Assembly (NCBI RefSeq): GCF_027912675.1
Contig: NZ_CP115757.1
Coordinates: 2,791,501 to 2,855,500 of the forward strand
Reading direction: 5' to 3'
DNA from: Paracoccus sp. SCSIO 75233
Lineage (GTDB): Bacteria > Pseudomonadota > Alphaproteobacteria > Rhodobacterales > Rhodobacteraceae
Length of the DNA stretch: 64,000 bases
In this document: positions 1-64,000 of the stretch, one piece after another
Position numbering within the stretch: position 1 is the stretch's first letter
How the letters are laid out: every line of letters starts with the position of its first letter
Translations under genes and position numbers: made by a program
The notes under the pieces: generated by a model
Databases searched by the model: none
Told to the model about the DNA's origin: nothing
The model's input: only the letters and a program-made list of their open reading frames with translations

Positions 1-636
1 GCGGACACGATCCGGCAATGCCAGTTTCGGCTCCACCTCCAGATCCCGAAAACCGCGCGCCTGCACCAGATTGGTCACGATATAGATCCCCATGATCAGA
101 AGCCCGGGGATGATCGTCGACAGGAAGCAGGCGGCGACAGATAACCCGCCGGTGATCGCGAACAGGATCATCGCCACGCTTGGCGGGATGAGGATTGCGA
201 GGACCGAGGAACAGGCCACCAGCGCGACGGCATAGGCGCGCGGATAGCCGGCATCGACCATCCGGGGGATCATGATCGACCCGATGGCCGCAATCGCCGA
301 TGACCCGCTGCCCGCAATCGCGCCGAATAGCGCGCAGGTCACGATGGTCACTGCGCCAAGCCCGCCCCGGATCGAGCCGACGAAGGCATTCACGAAGCGG
401 ACGAGCTGATCGGAAATCCCGCTCGCCCCCATGAGGGACCCCGCAATGACGAAAAGCGGCAGCGCCAGAAGCGCGAACCCGCTTTCCTGCTGATAGGCAT
501 AGGGGATCAGAAACTCGATATCGCGCCCGGTCATCACGGCGATGAGAAACGCGGCCAGCCCGAACACAAACGCGACCGGCACTTCAAGCAGCAGAAGGAC
601 GACAATGACGACAAGCGCGAGAACCACTGCAGACAT
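1..636 (-). CDS. dctM: TRAP transporter large permease, DctM-type (3' part off window)
   Basis: The large membrane subunit of a tripartite ATP-independent periplasmic transporter carries the solute across the inner membrane using an ion gradient. The frame is open from the ATG at 636 to the window edge. It gives the first 212 residues of a family that is usually near 430, so the gene is cut by the window and not visibly broken. The translation is a run of hydrophobic segments. It contains a GSGSSAIAAIGSMIMP stretch and then ILIPPS, both typical of DctM. The start overlaps the stop of the small permease in an ATGA, so the two are translationally coupled. The substrate cannot be read from the sequence. 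Confidence 0.9.
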   Translation of the reverse strand, partial: MSAVVLALVVIVVLLLLEVPVAFVFGLAAFLIAVMTGRDIEFLIPYAYQQESGFALLALPLFVIAGSLMGASGISDQLVRFVNAFVGSIRGGLGAVTIVTCALFGAIAGSGSSAIAAIGSIMIPRMVDAGYPRAYAVALVACSSVLAILIPPSVAMILFAITGGLSVAACFLSTIIPGLLIMGIYIVTNLVQARGFRDLEVEPKLALPDRVR

Positions 637-1154
637 CAGACGGCCTCTTTCCCGGTGCCCCGGCAGGACCGGAAATCGCGGATGGTCTGCATCATGAGGA
701 AGAAGACGATCAGGGCGAAGCCAGCCACCATACCGGCAACCCAAAGCATGCGCGGCCATTGCAGATAGGTGCTTTTCCGCCCCTTCTCCATCGTGAACCA
801 GCCATATTGCCATGCGTAGTAAAATGCGACCGACGCCACGAACAGGCATACCGCCGAGCCCATGAACCGGACATACCGGCGATGCCTTTCACGCGTGACG
901 ATCAGGTCTAGCGCGCCGCCGCAGATATGCGCACGCGTGCCTGTCACATAGGCCCCGCTCATGAAATAAAGCCAGATGCCCAGCAGAGCCGCAGCTTCCT
1001 CGATCGCCAGGAACGGGTTCGACATTCCGTAGCGCATGATCACCGTGGCCAGGATCAGCAGCGCCAGCGACAACCCGAAAAATACCATTGCACCCTTGAG
1101 AACCACCAGCAGCCATCTTTCAGCGGCTGTTTCAGCGTTCGCCCGATCGGACAT
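636..1154 (-). CDS. dctQ: TRAP transporter small permease, DctQ-type
   Basis: The small membrane subunit (about 172 residues) links the periplasmic binding protein to the large permease. Four hydrophobic segments are visible, as expected for DctQ, with a conserved aromatic/charged stretch in the middle of the protein. I place the start at 1154 because GAGGAAAT lies just before that ATG. An in-frame ATG at 1178 has no ribosome-binding site. The gene sits between dctP and dctM, overlapping dctM by ATGA. A perfect hairpin (1185-1213) separates it from dctP, which probably lowers its expression relative to the binding protein. Confidence 0.88.
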   Translation of the reverse strand: MSDRANAETAAERWLLVVLKGAMVFFGLSLALLILATVIMRYGMSNPFLAIEEAAALLGIWLYFMSGAYVTGTRAHICGGALDLIVTRERHRRYVRFMGSAVCLFVASVAFYYAWQYGWFTMEKGRKSTYLQWPRMLWVAGMVAGFALIVFFLMMQTIRDFRSCRGTGKEAV

Positions 1155-1184
1155 ATTTCCTCGGTCGTTTGAAATCATGGGTGA

Positions 1185-1213
1185 ACTGCCCGGGGTTAGG
1201 ACACCCGGGCAGT
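1185..1213 (-). terminator. Attenuator-like hairpin between dctP and dctQ
   Basis: ACTGCCCGGG (1185-1194) and CCCGGGCAGT (1204-1213) form a perfect 10-bp stem with a 9-nt loop in the gap after the dctP stop. There is no U-tract on the minus strand, so it is more likely an mRNA stabiliser or partial terminator than a full stop. Similar hairpins follow the other binding-protein genes in this window. Confidence 0.65.
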
Positions 1214-1231
1214 CGGACGATTTCGCAAGGC

Positions 1232-2239
1232 TCAGTTGATACCGGCTGCAGCTTTCAGGGCGTTGAGCGTTTCTGCACCGACAACCTCCTCAAGGTAAGG
1301 CCATTCCTTGTCGTAGACGATCTGCTTGGCGGCGGCGAGTTGCTCATCGGAGAACTCGATGACCTCGATACCGGCTTCGCGAACATCCTCGCGGGTCTTT
1401 TCGCTGATGCTCTGGGCTTCATCCCACGCCCAATTGACAGATGTGTCGGCGGCGGCCTGAATATTGGCGCGGTCTTCCTCGGCCAGACCGTCCCACCAAT
1501 CCTTGTTCACCATCCAGAACGCATGTTCGAAATAGTCCTTGCTGTAGACATAGCTTTCCAGAACATCGCGCATCTGCCAGATTTCCGACGGCGGCCCAAA
1601 GGCGCGAGCATCGACCGAGCCCAATTGCAGCGCCGTATAAAGCTCTGAGAACGCCATCGGCACCGGGCTGAAGCCAAGCGCCTCGAAACGCTTGATGGCG
1701 CCTTCCTGGCTCGGGACGCGGATCTTGATGCCGCTGGCTTCGTCGGGCAGGTTGAGCGGCGTTTTGCCCACGCCTTTACGCATCGCATATCCGACGAAGT
1801 CGACGGGCAGCACGCCGACCAGCTTCAAATCCAGATCCGCAAGGATCTCGTCATAGACCGGGATGATCGCGCCGCCCGGACCGTAAAGCTCGCGTGCCTG
1901 TTCCCAGCTATCGACCACATATCCGGCGATGAAGACATTCAGGCGCGGATCAAACTCGGTCGCCGCAAAGGTCATGGTCATCGGGATGGCACCCTGAATG
2001 GTCTGCTCGAACAACGATGTCCAATCACCCAGATCGCCGCCGGGGTGATATTCAACCTCATATCCCTCGCCCAGAGCCTCCATGAATTTCTCGGAAGTCG
2101 GGTGGAAAATATGCTCGGTCGGCAATGCGTGGGCGAGTGTGAAGCGTTCTTCGGCGGCTGTCGGGGCAGCGGCACCCAGAAATACGGACGCGACAAGTGC
2201 GGTCGTGGCGGTAAAAGACTTTAGTTGAGTAATTTTCAT
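1232..2239 (-). CDS. dctP: TRAP transporter substrate-binding protein, DctP family
   Basis: This 335-residue periplasmic binding protein captures the solute for the DctQM permease. The N-terminus is a cleavable signal peptide: basic MKITQ, a hydrophobic core, then an AAPTAAEE cleavage region. The body has the DctP pattern, with an LAHALPTEHIF opening, an FSELYTALQLGSVDA stretch near residues 195-210, and a long amphipathic C-terminal region. GGGAGGATTTC precedes the ATG. It is the first gene of a dctP-dctQ-dctM operon divergent from a LysR gene. The family takes C4-dicarboxylates, sialic acids, aromatic acids or sulfonates. I see nothing that fixes the ligand here. Confidence 0.92.
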   Translation of the reverse strand: MKITQLKSFTATTALVASVFLGAAAPTAAEERFTLAHALPTEHIFHPTSEKFMEALGEGYEVEYHPGGDLGDWTSLFEQTIQGAIPMTMTFAATEFDPRLNVFIAGYVVDSWEQARELYGPGGAIIPVYDEILADLDLKLVGVLPVDFVGYAMRKGVGKTPLNLPDEASGIKIRVPSQEGAIKRFEALGFSPVPMAFSELYTALQLGSVDARAFGPPSEIWQMRDVLESYVYSKDYFEHAFWMVNKDWWDGLAEEDRANIQAAADTSVNWAWDEAQSISEKTREDVREAGIEVIEFSDEQLAAAKQIVYDKEWPYLEEVVGAETLNALKAAAGIN

Positions 2240-2802
2240 GAAATCCTCCCAAGGGGCTAGTCATATCGTGACAATCACACAGCGATTGAAAATCAGATAT
2301 CGTTGAAACGGTAAGGGACGTATTGGCTGAAAAATAGTTAATTATAATATTTCTAATCTTTAGAAATTTTGACCTATCGTATCCGAGCGGAAGCATGTCG
2401 TTACATGCAGATGGAAACCGAAAATGACGCCCCGTCTTATTGTCCGGATAGGGTTCCGGCGCGGCGGACAGCGACGACATCTGTTGGCGACCAATTCACA
2501 TGACGCCTACCCGGATAAGCGCCTGGCAAAACCTATCCCTCCTTTCAACCATCTGAATACAAATTGCTCGCCGCCCGAGCGTGAGGCATGGCGCGATGTG
2601 CAACACTGCGCCCGCATCCCGCTTTCCTTTCGGGCATTGGTGGGTGCTGTCAGCCCAGCGATAACAGGCATCTGCGGCGAGTTGTCACCGTCGAGCGGTT
2701 TGCACACTTTTGTACTCGCTTTGGCGAAATGATTTGATTACGAAAATTTAATTGTATGCTTTTTACCAGTAAATCAATGTGATGAATCAACGCAGGTGAT
2801 CT
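2240..2802. promoter_or_regulatory. Divergent control region between dctP and the LysR gene
   Basis: This gap of about 560 bases has no convincing gene. Both edges are AT-rich (around 2310-2370 and 2730-2790) and the middle is GC-rich. LysR-type T-N11-A sites could lie in the AT-rich edges, for example within ATTACGAAAATTTAAT near 2738-2753, but no site can be assigned with confidence. The arrangement suggests that the LysR protein controls the TRAP operon and itself from here. Confidence 0.5.
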
Positions 2803-3714
2803 ATGGAACTGGGACGGCTTCGCGCGCTGAGAGAACTTTCCATGCGGAAGACAATGGCGGCAGTGTCAGAAGCCCTTCTGGTGTCGCCATCGGCCATTTC
2901 CCAGCAGATGACGCTTCTGGAACAAGAGGTCGGTGTTCCCCTTATCGAGAAGCGGGGCCGCGGCGTCGTGCTGACAGCCGCCGGTCGGATTCTGGTCGAC
3001 CGGGCGGAGCGTGTCTTCGCGGAGCTGGAGGCCGCCAGGGCGGATATCGAGCAGTTGGGAAATCTGGTCGCCGGTGATCTGCGCGTGGCCGCGTTCCCGT
3101 CAGTCGCGGCGGCGCTGGTTCCGCAGACCATGCAGAGATTGCGGACGGATCATCCCCTTCTCAGGATCCTCTTTGAAGAGATGGAGCCCGACGAAAGCGT
3201 CGCGGCCTTGCGAAGCTGGCAGACGGATGTCGCGATCATCGACGATCTTAACGTGCCGGCGGGCATCCTTGACTCCAGCATGGAGACGATCCCGCTTCTG
3301 GAAGACGTTTTCCATGTGATGATGGGCAAGGATCACCGGCTGGCCGGACGGGGCGCGATCGCCCTTCACGACCTGAAGGAGGAACAATGGGTGATGGACA
3401 CGGCCTCCGCCACCTATACGCGTATGATCACGGAAGCCTGTAAGGACGCAGGTTTCAGCCCGCAGATCATGGCGCGATGCAGGGGCCTCGAATTAAGCGC
3501 GGCTCTGGTCAAGGGCGACACGGGTATATCCATTTTTCCGGGACTTCGCGCCAGTCAGGATATGAAAGACGTGCAGGTTCGACCGCTTCAACCGGAAATG
3601 CGGCGCAAGATCTCGCTGGCCTTCAGGAAAGGGCAGAGCCACAGCCCCACCCTCACGGCATTTGTCGCCGCATGTATCGAGATGGCAGAAGACCTGAAAC
3701 GCGGGATGCAATAG
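2803..3714 (+). CDS. LysR-family transcriptional regulator
   Basis: This 303-residue protein has the standard LysR layout. A winged helix-turn-helix occupies residues about 1-60 (ELGRLRALRELS, then VSPSAISQQMTLLEQEVGVPLIEK, then TAAGRILVDRAE). A periplasmic-binding-like co-inducer domain follows from about residue 90 to the end. The start is an ATG after GCAGGTGATCT. The gene is divergent from the dctPQM operon, the usual place for a LysR activator of a TRAP system, so it is the likely regulator of that transporter in response to its solute. The target and ligand are inferred from position only. Confidence 0.9.
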   Translation: MELGRLRALRELSMRKTMAAVSEALLVSPSAISQQMTLLEQEVGVPLIEKRGRGVVLTAAGRILVDRAERVFAELEAARADIEQLGNLVAGDLRVAAFPSVAAALVPQTMQRLRTDHPLLRILFEEMEPDESVAALRSWQTDVAIIDDLNVPAGILDSSMETIPLLEDVFHVMMGKDHRLAGRGAIALHDLKEEQWVMDTASATYTRMITEACKDAGFSPQIMARCRGLELSAALVKGDTGISIFPGLRASQDMKDVQVRPLQPEMRRKISLAFRKGQSHSPTLTAFVAACIEMAEDLKRGMQ

Positions 3715-3749
3715 CTACGGCTATGACGGGAGCGCGATTTCTTTCGGCG

Positions 3750-4646
3750 TCACCCCATCCGCTCTGACATATAAGAGCCGGGGGATGGCGGGAACACGAT
3801 GGTTTTGTTTCCGTTGAGGAAGACCCGCCCATGAATATGGGCATGAATGGCCCGCGCCAGCACCTGACTTTCGACGTCGCGGCCAAGGCTCACATAATCC
3901 TCGGCGCTTTGGGCATGGGTGACCCGCACCGTATCCTGTTCGATGATCGGCCCCTCATCGAGATCCGCCGTCACATAATGCGAGGTCGCACCGATCAGTT
4001 TCACCCCCCGCTCAAATGCTTGCTTATAAGGATTTGCGCCCTTGAAAGATGGCAGGAATGAGTGGTGGATATTGATGATCCGGCCCGACATGCGGCGGCA
4101 CATATCATCGGACAGCACCTGCATGTAGCGGGCAAGGACAATCAGCTCGGCGCCGGTTTCTTCGACGATGCGCATCTGCGCCGCTTCTGCCTCGGGCTTG
4201 TTGTCCTTGGTTACCCTGATGCAGTGAAACGGAATGTCGTGATTGACCACCAGCTTCTCATAATCGGCGTGGTTGGAAATCACCCCGACAATCTCGATTG
4301 GCAGCGCGCCGATGCGCCAGCGGTACAGCAGATCATTCAGGCAATGCCCAAACCGTGACACCATGACGATGACCTTGCGCTTGGCCGCCTCGTCAAAGAA
4401 CTCCGCTTCGGCCTCATATCTCCGCGCAATCTCCGCAAAACCCCGCTGAAGCTCAGCCAGATCGCGCCCGTCTTCCGAGTGAAAGCTGACCCGCATGAAG
4501 TAGCGCCCGGTGCTCTTGTCGTCGAACTGGGCGCTGTCAGAAATATTGCAGCCGCACCCGGACAGATAGGCCGCGATTGCCGCCGTGACCCCCCTGATGG
4601 AGGGGCATGTGACGCGAAGCGCATAGCGTTTCGATTGTTCGGTCAT
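3750..4646 (-). CDS. purU: Formyltetrahydrofolate deformylase
   Basis: PurU hydrolyses 10-formyltetrahydrofolate to formate and tetrahydrofolate, balancing one-carbon pools. The protein is 298 residues, near the usual 280-290. An ACT regulatory domain at residues about 8-80 opens with RVTCPSIRGV. A formyltransferase-like domain follows from about 92. The hydrolase triad is visible: N192 and H194 in INIHHSFLPSF, and D230 in ADLDEGPII. It lies 34 bases downstream of glyA on the same strand, so the two probably form one operon; GlyA supplies and PurU drains folate-bound C1 units. It converges on the LysR gene with no obvious strong terminator between them. Confidence 0.95.
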   Translation of the reverse strand: MTEQSKRYALRVTCPSIRGVTAAIAAYLSGCGCNISDSAQFDDKSTGRYFMRVSFHSEDGRDLAELQRGFAEIARRYEAEAEFFDEAAKRKVIVMVSRFGHCLNDLLYRWRIGALPIEIVGVISNHADYEKLVVNHDIPFHCIRVTKDNKPEAEAAQMRIVEETGAELIVLARYMQVLSDDMCRRMSGRIINIHHSFLPSFKGANPYKQAFERGVKLIGATSHYVTADLDEGPIIEQDTVRVTHAQSAEDYVSLGRDVESQVLARAIHAHIHGRVFLNGNKTIVFPPSPGSYMSERMG

Positions 4647-4680
4647 GGCTCAGATATCCCCGTATCCGCCCACGCGGTCG

Positions 4681-5964
4681 TCACGATTCGCAGGCATAGA
4701 CCGGAAAGCGCCGTGCCAGTTCGGCGACTTTGGCCTTGGCATCGGTAACGGCATCATCTGCGGTCCCGGATAGCTCCGCCTCGATCAGATCGGCGATGAT
4801 ATTGCCAAGCGCACGCAACTCCTCCTCCGCCATGCCGCGCGTAGTGGCGGCAGACACGCCAAGCCGCATCCCGACCCAATCCGCCGGACGCGGGCTGTCA
4901 TTCGGGATCGGGTTCTTGTTGGCGGTGATATTGGCGCGGGCCAGAAGATCTTCGGCCTGTTTGCCGATCAGCCCTTTCGTCGAAAGGTCGATCAGCACGA
5001 TATGGGTGTCCGTGCCGCCCGACACGACGCGCACGCCTCGCCCCATCAGCGTCTCGGCAAGCGCACGGGCATTGGCCTTGATCTGCGCGGCGTAGATTTT
5101 GAAATCATCGCGCAGCGCCTCGCCCAGGCAGACCGCCTTGGCGGCGAGCACATTGCTGTGCAGCGAGCCCTGCACGCCGGGAAAAACCGCCGCCTGAAGC
5201 TTCTTGAACCAGGCTTCGTTATTGGTCAGGATCAGCCCGCCACGCGGACCGCGAAGCGTCTTTGTCGTGGTGCAGGTGACGATGTCGGCATGCGGAAACG
5301 GCGAGGGATGCTGCCCGCCAGCGACCAACCCGGCAATATGGGCCATGTCGACGAGGAAATGGGCACCGGCCTTCCGCGCGATCTCCCCCATGCGTTCGAA
5401 ATCCAGCTCACGCGGATAGGCCGAGCCACCGGTGATGAGCAGCTTGGGGCGCAGATTTTCGGCGATCCGTTCCAACTCATCATAGTCGATCACCTCGGTT
5501 TCGGGATCGACATCATAGTTATGCGGTTCAAACCAACGGCCGGACAGGTTCCCCTTCATGCCATGCGACAGATGGCCACCCGCAGCCAGATCGAGGGACA
5601 AGACCTTGTCGCCCGGCTTCAACAGCAGAAAGAACACGGCCAGATTCGCCTGCGTGCCCGAATGCGGCTGCACATTGGCATAGGCGCAACCGAAAAGCTG
5701 CTTTGCGCGATCAATGGCCGCCTGCTCCACAATATCGACACATTGGCCACCACCGTGAAAACGATTGCCCGGATACCCCTCCAGCGTCTTGTTCGTCATC
5801 TCATGACCCAGAGCGTCTAGCACGGCCCGGCTGACGATATTCTCGGACGCGATCAGCTCGATCTGATCCTGTTGGCGCGACCTCTCCTGATCAAGCGCCT
5901 GCGCCACCAGCGGATCACGCTCATGGACCGATGCGTTGAAATAGTCTTGCGTGGCTGCGGTCAT
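4681..5964 (-). CDS. glyA: Serine hydroxymethyltransferase
   Basis: GlyA interconverts serine plus tetrahydrofolate with glycine plus methylenetetrahydrofolate, using pyridoxal phosphate in the cytoplasm. The 427-residue length is normal. The fold-type I signature is clear: the PLP lysine is K235 in CTTTKTLRGPRGG, and HSGTQANLAV (101-110) and the DMAHIAGLV segment (206-214) are also present. GGGAGACAG precedes the ATG. The pairing with purU is often seen in methylamine or glycine-betaine degradation loci. No sarcosine or dimethylglycine genes are in this window, so this copy may be either the housekeeping enzyme or a second paralogue. Confidence 0.96.
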   Translation of the reverse strand: MTAATQDYFNASVHERDPLVAQALDQERSRQQDQIELIASENIVSRAVLDALGHEMTNKTLEGYPGNRFHGGGQCVDIVEQAAIDRAKQLFGCAYANVQPHSGTQANLAVFFLLLKPGDKVLSLDLAAGGHLSHGMKGNLSGRWFEPHNYDVDPETEVIDYDELERIAENLRPKLLITGGSAYPRELDFERMGEIARKAGAHFLVDMAHIAGLVAGGQHPSPFPHADIVTCTTTKTLRGPRGGLILTNNEAWFKKLQAAVFPGVQGSLHSNVLAAKAVCLGEALRDDFKIYAAQIKANARALAETLMGRGVRVVSGGTDTHIVLIDLSTKGLIGKQAEDLLARANITANKNPIPNDSPRPADWVGMRLGVSAATTRGMAEEELRALGNIIADLIEAELSGTADDAVTDAKAKVAELARRFPVYACES

Positions 5965-6277
5965 GATCTGTCTCCCGGAATAGCGCCGATCTGGTTTCCG
6001 GCAAAACGCTAGATGAGGAGAGGGGACAGAAAAAGTTAATAATATTTCGATATATCTTTGATTATTCTAATGATTACTTGGGGCGTTCCGCACCTACCCT
6101 CCATGCCGGAACCGGGTCACGGACAAATCTCGCGAGATATCCCGATCATCAGATCGCATCCCGATGCCCTTCCAATCGGCATCCATCACGGCTATAAAAA
6201 ATCTGTTCGAGAACTCACGGCGTTCACATAGGCCTCGCCGTGGAGATGATGGCATAGGGACGATCCGGCGGCGAAAG

Positions 6278-6371
6278 CCGTTCCATCGCGGGCAACTGGC
6301 TGTCTGAAAATGATGTCGGGGGCGATCCCCCTTTAGAGTGCCGCGTTGCCAGTTATGACTGTATGGAACCG
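6278..6371. repeat. Nested inverted repeats (possible structured RNA or miniature element)
   Basis: Three nested arms are seen. CCGTTCCAT (6278-6286) pairs with ATGGAACCG (6363-6371), 8 of 9. AACTGGC (6294-6300) pairs with GCCAGTT (6348-6354), perfectly. GGGGG (6318-6322) pairs with CCCCC (6327-6331) round a 4-base loop, followed by TTTA. A further partial copy of the arm sequence (CCGTTCCA, then ACTGG) lies at 6421-6434. Function unknown. Confidence 0.4.
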
Positions 6372-6531
6372 TTTGAGATCCCTGATGCGCCGGCTGCGGC
6401 GTCGCGGCGGGGTTTCTGCACCGTTCCAAACTGGCCTGCCCGTGCATGACCGACATGGCCTGTGGCTTCGCATGTCGATGTCCCGGTTTCACGAAGAGGA
6501 GGCGGAATGCTGAGCCGGCGCCGCTAGATAT

Positions 6532-6550
6532 GTCCCCCATACAGGGGGAC
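6532..6550. promoter_or_regulatory. Perfect 19-bp palindrome, candidate operator
   Basis: GTCCCCC-ATACA-GGGGGAC is a perfect inverted repeat (7+5+7) about 240 bases upstream of the haem protein / multicopper oxidase genes. It has no U-tract, so it is not a simple terminator. G-tract dyads of this kind are known as operators of metal-sensing CsoR/RcnR repressors, but no such regulator is in the window. This assignment is speculative. Confidence 0.35.
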
Positions 6551-6786
6551 CGTGAGGATATTCATACACCCCGCTCGCGTCATTGCGGGGCAGAAAGCGC
6601 CGATTTCCCTCCGGGTTCCGGACGGGGTGGATGCAGGCCATCAGAATGCTATTTTGTCGAGAAAAATCATATATTTAGAATATTTCTTATAGAAAAAAAC
6701 GAGACGATTGTTTTACAGTGAAGCGATCACGCCATCGTTATCTATGCGTTGCGTTCCGTGTTTGTCTGTTACAGGAGGTCCAGCCA

Positions 6787-8187
6787 GTGAGCCGTTTCTC
6801 AGCCACGATCCTTTGTTCGTTTCTTCTTCTGATCTTCGTCCCGATCGCAAGCAATTCCCACGCCCAGACCACGCAGGAAACCTATGCGTTTCGCGACGCG
6901 GTGAATGTTCCGCCTGCCGGTTATGACGGTCCGGTTTTCAAACTCAGCCGCGACTATCCGACCGAAGATCCGGGCGCATGTGATGAAAGCGAATGCCCGT
7001 GGCTGTTTGTCGATGTGGATTTCACCTCCGGCGTGCCGGTGGATTGGGAAACCGGGCCGTGGAATGACTATATCATGGCCATTATGGAGGTGGTCACCCG
7101 CGGTCAGGATCCCGACATGTCGAATGACATGGGATTTCAGACCTCGGTGGATGGCGAGACCGCGTGGTACCACATTCCGTGGATGGCATATGATCCGACC
7201 GCAGGGCGTGAATTCGTGCATGGCACCACCAATGAGCGCACAGCGCATCTGGCCGATTTTCTCGGCAGCCCGATGCCGAACGCGACCCCGATCTGGGGCA
7301 TGTCGGAGGCATGCAAGCGTCGCTATCCGCATGGTTTCGAAAGCTGGGCGGTCGGTGCCTATAACAAATGGGGCGGCTATGCGATCGGGCAGGCCTTCGC
7401 CGCTGATGGTTCGCCGGTTCTGGTCGAAAAGGATGGCCGAATGCAGCCTGCCGGCCTGCCGTTCCCGGAAGGCACGCTTGTCACCAAATTCCTGACGACA
7501 AATGCCACGCCCGATTGCGTGCCCTACCTTGCCGACAGCGCCGTCTGGACGGTGAACCGCCACCAGCTTGGCGACGGCAATGAATATATGTGTGAACGGA
7601 CCATGCAGGAGACCCGCCTGACCCAGGTGGATGTCGCTGTCGTTGATCACCGCTCGCCGACACGCTGGGTCTATGGCACGTTCGGCTACGCCGCCGATGC
7701 ACCGGGCGAAACGGTTCTGGAACGGCTGGTCCCCTTAGGCCTTCAATGGGGCTCCGACCCCCAAACCTTCCCGGCCGTGCCAGAAAGTGACAGCGTTCCG
7801 GCGACCGAGAGCGTTCTCAACACCACGCTCGACACTTATGAGCATTGGGGCTGCGGAAAGCGGCTGGCAGGCCCGGTCGACAACCCGAAATCCTCCTGCG
7901 TGTCCTGCCATAACGCCGCCTTCGCGGCAGCAGATGGCGAAGTTTCGGATTTCGGCAAGAATATCCCTTCGGTCTTCGGTTTCGACGGCATCTGCGACAT
8001 TGGCGGCAGCGCGGACAACGCCGATTATTTCTCGAACTACCAGTTCCCGGCCCCGTATCCGGGCGGAGACTACCCCACTGCCGTGCCGCTGGACACGTCG
8101 CTGCAAATGGCGGTCGCGTTTACGCAATATGCGATCTTCAAGAATAACGGCGAACCGACAGCCTGCACCAACCCCAACCAGTTCTGA
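6787..8187 (+). CDS. Exported mono-haem c-type protein of unknown family
   Basis: I do not recognise the family. The 466-residue product starts at a GTG 6 bases after ACAGGAGGTCC. An in-frame ATG upstream at 6718 would bury the signal peptide. Residues 1-30 are a Sec signal peptide ending SNSHAQ. One haem-binding motif, CVSCH, lies about 80 residues from the C-terminus, preceded by an HWGCGK segment. Several further cysteines (for example in GACDESECPW) could form disulfides. The body is rich in Trp, Pro and Gly and looks like a periplasmic enzyme-sized domain, not a small electron carrier. It lies 18 bases upstream of a multicopper oxidase gene, in one operon. Confidence 0.75.
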   Translation: MSRFSATILCSFLLLIFVPIASNSHAQTTQETYAFRDAVNVPPAGYDGPVFKLSRDYPTEDPGACDESECPWLFVDVDFTSGVPVDWETGPWNDYIMAIMEVVTRGQDPDMSNDMGFQTSVDGETAWYHIPWMAYDPTAGREFVHGTTNERTAHLADFLGSPMPNATPIWGMSEACKRRYPHGFESWAVGAYNKWGGYAIGQAFAADGSPVLVEKDGRMQPAGLPFPEGTLVTKFLTTNATPDCVPYLADSAVWTVNRHQLGDGNEYMCERTMQETRLTQVDVAVVDHRSPTRWVYGTFGYAADAPGETVLERLVPLGLQWGSDPQTFPAVPESDSVPATESVLNTTLDTYEHWGCGKRLAGPVDNPKSSCVSCHNAAFAAADGEVSDFGKNIPSVFGFDGICDIGGSADNADYFSNYQFPAPYPGGDYPTAVPLDTSLQMAVAFTQYAIFKNNGEPTACTNPNQF

Positions 8188-8205
8188 GAGAAGGGGAGCA
8201 GGAAA

Positions 8206-10011
8206 ATGTCCAAGGTCACAAGACGGGGCTTTCTGTCCCGCTCCGGGTCGATACTGGCAATCGGATCGGCGACGGCAACACTCATACCCACCCGTGCCGC
8301 CGCGCAGAGCCCCGCGCCCGCCCCTGCCGGTCAATCGCGCGACTACAGGCTGACGGCGGATTGGCTGGTCACGACGCTGGACGGAACGCCGGTCAAATTG
8401 CGGGCGTGGAACGGAACCGTGCCCGGACCGACGCTGGAGGCGCGGCCCGGCGACACCGTGAATATCGAGGTCGTCAACAACCTGACCGCCTATGATTCCT
8501 CGGCATGGGACGGCAATCACAACGTGCCCCATGACCTGAACTCGACGAATCTGCATCTGCACGGGCTGGAGGTCGCACCGCATCTGTTCGAGCCGCTCGG
8601 CACATCCGATCCGCTCGCACCGATGATCTCGATCGCGCCGGAGGGCGGTCGGAAAAGCTACAGCTTCGCGATACCCGACGACCAGCCGCCCGGTCTTTAT
8701 TGGTACCACCCCCACAAGCACGGCTCGACCGCCGTGCAGGCGGTCAGCGGCATGGCCGGTGCCATTCTGATCCGGGGCAATCTCGACGATGTGCCGGAGA
8801 TCGCGGCGGCGGCGGAGCATATCATCGTCGTACAGGATATTGGCCTGTTTCCGACCGACGACCCGGCGAAAGACGGGGCCGGCACCTATATTTACGAGCC
8901 GAAGCAGAATGCCATCTGGCAGAGCTATGGCGGTCAGGTCACCATTCATGGCGAGGTGCAGCCGGAGTTGAAAGGCGGTTTCACGACCGGCGATTACCCG
9001 CTTCGATATTTCCTGCTCAATGGAAAGCCGTTTTTCAAGGAAACGCATAACCCGGATGATCCGACCAGCCCCGTCGGTATGCAGATCGACAGCGGAATCC
9101 CGACCTATCGGATGGCCCAAGGCGAGGTGGCGCGGTTTCGCATTCTGAATGCAAATTCGGATGATGTGATGCCCATCTCTCTGGCGGGGCATGATCTGCA
9201 TCTGATCGGCATGGATGGTGTGAACCTGCCCGCCTTGCGCAAGGTCGCGGCCCTCGCCCCGGATGCGCCCCAAACCGCCAGCCAATTGCTGCTCGGACCC
9301 GCCAATCGCGGGGAGTTTCTGGTCAAGGCAATCGACACCCCCGGAACATACGAGCTGCGTCAGGCGCCACAATCGCTGCAATTTCTGCACAGCGAAGGGC
9401 GGCTTCTGGCACGGCTGGTGGTTACGGACGATAAAAACGACATGCCCCTGCCCGCCAAATTGCCGGTGCAAACCCGGCATTTCCCGGTTCCCGCCGATGA
9501 CGCGGTCTCCCGGACCCGCTATGTCACCTTCGGCATGCAGTTTCCGGCCAAGGCCAATCCCGTCGTCGGCATCGATTTCTTCATCAACAACCAGCAATAT
9601 GATGAGCTGAGCGTGTCTCAGGTCGTGATGCTGAACGCGGTCGAAGACTGGATCATCGGCTCCCCCGGTCATCCCGACAAGACCCGCAAGGATGCGTCCT
9701 CGGGCCATCAGGACAACACCGAAGGCCACCCGTTCCATATCCACGCAAATTCCTTTGCCGTCATCGGCACCGCTGATGTCGCGCCGGATGGAACGGTGAT
9801 GAACGAGGTCCGCTTCGAGGGCGACGACATCCTGATTCAGGACACGGTCTGGGTGCCCATGGGCAAGCAGGTTCTCGTCCGGCATCATTTCAAGGAATGG
9901 ACCGGAAAGGCCGTCTATCACTGCCACATCCTGCCGCATGAAGACACCGGCATGATGCAGAATTTCCTGATTCTGGATCCTGAGAAGAAGAACGGACATC
10001 ACGAAACATGA
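8206..10011 (+). CDS. Tat-exported multicopper oxidase, laccase-like
   Basis: Multicopper oxidases take electrons one at a time at a type 1 copper and reduce O2 to water at a trinuclear copper centre. This 601-residue protein has a twin-arginine signal (TRRGFLSRSG, cleavage near AAA-Q). All four copper motifs are present: HLHG (117-120), HPHKHG (168-173), HPFHIH (508-513) and HCHILPHEDTGMM (572-584). The last holds the type 1 Cys573 and probable axial Met. The set is intact, so the enzyme should be active in the periplasm. No Met-rich insert like that of CueO is evident, so a role in copper tolerance is not indicated. It follows the mono-haem gene and precedes, across an IS, a dehydrogenase. 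Confidence 0.93.
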   Translation: MSKVTRRGFLSRSGSILAIGSATATLIPTRAAAQSPAPAPAGQSRDYRLTADWLVTTLDGTPVKLRAWNGTVPGPTLEARPGDTVNIEVVNNLTAYDSSAWDGNHNVPHDLNSTNLHLHGLEVAPHLFEPLGTSDPLAPMISIAPEGGRKSYSFAIPDDQPPGLYWYHPHKHGSTAVQAVSGMAGAILIRGNLDDVPEIAAAAEHIIVVQDIGLFPTDDPAKDGAGTYIYEPKQNAIWQSYGGQVTIHGEVQPELKGGFTTGDYPLRYFLLNGKPFFKETHNPDDPTSPVGMQIDSGIPTYRMAQGEVARFRILNANSDDVMPISLAGHDLHLIGMDGVNLPALRKVAALAPDAPQTASQLLLGPANRGEFLVKAIDTPGTYELRQAPQSLQFLHSEGRLLARLVVTDDKNDMPLPAKLPVQTRHFPVPADDAVSRTRYVTFGMQFPAKANPVVGIDFFINNQQYDELSVSQVVMLNAVEDWIIGSPGHPDKTRKDASSGHQDNTEGHPFHIHANSFAVIGTADVAPDGTVMNEVRFEGDDILIQDTVWVPMGKQVLVRHHFKEWTGKAVYHCHILPHEDTGMMQNFLILDPEKKNGHHET

Positions 10012-10064
10012 AGGGCTGCGCGCGCCCGACCCGTGCCGCGCGCGACCCGTGAGACAATTTCTGG

Positions 10065-10086
10065 CCTGAACCCACATTCTCCAAGT
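10065..10086 (+). repeat. Left terminal inverted repeat of the IS1380-family element
   Basis: It matches the complement of 11726-11747 at 17 of 22 positions, with the 13-base core ACATTC(T/C)CCAAGT nearly perfect. It starts 53 bases after the multicopper oxidase stop codon. Confidence 0.7.
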
Positions 10087-10164
10087 AAGTCGCTGATTTC
10101 GCTGTCGTAATCGTGATATTTCGCATATAAATCATGGCGTTGACGGCTGCGAGGGGCGCGTTTC

Positions 10165-11520
10165 ATGGATCACCTGGAGGGTGCGGGCTTGGCGCGGGGA
10201 GATCGGGTTGATTTCGACCGCCGTGTGCGTCTGGAGTTCCGTGGTGCGCAGATCAGTTCAGACGGTGGCCTGCTGGTGATGCGCGAGCTTGATGACGTGC
10301 TCGGCCTGTCCAATCTGGCGTCGGAGGCGCTGCGAGACAGCCGCACCGGGAAGAACACGCTCCATCGGCTTGACGGATTGTTCCGGCAATCGGTGTTCGG
10401 ACGACTGGCCGGATACGAGGATGTGAACGATGCCGACCGCTTGGCCCTCGATCCCGTGATGCGTCAGGTCGTTGGCGGCAGGGCCGTCGAGGCGCAAGCT
10501 GCTTCGGCATCGCAGATGGGACGGTTCGAGACCGAGACGCTGGCTCTGGCCGCGAACCGGGCGGCGCTGGCCGATCTGAACGGCCAATGGATCGACCGGT
10601 TTCATGACCGCAACGGGTTGCAATACATCGTGCTGGACATGGACAGCTCGGTCAGCCCCACCCACGGCGATCAGGAAGGTGCTGCCTGGAACGGGCATTT
10701 CGACTGCACCTGCTATCACCCCATCTTCTTGTTCAACCAGTTTGGCATGCTGGAGCGCTGCGCCCTGCGTAACGGCAATGTCCACAGCGCCGATGGCTGG
10801 CGGGATGTCCTTGATCCCGTCATTGCCCGATATGCTGGCCGCGACCTTGGTGGACGCTTCTTCCGGGCCGACGCTGCCTACGCGATCCCCGCGATCTATA
10901 TGCGGCTGGAAGAAGCCAGGTTCTTCTACGCCATCCGTCTGCCCGCCAACGCCGTCTTGCGCGAGAAGATCGCGCATCGGCTGACACGGCCCGTGGGACG
11001 GCCTTCGCTGACCAAGGTCAAACGGTTCTTCGAGGACTTCGAGTATCAGGCGGCGTCCTGGGACAAGCCGCGCCGCGTCATCGCCAAGATCGAATGGCAT
11101 CCGGGCGAGCTGTTCCCCAAAGTCGGCTTCATCGTCACCAACCTGCCGATGGAGCCAGACTGGGTGGTGAGGTTCTACAACCAGCGCGGCACCGCAGAGC
11201 AGCACATCAAGGAAGGCAAATATGCCTTTCGCTGGACGCGGCTGTCATGCCGGAAGTTCCGGCACAACGAGGTGCGGCTGCAACTGCACGCGCTGGCCTA
11301 CAACCTGGCAACCTTCCTGCGCTGCATCGAACTGCCCGAGGCCATGGCGGACTGGTCGTTGACCAGCCTGCAACTCAAGCTGATCAAGATCGGCGCCCGC
11401 GTCGTCCGCCACGCCCGCGCCATTACCTTCCAGTTGGCCGAGGTCGCCGTCACCGGCCCGATGGTGCGGGCCGTCCTTGCCGCCATCCGCCGTCTTCGAA
11501 CGCCTCCGTCATGCGCATGA
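10165..11520 (+). CDS. IS1380-family transposase
   Basis: This DDE transposase catalyses cut-and-paste movement of the surrounding element. The 451-residue protein is full length for the family. It has the opening FRGAQISSDGGLLVMRELD, the first catalytic-aspartate block DMDSSVSPTHGDQEG (near residues 155-170), an RADAAYAIP block with a later acidic residue, and the YNQRGTAEQHIKEGKY motif containing the last Glu. No frameshift is visible, so the element may still be mobile. The ATG at 10165 lies 100 bases inside the left repeat. The IRs and length agree with an intact copy. Confidence 0.95.
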   Translation: MDHLEGAGLARGDRVDFDRRVRLEFRGAQISSDGGLLVMRELDDVLGLSNLASEALRDSRTGKNTLHRLDGLFRQSVFGRLAGYEDVNDADRLALDPVMRQVVGGRAVEAQAASASQMGRFETETLALAANRAALADLNGQWIDRFHDRNGLQYIVLDMDSSVSPTHGDQEGAAWNGHFDCTCYHPIFLFNQFGMLERCALRNGNVHSADGWRDVLDPVIARYAGRDLGGRFFRADAAYAIPAIYMRLEEARFFYAIRLPANAVLREKIAHRLTRPVGRPSLTKVKRFFEDFEYQAASWDKPRRVIAKIEWHPGELFPKVGFIVTNLPMEPDWVVRFYNQRGTAEQHIKEGKYAFRWTRLSCRKFRHNEVRLQLHALAYNLATFLRCIELPEAMADWSLTSLQLKLIKIGARVVRHARAITFQLAEVAVTGPMVRAVLAAIRRLRTPPSCA

Positions 11521-11725
11521 CCACGATCCATGCCCAAGCTGAACGAAAGCGGCAGGACAGGTCCGTCTGCCGCGCGGAAAAGCGGCTCTGCCGGGCCAGA
11601 ATGCTGCGGGTTCGAGGCTTGATCCACCCGACTTCGGCCGTTTGCGCGACGACAGACACCGCTCGGGGCGAAAAACGCTTGCCCAGCGAGCAAAATCAGG
11701 CGATCTTGAAGTCAAGCGGCAGGCC

Positions 11726-11747
11726 ACTTGGGGAATGTCGGCTGAAG
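11726..11747 (-). repeat. Right terminal inverted repeat of the IS1380-family element
   Basis: It is the partner of 10065-10086. It ends 46 bases before the small dehydrogenase subunit start, so the downstream promoter context of that gene was replaced by IS sequence. Confidence 0.7.
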
Positions 11748-11793
11748 ACACACCGGACCCGTCGCGGAAAACGGATATTCAGAGGAGATGACT

Positions 11794-12252
11794 ATGGTTG
11801 CAACCCATGAAACAGATTGCCGATCCTTTGTTACACACAGCCTGACACGCCGGCGGCTGCTATCCGCAGCCTCCGCCGCATCGCTGCTGCCATTGACTCA
11901 GTTTCCCGCAAGAGCATTCGCCGCCGATATAGAACTCTCGGATTTTATCGCGCTGTCGCAAAAACTGACCGGACGCGACGATCTGGCGGAGGACATCGCA
12001 CGCGGCATGCTGAATGCCTTCTCCGCGATTGGCCGAGATGGCGACATCGCCGATATGATCGCGGGCGAGAGCAATGACGAACTCGCCGGTGCCATCGTCG
12101 CGGCCTGGTATAGCGGTGAATCGCCGGACCCGGACGCGCTCGATGTTCTGACCTATACGGATGCCCTCACCTGGCAGGCGATCGAATACACCAAACCGAT
12201 GGCCTATTGCGGCGGAGCCATGGGCTATTGGGCCGACCCGCCCGAAAGCTGA
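11794..12252 (+). CDS. FAD-dependent sugar/alcohol dehydrogenase, small (Tat-chaperone) subunit
   Basis: This resembles the small (gamma) subunit of membrane-bound FAD dehydrogenases such as D-sorbitol and glucose dehydrogenase. That subunit carries the Tat signal and escorts the signal-less large subunit to the periplasm. The 152-residue protein has LTRRRLLSAASAASLLP as its Tat motif and an Ala-rich cleavage region ARAFAA. A helical domain follows, ending YCGGAMGYWADPP. I start it at the ATG at 11794, which has AGAGGAG six bases upstream. The ATG at 11788 abuts that site. It is 53 bases from the GMC gene and forms an operon with it. Confidence 0.85.
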   Translation: MVATHETDCRSFVTHSLTRRRLLSAASAASLLPLTQFPARAFAADIELSDFIALSQKLTGRDDLAEDIARGMLNAFSAIGRDGDIADMIAGESNDELAGAIVAAWYSGESPDPDALDVLTYTDALTWQAIEYTKPMAYCGGAMGYWADPPES

Positions 12253-12305
12253 GTTTCCGCCTTCGCAATCATCCTTCACGCCATATCGCTCAGGGAATTT
12301 CGGTC

Positions 12306-13925
12306 ATGGAACACGACATCAACGCAGATATTCTGATTATCGGCACAGGCATCGCAGGCGCGCTTGCCGGGGCCAAGCTCGCACAGAAGGGCCTGACAGT
12401 CGCCTTTCTGGAAACCGGCAAACGGATCGACCGGTCCGACGCGGTCGAGAATTTCTGGAACGCGAAGATCAAGACACCGGAGTCCCCCTATCCCAACGAT
12501 GCGTCCGCGCCGCATCCTCTGGCCTATAAGATCGGGGAATATTATCAGCAGGCCGGGCCGGAAAATTTCAAATCGACCTATATCAAGCTGGTTGGCGGCA
12601 CGACTTGGCACTGGCTGGGCACAACGCTGCGAAACCTGCCTGCGGATTTCAAATTGCAGTCGCTTTACGGGCATGCCGTCGACTGGCCGATTGATTATGA
12701 CACGCTGGAGCCGTTTTATCTCGCCGCCGAGCAGGAGATCGGCGTCTCCGGCGACAGCGCCGAAGATTTGGGCTCGCCCAGATCCGGTGCGTTTCCAATG
12801 CCGATGATCCCGATGTCCTATTCGGACCGCTATTTCGCAGACGCATTGGAGGGGTCGCAATATCACGTCCGCGCCACGCCGCAGGGCCGGAACTCGGTTT
12901 TCCGTGAGGATCGGCCCGAATGCTGCGGCAATGGCTCCTGCATCCCGGTTTGCCCCATTCAGGCGAAATATGATGCAACGGTTCACATCGCCCAGGCCGA
13001 GGCTGCCGGTGCCGTCATCCACGCGCAAACCACGGCCACAAGGCTGGATCTGGGGCCGGATGGCAAGATTGCATCGGTCAGCTTCCGGCGCGCGGATGGC
13101 AGCGAAGGCACGGCTGCGGGCAAGGTCGTCGTGATCGCGGCCCATGCCATAGAAACCCCCCGCCTCTTGCTGAACTCCGCGCAGGACGGGGCGCCGAACG
13201 GGATTGCCAACAGCTCCGATCAGGTCGGGCGCAACCTGATGGACCACCCCTCCAAGCTGAGCTGGGCCATGGCCGCCAATCCGGTCTGGCCGTTCCGCGG
13301 CCCGCTTTCCACCTCCGGGATCGAAAATCTGCGCGACGGCGCGTTTCGCAAGGATCGCGCGGCGTTTCGGATCGAGATCGGAAATGACGGTCATAACTGG
13401 CCGACCGGCGCGCCGCTGTCCACGGCTGCCGATCTGGCACGTCAGGGGCTGCGCGGCGCGGAACTGGACGCAGCGATCCGGGACGCGACATCGCGCCAGA
13501 TTCGCCTGACGTCGCTGGTGGAACAATCGCCGGACGCGGAAAACCGCGTGACGCTCGATCCCGAAAAGCGGGATGTCAATGGCGTTCCCCTGCCCCGGAT
13601 TCACTATGATTATTCCGAATATACCCGCGCCGGTCTGGAGGCCGCGGAAGCCGCGCATCAGGACATCTTCACCCGACTGGGCGCGACAGAGATCAAGCAT
13701 TCCCCCGATATTTATGGCGCAGGCCATGTCATCGGCACGGTGCGCATGGGCGCGGAGCCGCAAAATTCGGTGGTCGACGCCGATCTGCGCAGCTTCGACC
13801 ATCCCAACCTGTTCCTGCTGGGTTCAGGCAGCTTCCCGACATCCGCCACAGCAAACCCGACACTCACCATAGCCGCGCTGTCGCTGCGCGCCGTGGAGGC
13901 CATCGCGGGAACCGTGAGGGGTTAG
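12306..13925 (+). CDS. GMC-family FAD dehydrogenase large subunit with probable [3Fe-4S] site
   Basis: This 539-residue flavoprotein would oxidise an alcohol or sugar hydroxyl. The FAD dinucleotide fold starts ADILIIGTGIAGALAG (GTGIAG at 13-18). The C-terminal GMC active site has His474 in GAGHVIGT and the later TSATANPTLTIAA segment. Four cysteines, C206, C207, C212 and C216 in ECCGNGSCIPVC, match the CC-x4-C-x3-C spacing that binds a [3Fe-4S] cluster in bacterial FAD-glucose dehydrogenase. Electrons should therefore leave through an iron-sulfur cluster to a cytochrome, not to O2 directly. The protein has no signal, so export with the Tat small subunit is expected. A dedicated tri-haem subunit is missing here. 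The substrate is unknown. Confidence 0.9.
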   Translation: MEHDINADILIIGTGIAGALAGAKLAQKGLTVAFLETGKRIDRSDAVENFWNAKIKTPESPYPNDASAPHPLAYKIGEYYQQAGPENFKSTYIKLVGGTTWHWLGTTLRNLPADFKLQSLYGHAVDWPIDYDTLEPFYLAAEQEIGVSGDSAEDLGSPRSGAFPMPMIPMSYSDRYFADALEGSQYHVRATPQGRNSVFREDRPECCGNGSCIPVCPIQAKYDATVHIAQAEAAGAVIHAQTTATRLDLGPDGKIASVSFRRADGSEGTAAGKVVVIAAHAIETPRLLLNSAQDGAPNGIANSSDQVGRNLMDHPSKLSWAMAANPVWPFRGPLSTSGIENLRDGAFRKDRAAFRIEIGNDGHNWPTGAPLSTAADLARQGLRGAELDAAIRDATSRQIRLTSLVEQSPDAENRVTLDPEKRDVNGVPLPRIHYDYSEYTRAGLEAAEAAHQDIFTRLGATEIKHSPDIYGAGHVIGTVRMGAEPQNSVVDADLRSFDHPNLFLLGSGSFPTSATANPTLTIAALSLRAVEAIAGTVRG

Positions 13926-13986
13926 GTTGCGAGATTGGGGTATGGTCCGGCGATCTTCCATTAGGGTTGTGAAAAAAGGAGGAGAT

Positions 13987-14064
13987 ATGTCGGCTTTACG
14001 TCTGGTTGCGGTTCTTATGGGTCACGGGATGCCGCCCTCCTCGCCTATCCCACCACATCGGTGA
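13987..14064 (+). CDS. Possible 25-residue peptide with a strong ribosome-binding site
   Basis: AAAAAAGGAGGAGAT sits directly upstream of an ATG that opens a 25-codon frame (MSALRLVAVLMGHGMP, then Ser/Pro-rich, stop TGA). The Shine-Dalgarno sequence is unusually good. The frame runs 20 bases into the 3' end of the convergent aminotransferase gene. It has no recognised homologue and may be the truncated head of a lost gene. Low confidence. Confidence 0.25.
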   Translation: MSALRLVAVLMGHGMPPSSPIPPHR

Positions 14065-15367
14065 TCGCGCCTGTCAGCCGTTCGACGATCTGATCGACCT
14101 CGTCGGCGCTGACGATATAGGGCGGTGCCAGCAGCACATGATCGCCGCGCGCGCCGTCGACCGTGCCGCCCATCGGGTAGCAGATCAGCCCGCGCGCCAT
14201 GGCGGCTTTCTTGATCTTCGCATGGGTTTTCAGCGCCGGATCGAGCGTGGCCTTGCTGTCGCTATCCGCGACCAGCTCTATGCCCCGGAAGAGGCCTCTG
14301 CCCCTGATATCGCCGATATTGGGGTGCTGGCCGAGGGCGGCTTCCAGCCCGTCCTGAAGGCGCTGCCCCATGATGTTCACATTCTCCATCAGACCGGGCC
14401 GGGACATGATCTCGACCACCTTATCCGCCGCCGTGGCAGCGATCGGGTGTCCGATATAGGTGTGGCCATGCTGGAACAGGCCCGAGCCATTGCGGAACGC
14501 GTCATGGATGTGCGCCGACAGCATCACCGCGCCGACGGGCTGGTAACCGCCGCCGAGTCCCTTCGCGATTGTCAGGATGTCCGGCACCACGCCCTCTTGT
14601 TCATGGGCGAAGATGGTGCCGGTCCGGCCCATGCCGCACATCACCTCGTCCAGGATCAGCAGCACATCGTATTTGTCGCAGATCTCGCGGATGCGGCGGA
14701 AATACCCCTCGACCGCCGGCACCGCGCCAAGTGTCGCGCCGACGACGGGTTCGGCCACGAAGGCAATGACCTCATCGGGGCCAAGCGTGACGATCTTCTC
14801 CTCAAGCTCGGCCGCCAGCCTTGCGGCATAATCGCCGGGGGACTCACCTTCGGCCATGTCGCGATAGGCGTAACAGGGCGAGACGTGATGCGTCTCCGGC
14901 AGGATCGGCTGGAATTGCTTGCGCCGCCACTCATTGCCGCCGGTCGCAAGCGCCCCGATGGTATTGCCGTGATAGCTCTGCCGCCGGGCGATAATATGGC
15001 GGCGCTGCGGCTGGCCGATCTCGACGAAATATTGCCGTGCCATTTTCAGCGCCGCCTCGACCGCCTCCGACCCGCCGGAGACGAGATAGACGTAATCCAG
15101 CCCGTCAGGCGCAAGCCCGACCAGCCGGTCGGCCAGCGATTCCGCCGCATCGCTGGTGAAGAACGAGGTGTGGGCATAGGCAATCGCTTCCATCTGCGCG
15201 CGCATCGCCTCCAGCACCTCGGCATTGCCATGACCAAGGCTCGTCACCGCCGCCCCGCCCGAACCGTCGATATAGCGCCGTCCTTGATCATCGGTGATCC
15301 AGACCCCTTCCCCCGCAACGGCGCGGGGCAGATTGGGGCCGATGCTGCGGTGAAGAATGCGGGTCAT
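14045..15367 (-). CDS. Class III PLP-dependent aminotransferase
   Basis: This fold-type I, omega-type aminotransferase moves an amino group from an amine or omega-amino acid to a keto acid. The 440-residue length suits the class. D240 (LILDEVMCGMGRTG) contacts the PLP ring nitrogen and K269 (TIAKGLGGG) is the PLP lysine. YHGNT (132-136) and the HGHTYIGHP segment are also typical. I start at 15367 (MTRILHRS), where the homologous fold begins. Upstream in-frame codons to 15553 have no folded domain. It is divergent from the aldehyde dehydrogenase gene, and the pair would turn an amine into an aldehyde and then an acid. Confidence 0.9.
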   Translation of the reverse strand: MTRILHRSIGPNLPRAVAGEGVWITDDQGRRYIDGSGGAAVTSLGHGNAEVLEAMRAQMEAIAYAHTSFFTSDAAESLADRLVGLAPDGLDYVYLVSGGSEAVEAALKMARQYFVEIGQPQRRHIIARRQSYHGNTIGALATGGNEWRRKQFQPILPETHHVSPCYAYRDMAEGESPGDYAARLAAELEEKIVTLGPDEVIAFVAEPVVGATLGAVPAVEGYFRRIREICDKYDVLLILDEVMCGMGRTGTIFAHEQEGVVPDILTIAKGLGGGYQPVGAVMLSAHIHDAFRNGSGLFQHGHTYIGHPIAATAADKVVEIMSRPGLMENVNIMGQRLQDGLEAALGQHPNIGDIRGRGLFRGIELVADSDSKATLDPALKTHAKIKKAAMARGLICYPMGGTVDGARGDHVLLAPPYIVSADEVDQIVERLTGAITDVVG

Positions 15368-15690
15368 GCGATGCTCCGGCTCTGATGTGGTCCCGGCAGC
15401 ATTCCACCAGTCGCGGGACGAGGCAAGCGGTCCCGAGCGGGCACCGATGTGACATATGCCAAACGACTTGCAATTGTCGCGCGCGCCAGCCGTAATGACC
15501 GCAGCAACCGGCCCGGTCTGTTCCGGCATCAGCCGGGCGGCAGGGAATGTCACGGGTCATCGCCTCAAGCGCGCCGGTCGTGAATTTCCGGCACCCCAGG
15601 CGCCGCCGTCACCAAGGGTCGTTGCGGGGTTTGTATACTTCATGTATGCAAATCTGGAATTCTCGATCCATGATCCAAGCGGAGTCTCTC
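15368..15690. promoter_or_regulatory. Divergent control region, aminotransferase / aldehyde dehydrogenase
   Basis: This 323-base gap holds the promoters of the two divergent catabolic genes. The only clear signal is the dyad at 15631-15651, close to the aldehyde dehydrogenase side. No supported gene lies inside. Confidence 0.5.
15631..15651. promoter_or_regulatory. Operator-like dyad TTGTATAC-N5-GTATGCAA
   Basis: The two 8-base arms match at 7 of 8 positions round TTCAT. The site is 40 bases before the aldehyde dehydrogenase start. The core ATAC-N5-GTAT recurs at 17247-17261, before the ABC transporter. Dyads of this type are typical of GntR-family repressors. The cognate protein is not identified. 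Confidence 0.55.
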
Positions 15691-17205
15691 ATGCCCTTCA
15701 CCCCTCACGGCAAGCATCTGATCGCAGGCGACTGGGTTTCCGGCGCTGCAATGTTCCCCTCCGAACCCGCGCATGGCCCGAGCCATTATTTTTCCGTTGG
15801 CACGGTCGATCTGGTGAACCGCGCCTGCGAGGCGGCGGAAGAGGCGTTCTGGACCTACGGCTATACCAGCCGCGAGGACCGGGCGGCGTTTCTCGATGCC
15901 ATTGCGGACGAGATGGAGGCCCGCGCCGATCAGATCACCGAAATCGGCACTCAGGAAACCGGCCTGCCCGAGGCCCGCTTGCAGGGCGAGCGGGGGCGGA
16001 CCACGGGCCAGCTGCGCCTGTTTGCGGAACATATCCGCAAGGGCGATTACCTCGACCGCCGCCATGACGAAGCGCTGCCCGAGCGCCAGCCGCTGCCGCG
16101 TCCCGATCTGCGCATGATCCAGCGGCCCATCGGTCCGGTCGCGGTGTTCGGGGCCTCGAACTTCCCCCTGGCCTTTTCGACCGCGGGCGGGGATACGGCA
16201 GCGGCCCTCGCGGCAGGCTGTCCGGTGGTGGTCAAGGGCCATTCCGCCCATCCCGGCACCGGCGAGATCGTGGCCGAGGCGATCCATGCCGCGATTGCGA
16301 AAACCGGCATGCCGGCGGGGGTGTTCAGCCTCATTCAGGGCGGCAACCGTCAGGTCGGGCAGGCGCTCGTCCAGCATCCGCGGATCAAGGCCGTGGGCTT
16401 CACCGGCAGCCTCGGCGGGGGACGGGCGCTGTTCGATCTCTGCGCGCAGCGGCCCGAGCCGATCCCGTTCTTTGGCGAGCTGGGCAGCGTCAACCCGATG
16501 TTCCTTCTGCCTGAAGCCGTGGCCAATCGCGGCGCGGAAATCGGCAAGGGCTGGGCCGGCTCGCTTACCATGGGGGCGGGGCAGTTCTGCACCAATCCCG
16601 GCATCGCCGTGGTCGAGACCGGCGCGGCAGGCGACGCCTTCGTTCAGGCCGCCGCCGATGCGCTGCGAGAGATCGGCCCGCAGGTGATGCTGACCGACGG
16701 TATCGCCAAAGCCTATCGCGACGGGCAGGACCGTTTCGAAAGCCGCAACAGCGTCCGCCCGATCGTCTCCACCACCAGCGAGGGGCGCGAGGCCAACCCG
16801 AATCTCTATGAGACCGACGCGCAAAGCTATCTTCAGGATCATGCTCTGGGCGAGGAGGTGTTCGGCCCGCTGGGTCTGGTCATCCGCGTCTCCGGCACCG
16901 ATGAGATGCTGACGCTGGCCAAGGGGTTCGAGGGTCAGCTCAGCACCACGATCCATATGGATGCGGGCGATGCGGCAACCGCGAAGAAGCTGCTGCCGGT
17001 GCTGGAGCGCATGGCGGGGCGGGTGCTGGCGAACGGGTTTTCGACCGGGGTCGAGGTCGTCGACAGCATGGTCCACGGAGGTCCCTATCCGGCCAGCACG
17101 AATTTCGGCGCGACCTCCGTCGGAACCCTGTCCATCCGCCGCTTCCTGCGCCCGGTCTGCTTCCAGAATATACCTGAGGGAGTGATGCCGAAAGACCTGG
17201 CGTAA
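15691..17205 (+). CDS. Aldehyde dehydrogenase, alpha-ketoglutarate semialdehyde dehydrogenase type
   Basis: This NAD(P)-dependent oxidation of an aldehyde to an acid most likely uses 2,5-dioxopentanoate to make 2-oxoglutarate, the last step of hydroxyproline and pentose/glucarate breakdown. The 504-residue protein has the ketoglutarate-semialdehyde subgroup motifs: FGASNFPLAFST (153-164), the general base E263 in FFGELGSVNP, and nucleophile C300 in GAGQFCTNPG. The ATG at 15691 follows GGAG. In-frame codons upstream cross the operator and are unlikely to be translated. Its neighbours, an amino-acid transporter and aconitase X, support a role in proline-derivative degradation. Confidence 0.9.
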   Translation: MPFTPHGKHLIAGDWVSGAAMFPSEPAHGPSHYFSVGTVDLVNRACEAAEEAFWTYGYTSREDRAAFLDAIADEMEARADQITEIGTQETGLPEARLQGERGRTTGQLRLFAEHIRKGDYLDRRHDEALPERQPLPRPDLRMIQRPIGPVAVFGASNFPLAFSTAGGDTAAALAAGCPVVVKGHSAHPGTGEIVAEAIHAAIAKTGMPAGVFSLIQGGNRQVGQALVQHPRIKAVGFTGSLGGGRALFDLCAQRPEPIPFFGELGSVNPMFLLPEAVANRGAEIGKGWAGSLTMGAGQFCTNPGIAVVETGAAGDAFVQAAADALREIGPQVMLTDGIAKAYRDGQDRFESRNSVRPIVSTTSEGREANPNLYETDAQSYLQDHALGEEVFGPLGLVIRVSGTDEMLTLAKGFEGQLSTTIHMDAGDAATAKKLLPVLERMAGRVLANGFSTGVEVVDSMVHGGPYPASTNFGATSVGTLSIRRFLRPVCFQNIPEGVMPKDLA

Positions 17206-17244
17206 GCTCAATGCCTGCACCGATCCCCGGTGCGGGCAAGATCT

Positions 17245-17261
17245 TTGCATACAACAAGTAT
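17245..17261. promoter_or_regulatory. Operator-like half-conserved dyad TTGCATAC-N5-GTAT
   Basis: It shares the ATAC-N5-GTAT core and the TTG(T/C)ATAC left arm with the site before the aldehyde dehydrogenase. It lies about 95 bases upstream of the ABC binding-protein gene, in an AT-rich promoter-like stretch, so the two transcription units are probably co-regulated. Confidence 0.5.
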
Positions 17262-17354
17262 TTTGTGTTTGCTTTTCGGATTGGTAGGGTCGATAAAAAT
17301 TATGTGGAATCGGTCCTTACCGGACCGGAATACCAGACAGGGAGAACAAACCAA

Positions 17355-18164
17355 ATGAAAATCAAAGCACTTACCATTGCCGCCGTCGCCGCGACCGTTG
17401 CAACCGGCCCGGCCTTCGCGGACAAATTGGACGATATCATCGGCTCGGGCACGCTGCGCTGCGCCGTGGTTCTGGATTTCCCGCCAATGGGATCGCGCGA
17501 CGAGAATAACGAGCCGCAGGGCTTCGATGTCGATTACTGCAACGACCTTGCCGCAGCCCTTGGCGTCGAGGCGGAGATCGTTGAGACCACCTTCCCCGAA
17601 CGCATCCCGGCACTGGTTTCCGGTCAGGTGGATGTCGGTGTCGCCTCGACCTCGGACACGCTGGAGCGCGCCAAGACGGTCGGCTTCACCATTCCCTATT
17701 ATGCGTTCGAGAACGCCGTGACCGCGAATGAAGGTGTGGAGATGTCCACTTGGGAAGACCTCAAGGGCAAGACCGTGGGCGCCACCGCCGGCACCTATGA
17801 GGCGATCTGGCTGGAAGAACGCGTGAATGAATGGGGCGAGGGCGAATTCCGGCCCTATCAGAATCAGGCCGATGTGTTCCTGGCGCTGAGCCAGGGCCAG
17901 CTTGATGCCACCGTCTCCACCGTTGAAGTGGCCGAAGCCAATGTCGCATCGGGCAATTTCCCCGGCATCCGCGTTGTCGACAAGGCCCCGATGGTGCCCG
18001 ACTATGTCGCGCTGATCGCGCTGCGCGAGGAACAGGGGCTGATCAACTACATGAACCTGTTCATCAACCAGCAGGTCCGTACCGGCCGCTATGCCGAGCT
18101 TTACGAAAAATGGGTTGGCGAGGGTGAGCCCGCCGATCTGACGATCCAGGGCGTCTATCGCTAA
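17355..18164 (+). CDS. Polar amino-acid ABC transporter, substrate-binding protein
   Basis: This is a periplasmic receptor of the glutamine/histidine-binding (family 3) type. It has 269 residues with a Sec signal ending GPAFA-D. Body motifs include GTLRCAVVLDFPPMG, GFDVDYCNDLAAALG and the AGTYEAIWLEE ligand-binding loop. The ATG at 17355 follows GGGAGAACAAACCA. It heads an operon with two permeases and an ATPase, and is followed by a strong hairpin that would favour its own mRNA. The ligand is not certain; the neighbouring catabolic genes suggest a cyclic or hydroxylated amino acid. Confidence 0.93.
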   Translation: MKIKALTIAAVAATVATGPAFADKLDDIIGSGTLRCAVVLDFPPMGSRDENNEPQGFDVDYCNDLAAALGVEAEIVETTFPERIPALVSGQVDVGVASTSDTLERAKTVGFTIPYYAFENAVTANEGVEMSTWEDLKGKTVGATAGTYEAIWLEERVNEWGEGEFRPYQNQADVFLALSQGQLDATVSTVEVAEANVASGNFPGIRVVDKAPMVPDYVALIALREEQGLINYMNLFINQQVRTGRYAELYEKWVGEGEPADLTIQGVYR

Positions 18165-18179
18165 GGCCTCTGCCAGTCG

Positions 18180-18205
18180 GGCGGCGCGGAAGATACCGCG
18201 CCGCC
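18180..18205 (+). terminator. Hairpin with short U-tract after the binding-protein gene
   Basis: GGCGGCGCGG (18180-18189) and CCGCGCCGCC (18196-18205) form a perfect 10-bp stem round AAGATA, followed by TTTTC. It lies between the binding protein and the first permease, 24 bases before the latter, so it would act as a partial terminator. Confidence 0.8.
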
Positions 18206-18229
18206 TTTTCGTAACGACGAGGGGCGGAG

Positions 18230-18895
18230 ATGTTCAATTACAGATTCCAGTGGCGTCAGGCGTGGAACCGCCTGCCGGAAATGCTGGACGGTGCACTTAT
18301 CACAATGCAGGTTGCCATCCTGTCGATGGCGATCGGTATCATGCTGGCCATTCTGCTGACATTGTTCCGCAGATCCAACAGCCGGATTCTTGGCGGGATT
18401 GCGACAACATGGGTGGAAATCGCACGGAATACCCCGGCGCTGTTCCAGATCTACATGGCGCATTTCGGACTGGCGGGACTTGGGATTCACCTGTCACCCT
18501 ATAACTCGCTGTTGCTCGGTATCACCTTCAACAATGCGGGCTATCTGGCAGAGAATTTCCGCGGCGCGCTGAAGGCGATCCCGGACACGCAGCCGCGCGC
18601 GGGCAGTTCGCTCGGCATGTCCGATCTTCAGGCCTTCCGCTATATCGTGCTGCCGCAGATGATCCGCATATCCTTCCCGACCATCACCAACCAGATGGTC
18701 TGGGCGGTGCTGATGACCTCGCTGGGTGTCACGGTCGGCATGAATATGGATCTCTACGGTGTGACGCAGGATCTGAACGCGCTGACCTTCCGCACGTTCG
18801 AGCTGTTCGCGATGGCCGGGGTGATCTTCTACATCATCGTGAAAATCATTCAGGCCGGAGCCTGGCTGATTTCACGCCGTCTGTTCCGGTATTGA
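18230..18895 (+). CDS. Polar amino-acid ABC transporter permease (HisM/GlnP-type) 1
   Basis: One of two homologous inner-membrane subunits that form the translocation path. The 221-residue length is typical. Several hydrophobic helices are seen. The EAA-like cytoplasmic loop that docks on the ATPase reads roughly ENFRGALKAIPDTQPRAGSS-LG, followed by FRYIVLPQMIR. It starts at ATG after GGGGCGGAG, 24 bases after the hairpin, and is followed 10 bases later by the second permease. Confidence 0.92.
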   Translation: MFNYRFQWRQAWNRLPEMLDGALITMQVAILSMAIGIMLAILLTLFRRSNSRILGGIATTWVEIARNTPALFQIYMAHFGLAGLGIHLSPYNSLLLGITFNNAGYLAENFRGALKAIPDTQPRAGSSLGMSDLQAFRYIVLPQMIRISFPTITNQMVWAVLMTSLGVTVGMNMDLYGVTQDLNALTFRTFELFAMAGVIFYIIVKIIQAGAWLISRRLFRY

Positions 18896-18905
18896 GGGGG
18901 CTACC

Positions 18906-19559
18906 ATGTTCGATACCGCATTGACGGTAAATGACCTGATCTTCCTCGCCAAGGGCGCGGGAATGACGATCTTCGTGACCGTGATCTCGGTGTTCTTCGG
19001 CACGGTTCTGGGCATTCTCTTCGGGGTGATCCGCTATCAGCTCGGGCCGGTCTGGTCCGCGCCCCTGATGTTCGTGCTGGACATCTTCCGCTCCATCCCG
19101 CTGCTGATCCAGCTTGTTCTGGCCTATGCCTTCCTTGGCACGGTGCTGCGGCTTGGCCTGTCCGGCCTGACCGTCGCCTGTATGGTGCTGACGCTCTACA
19201 CCTCGGCCTATTGCGCGGAAATCGTCCGCGGCGGGATCGAGGCGGTGCCGCTGACCTTGCGCCGGGCATCACGCTCGCTGGGGCTGACATGGGGGCAGGA
19301 CATGACCAATATCGTCCTGCCGCTGGCAACCCGCGTGGCCCTGCCCAGTTGGATCGGACTGGCCCTTGGGGTCATGAAGGATTCGGCCCTTGTCTATGTC
19401 GTGCAGGTGACGGAGCTGCTGAAATCCACGCAGATCCTGATCACGCGCCTGCAGGAACCGCTGCTGCTGCTGATGATTTGCGGCGCGTTCTACTTCCTCA
19501 TCAGCTTCCCCGTCGCACGCATCGGCGGTTATCTGGAAAGACGGTGGTCCAATGATTGA
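18906..19559 (+). CDS. Polar amino-acid ABC transporter permease (HisQ/GlnP-type) 2
   Basis: The second membrane subunit, 217 residues. The EAA loop is visible as EIVRGGIEAVPLTLRRASRSLG, followed by IVLPLATRVALP. It overlaps the ATPase start by 8 bases, so translation is coupled. Together with the other permease it forms a heterodimer. Nothing indicates damage. Confidence 0.92.
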   Translation: MFDTALTVNDLIFLAKGAGMTIFVTVISVFFGTVLGILFGVIRYQLGPVWSAPLMFVLDIFRSIPLLIQLVLAYAFLGTVLRLGLSGLTVACMVLTLYTSAYCAEIVRGGIEAVPLTLRRASRSLGLTWGQDMTNIVLPLATRVALPSWIGLALGVMKDSALVYVVQVTELLKSTQILITRLQEPLLLLMICGAFYFLISFPVARIGGYLERRWSND

Positions 19560-20274
19560 GATCGAAAACGTCCGCAAATCCTTCGGCGCGCTGGAGGTGC
19601 TGAAAGGCATCGACCTGACCGTATCGAAGGGAGAGGTGCTGACCGTCATCGGCGGCTCCGGCTCCGGCAAGTCCACGCTGCTGACCTGTATCAACGGGCT
19701 GGAACCCATTCAGGCGGGCAAGATCACCGTCGACGGGACGGAGGTTCACGCCAAATCCACCGACCTCAACAAGCTGCGCCAGAAGATCGGCATCGTGTTC
19801 CAGCAATGGAACGCCTTCCCGCATCTGACGGTGAAGGAAAACGTGATGCTGGCGCCCCGCAAGGTGCTGAAGCAGTCTAAGGCCGAGGCCGCGGCGATGG
19901 CCGAGAAGCAGTTGAACCATGTCGGTCTGGGCGACAAGCTTGACGTCTATCCGGGCCGGTTGTCGGGCGGTCAGCAGCAGCGCATGGCGATTGCGCGTGC
20001 TTTGGCGATGTCCCCCGATTACATGCTGTTTGACGAGGTGACATCCGCACTTGATCCGCAGCTTGTCGGTGAGGTTCTGGACACGCTGCGGATGCTGGCA
20101 TCCGAGGGCATGACGATGATCTGCGTCACCCATGAGATGAAATTCGCGCGAGAGGTCTCCGACCGCGTGGCCTTCTTTCATCAGGGTGTCATGGCCGAAA
20201 TCGCCCCGCCGGATGAGCTGTTCGGGGCACCCAAGGACCCAAACCTGCAACAATTCCTCGCCGCCACGCATTAG
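19552..20274 (+). CDS. Polar amino-acid ABC transporter ATP-binding protein
   Basis: This cytoplasmic ATPase powers the preceding permeases. It has 240 residues with a Walker [10 protein letters not shown] (near 34-42), the Q-loop in [13 protein letters not shown], the signature LSGGQQQR and a Walker [13 protein letters not shown]. Here the catalytic Glu is followed by V-T, not the more common P-T, which is frequent in this subfamily. It overlaps the second permease and lies 9 bases before the flavoprotein remnant, so it probably shares a transcript with aconitase X. Confidence 0.94.
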
Positions 20275-20283
20275 GGGACGCCC

Positions 20284-20418
20284 ATGTCTCGACCCGATGT
20301 GATCGTGACCGGGGCCGGCATTGTCGGCCCCTCACCCGAGCTGGCGTTGCAGACGCGAGGGATGGCGCGCGCGGTTGCGGGCAGCAATGTCGCCGCGCAT
20401 GGCTTCGCCCCGAAATGA
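20284..20418 (+). pseudogene. 44-codon remnant of an FAD-dependent (DadA-like) oxidoreductase
   Basis: The frame begins [15 protein letters not shown], a classic FAD-binding N-terminus with GxGxxG. After about 17 residues it jumps to [19 protein letters not shown] and stops at residue 44. Members of the family are about 400 residues, so most of the gene is gone, presumably by an internal deletion. The stop overlaps the ATG of the aconitase X gene as ATGA, so translational coupling is kept. In related loci such a flavoprotein could be a D-hydroxyproline or amino-acid dehydrogenase. It might persist as a leader peptide. Not known to be expressed. Confidence 0.55.
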
Positions 20419-22097
20419 CCGCGACGCGCATCCTGCCCGGCACCGGCGAAGGCCCGGTTCTGGCAATGGCATCCGGCCTCAGTTTCTGGGGCGGCGTCGA
20501 TCCGGCGACGGCGCGCGTGATCGACACCCATCATCCCGCCCATGATGCCGAACTTGCGGGCCGCGTCGTGATGATGCCGACCAGCCGGGGCTCATGCTCC
20601 GGTTCCGGCGTCATATTGGAGATGATGCTGAACGGCTGCGCCCCTGCCGCGCTGATCTTTTCCGAGGCAGAGGACGTGGCGACCCTCGGCGCCCTGATCG
20701 GGGCGGAGATGTTCGGCAAGACACTGCCCGTCCTGCGCGTGACCCCTGACGATTTTGCCCGGCTGTCACGGGCGGCAAATCTGACGATTACCGCCGACGC
20801 AATCTGCGGGGACGGGCTGCACCTGCCCATCCAGGACCCGCACCGGACGGCACTGCAACTGACACCCGAAGATAACGCCATCCTGTCGGGTCGTGATGGC
20901 GAGGCCGCAGCACTTGCCATGCGCATCGTCTGTGTCATGGCGCGGCTGCAAGGGGCGACGGCGCTGACAGATGTCACGCGCGGCCATATCGACGGCTGCA
21001 TCCTCGCCAATCAGGCCAATCTGATCTTTGCCGAGAAGATGGACGCTCTGGGCGCGAAAATCCGCGTCCCGACGACGGTCAACGCGATTTCCGTGGATCG
21101 GGAGAACTGGCAATCCCAAGGCGTTCCGCAGCTTTTCGGCAGTCAGGCGGCGCGGCTGGCCGATGCCTATGTGCGCATGGGGTGCCAGCCGACATTCACC
21201 TGCGCCCCCTATCTGCTGAATGACCGCCCGGGCGAAGGCGACAGCATCGCGTGGGCCGAATCCAACGCGGTGATCTATGCCAACAGCGCGCTCGGTGCCA
21301 GAACCCCGAAACATCCCGATTATCTGGATCTCTGCATCGCTGTCACCGGCCGCGCGCCGCTGTCCGGTGTCTATCTGGAGCAGGAACGCCGCCCCGCCCG
21401 CATTCTCGACATCGCGGCACCTGCCGGGATCGACGACAGTTTCTGGCCGCTGATCGGCTATATCGCCGGGCTGAAATCGCCGGATCGCATCCCGCTCCTG
21501 CGCGGGATTGCCGCGCGCCACCCGTCGCAGGACGACATCAAGGCGCTATGCGCTGCCTTCGGAACCACCTCCGCCGCCCCGATGCTGCATATCGCAGGGG
21601 TGACGCCCGAATCCCAACTGCCGCCGCGCGAGGACGCTGATACGCTGCAAATTACGCACGACGATATGTCTGCTGCATGGCACGATCTGAACCAGGGTCC
21701 GCAGCAGGTCGACCTGATCGCCTTGGGCAGCCCCCACGCCTCCGCCGATGAATGCGCGCAGTTCGCGGCTCTGCTGAATGGCCGGCAGGTCAGTATCCCG
21801 ACCATCATCACCGTCGGGCGCGAGGTGATGGCGGCGATCCGTCAAAGCGATACCCTCGAAACGCTGACCAGACTGGGTGTGACGATTATCCCCGACCTCT
21901 GCTGGTGCTCGATCACCGAACCGGTCTTTCCGCCCGAAGCCCGAACCGTCATGACCAATTCCGGGAAGTACGCCCATTACGGCCCCGGATTGTCAGGCCG
22001 CGCACTGCGCTTCGGCAGTCTGCGTGACTGTGCGGAAGCGGCGTCCTCCGGCTTGGCGCCAGCGGCAGCGCCTGAATGGGTGAAGCTGCCGGGCTGA
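20415..22097 (+). CDS. Aconitase X, single-chain; probable cis-3-hydroxy-L-proline dehydratase
   Basis: Aconitase X proteins of bacteria dehydrate cis-3-hydroxy-L-proline to pyrroline-2-carboxylate. This 560-residue chain has the small swivel domain first (residues about 1-130, with [13 protein letters not shown] and [15 protein letters not shown]). The large catalytic domain follows, so the two subunits of archaeal forms are fused. Cysteine-bearing motifs in the large domain, for example [13 protein letters not shown] and [13 protein letters not shown], fit the Fe-S or metal site. [16 protein letters not shown] near the C-terminus is also typical. The neighbouring transporter and aldehyde dehydrogenase agree with imino-acid degradation. 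The substrate is inferred from the family. Confidence 0.88.
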
Positions 22098-22110
22098 CGA
22101 TTGCGGAAAC

Positions 22111-23496
22111 CTACCCCGCCGGACGGGCCTGCATCACGAGTTCCGCAAGCCTCAACAATTTGCGATCCTGATACCACGGGGCGCATAGTTGCAAGGCAAT
22201 CGGAAGGCCGGAGCTGCTTTCGCCCCAGGGCAGTGAAATCGCCGGATGTCCTGTCAGGTTCTGCGGGTAGGTGAAGGGATACCATGCGCCACGGATTGTC
22301 CCCGCAGGCGCGCCACCGATTTCGATCTCACCCATCGGATCATAGCCGAGCGGCAGTGGCGGGGCGGTAAGAACCGGCGAGACGAGCAGGTCGAACCGTG
22401 CAAAATGCGCCTGCATGATCTGGAAAAGCCGCGTCCTTTGTGCCTGTGCCTCCGACAGTTCAACCGCCGAGAGGCGCTGGCCAAAACGCACCGTCTCCAC
22501 CAGCGAAGCGGCAACCATATCCTCACGCCCCGCGAATGCAGCGGCGGTGCGCGCAGCCAGACCCGCCCGCAGCAGGGTCAGGAAAACCGGCTCGAAGGAT
22601 TTGAAATCAATATCGGCTTCTTCGACAATCGCGCCCTCGGCTTCGAGTCGGCGCACGGCGGCAAGCGTCACTGCCGCCGTTTCCGGCTCCACCCGCGCGC
22701 CAGCGGTCGGAATCCAGCCGATCCTCAGCCCGGCAAGCCCGGCCCCGTCATCCGGGTGCAATTGCCCGGCGGCCTGTCCCCACGGGTCACGCGAATCCGC
22801 ACCCTGAAGCGCTTCGAAGAACAGCGCCGTATCCGCGACCGTGCGCGCCATCGGCCCGGCATAGGAATTTGCCCCGAACAGATCAGGCAGCGCCAGATGG
22901 GGAATGACCCCGAGCGTCGGTTTCATCCCGACAATCCCGCAGCAGGCCGCCGGTATCCTGACCGAGCCGCCACCATCGGTCCCGATGGAAAGCGGTCCCA
23001 TGCCTGCCGCCACGGCAACGGCGGAGCCGGAGCTTGACGCGCCCGCGGTGACATCGGGATCGACCGGGTTCAGCGTCAGCCCGAATAGTGGCGAGCTGGC
23101 GGTTTGCGCGTGGCCGAATTCGGGCGTGGTTGTCTTGCCGATCATGATCCCGCCCGCCGTGCGGGCACGGGCGACGGATACGGCATCCCCGCTCGGCACA
23201 TTCGTTTCGAACAGGCGCGACCCCATCGTCGTCCGCACACCGGCTGTGGCGAGAAGATCCTTGACCGAATAGGGCACACCATGCAGCAGGCCCAGATCGT
23301 CGCCGCGCATCACCGCATCTTCCGCCGCCCGCGCTTCGGTCAGGGCTTCTTCCGTGGCGACGGTGATGAATGCGTTCAGGCGGCTCCGGTCTTCGATCCG
23401 GTGCAGCGCGGCTTTGGTCGCCTCGACCGGAGAGATATCGCGGGCGCGTATCCGGCCGGCCAGTTCGATCGCGGTCATATCGGCAATATCGGTCAT
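22111..23496 (-). CDS. Amidase signature family hydrolase
   Basis: It hydrolyses a carboxamide to acid and ammonia by a Ser-cisSer-Lys mechanism. The 461-residue protein has K79 (PYSVKDLL), the Ser/Gly-rich loop AGASSSGSA with the cis-Ser near 155, and nucleophile S178 in GTDGGGSVRIPA. All three catalytic residues are present. There is no signal peptide, so it is cytoplasmic. It is the last gene of an operon that begins with a polyamine-type transporter at 29622, and is only 13 bases from the end of the convergent aconitase X gene. The substrate is unknown; a role in opening an imported amide is likely. Confidence 0.92.
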   Translation of the reverse strand: MTDIADMTAIELAGRIRARDISPVEATKAALHRIEDRSRLNAFITVATEEALTEARAAEDAVMRGDDLGLLHGVPYSVKDLLATAGVRTTMGSRLFETNVPSGDAVSVARARTAGGIMIGKTTTPEFGHAQTASSPLFGLTLNPVDPDVTAGASSSGSAVAVAAGMGPLSIGTDGGGSVRIPAACCGIVGMKPTLGVIPHLALPDLFGANSYAGPMARTVADTALFFEALQGADSRDPWGQAAGQLHPDDGAGLAGLRIGWIPTAGARVEPETAAVTLAAVRRLEAEGAIVEEADIDFKSFEPVFLTLLRAGLAARTAAAFAGREDMVAASLVETVRFGQRLSAVELSEAQAQRTRLFQIMQAHFARFDLLVSPVLTAPPLPLGYDPMGEIEIGGAPAGTIRGAWYPFTYPQNLTGHPAISLPWGESSSGLPIALQLCAPWYQDRKLLRLAELVMQARPAG

Positions 23497-23507
23497 CCTC
23501 GCTCCTT

Positions 23508-24251
23508 TCAGATCATCCAGTGGCCGCCATCGACCAGCAATGTCTGGCCGGTGATAAAGCGCGCCTCGTCGCTGGCCAGAAAGGCGACAGCGGCGGCCAC
23601 ATCCTCAGGACTGCCGACAAAGCCTGCCGGGGTGCGGTCGATCAGACCCTGCACGACATGGGCAGGCAGGCTGTCATGCGCGGCAGTCCGGATCGCGCCC
23701 GGTGCCACGGCATTCACGGTGGTGCCGGTCGCCGCCAGTTCCCGGGCCAGCGCACGGGTCAGCCCGATCAGGCCCATCTTGGCGGATGCGTAATCCGCCA
23801 GCCCCGGCTCACCGTTGAATGCGGCGAGGCTGGAGATATTGACGATCCGGCCACCCCTCTGCCGCATGGCGGGGACCACAAGCCGGGACATGCGCATGGC
23901 ACTGAACAGCGAGATTTCCATCACGAAGCGCCATGTTTCCTCCTGAGATTCGTGAAACGGTGCGCTGCGTTCCCGACCGCTCTGGCCGAGATTGTTGACC
24001 AGCACATCGACAGGCCCCAGCTTCCGGCAGAAATCGTCGTGAAACTGTCCAAGGGCGGCGGCGTCCGTACAATCGCCCTGAACCGCGAAAAGCCTGTCCG
24101 GGGCGGCTTCCGGCAATCTGGAAATGTCGAGGTCCATGACACCGACCGCAGCCCCCTCATCCAGCATCCGCCGCGTGATGCCGCCGCCGATCCCGGCGCC
24201 GCCCCCGGTCACCAGAACCCGTTTCCCATCAAAGCGTCTGCAAACGGACAT
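23508..24251 (-). CDS. Short-chain dehydrogenase/reductase (SDR) 1
   Basis: A classical SDR of 247 residues, using NAD(P) to oxidise or reduce a hydroxyl/keto group. It has the nucleotide motif TGGGAGIGGG (near 15-24), NNLG (near 87), Ser in NISSLAAFNG and the catalytic YASAK. Its neighbour on the upstream side is a second SDR 9 bases away, and the amidase follows. The pair are only distantly alike, so this is not a simple recent duplication. Substrate unknown. Confidence 0.92.
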   Translation of the reverse strand: MSVCRRFDGKRVLVTGGGAGIGGGITRRMLDEGAAVGVMDLDISRLPEAAPDRLFAVQGDCTDAAALGQFHDDFCRKLGPVDVLVNNLGQSGRERSAPFHESQEETWRFVMEISLFSAMRMSRLVVPAMRQRGGRIVNISSLAAFNGEPGLADYASAKMGLIGLTRALARELAATGTTVNAVAPGAIRTAAHDSLPAHVVQGLIDRTPAGFVGSPEDVAAAVAFLASDEARFITGQTLLVDGGHWMI

Positions 24252-24260
24252 GGATATTCC

Positions 24261-25010
24261 TCAATGAAAGCTGCGACCGCCATCCACGGCAAGCGCGACA
24301 CCGGTAACATAGGAAGACTCGGCGCTGCTGAGCCAAAGAATGGCCGATGCTATTTCTTCAGGGCTGGCAATGCGGTTCAGGGCATAGCGGTTGCGCGCGC
24401 TTTCCAGCTGGGCTTCGGTATCTCCGTGCGCGTCGATGGAGCTGCGGAACAATGCCGTATCGACCGCACCGGGGCAGATCGTGTTCACGCGAATGCCATC
24501 CGGGGCGAGTTCCATTGCAAGGGATTTGGAAAACATCTGCAAACCGGCCTTGGACGCTGCATAGGCGCTGCGGCCCTTCAGCGGGACCAGCCCTGCCGCC
24601 GATGACAGATTGACGATGGTTGCGCCGTTTTCAGACCGGCGCAGATGCGGCAAGGCCGCGCGGCACAGCTTCATCGCGCCGGTCAGATTGACGGCGATCA
24701 GCCGGTCCCAGTCCTCATCGGTGATGTTCTCAAGCGGTGCCAGCAGGTCGAGACCGACACAATTGACCAAACCGTCCAGCCCGCCCAGATCATCCGCGAG
24801 CCGGTTCAGCGCATGATCGATGGCCGCGCTGTCGGTGATGTCCGCAACCGCATATGGCAATGTCCCGCCCGGATCATCCGGGCGCGCATCATCGCGGTCG
24901 ATCACGGCCACGCTGGCACCTTCGTTCAGAAACCGGGCAACCGTCGCCCGCCCGATGCCTTGCGCGCCACCAGCAACGACAATGCGGCGACCGGACAGCG
25001 ACCCGCTCAT
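24261..25010 (-). CDS. Short-chain dehydrogenase/reductase (SDR) 2
   Basis: A classical SDR of 249 residues with VAGGAQGIGRA (cofactor motif), VNCVG, a catalytic Ser in NLSSAAGLVPL, and YAASK. An Asp after the second strand (AVIDRDD) suggests NAD preference. Its ATG overlaps the stop of the upstream deacetylase-like gene as ATGA, so the two are translated together. Likely a step in the same unidentified pathway as SDR 1 and the amidase. Confidence 0.92.
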   Translation of the reverse strand: MSGSLSGRRIVVAGGAQGIGRATVARFLNEGASVAVIDRDDARPDDPGGTLPYAVADITDSAAIDHALNRLADDLGGLDGLVNCVGLDLLAPLENITDEDWDRLIAVNLTGAMKLCRAALPHLRRSENGATIVNLSSAAGLVPLKGRSAYAASKAGLQMFSKSLAMELAPDGIRVNTICPGAVDTALFRSSIDAHGDTEAQLESARNRYALNRIASPEEIASAILWLSSAESSYVTGVALAVDGGRSFH

Positions 25011-25828
25011 GGGTCGGCGCTTTCCAGACGCGGGCGCATATCCGCGACCATCTCGTCACAGCGGCCCATCCAGATATCGCCCTTGGACTTCGCATGTTCG
25101 ATCAGCCGTTCCAGCGCCCATAGCCGCGACGGCTGACCGATGATCTGCGGATGCATCCCGACCATCATCATCCGGCGTTCGGCATGAAGAACGTCCAGTT
25201 CAAGCTGCCACGCCTCCAGCATGGCCGACGGTGCCTGCATCGTCCGGCCCGGCAGCACGATGGAGTACTGAAAGAACGGTGCGTCATCCAGAACCCAGCG
25301 GAATGGCAGCTCAACCAGCTTCGTCGGCTTGCCGTCGACATGATGAAGATAGGGCGAGTCGTCGTCGAAAAAATTCGATGAATAGTCGAAACCATAGTCC
25401 AGCATGAGCTGCATCGAAATATCACTCAACTCCGCCGCAGGTGAGCGCCAGCCGCGCGGCGCGTAACCGGCAACGCGCTTGATCGCCTCAAAGCCCCGCT
25501 CCATCTCCTCCCGCTCCTCGTCATGGCTGAGGTTGAGGATCCAGCGATGCGAATAGCTGTGATGCGCGATTTCGTGCCCGCCCACCAGAATCCGGTCCAT
25601 CAGTTCCGGCCGCTGATCGACGATCAGCCCCGGAACGAAAAACGTCGTTCGCAGCTCATGGCGTTTCAGCAGGTCCAGAATACGATCCGTGCCGACCTTC
25701 CAGCCATAGGCACCCTGAGACATCAGGATCGGGCGCTTCGCATAGCCGGCATCCCGCGCCGTCCACATCGTCTCGGCATCCAGATCGAAGGTCAGAAACA
25801 GCGGGAAGCCCTTGCTCGTCAAATGCAT
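25007..25828 (-). CDS. NodB-fold polysaccharide deacetylase family hydrolase
   Basis: This metal-dependent amide/ester hydrolase has 273 residues. Motifs are TFDLDAE (D15, D17), the His-x3-His zinc pair in HHSYSH (H90, H94), RGWRSPA, and a late GMHPQIIGQPSR. There is no signal peptide, so it is cytoplasmic, like the PuuE-type allantoinases and unlike cell-wall deacetylases. I start at 25828, where AAGGAGGGCGTG precedes the ATG; the upstream ATG at 25849 lacks a site. It sits in a transport/catabolism operon, so it probably cleaves a small imported amide. Confidence 0.9.
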   Translation of the reverse strand: MHLTSKGFPLFLTFDLDAETMWTARDAGYAKRPILMSQGAYGWKVGTDRILDLLKRHELRTTFFVPGLIVDQRPELMDRILVGGHEIAHHSYSHRWILNLSHDEEREEMERGFEAIKRVAGYAPRGWRSPAAELSDISMQLMLDYGFDYSSNFFDDDSPYLHHVDGKPTKLVELPFRWVLDDAPFFQYSIVLPGRTMQAPSAMLEAWQLELDVLHAERRMMMVGMHPQIIGQPSRLWALERLIEHAKSKGDIWMGRCDEMVADMRPRLESADP

Positions 25829-25841
25829 CACGCCCTCCTTT

Positions 25842-26630
25842 TCAGACAAATTTATGAAAACCTGTCCAGCGCTCAGCCAGAACCAGCACGATAACGGTCG
25901 CGATGATCAGCAAGGTCGAAACCGCCGCAACGCCGGGATTGACGCCCATCTCGACCGAACTGAAAATCAGGATCGGCAGCGTGGTCTGTCTGGCACTCGC
26001 CAGAAAGATCGTCACTGGGACGTTTTCCATCGAGGTGACGAAGGCAAACAGCGCACCCGCAACCAGACCGGGCTTGATCAGCGGCAATGTCACCAGCCGG
26101 AACGCCGTCGGTCCGTCAGCACCCAAGACCCGCGCCGCCTCTTCGACCGACAGGTCGATCCCCGACAGGCTGGCCAGCGCGGAGCGCAGGATATACGGAA
26201 CCGTAATCACCACATGCGCGAGGATCAGCACCAGAAAGCTGCCCCGCATCCCGACCAGCGTGACATATTGCAGCATCGCCACCCCGATCACCACGGCCGG
26301 AACGATCAGCGGCGCCATCAGCAGCGAGGTGATCGCCTCATGCCCCGGAATGGCCTTCCTGAACAGGCCATAGGCCGCCGCGACACCCAACACCAGCGAC
26401 AGCACGGTCGAGCTGACCGCAAGGATCAGGCTGTTCTTGATCGCACGCAGATAGGTCGGATCGCTCAGCACCTCGCCGAACCATTTCAGCGTCCAGCCCT
26501 GCGGGGGAATGGTCAGGTAAGAGGTCTCGCTGAACGAGGTCAGGATCACCACCAGCACCGGAAGCTGCAGGAACAGAACAACCAGCAGGGCGAATATTCT
26601 GATCGGGATCGTCGGTTTCAGATCGCTCAT
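25842..26630 (-). CDS. ABC transporter permease, PotC-type
   Basis: Inner-membrane subunit of a spermidine/putrescine-type importer, 262 residues with about six hydrophobic helices. The docking loop reads SVEEAARVLGADGPTAFRLV, followed by TLPLIKPG. I start at 26630 because that ATG overlaps the stop of the PotB-type gene as ATGA. An ATG at 26645 is also in frame. The 3' end carries the ribosome-binding site of the following deacetylase gene. Confidence 0.92.
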   Translation of the reverse strand: MSDLKPTIPIRIFALLVVLFLQLPVLVVILTSFSETSYLTIPPQGWTLKWFGEVLSDPTYLRAIKNSLILAVSSTVLSLVLGVAAAYGLFRKAIPGHEAITSLLMAPLIVPAVVIGVAMLQYVTLVGMRGSFLVLILAHVVITVPYILRSALASLSGIDLSVEEAARVLGADGPTAFRLVTLPLIKPGLVAGALFAFVTSMENVPVTIFLASARQTTLPILIFSSVEMGVNPGVAAVSTLLIIATVIVLVLAERWTGFHKFV

Positions 26631-27478
26631 GCCATGCCCGCCCATTTCTTGGTCAACCGGTTAGAAAGCCAGATGATGAATATGGTTGCAAAGGCCAGCG
26701 CAAAGGACAGCGCAGACCCGCTCGGCCAGTCGAGAAGCTGCATATATTCATCGTAAATCAGCGTCGCCATGACCTGATATGTCGGCCCGCCCAACATGCG
26801 CGGCGTGACAAGCGCCGAGATCGTCAGAACGAAGACCAGAATCGACCCGCCGATGATCCCCGGCGCGGTCAACGGGAAGGTGACCGACCAGAAAACCCGC
26901 ACCCGGCTGGCACCAAGACAGGACGCCGCGGACTCCACGTCGCGGGGGACGTTTTGCAGGGCCGCGACCAGCATCAGCACCATGAACGGCAGATAGATAT
27001 GGGTCAGCCCGATCAGCAGCCCGGTCATGTTGAACATCAGCTTCAGCGGCGTTTCGATGATGCCCAGATCGATCAGCAGGTTGTTGACAACCCCGCGATT
27101 GGTCAGCAGCACGATCCAGCCGAAGGACCGGACGACGAGGTTGAGCATCAGCGGAAAGATCACCAGCAATGTCAGCGGCAAACGCCATCGCGGGTTGCCG
27201 CGCACGATCAGATAGGCGACGGGATAGCCGGTCAGAAGGCACAGGATCGTCACGCTGACGCCCAGCACCAGCGTACGCAGCACCACCTCGCGATAATACC
27301 CGTCCGTCGCGATCCTGAGATAGTTTTCCAGCGTGAAGCTGCCCGAAACGATGCCCTGACCGGGTTGGTATTCCTGAAAGCTCGTGGGAAGCAGCAGGAT
27401 CAGTGGCAGGACAAAGGACAGCAGCAGCACCACCAGAAGCGGCGCAATCAGCAGCCATGCGCTGCGCCGGCCGGTCAT
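26627..27478 (-). CDS. ABC transporter permease, PotB-type
   Basis: Second membrane subunit of the polyamine-type importer, 283 residues. An N-terminal helix is followed by a periplasmic stretch and further helices, with docking loop DVESAASCLGASRVRVFWSV and FPLTAPG. The ATG overlaps the stop of the ATPase gene (ATGA). The order ATPase, PotB, PotC is the common one. Substrates of this transporter class include polyamines, opines, amino-sugars and organophosphonates, so the name does not fix the ligand. Confidence 0.92.
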   Translation of the reverse strand: MTGRRSAWLLIAPLLVVLLLSFVLPLILLLPTSFQEYQPGQGIVSGSFTLENYLRIATDGYYREVVLRTLVLGVSVTILCLLTGYPVAYLIVRGNPRWRLPLTLLVIFPLMLNLVVRSFGWIVLLTNRGVVNNLLIDLGIIETPLKLMFNMTGLLIGLTHIYLPFMVLMLVAALQNVPRDVESAASCLGASRVRVFWSVTFPLTAPGIIGGSILVFVLTISALVTPRMLGGPTYQVMATLIYDEYMQLLDWPSGSALSFALAFATIFIIWLSNRLTKKWAGMA

Positions 27479-28536
27479 GCCACCGATCCTTGCGGCAACA
27501 CGATGACATCTCTCGGGCGAACCGACAGATAGACCGCCTGGCCCGGCATAAGGGCCGCGGCCTCGGCTGACGACGCCACTTCCACCACCATCTCCGCGCC
27601 CTGCGGCAGTCTGATGACCAGCTGAACCTGCGGACCCGAGAACGACCGCAACGCCACCGTTCCCGCAAGCGCGTCTGCCTCGGGCGAGGACAGAACCTGT
27701 ATCGCCTCCTGCCGGATGAAGACATCGACCTCGCTGCCCTCGGGCAGCTCCAGCTTCTCGGGTTTCAGCGACAACCCTTCGCCAAGCGCGACCGCACCGC
27801 TTTCGACACGCCCGGTCAATTGGTTCGGCTTCCCGATAAACCCGGCGATAAAGGCGTTCGCGGGCTGGCTGTAGATCACCTCCGGCTTGTCAAGCTGCTG
27901 GATCACGCCGCCATACATGACGCCAACCCGGTCAGAAAGGCTCAGCGCCTCGGCCTGATCATGGGTGACGAACAGCGTCGTGATGCGCAGTTCCTGTTGC
28001 AGCCGCTTCAGTTCGATCTGCATTTCGTCACGCAGCTTGGCGTCGAGATTCGACAACGGTTCGTCGAACAAAAGGATATTCGGCTGCGGCGCGATGGCGC
28101 GTGCCATTGAAACACGCTGCTGTTGTCCGCCGGAAAGCTGGCGGGGATAACGGTCGCCGTAGCCGCCAAGCCGGACCATGTCCAGCGCAGCATTGACGCG
28201 CTCTGTCAGATTGGCACCGGATTCCCCCTTGCGGCGAAGGCCGAAGGCCACGTTCTCGAACACGGTCATATGCGGGAACAGGGCGTATGACTGAAAGACC
28301 AGCCCGACATTGCGCTTGTTCGGCGGCAGGCGCGTAACGTCGCGATCGCCGATCATCACATGGCCCTCGCTGGGGTCGAGAAGCCCGGCAACCATCCGCA
28401 GAATGGTGGTCTTGCCACAACCGGACGGCCCCAGCAGAGAGACGAACTCCCCCTCGGCAATCTCGAACGAGGCGTTCTTGACGACTTCGATCTTGCCGTA
28501 GCGCTTGACGATATTCTGCAGTGTAAGCTTGCTCAT
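27475..28536 (-). CDS. ABC transporter ATP-binding protein, PotA-type
   Basis: ATPase of the polyamine-type importer, 353 residues, about the usual length. Nucleotide-binding domain: Walker A GPSGCGKTT, Q-loop FQSYALFPHMTV, signature LSGGQQQR, Walker B ILLFDEPLSNLD, switch His in THDQAEA. A C-terminal TOBE domain spans about residues 235-353. The gene follows the binding-protein gene after a 60-base gap that holds a perfect hairpin. Confidence 0.94.
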   Translation of the reverse strand: MSKLTLQNIVKRYGKIEVVKNASFEIAEGEFVSLLGPSGCGKTTILRMVAGLLDPSEGHVMIGDRDVTRLPPNKRNVGLVFQSYALFPHMTVFENVAFGLRRKGESGANLTERVNAALDMVRLGGYGDRYPRQLSGGQQQRVSMARAIAPQPNILLFDEPLSNLDAKLRDEMQIELKRLQQELRITTLFVTHDQAEALSLSDRVGVMYGGVIQQLDKPEVIYSQPANAFIAGFIGKPNQLTGRVESGAVALGEGLSLKPEKLELPEGSEVDVFIRQEAIQVLSSPEADALAGTVALRSFSGPQVQLVIRLPQGAEMVVEVASSAEAAALMPGQAVYLSVRPRDVIVLPQGSVA

Positions 28537-28563
28537 CCCGTCCCCTTGAAAGGCTGACTGAAA

Positions 28564-28588
28564 CGGCCCCGGATGGTGTCCGGGGCCG
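28564..28588 (-). terminator. Hairpin between binding protein and ATPase genes
   Basis: CGGCCCCGGA (28564-28573) and TCCGGGGCCG (28579-28588) form a perfect 10-bp stem with a 5-base loop. On the minus strand it is followed by TTTCAG, a short U-run. It would reduce read-through from the binding-protein gene into the ATPase and permease genes. Confidence 0.75.
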
Positions 28589-28596
28589 CAAAGGTA

Positions 28597-29622
28597 TCAG
28601 CGCAGGACTTCACGCTGCCAGCGGCGCGTCCAGTCCGGCATGACGACGGCCATGTCCGCGGGATCAAGAAACAGCATCTGTTCCGTCTGTTCCGGGCTGG
28701 GAAGCAGGTCGGACAGATCATCGGACAGCTCGACCTTGCGGTTCACAGCGCCGATCACCTGCGCTTCAGAGAAGCATTTCTGCGCCTCGACGGACAGGAT
28801 CGTGTCGACAAGCGTCATCGCCAGATCGGCGTTCGGCGCGCCTTTCGGGATCGAGATGGTCGGCCGAATACCGACCGCGCCCTCTTCCGGATAGGCGACG
28901 GCAAGCGGAAGACCGCCCTTGATGGCCACGCCCGCACGGTCCGGATACCACACGGCAAGATCAATCTCGCCCCGCTCAAACAGGGACACGACCTGATCGG
29001 CCTGCGTGTGCAGAAGAACCGCAGATTTCGCCAGCGGCGCTATTTTCTCAAGGCCGGGCGTCGGGTCTTCCAGCGTACCGCCCTCCATCTCGTTCACGGC
29101 GGCCAGGAACTGCCAGCCAGCGGTTGCCGAGACATCCCCGATGGTGACGCGCCCCTCATATTTCGGATCAAACAGATCATTCCAGGAGGTCGGCGCTTCG
29201 GAGACGGTATCCTTGTTATAGACGATCGTCGTCGCGCCCAGCATGGCAGCGACATAGGCGTCATCCTTACCCCATGCGCCGTCGATGATGTCTGGCGCAT
29301 TGCTCAGCTTGCTGCGGTCCAGCGGAATCAGCAGTCCCTCATTCGCCATCTGCACGGCGAACGCATCGTCAGCGAAAACCAGATCCATATCGGACTGCCC
29401 CGCCGTCGCGCGCACCGATGCCGCGTGCTGGGCCGAACTGGCAGGCTTCAGGATCACCGACGCCCCGGTCGCCTCGGTAAAGGGCGCGATATAGCAGGTC
29501 TGCACGTTATCTGCGAATGAACCACCGAACGCGCCGACAACAAGTTCCTGCGCCAGTGCGCCGGTCGCGGTTCCTGCGACAGTGATCGCTGCGGTCATCG
29601 CGAAAGCGAATTTCTTGGACAA
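28597..29622 (-). CDS. ABC transporter substrate-binding protein, PotD-type
   Basis: Periplasmic receptor of 341 residues with a signal peptide (SKKFAFAMTAAITVAG, cleavage near ALA-Q) and the PotD-like start LVVGAFGGSFADN. The start is TTG at 29622, with GGGAGGT six bases upstream. The nearby ATG at 29627 is in another frame, so a TTG start is needed. It heads an operon of transporter and catabolic genes and is divergent from a MarR regulator. The ligand is unknown. Confidence 0.9.
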   Translation of the reverse strand: MSKKFAFAMTAAITVAGTATGALAQELVVGAFGGSFADNVQTCYIAPFTEATGASVILKPASSAQHAASVRATAGQSDMDLVFADDAFAVQMANEGLLIPLDRSKLSNAPDIIDGAWGKDDAYVAAMLGATTIVYNKDTVSEAPTSWNDLFDPKYEGRVTIGDVSATAGWQFLAAVNEMEGGTLEDPTPGLEKIAPLAKSAVLLHTQADQVVSLFERGEIDLAVWYPDRAGVAIKGGLPLAVAYPEEGAVGIRPTISIPKGAPNADLAMTLVDTILSVEAQKCFSEAQVIGAVNRKVELSDDLSDLLPSPEQTEQMLFLDPADMAVVMPDWTRRWQREVLR

Positions 29623-29726
29623 AACATACCTCCCAGTTCGTTAATGTCCCCGCGAGCCTGAAACGCTGCGGTTGGTCAATCTTTGCATATAGCTTTTGAA
29701 AAAGATACTAAAAAGATATAAAACAG
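29623..29726. promoter_or_regulatory. Divergent promoter region, PotD-type gene / MarR gene
   Basis: This is an AT-rich stretch. It includes a tandem imperfect repeat, AAAGATACTAA followed by AAAGATATAAA, at about 29700-29721, and an imperfect dyad (AGCTTTT / AAAAGAT) just before it. It is the natural place for MarR autoregulation and control of the transporter. Confidence 0.4.
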
Positions 29727-30308
29727 ATGCACCTGTCGCGCGGATCGGTGCAAGATTACGGGAATGCTCAGCGTTTCGAAGGCGTGAAATTGGACGAAAA
29801 AACGAACCACTATCTGAAGAACGACCGGATCGGACGAGGACTGAAGATGTGGCATCGCGAGATGCCGCAGATCGACAGCAGCGGAAAAGCCGTGGTCGGA
29901 CGCGTCCTCCACCTGCACCAGCTTATAGAAGAAAAGATCAACCGTAACCTGTCGCGATTCGGTCTGAAATATCCCAGCTACGCGATACTTGCGACAATCC
30001 GCGTCAGCGGCGCACCCTACCGGATGACGCCCGGAGAGTTGCTGTCATCAATCGTCCTGTCCTCCGGCGGTCTGTCGAATTTACTGCGCAAGCTGGAAGC
30101 GGAAGGCTATGTGCAGCGCAGCGGCGCAGAAGGCGACGGTCGCAGCGTGATTGTCCAGCTGACCGAAAAAGGCGTTTCCCTCGCCGAACGCGCAATGGCC
30201 GCCCATGCGGAACTGGAACTTGAGATCATCGCCACGCTGTCAACCGAAGAGCGTGACGACCTGGCGCAGCTTCTCAGCGGTCTTGTCGCGGCCAATAATC
30301 TGGGCTGA
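29727..30308 (+). CDS. MarR-family transcriptional regulator
   Basis: Winged-helix repressor, 193 residues from the first ATG. The wHTH covers about residues 90-150: MTPGELLSSIVLSSGGLSNLLRKL, then the wing around EGDGRSVIVQLTEKG. MarR proteins are usually near 150 residues. A second ATG at 29847, after GAGGACTGAAG, gives 153 residues and may be the real start. It overlaps no gene, and its stop is 4 bases from the 2-hydroxyacid dehydrogenase start. By position it likely controls the divergent transporter operon and the genes after it. The effector is not known. Confidence 0.88.
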   Translation: MHLSRGSVQDYGNAQRFEGVKLDEKTNHYLKNDRIGRGLKMWHREMPQIDSSGKAVVGRVLHLHQLIEEKINRNLSRFGLKYPSYAILATIRVSGAPYRMTPGELLSSIVLSSGGLSNLLRKLEAEGYVQRSGAEGDGRSVIVQLTEKGVSLAERAMAAHAELELEIIATLSTEERDDLAQLLSGLVAANNLG

Positions 30309-30312
30309 TGGA

Positions 30313-31500
30313 ATGGGCAGACCGCGGAACGCGATAAACCTCGACGATATAGAGCTTTCCGCACGCCGCTACCTGCCGGGTTTTCTGTATGATTTCATTG
30401 CCGGGGGCGTCGACGGCGAAGCCGGGCTTGCGCGCAATCGGCAGGCTTTCGAACGCTACCGGCTTCTGCCGCGTTACCTTCGCGATGTGTCGAAACGCAG
30501 TCTTGAGACACAGCTTTTCGGACGGCGATATTCAATGCCCTTCGGCATCTCCCCGACCGGCCCGGCACAGATTTTCCGACGCGACGCCGACCGCTTTCTC
30601 GCAGCGGCGGCGCGGGAGGCAGATATTCCGTTCGCGCTGTCGGGTGCCGCTGGCGCCTCGCTTGAGGATATCGCCCGGATCGCACCGGACCATGCGTGGT
30701 TCCAGCTTTATCCGGCGCGCGACCGGTCCATCACTCACGACCAAATCCGCCGTGCCCGCGACGCCGGGATTGCAGCCCTCGTCCTGACCGTGGACACGCC
30801 GGTCACACCCAAACGGGAGCGCCATCTCCGCAACGGGATTTCGGTTCCGTTCCGCCCGAAACCGTCACACTGGCCCCGGCTGGCCCGCGAAGTCCTGAAC
30901 CATCCCGCCTGGTTCCTCCGCTTTCTCAGCAGTGGCGGCATCGAAACCATGAACAATTGGCGGCAATACGCAGCCGAGAACGCGACGCCCTCAGAAGTTA
31001 TGGCATTCTTCTTCGATCAGGCGTTCGTCCCGGGAAAGACAGGCACGCTTGTCTGGCGCGATGTGGAGGACATCCGTAGCCGCTGGCCGGGTCCGCTGAT
31101 CGTGAAGGGCATCTTGCACCCCGCAGACGCACGACGCGCCGTCGACACCGGCGCAGATGCCGTCATGCTGTCAAATCACGGCGGTAAGGCGCTGGACGAA
31201 GCGCCAGCCCCCATCGAAATGCTGCCCCGGATAAGGGCAGAGGTCGGGGCAGAGATCCCGCTTCTCGTCGACAGCGGCGTGCGGCGCGGATCGGACATCA
31301 TCAAGGCCCTGTGCCTCGGCGCGGATTTTGTCTTCGCCGGACGCCCGACCCTCTACGGCGTCGCCGCGGACGGTCAGGACGGCGCGCGCAAGGTTCTGTC
31401 GATCCTGCGGCAGGAAACCGATCTGGTCATGGCCGGAATCGGCTGTGCCCGGATAGCGGAACTGGGACCAGAGTTTCTGGAGGAGAAGACGGGATGCTGA
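30313..31500 (+). CDS. FMN-dependent alpha-hydroxy acid dehydrogenase (L-lactate dehydrogenase family)
   Basis: It oxidises an L-2-hydroxy acid to the 2-keto acid with FMN. The 395-residue TIM-barrel has YDFIAGGVDGE (26-36), SPTGPAQIF (80-88), WFQLYPARD (129-137), LTVDTPV (158-164), K265 in IVKGILHP, and the base H289 in SNHGGKALD. VDSGVRRGSDI closes the phosphate site. All catalytic residues are present. The ATG at 30313 is just after the MarR stop; the frame extends upstream inside the MarR gene but is not coding there. The preferred acid is unknown; lactate, glycolate or mandelate are all possible. Confidence 0.92.
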   Translation: MGRPRNAINLDDIELSARRYLPGFLYDFIAGGVDGEAGLARNRQAFERYRLLPRYLRDVSKRSLETQLFGRRYSMPFGISPTGPAQIFRRDADRFLAAAAREADIPFALSGAAGASLEDIARIAPDHAWFQLYPARDRSITHDQIRRARDAGIAALVLTVDTPVTPKRERHLRNGISVPFRPKPSHWPRLAREVLNHPAWFLRFLSSGGIETMNNWRQYAAENATPSEVMAFFFDQAFVPGKTGTLVWRDVEDIRSRWPGPLIVKGILHPADARRAVDTGADAVMLSNHGGKALDEAPAPIEMLPRIRAEVGAEIPLLVDSGVRRGSDIIKALCLGADFVFAGRPTLYGVAADGQDGARKVLSILRQETDLVMAGIGCARIAELGPEFLEEKTGC

Positions 31501-32441
31501 CAAGACGGCTCGGCCGGTCCGATCTCATGGTGCCGCCGGTTGTGTTCGGCGGCAACGTGCTTGGCTGGACCGTGGACGCGCAGAAGAGCTTCCGGCTGCT
31601 GGACGGCCTGATCGACCGGGGCCTCAACATGATCGACACGGCCGATGTCTATTCCAACTGGGCAGAAGGCCATGAAGGCGGCGAATCCGAAGCATTGATC
31701 GGCGACTGGCTGTCGATGCGTGGCGGGCGCGACCGGGTCATCGTCGCGACCAAGGGCGGGATGCGAATGGGCGAAGGACGCGAGGGGCTTTCCGCGCGCT
31801 GGCTTACGCAGGCCGTGGACGATTCGCTGCGCCGCCTGAAGACCGATTACATCGATCTCTACCAGCTTCATCAGCCCGACGATAAGACGCCGACCGAAGA
31901 AACCGTGCAGGTCATGGCCCGGCTGATCGACGCCGGGAAAATCCGCTTTTTCGGCGTTTCAAACTTCAGCGCTGCCCAGATCAGCGACCTGCTGCGCGTG
32001 AGCCATGATCTGGGACTGCCAAGGCCGGAAAGCGTTCAGCCGGAATTCAATCTGATCGCGCGCAATGAGTTCGAAGGTACGTTGGCCGAATTGTGCCAGC
32101 GCGAAAAGCTGGGGGCCATCAGCTATTTCGCACTCGCCGCCGGGTTTCTCAGCGGCAAATACAGAAGCCAGGCCGATCTGAAAGGTGCGCGCTCGGCCCG
32201 CGTCGCCTCGTTCATGAACGAACGGAATTTGCGCATCCTGCAAAAGCTGATCGCCGTGGCGGAGGCAGAAGGGATCTCCCCCGCAGCAGCCGCGATTGCG
32301 TGGATCAGGACGCAGCCCGCGATTACCGCGCCTATCGCCAGCGCGACCAGCATGGCGCAGCTTGATGAAATCGTGATCGCCGCGCGCCACGAACTCGACC
32401 CGCAGTCACTTTCGATCCTCAACCGCAGCGACGCGCCCTGA
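31494..32441 (+). CDS. Aldo/keto reductase
   Basis: NADPH-dependent aldehyde/ketone reductase with a TIM barrel, 315 residues. The tetrad is D48, Y53, K87 and H126 (IDTADVYS, ATKGG, DLYQLHQPD). It also has the GVSNFSAAQI segment and the C-terminal cofactor region around APIASATS. Its ATG lies inside the last codons of the 2-hydroxyacid dehydrogenase gene (7-base overlap), so it is co-translated. It converges on the cobalamin-binding protein gene. Confidence 0.92.
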   Translation: MLTRRLGRSDLMVPPVVFGGNVLGWTVDAQKSFRLLDGLIDRGLNMIDTADVYSNWAEGHEGGESEALIGDWLSMRGGRDRVIVATKGGMRMGEGREGLSARWLTQAVDDSLRRLKTDYIDLYQLHQPDDKTPTEETVQVMARLIDAGKIRFFGVSNFSAAQISDLLRVSHDLGLPRPESVQPEFNLIARNEFEGTLAELCQREKLGAISYFALAAGFLSGKYRSQADLKGARSARVASFMNERNLRILQKLIAVAEAEGISPAAAAIAWIRTQPAITAPIASATSMAQLDEIVIAARHELDPQSLSILNRSDAP

Positions 32442-32486
32442 CGCTTCGGGCGCAGCGTGGCCACGCGCCGCAGCCGGTCAGCCAGA

Positions 32487-34241
32487 TCAAACCGCCGCAG
32501 CGGTTTTCGTCGCAGCCACCTTCCGCAGGAAGGCCGCCATATCGTCAAGGTCGCGACAGGCGCCGACGCCAAGCTGGTTGATCTCTTCGGTCACGTCGAC
32601 CGGAAGGCCGGAATTGGAATCCTTCGGCACCTCGTTCAGGCGTCCGCCCACCATGACCGGCAGGTCAACCCCCTGAGCTTCGGTTTCCTTCAGAACCGCG
32701 CGCGAATAGCCAAGTGCGACGCCGTTATAGGTGCTGAATGCAATCACATCGGCCCGGCCCTCGATCGCGCGCGCGACCAGCTTCTCCGCGTCGATCGCGA
32801 CACCCGCATCGACAATCTCGGCACCCAGCCCGATCAGCGCCTGTTCGACGAGATACTTGCCATGTTCATGAACATCCGTCGTTCCGATGCACACGCGAAG
32901 CGGCGCGGCAAGCCGGTCCTGCCCGGCCACCCAGGCCTCGGCCTTGTGGTTAAGTTCGCGCGCCCACTCCGCATGAATGAGCGGGACACGCCCACGCGGT
33001 CCCTCGGCTCCGGGACCGAACAGCGCCTCCATCCGCTTCGGACCCATCCGCCGGATCGCCAGCATCAGGGCCGCCGGATCATCCGCCGGAACGCCGCGAT
33101 CTGCCAGCCCCCGAAGCGCCGTCTGCGCAAAGCGCCGCCCCCCGGCCACCAGTTCATCGGCCATCGCGGTCACCTTGCCCCAGTCGAGCAGCGTGTCATA
33201 GAACGGCGAATGCTGGGCCAGCCGATGCGCGAATATCTGGGCATCGATGATTTCATCGACATCCGGTATCCGCTGGTTTTCGGTCACCGGAACCGGGTTG
33301 ACGGCATGACCAAGCGGCCAGCGCCCGAGCGCGAGCGTATCCGCCAGCAAATAGCTGGCAAGGCTCGCATAATTTCCCGCAGCCGTTGACTGATAGGAAA
33401 CGGTGTTGCCGAAAATCATCGTGCCGGGCGTATCGGACACCTGCGCCAGTGCGGCATGGAATGCGGCGCGCGACAACGGATCGCTGAAGTGATGCCCATA
33501 GCAATGGCTAAGCCGCGCGCCGATCAGGTCTTCGACGATATGTTTCTCGATCAGCACCATCCCAAGCGCACATGCCATGTCGATGAACAGGCCCGCAAAG
33601 CCGTCATCGAGGTTGGAATGGACGAGTATCTCCGCCTCCTGCCCGGCAATCACCCCAAGCGCCGTGACCGTCGCCTCGGTCGTGGCAACGTCGTCGTCCC
33701 AATAGGGCAAGCGAAACGTGAAATACTGGCCCAGATTGCCAAGCGAAGACGCACCTGCCGCCAGCGCTGCACAGGTATTCTCGACCGCGCCCGGCAGGCC
33801 AAGCATGAAATCCCCGAAATGCGAAGCGGCAGGTGCCGCATGGGTGATCCGGGCAAAGTCCTCCGGCGCGTTCAGCACGATCCCGGTGCCACGCATCGCT
33901 GAATCGCGCCGCTCCTTCGGATAGCCCATCGACCAGTCCAGCGTGATGCCGAACCGGTCGACGGTCACGCCTTCCTGCCGGCATTTTTCATGCACCTCCC
34001 CGATGGCCGAGATCGTCCGGTCGACATTCCGAAACCCGATATGCGCATGCTGCATGATCCGCCCGGTGCCGGAAACGCGACGCTTGTATTCAGCCTCCGA
34101 GGCCACCCCCTGTTCGGTCAGGAACGGACAGGAACCGAACGACCAGCCGCGCGCCAATTTGCGCCCCGCGGCCAGCAGATCGCGGCCCGGCGTCAGGGCA
34201 GGATCAATCAGGATGCGGGAATCCGGGCTGACATCTGGCAT
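32487..34241 (-). CDS. Cobalamin-binding enzyme of unknown reaction (mutase-like)
   Basis: The 584-residue protein has a C-terminal B12-binding domain from about residue 445. The base-off motif D-x-H-x-x-G is D456-V-H458-E-H-G461, followed by a GGRLNE loop. The first 430 residues look like an alpha/beta barrel of the glutamate-mutase / methylaspartate-mutase class, with GRIMQHAHIGFRNVDRT, FGITLDWSMGYP and RGTGIVLNAPEDF. I cannot name the substrate. It is the last gene of an operon with a class IV aminotransferase-like protein and an amino-acid ABC transporter. That suggests a carbon-skeleton rearrangement or methyl/amino transfer on an amino acid. It could be a new mutase subtype. Confidence 0.8.
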   Translation of the reverse strand: MPDVSPDSRILIDPALTPGRDLLAAGRKLARGWSFGSCPFLTEQGVASEAEYKRRVSGTGRIMQHAHIGFRNVDRTISAIGEVHEKCRQEGVTVDRFGITLDWSMGYPKERRDSAMRGTGIVLNAPEDFARITHAAPAASHFGDFMLGLPGAVENTCAALAAGASSLGNLGQYFTFRLPYWDDDVATTEATVTALGVIAGQEAEILVHSNLDDGFAGLFIDMACALGMVLIEKHIVEDLIGARLSHCYGHHFSDPLSRAAFHAALAQVSDTPGTMIFGNTVSYQSTAAGNYASLASYLLADTLALGRWPLGHAVNPVPVTENQRIPDVDEIIDAQIFAHRLAQHSPFYDTLLDWGKVTAMADELVAGGRRFAQTALRGLADRGVPADDPAALMLAIRRMGPKRMEALFGPGAEGPRGRVPLIHAEWARELNHKAEAWVAGQDRLAAPLRVCIGTTDVHEHGKYLVEQALIGLGAEIVDAGVAIDAEKLVARAIEGRADVIAFSTYNGVALGYSRAVLKETEAQGVDLPVMVGGRLNEVPKDSNSGLPVDVTEEINQLGVGACRDLDDMAAFLRKVAATKTAAAV

Positions 34242-34300
34242 TTCTTCGTCCCCTTATCGCAGTATCGGGCAGAGAGAGCGGACATATTGTCCCGCCCGTC

Positions 34301-35218
34301 TCAGTTACAGCTTTCCCTGACCCAGTCCCAATAGACCCTGGCCGCCCGCCGTGTCAGTTCGCCGGGTTTGCCATCGCCGATCACATGGCCGTCGATTTTC
34401 GTCACTGGCGTGATCCCGCCCAGGGTGCCGGTCACGAAGGCTTCATCGGCAGAATAGGCCTGCGTCAGGGTGAAATCCTTCATATGCGCCGCGCCGATCT
34501 TTTCGGCCCACAAATCGAAGACATGGCCCCGGGTGATCCCGTTGAAGGAATAAAGACCCGGCGAAGTCCACAACTCCCCCTTACGGATAATGAAAAAATT
34601 GGTCGAGTTACAGCTTGCCACCAGCCCCCGCTGATCCAGCATCAGGGCTTCATCGGCGCCAGCCGCAATGGCCTGAATCAGCGCCTGAATGAGATTGAGC
34701 CGGCTATGGGAGTTCAGACGCAGATCAAACACATCCGGCGTCGAGCAACGGAACGTCGATGTGAACAGCGACAGCCCGTTCTCCGACAGCTCCGTCCTCG
34801 GCTTCTTTATCTCGGCCACGATCACCACGGTCGCGCCGGAGGCCATGAAACGCGGGTCCTGGTTCGGCGTGGTCTTGCGTCCGCGCGTGATCATAAGACG
34901 GATATGCGTGTTGTCCGCAAACCCGTTCTTTTCACAGGTTGCCAGCACCGCCTGCACCACCTCTTCACGGCTCATGCCAATATCCAGCGAGATGGCGCGC
35001 GCGCCCTCGAACAGACGGTCCATATGCTGGTCAACCGACAGAAGCCTGCCATTCACCAGCCGCAACCCCTCCCAGATTCCATCACCCAGAACGAAGCCTG
35101 CATCGAAGACGGAAACCGTCGCCTTGTCGCGATGCACGAAATCGCCGTTCACATAGATCAGGGCGTCGTCATTGCGGGGATCGCCATCATAGGATTGAGC
35201 ACTGGAAGCGGGATTCAT
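34301..35218 (-). CDS. Class IV aminotransferase-like protein (D-amino-acid / branched-chain type fold)
   Basis: This 305-residue, fold-type IV PLP protein resembles D-amino-acid and branched-chain aminotransferases. The opening DAGFVLGDGIWEGLRLVNG, the GADEALMLDQRGLVASCNSTNFF block and the PLP-phosphate loop SFNGITRGHV are all clear. Where the family has its PLP lysine, in the K-x-L-N context, this protein reads NSHSRLNLI with Ser or Arg and no lysine. It may therefore be catalytically altered, or belong to a subfamily using another arrangement. It lies between the ABC ATPase and the cobalamin enzyme, 23 bases from the ATPase. Confidence 0.82.
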   Translation of the reverse strand: MNPASSAQSYDGDPRNDDALIYVNGDFVHRDKATVSVFDAGFVLGDGIWEGLRLVNGRLLSVDQHMDRLFEGARAISLDIGMSREEVVQAVLATCEKNGFADNTHIRLMITRGRKTTPNQDPRFMASGATVVIVAEIKKPRTELSENGLSLFTSTFRCSTPDVFDLRLNSHSRLNLIQALIQAIAAGADEALMLDQRGLVASCNSTNFFIIRKGELWTSPGLYSFNGITRGHVFDLWAEKIGAAHMKDFTLTQAYSADEAFVTGTLGGITPVTKIDGHVIGDGKPGELTRRAARVYWDWVRESCN

Positions 35219-35241
35219 GACGGGCCTTTCTGGCTGAAAAC

Positions 35242-36051
35242 TCAGAGTGAAAATTCGGACGACCGGGCGACGAAGGCACGGGTCAGTTCCTTTTGCGGGC
35301 TCTTGAAGACCTGTTCGGCTGATCCGGTTTCATGCACGACACCGTCATAGAGATAGATGACATGGGTCGCGAAGCGATAGGCGAAGCCGAGCTCATGGGT
35401 CACCAGCAGCATCGTCCGCCCGCTCTCGGCCAGCGTCAGGATGGTGCGCAGCACCTCCCCCACAAGCTCCGGGTCGAGCGAGGATGTCGGCTCATCGAAC
35501 AGCAAGACCTCCGGGTCCAGGGCAAGCGCGCGGGCAATGGCAACCCGCTGCTGCTGACCACCCGACAGACGGCCCGGATACACATCCAGCTTGTCGCCAA
35601 GACCGACCCGCTCCAGCTCTTCGGCGGCACGTTCGCGCGCTGCGCGTCGGGGGCGGTGCAACACCGAAACCAGCCCCTCCATCACGTTTTCAGCAGCGCT
35701 CATATGCGGGAAAAGATTGAACTGCTGGAACACCATGCCGACCCGCTTGCGCACCGAGATCAGCTCACGCTCGCTATAGCTGACCGTTTCCGACCCGTCC
35801 CGGCCGGTGCGGGTCGTTCCGATCCGCTCACCATCAAGGATCACCTCGCCGCCGGTCGGCAGTTCCATGAAGTTCAGACAGCGCAGCAGCGTGCTTTTGC
35901 CCGACCCCGAGCCTCCGATAATGGCAATGCGGTCACCACGTTTCACCTCAAGATCGATGCCTTTCAGCACATCGAGGCTGCCGAATGACTTTCTAAGCCC
36001 GATGCAACGGAGGATCGTTTCGTCGGTCAGGGCAGCGGCGGTCTCGGTCAT
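35242..36051 (-). CDS. Polar amino-acid ABC transporter ATP-binding protein (second system)
   Basis: Energising subunit with Walker [11 protein letters not shown]-loop FQQFNLFPHM, signature LSGGQQQR and Walker B VLLFDEPTSSLDP. The ATG at 36051 has CAGGAG 8 bases upstream and gives 269 residues. An ATG at 36087 is in frame and would start next to the permease stop. It lacks such a site and would add 12 residues. This gene is followed by the class IV aminotransferase-like gene. Confidence 0.93.
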   Translation of the reverse strand: MTETAAALTDETILRCIGLRKSFGSLDVLKGIDLEVKRGDRIAIIGGSGSGKSTLLRCLNFMELPTGGEVILDGERIGTTRTGRDGSETVSYSERELISVRKRVGMVFQQFNLFPHMSAAENVMEGLVSVLHRPRRAARERAAEELERVGLGDKLDVYPGRLSGGQQQRVAIARALALDPEVLLFDEPTSSLDPELVGEVLRTILTLAESGRTMLLVTHELGFAYRFATHVIYLYDGVVHETGSAEQVFKSPQKELTRAFVARSSEFSL

Positions 36052-36089
36052 CTGCGGGGCTCCTGTTATTTCGTCTTGCGCGATCATCG

Positions 36090-36755
36090 TCAGGCTCTCC
36101 TGCGCATCCGGCGCTCAAGCGCGGCTGAGGTCCATGTCAGCGGATAGATCATCACCAGATAGACAAGGCCGACCGTCGTCAGGATTTCCAGCGGACGGTA
36201 ATAGGTCGAGGACAGCATCCGGCCCTGATACATCAACTCCTGAACACTCAGGATCGAGGCCAGCGACGTGACCTTTGCCACCTCGACCGCCCGGTTTGTG
36301 AAAGCTGGCAGCATCCGGCGGAAGACCTGCGGCAGGATCACCCGGCGGAAGGTCGCGGACCGGCTCATGCCGATGGCCTTCGCACCCTCCCATTGCCCCC
36401 GCTCGACCGACTGAATGCCGGAGCGGTAGATTTCCCCGGAAAACGCAGCCGTATTCAGGCTGATGCCAAGAACCGCGGCGAAAAACGGGGTAAGCTGCGC
36501 CCCGATCAGGATCGGAAACGCATAGAAGAACCAGATCAACTGGATCAGGGCGGGAATATTCCGGAAAATCTCGACAAATGCGCGCCCGATAAAGCGGAGC
36601 GGCCATGAGGACGAGATCCGCATAAGTGCTACGAAAAACCCGATCACCAGCCCCACGGCAAGGCAGACCGCCCACAGCTCCAGCGTGACGATGACCCCAC
36701 GCCACAGCACGGGCAGGATATCGACGACAAGAGAGAAATCGAACTGATAACCCAT
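36090..36755 (-). CDS. Polar amino-acid ABC transporter permease (second system) B
   Basis: Inner-membrane subunit, 221 residues. The docking loop EIYRSGIQSVERGQWEGAKAIG is followed by FRRVILPQVFRRMLP. It is 3 bases from the upstream permease. The two permeases have similar loops (both contain QWEGA), as expected of heterodimer partners. Confidence 0.92.
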   Translation of the reverse strand: MGYQFDFSLVVDILPVLWRGVIVTLELWAVCLAVGLVIGFFVALMRISSSWPLRFIGRAFVEIFRNIPALIQLIWFFYAFPILIGAQLTPFFAAVLGISLNTAAFSGEIYRSGIQSVERGQWEGAKAIGMSRSATFRRVILPQVFRRMLPAFTNRAVEVAKVTSLASILSVQELMYQGRMLSSTYYRPLEILTTVGLVYLVMIYPLTWTSAALERRMRRRA

Positions 36756-36758
36756 GCC

Positions 36759-37424
36759 TCAGATCTCCTGCAGCCGGTCTTCGGCCATCCTTGCAAGCGA
36801 CGACAGAAGGTAAAGCAGCGCGAAATAGATCGCCGCCAGCAGCGTGTAAGTTTCGAGCGGACGATAGGTGATGGAGGCGATCTGCATCCCCTGATACAGA
36901 AGCTCCCCATAGGCGAGCGTTGAAGCCAGCGAGGATGTCTTAACAATCTCGAAGGACCGCTCCACGAACGGGGCAACCATTCGCCGCGCCGCCTGCGGAA
37001 GGATGATCCGGCGCAAAGCCTGCCGCCGCGACATGCCAAGCGCCGTCGCGCCCTCCCACTGTCCTTTCACGATGGACTGAATGCCGCCGCGCAACACCTC
37101 CGCATAGAAGGCGCTGGACTGGGTCGCCAGCGCAATGACCGCCGCTTCCAGCGGCCCCAGATTCACATCCGCCACGACCGGCAATGCGTAATAGACCCAG
37201 AAGAAATGCACGATACCGGGGGTGTTTCGGTAGAACTCGATATAGGCGGTCCCGATTATTCTCAGCGGCAGCAGGTGAGACATCCGCATCGCCGCAACGA
37301 TCCCTCCCCCGACGATGCCGAACAATATCGCCAGCACCGAGATCGCGATCGTGCCCCACAACCCCTCGGCCAGCATCGGCCAATAGGCGAGCACCGCGCC
37401 AAAATCCCATTGATATTGCTGCAT
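36759..37424 (-). CDS. Polar amino-acid ABC transporter permease (second system) A
   Basis: Inner-membrane subunit, 221 residues, with docking loop EVLRGGIQSIVKGQWEGATALG and then LRRIILPQAARRM. It follows the binding protein after an 84-base gap that contains a perfect hairpin. Usual length and no damage. Confidence 0.92.
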   Translation of the reverse strand: MQQYQWDFGAVLAYWPMLAEGLWGTIAISVLAILFGIVGGGIVAAMRMSHLLPLRIIGTAYIEFYRNTPGIVHFFWVYYALPVVADVNLGPLEAAVIALATQSSAFYAEVLRGGIQSIVKGQWEGATALGMSRRQALRRIILPQAARRMVAPFVERSFEIVKTSSLASTLAYGELLYQGMQIASITYRPLETYTLLAAIYFALLYLLSSLARMAEDRLQEI

Positions 37425-37440
37425 TCAATCCCCCGCCGCA

Positions 37441-37467
37441 GGAGCGACGCATCGGTCGCGTCGCTCC
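37441..37467 (-). terminator. Hairpin between binding protein and permease genes (second system)
   Basis: GGAGCGACGC (37441-37450) and GCGTCGCTCC (37458-37467) form a perfect 10-bp stem with a 7-base loop. No U-tract follows on the minus strand, so a stabiliser or partial attenuator is more likely than a full terminator. Confidence 0.65.
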
Positions 37468-37508
37468 GCAGGATTATCTGCCATACTCAGAAACGGCGCC
37501 GGCCCCGA

Positions 37509-38339
37509 TCAATCCCAGTCTTCCTTGACCAGCCCGGGCACGGTTTTCGGGTCCAGACCCTTGGTCGCAAGATAGGTCTCGAACATCTCTGTCGTCTGGC
37601 CGCTCTCATACGAATTGGTGATGAACTCATTGACCCAATCCTTGAACGAGGGATCGTCGGCCTTGGGCAGCCCGACCGAGGTCGGAACCGCATGGATCGG
37701 CTTCGGCAACACCACGCTGCCGGTGCCAATGCGCGAAACCTGCACGATCAGGGCCGGATGGAACTGCGACACGGCATCGACGCGGCGCGAGGCGAAGGCC
37801 GCGACCGCCTCATCATTGGATGCGAAACGCTCGATCTTCGCTTCGGGCAGCGTCTCGGTCAGCAGGCGATCCACGCTGGTCCCAAGCGTCACGCCGATGC
37901 CCGTGCCCTCGACGTTCAGATCCTGCCATTCCGCGACTTCCATCCCGTCCTGAATAAGCGCGCCCATGGCATAGTAGAATAACGGGTTATCGGGAAAATC
38001 GATCGCCTTCTTACGCTCCTCCGTCGGATCGAGGACGAACATCAGGTCAATTTGCCCGGCCTGAATCGCCGCAACCGAATTTGCCCAGGTGGTTTCGACG
38101 GGCGTGAATTCGACACCCAGTTCCGCGGCCATCGCCTTGCCCATCTCGACCCCGACGCCGGTCCATTCCTGCGAGATCGGATCCTTGTAAAACCACGGAT
38201 CAGCCGCCGCCATGCCGACGCGCAGCGCACCCCGCTCGGTCACCGTCTCCAGCGCGGTCTGGGCCGCGACCGGCAGCGTCGTCGCAAAGGCTATTGTCGC
38301 AGCCACCACGGCCCGCATCATTGATCGCTTTGAAAACAT
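37509..38339 (-). CDS. Polar amino-acid ABC transporter, substrate-binding protein (second system)
   Basis: Periplasmic receptor, 276 residues, with signal peptide MFSKRSMMRAVVAATIAF ending PVAAQ. Family 3 motifs are GALRVGMAAADPWFYKD and WTGVGVEMGKAMAAELG, plus GVTLGTSVDRLL. GGGAGGAACCGA precedes the ATG at 38339. An upstream in-frame ATG at 38414 would hide the signal peptide and cross the operator. It heads the operon and is divergent from the GntR gene. Ligand unknown. Confidence 0.92.
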   Translation of the reverse strand: MFSKRSMMRAVVAATIAFATTLPVAAQTALETVTERGALRVGMAAADPWFYKDPISQEWTGVGVEMGKAMAAELGVEFTPVETTWANSVAAIQAGQIDLMFVLDPTEERKKAIDFPDNPLFYYAMGALIQDGMEVAEWQDLNVEGTGIGVTLGTSVDRLLTETLPEAKIERFASNDEAVAAFASRRVDAVSQFHPALIVQVSRIGTGSVVLPKPIHAVPTSVGLPKADDPSFKDWVNEFITNSYESGQTTEMFETYLATKGLDPKTVPGLVKEDWD

Positions 38340-38403
38340 TCGGTTCCTCCCATGAACACCTGTTTGCGTTATGGCCGAAAGAAGGCGCATCCAGCCATCG
38401 CTT

Positions 38404-38415
38404 ATTGTTGACAAT
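38404..38415. promoter_or_regulatory. GntR/FCD-type operator candidate
   Basis: ATTGT-TG-ACAAT is a dyad matching the GntR FadR-subfamily pattern (TTGT..ACAA). It lies in the region between the binding-protein gene and the GntR gene, with a second looser arm pair (TGTCGGCAA) just after it. It is the likely site for control of both directions. Confidence 0.55.
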
Positions 38416-38524
38416 CTGCTGTCGGCAAAATTAAATCAAGAAAAAAGTTAACCCTTGTGCGAGTGTTTGCGTGGGCTATCAGCATCACGCAGAAGTCGAA
38501 TAGCAAAGCGGACGAGGAGACGCC

Positions 38525-39232
38525 GTGGCACTGGCAGAATCAAGAACCGGGATCGGGCAACTCCAGCGGACGACCTTCCGCAGACAGATCGTCGACGCGC
38601 TGCGGGCATCGATCATCAGCGGCGAACTCGCCCCCGGTGCGCCGGTTGTCGAAGCAGAGATGGCCCGCATCTTCGGCGTAAGCCGCGGCCCCCTGCGCGA
38701 AGCACTCGGCGAACTCATCAAGGAGGGGCTGCTCGTCACCGTACCCTATACCGGCACCCATGTGGTCGAATTGTCCCTGCAGGAGGTGAACGAAATCTTC
38801 TCGCTCCGCACCGAACTGGAAGTGTTTGCCTTCCGGCAGGTATGGGACCGGCGCGACGCCGCCTATCGGACAGAGCTGACACAGCGTCATGAACGCCTCC
38901 TCGCCTGCATCGAAAAGGGCGATGATGAGGCAAGCATCGCCGAAGAACTCTCCCTCCACAGCCATGTTTATGAAAGCTGCGGCCACTCTCTGCTTCTCAA
39001 TGTCTGGAACGGCATGCGCGGAAAGCTGCAGCTTTACTGGGCCGCACATCATCGCGCGCATCGTCGGCGCGGCCCGCTGGCGACCGGGCATCTGCGATAT
39101 GTGGAACTGGCACAGGGCGATGATCTCGACGCCATGATCGCGGAGATCAGGGACCATATGGTCAGGGGTTTCAGCCGCACCGAAGCCTTCCTGCGCGAAC
39201 GGGAAACCAGAAAACAGGAAGACACCCCATGA
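38525..39232 (+). CDS. GntR-family regulator with FCD effector domain
   Basis: Repressor-type regulator of 235 residues. The winged helix (residues about 15-78) contains RQIVDALRASIISGELAPGAPVVEAEMARIFGVSRGPLREAL. An all-helical FCD domain follows, with an acidic pair EIFSLRTELE and His residues (SLHSHVYESCGH) suited to a metal/carboxylate ligand. The gene is divergent from the ABC operon and overlaps the sulfatase by 4 bases. It probably senses a metabolite of the pathway encoded here. Confidence 0.9.
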   Translation: MALAESRTGIGQLQRTTFRRQIVDALRASIISGELAPGAPVVEAEMARIFGVSRGPLREALGELIKEGLLVTVPYTGTHVVELSLQEVNEIFSLRTELEVFAFRQVWDRRDAAYRTELTQRHERLLACIEKGDDEASIAEELSLHSHVYESCGHSLLLNVWNGMRGKLQLYWAAHHRAHRRRGPLATGHLRYVELAQGDDLDAMIAEIRDHMVRGFSRTEAFLRERETRKQEDTP

Positions 39233-40707
39233 CCGGCACAGATCGTCCCGATGTTCTGCTCATCACCGTCGATCAGTGGTCGGCCCATATGCTCGGCGCG
39301 GCAGGCCATCCGGTGATCCAGACACCCACGCTGGACGAGCTTTGCCGTAATGGCACACGCTTCACGAATGCCCATAGCGAATGTCCGATCTGCGTACCCG
39401 CCCGCCGCTCGCTCATGACAGGCGCGTCGTCGCGTCGCCACGGCGACAGGGTTTACGACGATCAGATGCCGATGCCGCCCGAAACCCTCGCCGCCTCGTT
39501 TTCCGCCGCCGGATACCAGACCCACGCGGTCGGCAAGCTGCATGTGTTTCCGCAGCGGGACCGCATCGGTTTCCACGATGTCCAGCTTGAGGAAGAAGGC
39601 CGCGCCCAATACGGCGTGATGGATGATTACGAAATCTGGCTGGGCGACAAGGGATATCCCGGCCAGCAATTCGATCATGGCATGAGCACGGACGGCTATG
39701 TCCACAGGCCCTGGCACCTGCCCGAAGAACTCCATGTCACGAACTGGTCCACCCAGCAGATGATCCGGCAGATCAAACGCCGCGACCCGCTCAGACCGGC
39801 ATTCTGGTATCTGGCCTACCGCCACCCGCACCCGCCGCTTGTGCCGCTGCAAGCCTATCTCGACATGTATCGCGATATGGAGATTGAGGCTCCGATAACC
39901 GATGATTGGGACGCGACACAGGATCTGCCCTTCGCGGTCGCCTCCAAACGGAAGCGCGGCGAAAAATACTCGGCGCGCCAGATCGCCGAAATCCGTCGGG
40001 CCTTCTATGCGCTCTGCACCCATATCGACCACCAGCTGCGGCTGATTATCGGCACCCTGCGCGAGGAAATGCTGCTGGATAACACCATTATCCTGTTCAC
40101 ATCGGATCACGGCGATATGCTGGGCGATCACGGGCTCTGGGCGAAAAGCCTGTTCTATCGCGGCTCGGCCAATGTGCCGATGATCCTCATGGGGCGCCCG
40201 ACCGACACCGCGATCGGCATCGGCGCCGAGGATGACCGGCTCGTCACGCTGGCCGATGTCATGCCCACGCTCCTGTCGCTGGCCGGTATCGAAGTCCCTG
40301 ACAGCGCCGACGGTCGCCCGATGATCTCCGAAAGCCCGCGCCAGATGATCTATGGTGAGTTCGGCACGGGCAGCGATGCAACGCGCATGGTCCGTGATGC
40401 ACGCTACAAGCTGATCTATTACCCTGTCGGCAACAGATGCCAGCTTTTCGACCTGCAATCCGACCCGGATGAGCGGCACGACCTCGCCGGCACGGCCGAA
40501 TATACGGAAACCCTGGACCGGCTCACCACCACCCTGATTGCCGAGCTTTACGGCAGCGATCTGGACTGGATTCGCGACGGCAAATTGATCGGCCTGCCCG
40601 ACAAGCCTGCCATGCCCCGCCAGAACCGGAACCTGTCAAGCCAACGCGGCCATCACTGGCCACCGCAAAAACACTCCAACATGCGCCAGTTGCTGACAAG
40701 CGCATGA
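39229..40707 (+). CDS. Cytoplasmic sulfatase (formylglycine-dependent alkaline phosphatase-like hydrolase)
   Basis: It hydrolyses a sulfate (or phosphate/phosphonate) ester. The 492-residue protein has the sulfatase signature C55-V-P-A-R59 (SECPICVPARRSLMTG), in which Cys is converted to formylglycine. Metal ligands lie in LLITVDQWS (D15) and FTSDHGDMLGDHGLW. No signal peptide is present, so it acts on an imported substrate, as choline sulfatase does. It is translationally coupled to the GntR gene. The family also includes phosphonate monoester hydrolases, so the leaving group is not certain. Confidence 0.9.
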   Translation: MTGTDRPDVLLITVDQWSAHMLGAAGHPVIQTPTLDELCRNGTRFTNAHSECPICVPARRSLMTGASSRRHGDRVYDDQMPMPPETLAASFSAAGYQTHAVGKLHVFPQRDRIGFHDVQLEEEGRAQYGVMDDYEIWLGDKGYPGQQFDHGMSTDGYVHRPWHLPEELHVTNWSTQQMIRQIKRRDPLRPAFWYLAYRHPHPPLVPLQAYLDMYRDMEIEAPITDDWDATQDLPFAVASKRKRGEKYSARQIAEIRRAFYALCTHIDHQLRLIIGTLREEMLLDNTIILFTSDHGDMLGDHGLWAKSLFYRGSANVPMILMGRPTDTAIGIGAEDDRLVTLADVMPTLLSLAGIEVPDSADGRPMISESPRQMIYGEFGTGSDATRMVRDARYKLIYYPVGNRCQLFDLQSDPDERHDLAGTAEYTETLDRLTTTLIAELYGSDLDWIRDGKLIGLPDKPAMPRQNRNLSSQRGHHWPPQKHSNMRQLLTSA

Positions 40708-40978
40708 CCCGGACGCGTGCGATCTGATCCAACCGACCCACTGGCCGGATAGCGATATGCCCGGCGTATAGCGCGACCTGCACCGGGCCGAATTTCAGGT
40801 TCCGGTGTGGCGCATGGGGCTGAGGGGCTGGCGGCTCCGGGTCGCGCTCTGCAACGACCGCAGCGTTAAAGATTGCGACATCATTCTCCCCGATACTCCC
40901 CCCGGCCCTCGGTTGCCCGACGATCAACGCTCTGGCAGCCACGGACATGATGGCCTGATCAGCAGATGGAGTAGGCAG

Positions 40979-42016
40979 ATGGATAACTACGGGCGTCTTG
41001 AAACCCCGAGCGGCGGCGACCTCGAACGGATCGAGGAAGAGTTTCGCCGCGAAACCTCGGATCGACCAACCCCGGAACCAGTCGCGCAGGTTGCGGCAGA
41101 GAGCACAGCACGGCTGAAATCCGCGCAAGAACAGGGCCTGTTGATGGTCGAGATCCCGCTCGACGAGATCGACGAAGGCGCCATGATCCGGGATCGCATG
41201 ACAATGAGCGAGGAGGCGATCACGGAACTGCGACTGTCCATCGCTGCACACGGTCTGCGGTTGCCCATTGAAGTTTTTGAAATGGAAAACCCCGGTGCGG
41301 CTGGCCAGCGCTACGGTCTGCTGTCCGGCTATCGCCGCCTGCTTGCGGTGCGCGGCCTGCTGGAGCTGACCGAGGCGGAGAAGCACCGGACCATCCGCGC
41401 CATCATCCGACCCCGGGCAGACACCGGCAGCGCATTCATTTCAATGATCGAGGAAAACGAGGTTCGCGAGGAACTCAGCCATTTTGAACGCGGCCGCATC
41501 GCTGTCATCGCCGCCAATCAAGGTGCCTTCGCCAATACCGAAGATGCCGTGGACAAGCTCTATGCGACCGGCTCCAAGGCCAAACGATCAAAGATCCGGT
41601 CTTTTGCGCTGATCTTCGAGGAACTCGGTGACATGCTGCAGTTCCCCGAGCGCCTGTCCGAGAAGCGCGGCCTGCGTCTGGCGGCGGCGCTGCGGCGCGG
41701 TGCGGAAACGGAGCTGCGCAGTCTCTTGTCCCAGCACACGCCAGAGAATGCGGACCAGGAATGGACGATTCTGGAACCTGCCATCAGCGATCTGGAGGCC
41801 GCACCGCGCGACACCAGCAGGGGCGGCAGGCCGCGCTCAACTCCGCCTGTGCGATATGGTTGGACTGACGACCAGACATTGGTGACCTCGGCGGGCATCA
41901 CCATCCGGCGCGCGCGGGACGGACGGGGCCATATCCTGCGTTTTGAGGGCGAGGCGCTGACCGTCGAACTGATGGATAGTCTGATGCTGGAAATACGTTC
42001 GTTGCTGGAGAAATAG
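40979..42016 (+). CDS. Lone ParB-like protein
   Basis: The 345-residue product has a ParB/Spo0J-type N-terminal domain. VEIPLDEIDEG begins the core; the GLRLPIEVFEM strand, the GYRRLLAVRGL motif and a NEVREELSHFERGR segment follow. A helical DNA-binding part, DAVDKLYATGSKAKRSKIRSF, comes next. No parA and no replication gene adjoin it, so it is not an ordinary partition operon. I start at 40979 (MDNYG) after GGAG. In-frame codons upstream to 40805 have no folded domain. It converges on a tyrosine recombinase gene 27 bases away. Lone ParB proteins can be plasmid-derived or act as CTPase-type regulators. Confidence 0.8.
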   Translation: MDNYGRLETPSGGDLERIEEEFRRETSDRPTPEPVAQVAAESTARLKSAQEQGLLMVEIPLDEIDEGAMIRDRMTMSEEAITELRLSIAAHGLRLPIEVFEMENPGAAGQRYGLLSGYRRLLAVRGLLELTEAEKHRTIRAIIRPRADTGSAFISMIEENEVREELSHFERGRIAVIAANQGAFANTEDAVDKLYATGSKAKRSKIRSFALIFEELGDMLQFPERLSEKRGLRLAAALRRGAETELRSLLSQHTPENADQEWTILEPAISDLEAAPRDTSRGGRPRSTPPVRYGWTDDQTLVTSAGITIRRARDGRGHILRFEGEALTVELMDSLMLEIRSLLEK

Positions 42017-42031
42017 GTTTCGCGGCGAAAC
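42017..42031. terminator. Short hairpin between convergent parB-like and recombinase genes
   Basis: GTTTCG-CGG-CGAAAC is a 6-bp stem directly after the ParB-like stop codon. It has no U-tract and is only tentative as a terminator. Confidence 0.3.
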
Positions 42032-42043
42032 TTGGCGGAGGGG

Positions 42044-43096
42044 TCAATCCTCCAACAGATCGGTCGCCGGATTATCCTCGATCTCGACATCAGCATAGTA
42101 GCTCTGCGCCTGCTGGACGGAGCGGTGCAGCGACAACTGCATCGCCGCTGCAATCGGGGCGCCGTCGCGCGCGGCTTGGGTCAGGAAACCCGATCGCAGC
42201 CCGTGGGCCGAGGCGAAATCGGGCGGGTAGCCGGCCAGTTCCAGCCGGTGACGGACAATGCCGCGAATGCCGTCCGGGGTGATCCGGCGGGGCAGGGGCC
42301 GGTCGGCGAGGCTGATCGGCCGGAACAGCGGCCCGTTATCGAGCCGCGCCAGCCCGATCCAGCCCAGGACCGCCCGCGCCGCCCGCCCCTTCAGCGGCAG
42401 GCGCGGCGCGCGCTCCGGACCAGTGGTCTTGGTCGAGAGCAGCCGGATGCGGATCAAGCCTTTCTCGGTGAATTCGCGGGCATCGATATCGTCGACATTC
42501 AGCCCGGCGATCTCTGACCGCCGCCGCCCGCCCGAGGCCCAGCCGAGCATCAGCACCGCGCGGTCGCGCATCCCGCGATGACTGCCATCGCAGGTCGCCA
42601 GCATCGCCTCCAGCACCTGCCGGGTGATGGGATGGGCCGATTTCGGGGTCCTTTCCCGCGCCGCTGCCCGCCTCGCCCGGCCACGGGCCTGCCGGATCAG
42701 CGGCGCCTCGAACGGCGAAGGCAGGTTGCGCATCCGGTGAAACGCCCGCCACGAGGCGATGCGCCGGTCCAGCGTCGCCGGGGCCGGGCAAGCGAGCGTC
42801 CTGCGCAGCCCGGCGGCGATCAGCGCGTCCGCCACGGCACGGGCCTCGCCGTCGCTGTCGGTGAGGTCGACCGAATGATCGAGCACGAAGCGCAGCGCCA
42901 CCTCCTCCGCCTCCGGCCAGGCCAGCGGTGCTGCGAAAGCGGTCCGTTTCCAAGCGCTGATATAGGCCAGATCCCGCTCCCAGGCGCGCAACGTGTTTTC
43001 CGGGGTGCCGCGACGGTAAAGATCGGTGAGCAGTCCGGCATCGCTGCTGAAAAGCGTTGCGGGCAGGGGCAGAGCAGGGGGATTTGGCGTGCGCAT
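42044..43096 (-). CDS. Tyrosine recombinase / phage-type integrase
   Basis: Site-specific recombinase of 350 residues. An N-terminal SAM-like core-binding domain spans about residues 20-130 (TPENTLRAWERDLAYISAW). The catalytic domain follows with Arg at 191-193 (SGGRRRSEIAGL), K223, H298-x-x-R301 (SAHGLRSGF), H324 and the Tyr nucleophile at 333 or 334 (AQSYYADVE). All catalytic residues are present. No flanking phage genes, att repeats or tRNA are seen, so it is not obviously a prophage integrase. Pairing with a ParB-like gene suggests a plasmid or replicon-resolution origin. Confidence 0.9.
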   Translation of the reverse strand: MRTPNPPALPLPATLFSSDAGLLTDLYRRGTPENTLRAWERDLAYISAWKRTAFAAPLAWPEAEEVALRFVLDHSVDLTDSDGEARAVADALIAAGLRRTLACPAPATLDRRIASWRAFHRMRNLPSPFEAPLIRQARGRARRAAARERTPKSAHPITRQVLEAMLATCDGSHRGMRDRAVLMLGWASGGRRRSEIAGLNVDDIDAREFTEKGLIRIRLLSTKTTGPERAPRLPLKGRAARAVLGWIGLARLDNGPLFRPISLADRPLPRRITPDGIRGIVRHRLELAGYPPDFASAHGLRSGFLTQAARDGAPIAAAMQLSLHRSVQQAQSYYADVEIEDNPATDLLED

Positions 43097-43308
43097 GCGG
43101 GGATTATGGCGCGCTATTGCATCATAGCCAAGAGCCGCGATAAGAGTTATTTATCGCGGATACATGGTCAAGATGCAGCATGCATATGTGATCGTCGTTC
43201 GTTTTTACTGTGATGATACAAAGCAATACTGCAGCCATACCACGCAGCAGAAGCTTGGGACCGCAGAGCCTGATCCAGCGGTTCTGTCGCAATCTCTGTG
43301 GCCGAACC
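43097..43308. other. Non-coding gap between recombinase and nir region
   Basis: About 210 bases without a supported gene. The part near 43130-43230 is AT-rich for this genome and should hold the recombinase promoter. I see no att-like direct repeat. Confidence 0.35.
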
Positions 43309-43536
43309 TCACTCCGCCTCGTCCATCAGGCCGCGCACCCAATATCCGGTTGCAAGTGCCGCCGGGATGCCCAGAGGGACTGCGCAGATCAGGGCTGTCA
43401 CCGGCGGGAGTGCCTGAAAGCCGAGTGCCTGGCCCATCAATGCGAGCATGAACAGGTTGATCGCCACGGCGAGCATTGCGAAGGGGTAGAGAAGCAAGGC
43501 CAGCTTCCAGACCGGCCACCTGCCGTCGCGGCTCAT
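43309..43536 (-). CDS. Small two-helix membrane protein, end of nir cluster
   Basis: The 75-residue product begins MSRDGRWPVWK and has two long hydrophobic segments (residues about 13-35 and 43-62) and a charged end, RGLMDEAE. I do not recognise a family with certainty. It follows nirN by 48 bases on the same strand, so it may be co-transcribed with the haem d1 genes. A membrane anchor or accessory role is possible. Alternatively it is an unrelated housekeeping membrane protein. Confidence 0.65.
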   Translation of the reverse strand: MSRDGRWPVWKLALLLYPFAMLAVAINLFMLALMGQALGFQALPPVTALICAVPLGIPAALATGYWVRGLMDEAE

Positions 43537-43584
43537 GACACGGCCCCCGACACCGGCGAGCCGCCGACCGCTTCGGTTACAGTC

Positions 43585-45147
43585 CTAATGGCTGGTGCCT
43601 TCGGAAAAGGTGATCTTATTCCAGACATTGTATTTCCCTGACGGCTTGTTCATGGGCAGACGCATCACCTCTTCCAGCGTTGCCGCATCATAGACGATCA
43701 CGGCACCGTCCTCCTCCCAGACAGAGACCAGCGCATATCGCCCGTCGCGCGTGAACTCCACATGCGCAACCGTGGCGCCGGGTTCGGGGCGGAGCGTTTT
43801 CACGATCTCCAGCGATTGCTTGTCGATGACATGCATGACATCGCGATTCGGGCCAAAGAAGACGTCGGCCCAGAAATAGGGGGTGTTTTCGTGGCTGCGC
43901 AGGAAGAAGCCGGGGCCCTCGGTTTCGATGGTGCTCACCAGTTCCCAGCTTTCCGTATCGATGACCGAAATCTTGCCTTCCTTCAGATGCGGCGTGGCCA
44001 TCACGCGCCGGTCGCCCCTGTCCCAGCTGATACCGGACCCCAGATGCGGCATACCGTTCAACGGCAGCTCGGCAATCTCCTGCCCGACGGTGAGGTTGAC
44101 CACCACGGCGCGACTGCCGTCGCGCGCCGCGCCGATCAGGTTTCTGTAGTCGTCGGAGAAGAAGAAATCATCCAGCGGTTCGGCGATCTCGATCCGGCGC
44201 CGGGCGAAGAGGCCCTCGGAGGACGGGATGGCCTCCACCATATCCTTTTCATAGCTGTGGACGAACCCTTCATAGACCGCCGCCGCGTCCGGGTCGGTCG
44301 CAACCTCCCAGATCTCGGCCGCGTCCTTGAGCGCGAGGATGAAGGAGTCGCGTTGCGGTGCCTGGTAGACCGCGGAAACGCGGCTTTGCGTTCCGTCCCT
44401 GGCGATGATTGGCATGACCTTGACCGGCGTCAGATCATCGGTCGACAGGATCGCCAGTGTCATCGGCAGGTAGTTGGCCACGGCGAGCCATTTTCCGTCG
44501 CGGCTGATCGCGATATTGCGGCTGTTGAGCCCGGCGCGCACCCGGCCCACTTCCTGCAGCGACCACAGGTCGTATTTCTGCACCCAGCCATCGCGCGACA
44601 TGATGAAGACGAACCGCCCGTCCGGGCTGAATTTCGGCCCGCCATGCACGGCGAACGGCGTCGGGAACCGGTCGAGCACCTCGAAACTGTCCCCATCCAG
44701 CACGGAAACATGATGATCGCCGGTTTCCACCACCAAGGTGATGTTCATCGGATCGGCGGACCAGATCGGCGCATCGGCCGCCTCATATCCGGTGCTCATC
44801 TCCCGGCTGGCCGTGATGTCGATGTCGGTCCAGTCCGGCACGACGTCCAGCGGCGTCGTCAGATATTCGGTCAGGGCGGCGATCTGATCCGCTGTCAGCG
44901 CTTCGGCAAAGCCGGGCATCTGTGTGGCCGGGCGACCGAGGGCGATCACCTCGTCCAGAACCGGTCCCCGCATCCGGCCAAGCGTTTCCGGGATCAGCGC
45001 CGGTCCCAGCCCACCCAGCCGGTTTTCGCCGTGGCATTCGGCGCAGTGGGTCCGGAAATCCTCATCCGCTTCGGCAAGGGCCTGGGTGGGCGGACATAGC
45101 AGCAGTGCGGCTGCGGCAGCCCTAATCGAAATTATGAACCGGGTCAT
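43585..45147 (-). CDS. nirN: NirN, dihydro-haem d1 dehydrogenase (cytochrome c / d1 type)
   Basis: NirN introduces the acrylate double bond in the last step of haem d1 synthesis, in the periplasm. The 520-residue protein has a signal peptide (ending QALA), a small cytochrome c domain with C35-A-E-C-H39, and then an eight-bladed d1-type propeller to the end. It is a paralogue of NirS in overall plan. It overlaps nirJ by 26 bases. Position at the end of nirSECFDLGHJN agrees. The alternative, a second NirS, is less likely because the c domain is short and the order fits NirN. Confidence 0.92.
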
Positions 45148-46330
45148 GTCGTTTACCTCGGAAGGGGGTGGTTTCCAGACGGGGGGCTTCGGTCACGCCG
45201 ATCTCGTCCCCGCTCAGGTAACAGGCGGGGTCCTCGGCCCAGGGATCGCCGGTCAGTTGCAGCGCCCTGATCCGCGTGTTGCCGCCGCAGATATCCTTCA
45301 GCTTGCAGGCTCCGCAGCGACCCTTCAGCGGGCGGGGCCGGGTCCGCAGGACCGCCAGCATGGGATCGTCCCCCGTCCAGATCTTTGAGAACGGCGTCTC
45401 CTTCACATTGCCCACGGTGTAATCCGACCAGTAAGTGTCGGGATGCACATCGCCGAGGAAGTCGATATTGGCCACGCCGAGACCCGACGAATTGCCCCCC
45501 CAAGCCGCCAGATGCGCGCGCAGATGCGCCGCTTTCCTCGCGTCGAAATTCCGCCGGACCCAGTGCAGGAAATAGCCGGCGTCGGCGTCGTTGTTGCCGG
45601 TCACGATATCCAGCATCTGGCCGCCCGTTTCCCCCTCCCACGCTCGGGCGATCAGCAGGTCCATTGCCCGGCGGCTGCGCGTGTGTCTGGCATCCTCGCC
45701 GCGGTTCTTATCGCCGCGCCCGGCATAGACCAGATGCGAGAGGTAGAACTTATCCACGCCTTCATCGTCGCAGAACCGCAGAATATCGGGCAGGCATTGA
45801 TGGTTGCCCTCTGTCAGGGTGAACCGCACACCCACCTTGATGCCACGCGCCTTGCATGCGCGCACGCCACGCAGGGCGTCGTCAAAGGATCCCTCAACGC
45901 CACGGAACCAGTCATTCGTGGCACCGATCCCATCGATGGAGATCCCGACATAGTGGAACCCGATCTCCGCCACCCGATCCGCCGTCTCGCCAAATATTCC
46001 GGTGCCATTGGTCGAGAGCGCAAGCATCCGCGACTTGCCGCGGGCATGGGCGGCAATGTCGAAGAAATCATCTCGCGACAAAGGTTCACCACCCGACAAG
46101 ATCAGCCCCGGCACGCCCATCCGGCCAATATCGTCGAGCACCTCAAAGGCCTTTTCAGTGGATAGCTCGCCGGGAAAATCGACATTCGCCGACACCGTAT
46201 AGCAATGCCGGCATCTGAGATTGCAGCGACGGGTCAGGTTCCAGATCACCACCGGCTTGACCGGCCCGTGGCGCTGCCTGACCGGCGTCGGTTCGACCAG
46301 TTGGCGCATATATTCGCTCAGTCGGAACAT
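45122..46330 (-). CDS. nirJ: NirJ, radical SAM haem d1 synthesis enzyme
   Basis: NirJ replaces two propionate side chains of the d1 precursor with oxo groups, using S-adenosylmethionine. The 402-residue protein has the radical SAM cluster motif C36-x3-C40-x2-C43 (CNLRCRHC) and [11 protein letters not shown]-terminal SPASM-like cysteine set follows ([12 protein letters not shown] and a late C in DPACYL) for a second iron-sulfur cluster. All cysteines expected for both clusters appear present. It overlaps nirN and nirH. Confidence 0.94.
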
Positions 46331-46812
46331 GCCGCTCCTTTCCGGCGGAGCCGCAGCCCCGTCTTTTTCAGGATCCGTGTTGAATAGAGAATGTCATTCG
46401 CGCGCGATGCGGCGCCCAGAAGCGTGGCGATCCGGGCCCGCTTCGCCTCGACTTCATCGCGTGTTGTGCCATGCACCATTGCAAAAAGATTATATGTCCA
46501 GTCAGGCGGCGCACGGGGGCGTTCATAAGCATGGGTCACAAAGGGCAGCGCGCCGACCTTCGCGCCCAACTCCGCCACGCGGGCATCCTCGACATCCCAG
46601 ACCGTCATGCCGTTGGCCGTCATGCCCAGCCGATAATGGTTGGGCGCAATGGCAATACGGCGGATGACACCACTGTCCTGCATCGCCTGCAAGCGTTGCA
46701 GCAAGGCGGCTTCCGACAGGCCCAGCGATGCGGCGGCGGCGGCATAGGGGCGCGCTGCCAAGGGCAACCCGCCCTGCAGCGCCCGGACGATATCCCGATC
46801 CGTAACCGTCAT
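46318..46812 (-). CDS. nirH: NirH, siroheme decarboxylase subunit
   Basis: NirD, NirL, NirG and NirH together decarboxylate siroheme to 12,18-didecarboxysiroheme on the path to haem d1. This 164-residue protein has an AsnC/Lrp-like fold: an N-terminal HTH-like part ([16 protein letters not shown]) and a C-terminal ferredoxin-like domain. [16 protein letters not shown] is the family block before the ligand domain. Its ATG overlaps nirG (ATGA) and its 3' end overlaps nirJ by 13 bases. Assignment as H and not G rests on order. Confidence 0.88.
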
Positions 46813-47258
46813 GCCGCCACCCGAAAGCCGATGAAGAATTCCCGCCGTTTCGGAAAGCGCAGCACCTCGATCCCGGTTTCACGCGCGATCCCGTCTGCCG
46901 CCGCCGTGATTTCTTCCGGCGTCTCGGTCGCCAGGACGAACCACATATTCAGCCGATGCGCCCGCTGATAATTATGCGCCACCTGCGGAAATGCGTTGAC
47001 CCGCTCTGCAATCTCTTCGAATTCCGCTTCCGGCGCCGCCATTGCACAAAGGCAGAATGCGCCGCCCATGGCCGCCGCATCGAAGAACGGGCCGAAACGC
47101 GTTATGGCACCGCCTGCCTTCATCCGCTCAAGCCGCGCGAGTAGGTCGTCGACGCTGGTCCCCAGCTCTGCGGCGATGCTGTCGAAAGGTGCGGGAACGA
47201 GCGGCAATCCCTCCTGCAAACGATTGATCAGGGCACGGTCTGTCGGGTCCAGTTTCAT
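46809..47258 (-). CDS. nirG: NirG, siroheme decarboxylase subunit
   Basis: AsnC/Lrp-fold siroheme decarboxylase subunit, 149 residues. LINRLQEGLPLVPAPF, AGGAITRFGPFFDAAAMG and AHNYQRAHRLNMWFVLATE are typical family blocks; the last has the His/Tyr residues that line the haem site. It overlaps nirDL and nirH by ATGA-type junctions, so the four units are made in balance. Like its paralogues it lacks a true DNA-binding role. Confidence 0.88.
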   Translation of the reverse strand: MKLDPTDRALINRLQEGLPLVPAPFDSIAAELGTSVDDLLARLERMKAGGAITRFGPFFDAAAMGGAFCLCAMAAPEAEFEEIAERVNAFPQVAHNYQRAHRLNMWFVLATETPEEITAAADGIARETGIEVLRFPKRREFFIGFRVAA

Positions 47259-48247
47259 GCGGCCTCTCCTTTTTCCGACAGGATCAAGGCGCCGGTTTGT
47301 TTGAAGCAGCGGGTGGAGAACAGAACCTTGTGCGCCGCCCGGGCGAGCCCCGGCAGGGCCTGTATCCGGGCAAGTGTCGCCAATGCCTCCGACCGGCTGC
47401 GCGCGTGGATCATGTTGTAGAGCCGGTAATCCCAGATCCCGGCAACCGGCCGGCGCTCATAACACAGGGTCACGCCGGGCAGCCGGGCCAGAACCGGCCC
47501 GATCTCGGCACAGTCGTCGTGACTGACATTCCAGACGCACATCGCATTTGACCGCCAGCCGAGTGCCCGATGGCGCACGATCACACCGAGCCGGGAGATA
47601 ACCCCGGCCTTGGCCAGAGCCGCCACACGTTCCAGCACCTCCTCTTCGTGGCGGCGCAGATGGGATGCGATGGCGGCCCAGGGGTGCGGCGTGAGCGGAA
47701 GGCCCCGGGTCAGGCATTGCAGGATCTCGCGGTCGCCCGTTCGCATCGCCGCGCGGTCCACGGATCGCGGCCCGGCCACAGGCCCGGCCTGTCCCTTCAT
47801 GCAGAAACCGAGATCGACATTGAACGGTCGCACCAGCCGCAGGTCCAGCACCTGTCGGTCGGTGCGCTCGGAAATGCGGGCCAGAGCGTTATCCACATGC
47901 GTGCGATCCGGGCCCGTCACCACGAACCACAGGTTCCACGCGTCCTCCCGCAGGTAGGAGTGGTTGACGCCCGGCTCCTGCCCGATAATTCCGGCCACAT
48001 GTTCCAGCTCATCCGGCCCGGCCTGCAAGGCTGCGAGCGTGCTGGCAGATACGATATTGGGCGCACAGGTTGCGCCGACGCGGGCGATCCGCCCGGCCTC
48101 CTGCATCCGTCCGAGCCGCTCCAGAACCTCGCATTCGCCGATGCTCAGCCGTGCGGCGAGAACCGCGAAAGGGGCCGGTATGACGGGAAATCCCCGCTGC
48201 CAGTCGTTCAGCAGGGCGGCATCGACGGGATCTGCGACGCTCTGCAT
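47255..48247 (-). CDS. nirDL: NirDL, fused siroheme decarboxylase subunits
   Basis: This 330-residue chain contains two AsnC/Lrp-like units in tandem, each starting with an L-x-x-x-Q/R-G-P-P-x-P-type block (LLNDWQRGFPVIPAPF near 13, LQCLTRGLPLTPHPW near 177). It is a natural NirD-NirL fusion, as known in some denitrifiers. The blocks NHSYLREDAWNLWFV and LCYERRPVAGIWDYRLYN carry the probable substrate-site residues. It starts within the nirF stop codon (TAATG) and overlaps nirG. Confidence 0.9.
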   Translation of the reverse strand: MQSVADPVDAALLNDWQRGFPVIPAPFAVLAARLSIGECEVLERLGRMQEAGRIARVGATCAPNIVSASTLAALQAGPDELEHVAGIIGQEPGVNHSYLREDAWNLWFVVTGPDRTHVDNALARISERTDRQVLDLRLVRPFNVDLGFCMKGQAGPVAGPRSVDRAAMRTGDREILQCLTRGLPLTPHPWAAIASHLRRHEEEVLERVAALAKAGVISRLGVIVRHRALGWRSNAMCVWNVSHDDCAEIGPVLARLPGVTLCYERRPVAGIWDYRLYNMIHARSRSEALATLARIQALPGLARAAHKVLFSTRCFKQTGALILSEKGEAA

Positions 48248-49395
48248 TACAGCCCCGTCCGATGCGCACGGGCGGTGAAGAAGATGCCCGAGGGACTTTC
48301 GGCCTCGATCTCACCACGTTTTTCAAACGTTCTCGTGTCGTAGATCATGATCTTTCCGGCATCCCGGACCGATATCCAGACCTCGTTCCCGCGCGGCGTG
48401 AATTCCATATGCAGCACGGCAGGACCGGGCTTGAACTCATGGACCACCTGCTTGGTCACCGTATCGATCACCTGAATTGTGTCGTTCAGCGGATGGGCGA
48501 AATTGACCCAGACCTGCCGTCCATCCGGTCGGGCCATTGCAAAAACGGGCCGGCCATATGTCGCCGTGCGTCCTGTTTCGGTGAAATCGCGGGCATCCAC
48601 CCACAGCACCTCGTGCCGTCCCACTGCAGGCAGAACGAACTCGGCACCCGTCGACGCCCATCCTTCCAGATGCGGCATCTTATAGACCGGCAAAGGCGCC
48701 TCGCCACGACCATAGCCGGGCAGCACCTGTATCGGCTCCGGCGTTTCGGCCCACAGATCCAGCGCGGTCAGCCCGTCCTCTCCAAAGAGCCCCGCGATGT
48801 AGGTCCGGCCATTTCCGGTCATCAGCGCATCATAGGGGTTCTGGCCAATCCCGGTGATTTTCGTGATGTCGGGATCGTCGCCGGACAGGTCGGCAATCCA
48901 TGTCTCACCCGCATCCCAGAGGCTGAAGACAAATCGTCTGCCGGGCGCATCAGCCAGCCCGATGGTCTTCGACCCGGTCGGAATATCGGCCACCATGTCC
49001 AGCGTTTCGGCGTCGAAAATACGCACGCCGCCCGGTTCGTAATTCGACACGGCCACCAATGCGCCATCGTCGGAGATCGCGCCGCCAATGGCGTTTCCGG
49101 CCTGGACCACCCGGCCAGCGATGCGGCGTTCGGTGATGTCGACCTTGGTCAATCCTCCGTCACGACCAAAGACATAGGCGAAGCGTTCGTCCGGCGAATA
49201 GACCAGCGAGGCATGCGACAGATCGCCCAACCCCTCGATCCGGGCCAGAGCCGCCCGGTCGGACTGGTCGATAAGCAGGACGGAGCCGCTGGCGCGCTCG
49301 ATCACCAACCCCAGATCGCCGGTGGCCACGGTCTCTGACATGGCGGCGGTCCCGGCGAACGCCAGTGCTGCGAAGGTCAGGATCAGGGGTCTCAT
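48247..49395 (-). CDS. nirF: NirF, haem d1 biogenesis protein
   Basis: NirF is a periplasmic d1-type propeller protein that acts late in haem d1 synthesis, probably as precursor-binding or dehydrogenase partner of NirN. The 382-residue protein has a signal peptide (LTFAALAFAGTAAMS) and propeller repeats such as SHASLVYSPDERFAYVFGRDG and VLHMEFTPRGNEVWISVRD. No CXXCH motif is present. The ATG at 49395 overlaps the nirC stop (ATGA). Upstream in-frame codons inside nirC are not coding. Confidence 0.93.
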   Translation of the reverse strand: MRPLILTFAALAFAGTAAMSETVATGDLGLVIERASGSVLLIDQSDRAALARIEGLGDLSHASLVYSPDERFAYVFGRDGGLTKVDITERRIAGRVVQAGNAIGGAISDDGALVAVSNYEPGGVRIFDAETLDMVADIPTGSKTIGLADAPGRRFVFSLWDAGETWIADLSGDDPDITKITGIGQNPYDALMTGNGRTYIAGLFGEDGLTALDLWAETPEPIQVLPGYGRGEAPLPVYKMPHLEGWASTGAEFVLPAVGRHEVLWVDARDFTETGRTATYGRPVFAMARPDGRQVWVNFAHPLNDTIQVIDTVTKQVVHEFKPGPAVLHMEFTPRGNEVWISVRDAGKIMIYDTRTFEKRGEIEAESPSGIFFTARAHRTGL

Positions 49396-49691
49396 TCGTT
49401 TTCTCCCGTTAGAAGATAATCGGCGATCCAGCGTGCCTCCTCGTCCGACATCAACGGTGCCCACGGCGGCATCGGCGTTCCGGGCACGCCCTGAAGAATG
49501 ACGGAGGCCAGTCCGTCGCGGTCGTAATGGGCCAGCATGTCCGCTGTCAGCCCGGGGCCCAGACCACCCTTGAGCGTGAGCCCGTGGCAGGAGCCGCAAT
49601 CCTGATGGACAAGCCGCCGGAGCGCATCGCCATCAAGATCCCCGGCCAGTGCCGGAGCACATGAGATCGCAAGGACCAGAAGGCTACGCAT
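49392..49691 (-). CDS. nirC: NirC, small cytochrome c of the nir cluster
   Basis: Periplasmic class I c-type cytochrome, 99 residues, which can feed electrons to cytochrome cd1 or assist its maturation. Signal peptide to about ALA-G; haem motif C32-G-S-C-H36; probable axial Met in PGTPMPPW. It overlaps nirE by 8 bases and nirF by 4. Confidence 0.93.
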   Translation of the reverse strand: MRSLLVLAISCAPALAGDLDGDALRRLVHQDCGSCHGLTLKGGLGPGLTADMLAHYDRDGLASVILQGVPGTPMPPWAPLMSDEEARWIADYLLTGENE

Positions 49692-50466
49692 GCGCCGCCG
49701 TCATTGCCCGTGCCGCCATCTCTGACGGGATAGCGGTTTCGGAATAAAGCGAGACGACGCGGCCGATCACGAACAGAACCGGCGCTGTCAGCCCGGACAG
49801 ACGAATGTCCCGGCCCAGCCGGTCGAGCTGGGATACGAGCCGCGTTTCCTGCACAGTCGTGGCATTTGCCACGGCAAGGACCGGTGTCGCGGGGTCGAGC
49901 CCTTCGGTCATCAGACCCACGGCGATCTGGCCGATATTGGCAACCCCCATATAAACGACGAGGGTGCAGTCCGGGTCCGCAAGCCGCTTCCAGTCCAGGT
50001 CGAGCACCTGTCCCGCCTGCCGGTGGCCGGTTACATATCGGACCGACCCCGCCAGCCCCCGATGGGTGAGCGGGACGCCGGTGGCGCTTGCCGCGCCCTG
50101 AGCGGCGGTGATGCCGGGTGCGTAGGCGACCTCGATGCCGCGCGCCGTAAGATACGCGGCCTCTTCCGAACCGCGTCCGAAAATCAGCGGATCGCCCCCC
50201 TTCAGCCGCGCCACGATGCGACCCTTCAGGGCCTGCGCCAGAAGGATGGCGTTGATCTCGTCCTGCGGCACGGAATGATGCTTCGCCGCCTTGCCGACCG
50301 CGATGCGTTCTGCCCTTGCCGGACATGTCGCGAGAATTTCTGGGGAAACGAGCCTGTCAAAAACCACCACATCCGCCTGCGAGAGCATGCGCATCGCGCG
50401 CAGCGTCATCAGTTCCGGATCTCCGGGGCCGGCCCCGATCAGATACACTTTTCCGGAGCTCGTCAT
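49684..50466 (-). CDS. nirE: NirE, uroporphyrinogen-III C-methyltransferase
   Basis: NirE methylates uroporphyrinogen III at C2 and C7 with S-adenosylmethionine to give precorrin-2, the first dedicated step to haem d1. The 260-residue protein has the SUMT motifs VYLIGAGPGDPELMTLRA, VVFDRLVSPEI, RLKGGDPLIFGRG and APGITAAQGAASATGVPLTHR. There is no fused CysG oxidase/chelatase domain. It follows nirS after a gap with a terminator-like hairpin. Confidence 0.94.
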   Translation of the reverse strand: MTSSGKVYLIGAGPGDPELMTLRAMRMLSQADVVVFDRLVSPEILATCPARAERIAVGKAAKHHSVPQDEINAILLAQALKGRIVARLKGGDPLIFGRGSEEAAYLTARGIEVAYAPGITAAQGAASATGVPLTHRGLAGSVRYVTGHRQAGQVLDLDWKRLADPDCTLVVYMGVANIGQIAVGLMTEGLDPATPVLAVANATTVQETRLVSQLDRLGRDIRLSGLTAPVLFVIGRVVSLYSETAIPSEMAARAMTAAHA

Positions 50467-50503
50467 GGCATGTCTTCCTATCTGGCAATCGCTGGATAAA
50501 ATT

Positions 50504-50544
50504 GCGGCGGACGGGGAAAGGGGACGTCAGGGACCGTCCGCCGC
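50504..50544 (-). terminator. Attenuator/terminator between nirS and nirE
   Basis: GCGGCGGACGG (50504-50514) and CCGTCCGCCGC (50534-50544) form a perfect 11-bp stem with a 19-base loop. On the minus strand it is followed by AATTTTATCC, a short U-run. It would let most transcripts end after nirS, giving much enzyme and less of the haem d1 biosynthetic proteins. Confidence 0.8.
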
Positions 50545-50552
50545 GTGGGGGC

Positions 50553-52565
<2,013 letters not shown>

Positions 52566-52580
52566 TTAAGAGAATTTATT

Positions 52581-52605
52581 CTCCTTGACTTCCGTTAAGG
52601 ATGTA
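52581..52605 (+). promoter_or_regulatory. NNR/FNR-type box upstream of norC (copy 2 of the 25-bp repeat)
   Basis: The same CCTTGAC-TTCC-GTTAAGG dyad at 52583-52600, about 66 bases before the norC start. In Paracoccus such sites are bound by the NO-responsive activator NNR. The regulator gene is not in the window. Confidence 0.75.
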
Positions 52606-52657
52606 TCTGAAAGCGCCCTTCATAAGCTCTCCATCCAACCGGGCGAAGGAGAGCGCT

Positions 52658-53110
52658 ATGCGCGACGTCATGACCAAAAGCATGGCCCGAAATATATTCT
52701 ATGGCGGGTCGCTGTTCTTCATTCTCATTTTTGCGGCGCTGGCTTTGCATTCGCATCGCTACATCGTCACCACATCCACCGATGCCGAAGGGCTCACCGA
52801 TAGCGTGGAACTCGGCAAGCATGTCTGGGAAAAACATGCCTGCATCAACTGTCACTCACTGCTCGGCGAAGGCGCTTATTTCGCGCCCGAACTCGGCAAT
52901 GTCATGATCCGCTGGGGTGTCGATGACGACGCCGAGGCCGCCTACGAAACCTTGCGCGGCTGGATGGAAGCCATGCCGAGCGGGATCGAAGGTCGCCGCC
53001 AGATGCCGGCCTTCGATCTGACCGAAGAGGAATATCGCGGGCTGTCGGATTTTCTGTTGTGGACCGGCACGATCGATACCCAGAACTGGCCCCCCAATGA
53101 CGCCGGCTGA
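52658..53110 (+). CDS. norC: NorC, cytochrome c subunit of nitric oxide reductase
   Basis: NorC is a membrane-anchored c-type cytochrome that passes electrons to NorB. 150 residues: one N-terminal anchor helix (NIFYGGSLFFILIFAALAL), haem motif C62-I-N-C-H66 in HACINCHSLLGEGAYFAPEL, and axial Met near RRQMPAF. The ATG at 52658 follows GGAGAGCGCT. It is 15 bases from norB. Usual length. Confidence 0.95.
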   Translation: MRDVMTKSMARNIFYGGSLFFILIFAALALHSHRYIVTTSTDAEGLTDSVELGKHVWEKHACINCHSLLGEGAYFAPELGNVMIRWGVDDDAEAAYETLRGWMEAMPSGIEGRRQMPAFDLTEEEYRGLSDFLLWTGTIDTQNWPPNDAG

Positions 53111-53125
53111 GAAAGGACAAGTGAG

Positions 53126-54523
53126 ATGAAATATCAAACGCAAAAGATCGCGATGGCCTATTTCTCGGTGGCATTGGCGCTTTTCGCGATCCAGATCATC
53201 GGCGGGCTGATGGTCGGCTATGTCTACGTCAACCCCAACTTCATGGCGGAGCTTCTGCCGTTCAACACTTTGCGGATGCTGCACACCAATTCGCTGATCG
53301 TCTGGCTGTTGCTGGGCTTTTTCGGTGCTGCCTATTTCCTGATCCCGGAAGAGGCGGAGCGCGACATCTATTCGCCAAAGCTGGCCTATCTTCAGCTGAT
53401 CATCCTGGTGGTCGGAACGCTGGGTGTGGTGCTCACCTATGTCTTCAACCTGTTCGAGGGGAACTGGCTTCTCGGCAAGGAGGGGCGTGAATTTCTGGAG
53501 CAACCCAAATGGGTGAAGGTCGGTATCGTGGTTGCGGCGCTGATTTTCCTGTTCAACGTCTCGATGACCGTGCTGAAAGGCAAGAAGACGGCGATCACCA
53601 ATGTCCTTCTGCTGGGCCTCTGGGGGCTTGCACTGCTGTTCCTGTTTGCCTTCTACAACCCGTCAAACCTCGCGCTCGACAAGCAATACTGGTGGTTCGT
53701 GGTTCACCTCTGGGTCGAAGGCGTGTGGGAACTGATCATGGCGTCGATCCTGGCCTATCTGATGCTCAAGCTGACCGGCGTTGACCGCGAAGTGGTGGAA
53801 AAATGGCTCTATGTCATTGTCGCACTGGCGCTGTTCTCCGGCATTCTCGGCACCGGGCACCATTATTACTGGGTCGGCGGACCGGGCTACTGGCAGTGGA
53901 TCGGCTCGATCTTCTCCTCGCTGGAAGTGGTCCCGTTCTTCGCCATGATGGCTTTCGCCTTCGTCATGGTCTGGAAGGGCCGGCGCGATCATCCCAACAA
54001 GGCCGCACTGCTCTGGTCGCTGGGCTGTGCCACACTCGCCTTCTTCGGCGCCGGTGTCTGGGGCTTCCTGCACACGCTGCACGGGGTAAACTACTACACC
54101 CACGGCACCCAGATCACGGCAGCGCATGGGCATCTGGCGTTTTATGGCGCCTATGTCTGCCTGAATATCGCGATCTTCACCTATGCGATGCCGATCCTGC
54201 GCAACCGCGATCCGTACAATCAGGTTCTCAACATGAGCTCCTTCTGGTTGATGTCGGGCGGCATGGTCTTCATGACCTTTACCCTGACCTTCGCAGGCAC
54301 GGTACAGACCCATATGCAGCGCGTGCTGGGTGAGTATTTCATGGACGTGCAGGACCAGCTCACGATCTTCTACTGGATGCGCTTCTTCTCGGGCGTCGCC
54401 GTGTTCATCGGTGTGCTGATGCTCATCTACTCGCTGGCAATGCCGCGCAAGGAGCTGGTCCCTCCGGGCCCGCAAAAGCGTCGCGGGCTGACGGATGATC
54501 CCGACCACATGGCCGCGGAGTAA
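53126..54523 (+). CDS. norB: NorB, catalytic subunit of nitric oxide reductase (cNor)
   Basis: NorB reduces two NO to N2O at a haem b3 / non-haem iron site. The 465-residue, twelve-helix protein keeps the haem and metal ligands: His in MLHTNSLIVWLLLGF, HLWVEGVWELI, GTGHHYYW, and the HGHLAFYGAY motif. Glutamates in the WVEGVWE helix are also conserved. It lacks the N-terminal extension of quinol-type NOR, in agreement with a NorC partner. It is followed 5 bases later by norQ. Confidence 0.97.
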   Translation: MKYQTQKIAMAYFSVALALFAIQIIGGLMVGYVYVNPNFMAELLPFNTLRMLHTNSLIVWLLLGFFGAAYFLIPEEAERDIYSPKLAYLQLIILVVGTLGVVLTYVFNLFEGNWLLGKEGREFLEQPKWVKVGIVVAALIFLFNVSMTVLKGKKTAITNVLLLGLWGLALLFLFAFYNPSNLALDKQYWWFVVHLWVEGVWELIMASILAYLMLKLTGVDREVVEKWLYVIVALALFSGILGTGHHYYWVGGPGYWQWIGSIFSSLEVVPFFAMMAFAFVMVWKGRRDHPNKAALLWSLGCATLAFFGAGVWGFLHTLHGVNYYTHGTQITAAHGHLAFYGAYVCLNIAIFTYAMPILRNRDPYNQVLNMSSFWLMSGGMVFMTFTLTFAGTVQTHMQRVLGEYFMDVQDQLTIFYWMRFFSGVAVFIGVLMLIYSLAMPRKELVPPGPQKRRGLTDDPDHMAAE

Positions 54524-54528
54524 CACCG

Positions 54529-55335
54529 ATGACCGGCAAACCAGATCGGACGGAGGGGGCTGAGGCCCCCTTCTACCTTGCCCAGACTGATGAATGCGAG
54601 GTTTTCGAAGCCGCATTCAACAACCGCCTGCCGCTGCTGCTGAAAGGACCGACCGGCTGCGGCAAGACCCGCTTCGTCGCGCATATGGCTGCGAGGCTGG
54701 GCCGGTCGCTTCACACCGTCGCCTGTCACGACGACCTGTCCGCCGCCGACCTGATCGGACGCTACCTGCTGAAAGGTGGTGAAACCGTCTGGGTCGACGG
54801 CCCCCTGACGCGGGCGGTGCGCGATGGCGCGATCTGCTATCTCGACGAGGTGGTGGAGGCCCGCAAGGACGTGACCGTCGTGCTGCATCCGCTGACCGAC
54901 GACCGCCGCATCCTGCCGATCGACCGCACCGGGGAAGAGTTGATTGCCGCCCCCGGCTTCATGCTGGTCGCGTCCTATAATCCCGGTTACCAGAACATCC
55001 TCAAAACCCTCAAACCCTCGACCCGTCAGCGTTTTGTCTCGCTCGAATTCAGCTTCCCCGAACCGGCGGAGGAAGAGCGGATCGTCGCCCGGGAAAGCGG
55101 GCTGGACCCCGACCGGGTTAGGGCGCTTGTGCGGCTGGCGGGCAAACTGCGCGGTTTGAAAGGGCAGGATCTGGAGGAAGGGGTTTCAACCCGCCTCGTG
55201 GTCTATGCCGCCACGCTGATCCATCAGGGCCTGCCCGTCGAGCGGGCGATCCACGTCGCGATGATTGAACCGCTGACCGACGATGAGGATACGAAACGCG
55301 GGCTCCTCGATCTGGTCACGGCCGTCTTTGGGTGA
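54529..55335 (+). CDS. norQ: NorQ, MoxR-type AAA+ ATPase
   Basis: NorQ works with NorD to insert the non-haem iron into NorB. 268 residues, with Walker A GPTGCGKTR (near 40-48), Walker B ICYLDEVVEARKD and a sensor asparagine in ASYNPGYQ. Operon position between norB and norD is normal. Ends 10 bases before the norD start. Confidence 0.94.
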   Translation: MTGKPDRTEGAEAPFYLAQTDECEVFEAAFNNRLPLLLKGPTGCGKTRFVAHMAARLGRSLHTVACHDDLSAADLIGRYLLKGGETVWVDGPLTRAVRDGAICYLDEVVEARKDVTVVLHPLTDDRRILPIDRTGEELIAAPGFMLVASYNPGYQNILKTLKPSTRQRFVSLEFSFPEPAEEERIVARESGLDPDRVRALVRLAGKLRGLKGQDLEEGVSTRLVVYAATLIHQGLPVERAIHVAMIEPLTDDEDTKRGLLDLVTAVFG

Positions 55336-55345
55336 GGTTGGCCCC

Positions 55346-57274
55346 GTGAACCGGATCACCTTCGAGCCGTGGGAACCCGAGGAAAGCGTCGGGAAACTAT
55401 GGCACGCCTTCGTCAGTCGCCTGGATGCGCCCGAGGCGCATGAGGGAGCCGCGGTCGATCTTTCCGAGGTCGGCGGGCGACTGGCGGTCCTTTTCCGGGG
55501 CCTGGGCGGCAGCCCGTCTGTCGAGCTGCGCCCGGTCTCGGAAGAGGTGAGTTCTCACCGTCTGCCCTGGCGGCGCAGGCTTGGCACCCCGGTGGAAACC
55601 GTTCCCCGCACCAGCTTCGACGGCGAGGCGCTGCGCCTGCCCGCAAGACTGGCCGTCTTCCCCGAGCGGGAGGCGAACGCCGCCCTTTATGTCTGGCTCG
55701 CCGCGGCAGCGGCACATGCGCCGGAACGTCATCGAGAGGACGACCCGCTGCGTGCGGATTTGCGCGCTCTGGCGGCGGCGCGCGACATGGTCGCCGCAAC
55801 GCTGGCCGATGCGCCCGGGCTGACACGCCTTTATCAGGCGTTGTGCCATGCATATCTGTCACAGCGCCCGCAGCCGCCCCTGCCACCGGCAGAGGCAGCG
55901 GTCGAAGCCATGATCCGGCACATGCTGGGCGCGCCCCTGCCCCCCGAGGCCGCTGAGATATGGGCGGCCATGAATGATGGCGGCGCTTTCGGCCAGACCG
56001 CGCCACGGGGCTATCGACCCTACCGGCCTGTGCCGCTCTGGCCGGAGCTGCGCGCCGTGGAAAGCAGCGCCCGTCACGAAATGGACCACGCCGAAACCGC
56101 CGACGCCGCGCCAGAGGACGGCGAGGGCCGGACCCATCGTGCCCGGCGGCGCGAATCCGAGCAGGCCGAGCGGAGCGACAGTTTCATCCTGCATAAATTT
56201 GAAGCGATCCTGTCCTGGGCCGAATTCCTCAACATCAATCGCCGGGTGGATGACGACGATCCCGACAATGCCCGAAAGGCCGCCGACGATCAGGACGAAA
56301 TCGGGCTGGGCCAGATCAGCAAGGCACCGCCCACAAGGCTGAAGCTGCATCTCGATCTGGCGCCGGAAGATGTCGACCGCGAGCGCCTGTCCGAAAAGCT
56401 GACCTACCCAGAATGGGACTGTCGCGCCGGTGTCTACCTGCCCGACCACGCTTGCGTCCTTGCCTCCGTGGCAGAGCCCGCCGATGACGGCTTCGCCCGC
56501 GATCCCGCTGCCTCCCGCCGCATCCGTGCGGTCAAGCGTCAGTTCGAAGCACTGCGCCCCGCCCGGATGACCACACGCGGACATCTGGACGGCGATGCGC
56601 TGGATATCGAGGCAGCCGTCCGGGCAGAGGCGGACCGACGCGCAAGCGGCGAGGGTTGTGACCGCGTCTGGATGCAGACCCGGCCCGAGGCGCGCGATCT
56701 GGCAGTCTCAATCCTGCTCGACGCGTCGCGTTCGACCGAGAGCGCTATCACTGGCCGCGCCGTCATCGATATTGAACGCGAGGCCCTGAACGCGCTGGCA
56801 TGGGGGCTCGATGCCTGCGGCGATGATTTTGCGATCAATGCGTTCTGGTCACTGAAGCGGCACCGGGTCTATGTGCAGAACTGCAAAGAATTTTCCGAGG
56901 AAATGGGACCGCTCGTCGAACGCCGCCTCAGCGCGCTGCGGCCGGGCTTCTATACGCGAATGGGCACAGCGATCCGCCATGTCTCCGCCGAGCTTTCGCG
57001 ACAGCCCCGCAAACGACGGCTTTTGATCGTGATCACCGATGGCAAACCCAACGACCTCGACCACTACGAAGGCCGCCACGGGATCGAAGACTCCGCCAAA
57101 GCCGTGCGCGAGGCACGCCGCGCCGGGCAATCGGTCTTTGGCATCACCGTCGACCGCGACGCCCGATCCTGGTTCCCCCGGCTGTTCGGACAAGGCGGCT
57201 TCGCCGTCGTGCCCGACCCGGAAAAACTGATCTTCGCCCTGCCCCGGATTTATCGGCAGTTGGTGGGTGGGTGA
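55346..57274 (+). CDS. norD: NorD, von Willebrand factor A-domain NOR assembly protein
   Basis: NorD partners NorQ in activating NO reductase. The 642-residue length is as expected. The first 450 residues are helical and variable. The C-terminal VWA domain begins VSILLDASRSTES, with the metal-dependent DxSxS motif, and ends in FALPRIYRQLVGG. The start is GTG at 55346; the longer frame to 55283 lies inside norQ. The usual norE and norF do not follow. Confidence 0.93.
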   Translation: MNRITFEPWEPEESVGKLWHAFVSRLDAPEAHEGAAVDLSEVGGRLAVLFRGLGGSPSVELRPVSEEVSSHRLPWRRRLGTPVETVPRTSFDGEALRLPARLAVFPEREANAALYVWLAAAAAHAPERHREDDPLRADLRALAAARDMVAATLADAPGLTRLYQALCHAYLSQRPQPPLPPAEAAVEAMIRHMLGAPLPPEAAEIWAAMNDGGAFGQTAPRGYRPYRPVPLWPELRAVESSARHEMDHAETADAAPEDGEGRTHRARRRESEQAERSDSFILHKFEAILSWAEFLNINRRVDDDDPDNARKAADDQDEIGLGQISKAPPTRLKLHLDLAPEDVDRERLSEKLTYPEWDCRAGVYLPDHACVLASVAEPADDGFARDPAASRRIRAVKRQFEALRPARMTTRGHLDGDALDIEAAVRAEADRRASGEGCDRVWMQTRPEARDLAVSILLDASRSTESAITGRAVIDIEREALNALAWGLDACGDDFAINAFWSLKRHRVYVQNCKEFSEEMGPLVERRLSALRPGFYTRMGTAIRHVSAELSRQPRKRRLLIVITDGKPNDLDHYEGRHGIEDSAKAVREARRAGQSVFGITVDRDARSWFPRLFGQGGFAVVPDPEKLIFALPRIYRQLVGG

Positions 57275-57669
57275 GCGTTGGAGGCTGGATGCGGTTCCGG
57301 CGCAGTTGCAAGAATGCGGCGATAGAGCTGCGGGCGGCCATATTTCGCGCTGAGCTGTAGATTTGGCGTGATGGAAGTGGTTCCAAAAGCGTGCTCGCTC
57401 TCATCGCCCTAGGGCGAGAATTGCCAAACCCGGAAATTAGTCGCCAGGTCTTCCGCTCAACGACCAAGAAACCTCGTCTTAAGGATGGTGAGTGCCGTAG
57501 GGTGTCTTCTGCGCCTTTTACGGTAAAGACATTTTGTTGACCGAAACGCTGAACTGACACACACTCGACCATGCTGGATGCAATCAACATGACAATGACC
57601 TGATGCTAAATCAGCAGATTATTCCACAAATTGGGCGTTATCCAACGCGCAGGCAGGGGGTGCACGGGT
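57275..57669. other. Non-coding gap after norD
   Basis: About 395 bases. It is somewhat AT-richer than its neighbours from 57400 to 57650 and has no convincing gene or terminator. A minus-strand frame through it overlaps norD and has no recognisable product. It may be the scar of lost norEF genes, but I see no readable remnant. Confidence 0.35.
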
Positions 57670-58017
57670 GTGGCTTATGATGAGGGGCTGGCTGAGCAGA
57701 TCCGCGCCGCGCTCGAACGCTTTGGCGGGGGTGAGGAGTTGAAGATGATGGGCGGGCTGTGCTTCATGCGCAGCGGCAATATGACCTGCGGCGTCATCGG
57801 CGACAGCCTGATGCTGCGGCTTGGCAAGGACGGCGCGGCGGCGGCGCTTGGTGAACCGCATGTCGCGCCGATGCAGATTGGTGGCGGTCGCACACCGAAG
57901 GCCTTCGTGACGGTCGGGCCTGAAGGGATCACGGAAGACGCGGTACTTGCCGACTGGATCGCCCGCGCCGTTGCCTTCGCCGACAGCCTGCCGCCCAAAT
58001 CTCAGCGACGCAGATAG
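57670..58017 (+). CDS. TfoX N-terminal domain protein
   Basis: The 115-residue product matches the small TfoX-N fold: ALERFGGGEELKMMGGLCFMRSGNMTCGV, then LMLRLGKDG and APMQIGGGRTPKAFVTVGPE. In gammaproteobacteria such a domain is part of the competence regulator TfoX. Here, without the C-terminal domain, the role is unknown. The start is GTG at 57670 after AGGGGGTGCACGG. Its 3' end overlaps the convergent Smr gene by 16 bases. Confidence 0.8.
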   Translation: MAYDEGLAEQIRAALERFGGGEELKMMGGLCFMRSGNMTCGVIGDSLMLRLGKDGAAAALGEPHVAPMQIGGGRTPKAFVTVGPEGITEDAVLADWIARAVAFADSLPPKSQRRR

Positions 58018-58604
58018 ACGTAATAGGCCCCTTCCCCGCCGTGGCGCAGATGGGCGGAGCTGACCTGCTGGACGACTTGCGATAATGGCGGGCTATGCAG
58101 CCAGTGCGGCACCTGATGACGCAGCGCGCCGGGTCTGGTCGGCAACGGTCCGGGGTCGGCGGCACGGCTGCCCTTGCCTGTGATCACAAGCACAAGACGG
58201 AAACCGCGTGCGTGGCAGGACAGGATGAACCGCGCCAGTTCCGGCCCCGCCTCGGCGAGCGTCATCCCGTGCAGGTCCAGCTTCGCCTCCGGGCGCAGCT
58301 TTCCGCGCGTCATCTGCTTATGCACCTTGCGATCCATCCGCAGCGGGTGCGCCGACAATGCCTGAGCGGGCGACGGCGCGAGATCGTGTTTTTGCGGTTT
58401 GGTCTTGCCACCCGCGCCAATGCGAAAGCGCCTCTCCTCCAGAAAATCCTGCGGCGCGCGCGGAACCACCGGCACGGCCTTTTTGCGTTCAGGCTCGGGC
58501 GCCGGTGTGTCTTTTCGCGGCTTGGGGTGGAGCGGCGTTGCGCTGCGCGTCACGCGGGACCAGAGTTCGCGGTCCTCGGACGACAGGCCGCGCCGCCGGG
58601 GCAT
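58002..58604 (-). CDS. Smr-domain protein
   Basis: The 200-residue product has a basic, low-complexity N-terminal half (Pro/Lys-rich) and a C-terminal Smr domain from about residue 108. LDLHGMTLAEAGPELARF holds the conserved LDLHG and LVLVITGKGS the second motif. Smr domains are nucleases acting on branched DNA or on RNA. The gene is followed tightly by timA-like upstream gene order (1-base overlap at 58604). Confidence 0.9.
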   Translation of the reverse strand: MPRRRGLSSEDRELWSRVTRSATPLHPKPRKDTPAPEPERKKAVPVVPRAPQDFLEERRFRIGAGGKTKPQKHDLAPSPAQALSAHPLRMDRKVHKQMTRGKLRPEAKLDLHGMTLAEAGPELARFILSCHARGFRLVLVITGKGSRAADPGPLPTRPGALRHQVPHWLHSPPLSQVVQQVSSAHLRHGGEGAYYVYLRR

Positions 58605-59263
58605 TAAACGCCGGTTGCGACGAGTTGCCAGTTCGGATCGGCCTCGCCCATCACCCGTTCAAACGTCCAGGTGTCACGCTGCTTGCGGGGGGTGGACGCA
58701 TCGCCATCGACCACCTTGCCCTCGGCATCGCGGGTGGCGACCAGCATCTCGCCAAGGAAGCGCACCGAAAGTGCTGCCTGATTGGTCGAGGTATCGAACT
58801 CCGCCGCGGCGAGCGCGGTTTCGCGCGTCCCCAGAAACTGCACATCCACGGTCTGTCCGGCACGGTCGCGCGCATCGATCGCACCCTGAAATGCCCCGGC
58901 AACCTCTTCGGCAAGGAATGGGCGAACCTCGCCCAGATCGCCCTTTTCGAAGGCGACGAGGATCATTTCATAGGCCTGCTTCGCCCCGGACAGGAATTCG
59001 CCCAGCGAGAAATCGGGCTCAACCTGCTTCATGGCCAGCAACGCGGCATAGGCGGGGCTTTCGGGATCGACGTGATCGGTCAGATCCTCATCCTGCGGAG
59101 CGGCCTTGTCGCCGTCGATGACTTCGAAATCCCGCTCCGCCTGCCGCTGTTCGACCCGCGTCGGCTCGAACCCGTCGCGCGTGCCCAGTACGCCGCGCAG
59201 GCGAATGATCAGGAAAACCGCAATCGCGGCGAGCACAATAAGTTGGATCATCGGGTTCGACAT
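58604..59263 (-). CDS. Tim44/TimA-family membrane adaptor
   Basis: The 219-residue product has an N-terminal membrane helix (MIQLIVLAAIAVFLIIRLRG), a charged linker and a Tim44-like domain (residues about 75-219) with EFLSGAKQAYEMILVAFEKGDL and ATGV at the end. In alphaproteobacteria TimA is a predicted membrane-linked adaptor. I start at 59263 (MSNPM), with AAAGG upstream. It is divergent from fxsA, an arrangement common near secB in Rhodobacterales. Confidence 0.88.
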   Translation of the reverse strand: MSNPMIQLIVLAAIAVFLIIRLRGVLGTRDGFEPTRVEQRQAERDFEVIDGDKAAPQDEDLTDHVDPESPAYAALLAMKQVEPDFSLGEFLSGAKQAYEMILVAFEKGDLGEVRPFLAEEVAGAFQGAIDARDRAGQTVDVQFLGTRETALAAAEFDTSTNQAALSVRFLGEMLVATRDAEGKVVDGDASTPRKQRDTWTFERVMGEADPNWQLVATGV

Positions 59264-59367
59264 CGCCATCCTTTGACGCCCATATCGGCGGTTTGTAATT
59301 CTGCGTTCCGGACCTATGTAGGGTCGCAAGGGGAACGAGTCCAGTTTCCCGGTCCAAGAGGAGAGAC

Positions 59368-59946
59368 ATGCCGCTGTTCATATTGTTCATCCTGATCCCG
59401 ATCATCGAGATCGCCCTGCTCATCCAGGTCGGCGGGATCATTGGGGTCTGGCCGACGATTGCACTTGTGATCCTGTCCGCCGTCGTCGGATCGGCCCTTA
59501 TCCGCAGTCAGGGACGACGGGCGCTGGCGGAGTTGCAGGATTCGTTCCGCACGCTGAACGACCCGACCCGCCCGCTTGCGCATGGTGCGATGATCCTGTT
59601 CGCGGGCGCGCTGTTGCTGACGCCGGGATTTTTCACGGACACCATGGGTCTGTTGCTGCTGATCCCGGCCGTGCGGGACTGGGTTATGCGGGTCGCCGGA
59701 CGCCGGGTGAAGGTGACCCGCGTGGGCTTCGGCTTCGACACCTCGCGCCAACCCAGCCACGGCTGGCCGGGCCGCGACGATGGCGTGATCGACGGCGAAT
59801 ATACGGTTCAGGAAGATCCCTATTCGACGCGCGAGGATATCGAGCGCGACCGCCCTGCCCCGCAGGACCAGGACACACGCCGCAACGGCTCGCGTAAGCC
59901 GTCCGGCTGGACGCAATCGGATCAGGAACCGCCACGCTCATATTAA
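59368..59946 (+). CDS. fxsA: FxsA-family membrane protein
   Basis: The 192-residue product has three or four membrane helices in the first 110 residues (MPLFILFILIPIIEIALLIQ; then a helix around TIALVILSAVVGSALI; then AHGAMILFAGALLLTPGFFTDTMG). A hydrophilic, disordered tail follows. E. coli FxsA relieves phage T7 exclusion when overmade; its housekeeping role is unclear. AAGAGGAGAGAC precedes the ATG. Confidence 0.92.
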   Translation: MPLFILFILIPIIEIALLIQVGGIIGVWPTIALVILSAVVGSALIRSQGRRALAELQDSFRTLNDPTRPLAHGAMILFAGALLLTPGFFTDTMGLLLLIPAVRDWVMRVAGRRVKVTRVGFGFDTSRQPSHGWPGRDDGVIDGEYTVQEDPYSTREDIERDRPAPQDQDTRRNGSRKPSGWTQSDQEPPRSY

Positions 59947-60031
59947 CCCGGTCGATATTAACCGGCGACATTGAGACGCATGCGCTGTGATGATAGAACG
60001 CCGCGAACCCAAGTTTCCCGAGAGGACCCTC

Positions 60032-60553
60032 ATGACTGACGAAAACCCGCAAGCCGCCCCGCAGACCGACGGACAGCCGCAGCAGCCGGCGCAGCCGCGC
60101 CTTCAGATCCTTGCCCAGTTCGTGCGGGATATGTCGTTCGAGAACCTCGTCGCGCAAAACGGTCTCGCCGGTGCGGACGTCAAGCCCGAGATTTCGGTTC
60201 AGGTCAGCCTCGACGCGCGCAAGCGCAATGCCGAGGGCCACTACGAGATCATCAGCCGCTACCGCGTCGAATCCAAAAACACCAATGACAGCAAGAGCTT
60301 GTTCCTGTGTGAGCTGGAATATGGCGCTGTCTTCCATGTTTCGGGTATCCCCGACGATCAGCTGCATCCGTTCCTGATGATCGAATGCCCGCGCATGGTG
60401 TTCCCCTTTGCGCGCCGCATCATCAGCGACGTTACCCGCGATGGCGGCTTCCCGCCGGTCAACCTGGACCCGATCGACTTCGTCGCGCTGTATCGCCAGG
60501 AACTGGCACGCCGCGCGCAGTCCGAGAAACCCGCAGACGCGCCGGTTTCCTGA
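60032..60553 (+). CDS. secB: SecB protein-export chaperone
   Basis: SecB keeps precursor proteins unfolded and delivers them to SecA. 173 residues, a little longer than the E. coli protein because of a Gln/Pro-rich N-terminal leader. The core carries RLQILAQFVRDMSFENL, FLCELEYGAVF and IIECPRMVFPFARRIISDVTRDGGFPP-like family motifs (here MIECPRMVFPFARR). I start at 60032 after AGAGGACCCTC; an upstream ATG at 59987 is in frame. Confidence 0.94.
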   Translation: MTDENPQAAPQTDGQPQQPAQPRLQILAQFVRDMSFENLVAQNGLAGADVKPEISVQVSLDARKRNAEGHYEIISRYRVESKNTNDSKSLFLCELEYGAVFHVSGIPDDQLHPFLMIECPRMVFPFARRIISDVTRDGGFPPVNLDPIDFVALYRQELARRAQSEKPADAPVS

Positions 60554-60571
60554 TCGCACGGCGATCAATAA

Positions 60572-61168
60572 ATGCCCCGCACCGAAAATCGCGCCTGGCA
60601 GCGAATGCTGTCAGGCCGTCGGCTGGATCTTCTCGATCCCACGCCCTTCGATATTGAAATCGAGGATATCGCGCACGGCCTAGCCTTCGTTGCGCGCTGG
60701 AACGGGCAGACGCGGGGTGACTGGCCCTATTCGGTCGCCGAGCATTCGCTGCTGGTCGAACAGGCCTTTACACGGATGTCGCCCGGGATCGATGTGCAAT
60801 GGCAACTCGCCGCCTTGCTGCATGATGCCCCTGAATATGTCCTCGGCGACATGATTTCCCCCGTCAAGGGCGCGCTTGGCCGCGAGTACGGGGAAATGGA
60901 TGAGCGTGTGGCCGAAGCTGTGCACCGCCGTTTCGGGCTGCCCGCGAAACTACCTGCGAAAATCAAACGGCAGATCAAACGCGCCGATCAGGTCTCCGCG
61001 TGGCTTGAAGCCATCGAGATTGCGGGGTTTTCGGAAAAAGAGGCTCGCGGGATTTTCAAAAGGCCAAATCCGGAGCATTGCGAGGGTCTGACGATCATGC
61101 TGCGCCCGCCCGCAGAGGCGCGCGCCGCTTATCTGGCACGTTTCAACGAACTGATTTCCGACTTCTAA
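60572..61168 (+). CDS. HD-domain hydrolase (YfbR-like)
   Basis: Metal-dependent phosphohydrolase of 198 residues. The HD motif is ALLHDAPEYVLGDMISPVK. The first ligand His is in SVAEHSLLVEQ and a later helix has RADQVSAW. Relatives are 5'-deoxynucleotidases. It lies 18 bases downstream of secB and probably in the same transcript. It is followed by a bidirectional hairpin. Confidence 0.9.
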   Translation: MPRTENRAWQRMLSGRRLDLLDPTPFDIEIEDIAHGLAFVARWNGQTRGDWPYSVAEHSLLVEQAFTRMSPGIDVQWQLAALLHDAPEYVLGDMISPVKGALGREYGEMDERVAEAVHRRFGLPAKLPAKIKRQIKRADQVSAWLEAIEIAGFSEKEARGIFKRPNPEHCEGLTIMLRPPAEARAAYLARFNELISDF

Positions 61169-61209
61169 TTAGATTTATCTATTGGAATGTACTCAAAATT
61201 GATAAAACC

Positions 61210-61236
61210 CTTGCGGCAATTAACATACACCGCAAG
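61210..61236. terminator. Bidirectional terminator between HD hydrolase and hvrA genes
   Basis: CTTGCGG (61210-61216) and CCGCAAG (61230-61236) form a 7-bp stem with a 13-base loop. It is followed by CTGTTTTAAC on the plus strand and by GGTTTTATC on the minus strand, so it can serve both convergent genes. Confidence 0.7.
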
Positions 61237-61246
61237 CTGTTTTAAC

Positions 61247-61555
61247 TTATACTGCTAGCTCTTCCAGGGACTTTCCGTCCTCAAGCGCGTCCTGAATCCA
61301 GCGCGGGCGACGGCCACGACCACTCCAGGTTTGCGAATTATCCTCGGGGTTTACGAACTTCGCAGCCGCTTTCCCGACGCGCCGGCCCTTGCTTCCCGTC
61401 AGTTCATTCAGCGAAAAGCCATGCTCTCTCGCCGCCTCTTCCACTGCTGCCAGGGCTTCACGGCGCTTACGCTCCTCAAAGCTAGAAATTGCCCGCTCAA
61501 CCTTGGTCCGCAGATCACGCAGCTCCTTAAGAGACATGCGTTCGATATCCAACAT
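61247..61555 (-). CDS. hvrA: H-NS-family DNA-binding protein, HvrA-like
   Basis: The 102-residue product has an N-terminal coiled-coil oligomerisation part (SLKELRDLRTKVERAISSFEERKR) and the C-terminal DNA-binding motif TWSGRGRRPRWIQDAL. HvrA of Rhodobacter is a trans-acting regulator of photosynthesis and nitrogen genes, and lies next to regA, as here. In a non-phototroph it is probably a general nucleoid protein that tunes redox-controlled genes. Confidence 0.92.
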   Translation of the reverse strand: MLDIERMSLKELRDLRTKVERAISSFEERKRREALAAVEEAAREHGFSLNELTGSKGRRVGKAAAKFVNPEDNSQTWSGRGRRPRWIQDALEDGKSLEELAV

Positions 61556-61635
61556 ATATCAACTCCGATTAATTTTAGGATTTGTAAAATTATGCTTGAA
61601 AAGTAATGATGTCAATTCACCAGCAATCTAATTAT

Positions 61636-62190
61636 TTATTTTGGACTTCTTTTGGCTAAAATCCGCTGAAGTGTGCGGCGATGCATATGCAATCGTCTGG
61701 CTGTTTCGCTTACATTTCGATCACATTGCTCATAAACGCGTTGAATATGCTCCCATTTTACCCGGTCGGCGGACATGGGGTTTTCCGGCGGCGGCGGCAG
61801 CGTTTCCCCGACCTGAAGCAAAGCTGACGCAACGTCATTCGCATCCGCAGGTTTCGCAAGGTAATCGGTGGCGCCCATTTTTACCGCCGCAACGGCCGTT
61901 GCGATTGCGCCATAGCCGGTCAGGACGATAACACGCGCATTCGGGCGCACTTCGCGCATCGCGTCGATGACGTCCAGACCGTTGCCATCCTCCAGCCTCA
62001 GGTCGACAACCGCATAGGCGGGTGCTTTAGCCCTGACCGCGCCCAAGGCGTCGGAAACCGAAAGCGCGACGGTCGGCTCAAACCCGCGGCGCTCCATTGC
62101 GCGGGCAAGGCGGTTAACGAAAATTTCGTCGTCATCAACCAAAAGAAGCGAAGGATCGTCACCTACATTGTGCATAACCGTTTCGGACAT
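61636..62190 (-). CDS. regA: RegA/PrrA/ActR redox response regulator
   Basis: Global redox response regulator, 184 residues, the standard length. Receiver domain with acidic pocket (LLLVDDDE) and phospho-acceptor D63 in AVVDLRLEDG; a proline-rich linker (LPPPPENP); a Fis-type helix-turn-helix ending RNVSETARRLHMHRRTLQRIL. GGAGGTGGGA precedes the ATG at 62190. It lies between senC and hvrA, the Rhodobacter order. RegA proteins activate nir, nor, cbb3 oxidase and CO2/N2 fixation genes, so the denitrification genes nearby are expected targets. Confidence 0.96.
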   Translation of the reverse strand: MSETVMHNVGDDPSLLLVDDDEIFVNRLARAMERRGFEPTVALSVSDALGAVRAKAPAYAVVDLRLEDGNGLDVIDAMREVRPNARVIVLTGYGAIATAVAAVKMGATDYLAKPADANDVASALLQVGETLPPPPENPMSADRVKWEHIQRVYEQCDRNVSETARRLHMHRRTLQRILAKRSPK

Positions 62191-62259
62191 TCCCACCTCC
62201 GCCGATGAAATATCAAGTTTATTACGCTGATAATAAGGCAGACGCAAACGGTTGGGGCA

Positions 62260-62889
62260 TTAAGAAGCGTCGACAAAACAGGCAACGCGTTCAGCAAGTT
62301 GCGCTGGTGTCAGGTCGCGGCGGAAAAACTCTACCGTGCCGTAATCGGGCAATACCAGATAGGTATTCGTGCTGTGATCAACCGGATAATCATCGGAACC
62401 ATCGTCATGGACGGCGTAATAAGCTTTCCATAGCTTGGCCATTGAGTCGATTTCCTCTGGCGTGCCGGTAATGCCGATCATTTTCTCGTGCATATTGAAG
62501 GTATAGTCCGCAAGCACCTCTGGCGTGTCGCGTTTCGGGTCGACGGAAACCATGATCGCCTGGGCGTCGATCCCGTCCTCATCCAATAGGTCGAGTGCCT
62601 CGGCATTGCGCGCGTTATCAAGCGGGCAGACATCAGGGCAGTATGTAAAGCCGAAATAAACCAGCGAGGGCTTGGTGAACAAATCCTCATTGGTCACGCG
62701 CGCGCCGGTCTCATCGGTCATCTCTATAGGCCCGCCCAATGCCCCGGCTCCGCCCGCGACCACGGCCGTGCGACATGAGGCGAAGCGGTCCCCGCCGTCT
62801 CCCGGACCACGATTTAACCACAGCCAGCCGCCGACCAGTACAATCGCCGTCGCCGCAACGCCTGCAATCAGAATTCGCTTATCGTTCAT
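62260..62889 (-). CDS. senC: SenC/PrrC (Sco1-like) copper protein
   Basis: Membrane-anchored, thioredoxin-fold copper-binding protein of the Sco family, needed for copper insertion into cytochrome oxidase and linked to Reg signalling. 209 residues with one N-terminal helix (ILIAGVAATAIVLVGGWLWL), the copper motif C84-P-D-V-C88 and a distal His in YPVDHSTN. GGGGGCAATT precedes the ATG. It is divergent from regB and followed by regA. Confidence 0.95.
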   Translation of the reverse strand: MNDKRILIAGVAATAIVLVGGWLWLNRGPGDGGDRFASCRTAVVAGGAGALGGPIEMTDETGARVTNEDLFTKPSLVYFGFTYCPDVCPLDNARNAEALDLLDEDGIDAQAIMVSVDPKRDTPEVLADYTFNMHEKMIGITGTPEEIDSMAKLWKAYYAVHDDGSDDYPVDHSTNTYLVLPDYGTVEFFRRDLTPAQLAERVACFVDAS

Positions 62890-62975
62890 AATTGCCCCCA
62901 AAAACACTGTGACGGATTGATTGCGCAATTCATGCCGAATATCAACGATCACTGACCTTACGCAGCAGATTTAAA
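62890..62975. promoter_or_regulatory. Divergent promoter region senC-regA-hvrA / regB
   Basis: This 86-base gap carries the perfect dyad ATTGCGCAAT at 62920-62929. In Rhodobacter this interval is bound by RegA itself. Whether the dyad is the site is not shown by sequence alone. Confidence 0.4.
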
Positions 62976-64000
62976 ATGTCGCATTCCGAAGAATTTACCT
63001 TGGCATTCAATACCAATCAGGGAAGACCGGCCGAACCCATCCGCCGGAGAACCCTGATATTGCTACGCTGGGTGGCGCTTGGCGGACAGCTTGCCGCGAT
63101 CATCGTCGCCTCTCTGGCGGGGATAGAGTTCGCCCGGGGGCCTGCCCTTCTGGTTGTCGGCATGGGCGCGGCAGTCAATTTATGGATGATCATGTCGCCC
63201 TTGCGCGTGACCCAAAGCGGCGCGACATGGCAGCTTGTCTTCGATCTCGCCCAGATCTCGCTGCTGATCGGCCTCACCGGCGGGCTGTCCAATCCGTTCG
63301 CCCTGCTGGTGCTTGCGCCTGTCACCATCGCGGCCACGGCATTGCGCCGCCGGCAAACCATCCTGGTCGGTATTGCCACCGTCGTGATGATCTCCATCGC
63401 TGCGTGGCTGGCGCTGCCGCTGAAGCATGAGACGCTGGATCTGTCGATGCCGCCCATTCTGCAATTCGGCCATTTTATCGCCATTCTGATCGGCGTGGTG
63501 TTTTTCGCGTTCTATGCCCGGCGTGTTTCCGAAGAATTCGCGATGACCGCAAATGCGCTGTTCGCCACCCGAACGGCGCTGGCGCGTGAGCAGAAGCTTC
63601 AGCATCTCGGCGGCATCGTCGCTGCAACCGCGCATGAGATGGGCACGCCGCTGGCAACGATCAAGCTGATCGCATCCGAGCTCAAGGACGAGCTGGAGGA
63701 GGCCCTGCCCGATCGCATCGACCTGACCGAAGACGCGGCAACGCTGGCCCTTTCCGTCGACCGCTGTCGCGAGATCATGCGCTCGATGGGTCAGGCCGGA
63801 AAGGATGATCTGACGCTACACGCAGCGCCATTGCGTACGGTGCTAGAGGAGGCTGCTGCACCGCATGCCGAACGCGGCACCAGGATCACCATCACGCTGT
63901 CAGATGAAAGCGGTGCACCGACGATCCATCGCGATCCGGGGGTGGTTCACGGCTTGCGCAACATAATCCAGAATGCCGTGGATTTTGCCGAGTCAAAGGT
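62976..64000 (+). CDS. regB: RegB/PrrB/ActS redox sensor histidine kinase (3' end off window)
   Basis: Membrane sensor kinase that phosphorylates RegA under low oxygen. The 341 visible residues include six membrane helices (about 27-180), the quinone-related loop GGLSNPF (102-108), the H-box with H220 in AHEMGTPLATIK, the redox-active cysteine C264 in SVDRCREIMRSMGQ, and the N-box NIIQNAVDFA just before the edge. All three RegB hallmarks are intact. The ATP-binding G-boxes lie beyond the window. The ATG follows AGATTTAAA with no strong ribosome-binding site. Confidence 0.95.
   Translation, partial: MSHSEEFTLAFNTNQGRPAEPIRRRTLILLRWVALGGQLAAIIVASLAGIEFARGPALLVVGMGAAVNLWMIMSPLRVTQSGATWQLVFDLAQISLLIGLTGGLSNPFALLVLAPVTIAATALRRRQTILVGIATVVMISIAAWLALPLKHETLDLSMPPILQFGHFIAILIGVVFFAFYARRVSEEFAMTANALFATRTALAREQKLQHLGGIVAATAHEMGTPLATIKLIASELKDELEEALPDRIDLTEDAATLALSVDRCREIMRSMGQAGKDDLTLHAAPLRTVLEEAAAPHAERGTRITITLSDESGAPTIHRDPGVVHGLRNIIQNAVDFAESK

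Follow-up and report, generated by a model that had tools for sequence, protein, structure and literature searches.

A rare, probable four-gene operon of exported redox proteins with a P460-like cytochrome, a multicopper oxidase and a flavin dehydrogenase

The question raised by this locus is what a large mono-haem protein and a multicopper oxidase do beside an FAD-glucose dehydrogenase (FAD-GDH)-type pair whose gene cluster has no tri-haem subunit. The locus belongs to the 3.9 Mb genome of Paracoccus sp. SCSIO 75233 and lies in a stretch of 64,000 nucleotides that was analysed as a whole (the window). A preliminary description had proposed a self-contained linear chain, in which electrons pass from substrate to FAD and a [3Fe-4S] cluster, then to the mono-haem protein, which stands in for the tri-haem subunit, and through the multicopper oxidase to O2. 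All genes of the locus are on the plus strand at the coordinates given in that description, and the exported redox genes do run in one direction, in the order haem protein, oxidase, (IS1380), small subunit and GMC flavoprotein:

6787..8187, plus strand: large mono-haem protein of 466 aa, apparently a distant relative of the cytochrome P460/c'-beta superfamily
7336..7338, plus strand: codon of Phe184, P460 capping residue, assigned by eye
7486..7488, plus strand: codon of Lys234, aligned with the P460 cross-linking lysine
7630..7632, plus strand: codon of Asp282, aligned with the P460 distal carboxylate
7897..7911, plus strand: haem-binding motif CVSCH, residues 371-375, read from the sequence
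8206..10011, plus strand: Tat-type three-domain multicopper oxidase, 601 aa, from Pfam domains and copper motifs
9919..9954, plus strand: copper-ligand motif HCHILPHEDTGM, from the oxidase sequence
10165..11520, plus strand: IS1380 transposase, between oxidase and small subunit, from its NCBIfam score
11788..12252, plus strand: Tat small subunit of an FAD-GDH-type dehydrogenase (PF12318), from its Pfam score and a Tat motif seen by eye
12303..13925, plus strand: GMC flavoprotein of the FAD-GDH/fructose dehydrogenase (FDH) type, 540 aa, from its PDB match and motif
12921..12953, plus strand: iron-sulfur motif CC-x4-C-x3-C, GMC residues 207-217, from the sequence

The localisation of all proteins was judged by eye, and by this means export signals are seen on the haem protein, the oxidase and the small subunit. 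The next gene beyond the GMC gene is a minus-strand class III aminotransferase (14045-15553), which bears out the absence of a tri-haem subunit noted in the preliminary description. Elsewhere in the window (20415-22097, plus strand), aconitase X and its swivel domain occupy a single 560-aa frame.

The haem gene starts with GTG after AGGAGGT, and its product has a Sec-like signal by eye and a single CVSCH motif. No Pfam or NCBIfam family matches the protein at E 0.001. The cytochrome P460 profile (PF16694) gives 12.4 of the 27 bits of the Pfam cut-off (E 0.22), and it weakly matches 15 of 30 members of the haem family, the best at E 0.0024; because this cut-off is missed, the protein is filed here as a superfamily relative and not as a P460. 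The predicted fold is beta-rich, with no significant Foldseek match for either model, and a PDB sequence search with the haem-family profile returned two matches, both at chance level. The 'unknown mono-haem protein' of the preliminary description appears instead, on the agreement of profile, predicted fold and residues, to be a large and divergent relative of the cytochrome P460/c'-beta superfamily. The obvious reading as an ordinary electron-carrier cytochrome c is less likely, as the protein fits none of the Pfam cytochrome domains and the Met that follows the haem motif is missing from some relatives (present in 111 of 120 listed homologues; Phe in the window); it stays conceivable because of the invariant His and Met residues given below. 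Four-gene exported redox operons that join such a cytochrome to a copper oxidase and a flavin dehydrogenase are rare. The haem family was found at E 1e-40 in 3 genomes of a Rhodobacteraceae sample of 394, namely the window's own, Ca. Rhodobacter lobularis of the same family, and one with a distant homologue of 29% identity; in samples of 386 genomes of the class (haem family, E 1e-30) and 295 genomes (oxidase, E 1e-70), the window's own genome was the only one.

The haem family has 630 homologues in all, and pocket residues were counted over 120 listed ones. Lys234, in the motif FPEGT-x-x-x-K, Asp282 and both haem cysteines are present in all 120, the haem His in 119, and Phe184, assigned as the cap by eye, in 118. 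Among 46 pieces taken from the loci described below, Lys and Asp are each kept in 44, the exceptions being a wrong-frame piece and a broken piece. The alignments put Lys234 on the P460 cross-linking lysine, the position changed in the K106L/A131E mutant of structure 6w6n, and Asp282 on the distal carboxylate position, which is Glu96 in the N. europaea enzyme and Asp102 in that of M. capsulatus, but Ala131 in the enzyme of Nitrosomonas sp., which is inactive (PMC11928373, Table 2). In the same table both active enzymes have the cross-link, the carboxylate and a Phe or Arg cap. The Lys, acid and aromatic residue of the P460 pocket thus argue for a reactive haem, and because all 120 listed relatives keep the catalytic lysine and distal acid, the haem protein may not be a plain electron carrier. 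This invariance weighs against a mere relay in a linear chain. That role would be helped by an axial ligand, which, against an open site, could come from an invariant His or Met (His145, His259 and His353 in 120/120 listed homologues; Met133 in 99/99 haem-family sequences).

About 35 kb from the P460-like gene, the window holds a denitrification-like cluster (43585-45147 and 48247-49599, minus strand; 53126-54523 and 55283-57274, plus strand) that comprises cytochrome d1 domains, a 465-aa protein of the COX1 type and a VWA protein. One of the cytochrome d1 proteins also has a cytochrome c domain, as in the nitrite reductase NirS, and P460/c'-beta proteins have been linked to NO and hydroxylamine.

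The second gene encodes a complete Tat multicopper oxidase, as the preliminary description had it, with three Cu-oxidase Pfam domains over cut-off, all four copper-ligand motifs (HLH, HPHKH, HPFHIH and HCHILPHEDTGM) and a Tat-like N-terminus by eye. A contig scan with the haem-family alignment, using two short peptide patterns, yielded 41 loci, and in 21 of them the haem gene is followed on its own strand by an oxidase of the same subfamily; at L036 a molybdenum hydroxylase gene stands between the two. Going by record names, these 21 loci presumably span at least four phyla (Pseudomonadota, Acidobacteriota, Myxococcota and Chloroflexota). When 40 of the genomes were searched whole (L034 left out), the oxidase was found in 21 at E 1e-70, within the haem locus in 20 of them and as a piece at a contig end in the remaining one (L039). 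The further partners at the 21 haem-oxidase loci are a GMC gene in three (L008, L018, L041), a xanthine-dehydrogenase-type molybdenum hydroxylase in three (L032, L036, L040), a nucleoside hydrolase in ten (L009, L011, L012, L014, L016, L017, L024, L026, L034, L038) and a phosphorylase-like protein alone, below the Pfam cut-off, in one (L015); no partner was seen in four (L010, L013, L023, L028), each near a contig end. Because its partners vary in this way, from GMC to molybdenum hydroxylase to nucleoside hydrolase, the haem-oxidase pair is a stable unit. The haem protein therefore seems not simply to replace the tri-haem subunit, as the preliminary description had supposed, given that a GMC gene accompanies so few of the pairs and that the P460 pocket residues are present. 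In the other 20 loci the haem gene has no adjoining oxidase, and nine of those carry the second haem family, c2.

This second family of large mono-haem proteins is homologous to that of the window and gives the same P460/c'-beta match list. It has an invariant Lys and an invariant His, the His taking the place of the acid. A c2 gene lies beside the haem gene in 10 of the 41 loci (L018, L019, L022, L025, L027, L030, L033, L035, L037, L047), of which L018 alone has the oxidase, and in L018 and L033 it lies upstream of a small subunit and GMC gene. No c2 match was found in the window genome, a weak negative.

Nucleoside hydrolase (PF01156) or phosphorylase-like genes stand beside the haem gene in 12 of the 41 loci (L015 and L021 included) and xanthine-dehydrogenase-type genes in six, a pattern suggestive of nucleosides or purines as substrates in the organisms concerned. 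Inspected by eye, neither the nucleoside hydrolases, phosphorylase-like proteins and molybdenum hydroxylases of the related loci nor the acidobacterial small subunits of L018 and L033 have a recognisable signal peptide, and a direct electron path from these partners to the exported haem is therefore not evident there.

Within the window, the four genes are interrupted by an IS1380 element, whose transposase scores 387.1 bits against an NCBIfam cut-off of 180. Its ends are perhaps near 10091 and 11703, at a weak inverted repeat (1 of 32 inverted pairs), and no clear target duplication was found around the element. In Salipiger mucosus (L008), the haem, oxidase, small subunit and GMC genes are contiguous and ordered as in the window but have no IS among them, 66 bp separating oxidase from small subunit. 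Compared with the window proteins, the haem protein is 74% identical, the oxidase 78% and 69% in its two pieces, the small subunit 59% and the GMC protein 82%; the cluster's own GMC gene is the only match in that genome at E 1e-60. The same partners recur, differently ordered, in an acidobacterial metagenome-assembled genome (MAG; L018). The grouping is thus more than chance, and because S. mucosus has the identical four-gene order without the IS, the window's genes probably once formed a single operon, now split by IS1380. The preliminary description had asked whether the four genes are conserved without the IS, as they are in S. mucosus, and whether oxidase and dehydrogenase lie in unrelated places in relatives; in S. 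mucosus they form one cluster, while elsewhere the haem-oxidase pair is independent of GMC.

It is also conceivable, though very doubtful, that the operon is decaying, with the IS cutting transcription of the small subunit and GMC genes such that the unit no longer works whole here. The position of IS1380 between the second and third genes would fit such decay, as would the S. mucosus DSM 16094 oxidase, which is split over two frames in the deposited draft (overlap at about 12777-12832 of L008) by either a frameshift or a draft error. Against it, each of the four genes keeps an open reading frame in the window, and an IS can also bring a promoter.

The dehydrogenase genes stood up as first described. 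The small subunit scores 57.8 bits against PF12318 (cut-off 24.2) and has a Tat-like N-terminus by eye, and the GMC protein carries the CC-x4-C-x3-C motif; its best PDB match is the B. cepacia glucose dehydrogenase (E 5.8e-127), with fructose dehydrogenase also matched. The GMC protein has no signal of its own, and the small subunit of known complexes is termed a 'hitch-hiker' protein for Tat export in a passage of PMC9727119. The catalytic His is kept, and since the residue before it is Gly, against Asn in glucose and fructose dehydrogenases, the window GMC protein appears from its sequence to have a substrate other than glucose or fructose. A disulfide joins alpha Cys213 to gamma Cys152 in the B. 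cepacia enzyme, according to the same source (PMC9727119), and both cysteines have counterparts in the window GMC protein and small subunit, as read from the sequences. At L018 (7508-9900) both are lost together, with Ala in the GMC protein and Ser in its partner, the small subunit, a paired change consistent with the complex having been kept.

A search at E 1e-60 found GMC relatives in 9 of the 40 genomes, and they lie in 5 of the 41 loci (L008, L018, L027, L033, L041); that of L041 is on the opposite strand at a distance of about 9 kb. Three of these five loci have, beside the GMC gene, a gene for a protein weakly like acetoacetate decarboxylase:

L027 1587-2423, L033 7592-8416, L041 3220-4041: acetoacetate decarboxylase-like protein, PF06314 below cut-off

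Fused forms of the GMC protein, which the preliminary description had suggested looking for, were suspected from long open frames and none was confirmed: by eye, the L085 frame starts with Met at the GMC protein, and the extra length of L083 looks like wrong-frame read-through.

A tri-haem gene is absent from both the window locus and the S. mucosus locus. A tri-haem gene elsewhere that goes with the dehydrogenase would have told against the chain as first proposed; one match does exist in the window genome (L075, 459 aa, three CxxCH), about 2.7 Mb away in contig coordinates, but it directly adjoins a different GMC gene. Of the GMC relatives within the genus, that of L054 has a tri-haem gene for a neighbour and that of L053 a small mono-haem gene. 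These arrangements, and the presence of a tri-haem gene in the genome, would agree with two units that merely share an operon, the dehydrogenase using another acceptor such as the genome's tri-haem cytochrome or a soluble cytochrome c. So would the 18 of 21 haem-oxidase loci without GMC, and Ca. Rhodobacter lobularis, where haem and oxidase genes lie together and a genome search gave no GMC match at E 1e-60. Against such a separation speaks that the four genes lie together in S. mucosus and again, in an order of their own, in L018, as does the fact that the genome's tri-haem gene has a GMC gene of its own, and we consider it improbable.

Two parts of the linear chain held, namely a single ancestral four-gene unit and a locus without a tri-haem gene, and the part that found no support as first worded is the haem as mere tri-haem replacement. 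The export signals seen by eye on three of its proteins are in its favour, as are the 6 of 41 loci in which the haem gene neighbours a molybdenum hydroxylase gene; the presence of GMC in only 3 of 21 haem-oxidase loci and the lack of visible signals on acidobacterial small subunits and molybdenum hydroxylases are not, and on balance the chain, the strongest of the rival readings, is less likely than not.

We favour, with not quite an even chance of its being right, a core composed of an exported P460-like catalytic haem and the copper oxidase, to which the dehydrogenase was added as a front end. The haem would be a probably lysine-modified site of the P460 type, with a putative cross-link, whose iron would oxidise a small substrate and pass the electrons to the type 1 copper of the oxidase. 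The trinuclear copper site would then reduce O2, the presumed acceptor, to water, and the FAD-GDH-type dehydrogenase might either supply the substrate for the haem step or feed electrons into the haem/copper unit. We infer both the substrate and the order of electron flow at the locus.

Work on P460 cytochromes has dealt with small proteins from nitrifiers and methanotrophs, and a review mentions relatives with functions still to be resolved (PMC11928373). A large relative that carries the P460 pocket signature, occurs in several phyla and is linked genetically both to dehydrogenases and to a copper oxidase that reduces O2 would broaden P460 chemistry, and the oxidase would give that chemistry a defined and testable redox partner. 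The haem family named here had no Pfam or NCBIfam match. It is possible, if doubtful, that the family is a widespread class of P460-type enzymes that has not been described before, roughly three times as long as the solved P460 proteins, which O2 drives by way of a dedicated multicopper oxidase, and that together with its sister family c2 it serves exchangeable GMC-flavin or molybdenum dehydrogenases. If that is true, P460-type haems would act generally in the periplasm as catalysts or electron sinks and would not be peculiar to nitrifiers and methanotrophs, and the window would join a P460-type enzyme to an FAD/[3Fe-4S] dehydrogenase in one operon.

Among the literature matches listed, judged by titles and abstract openings, none describes a P460-like protein with a multicopper oxidase; the terms cytochrome P460 and multicopper oxidase do appear jointly in three papers. 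The window oxidase resembles three-domain oxidases of the laccase/CueO type in its copper motifs, its three domains and its Tat-like N-terminus, but differs in falling below every listed NCBIfam equivalog cut-off and in the haem-protein partner that its subfamily has in 21 of 41 loci. Nucleoside oxidase is a flavin/haem complex that oxidises a sugar hydroxyl with O2, and its sole link to the window locus is the nucleoside hydrolases of related loci; the passages on it in PMC11871447 do no more than cite it. A transferred fragment of Yersinia mollaretii carries a laccase with two 'cytochrome c family proteins' (PMC3192119), and thus, as here, a multicopper oxidase near cytochrome c genes; those cytochromes are given there by family name without further description. 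The cytochrome P460/c'-beta proteins (PF16694) of N. europaea, M. capsulatus and Nitrosomonas sp. AL212 share with the haem protein a single c-type haem and a beta-rich fold, predicted here, and the active P460 enzymes have the lysine and distal acid at aligned positions. In contrast to these, the haem protein has 466 aa, against about 135-160 aa in the solved P460/c'-beta structures, with a lysine cross-link that is a prediction, an extra conserved Cys, inserts, and a multicopper oxidase as gene partner. Finally, the window pair differs from B. cepacia FAD-glucose dehydrogenase and Gluconobacter fructose dehydrogenase in a locus without the tri-haem subunit and in the Gly for Asn before the catalytic His, but shares with both the GMC protein with its [3Fe-4S] motif, the Tat small subunit and the catalytic His itself.
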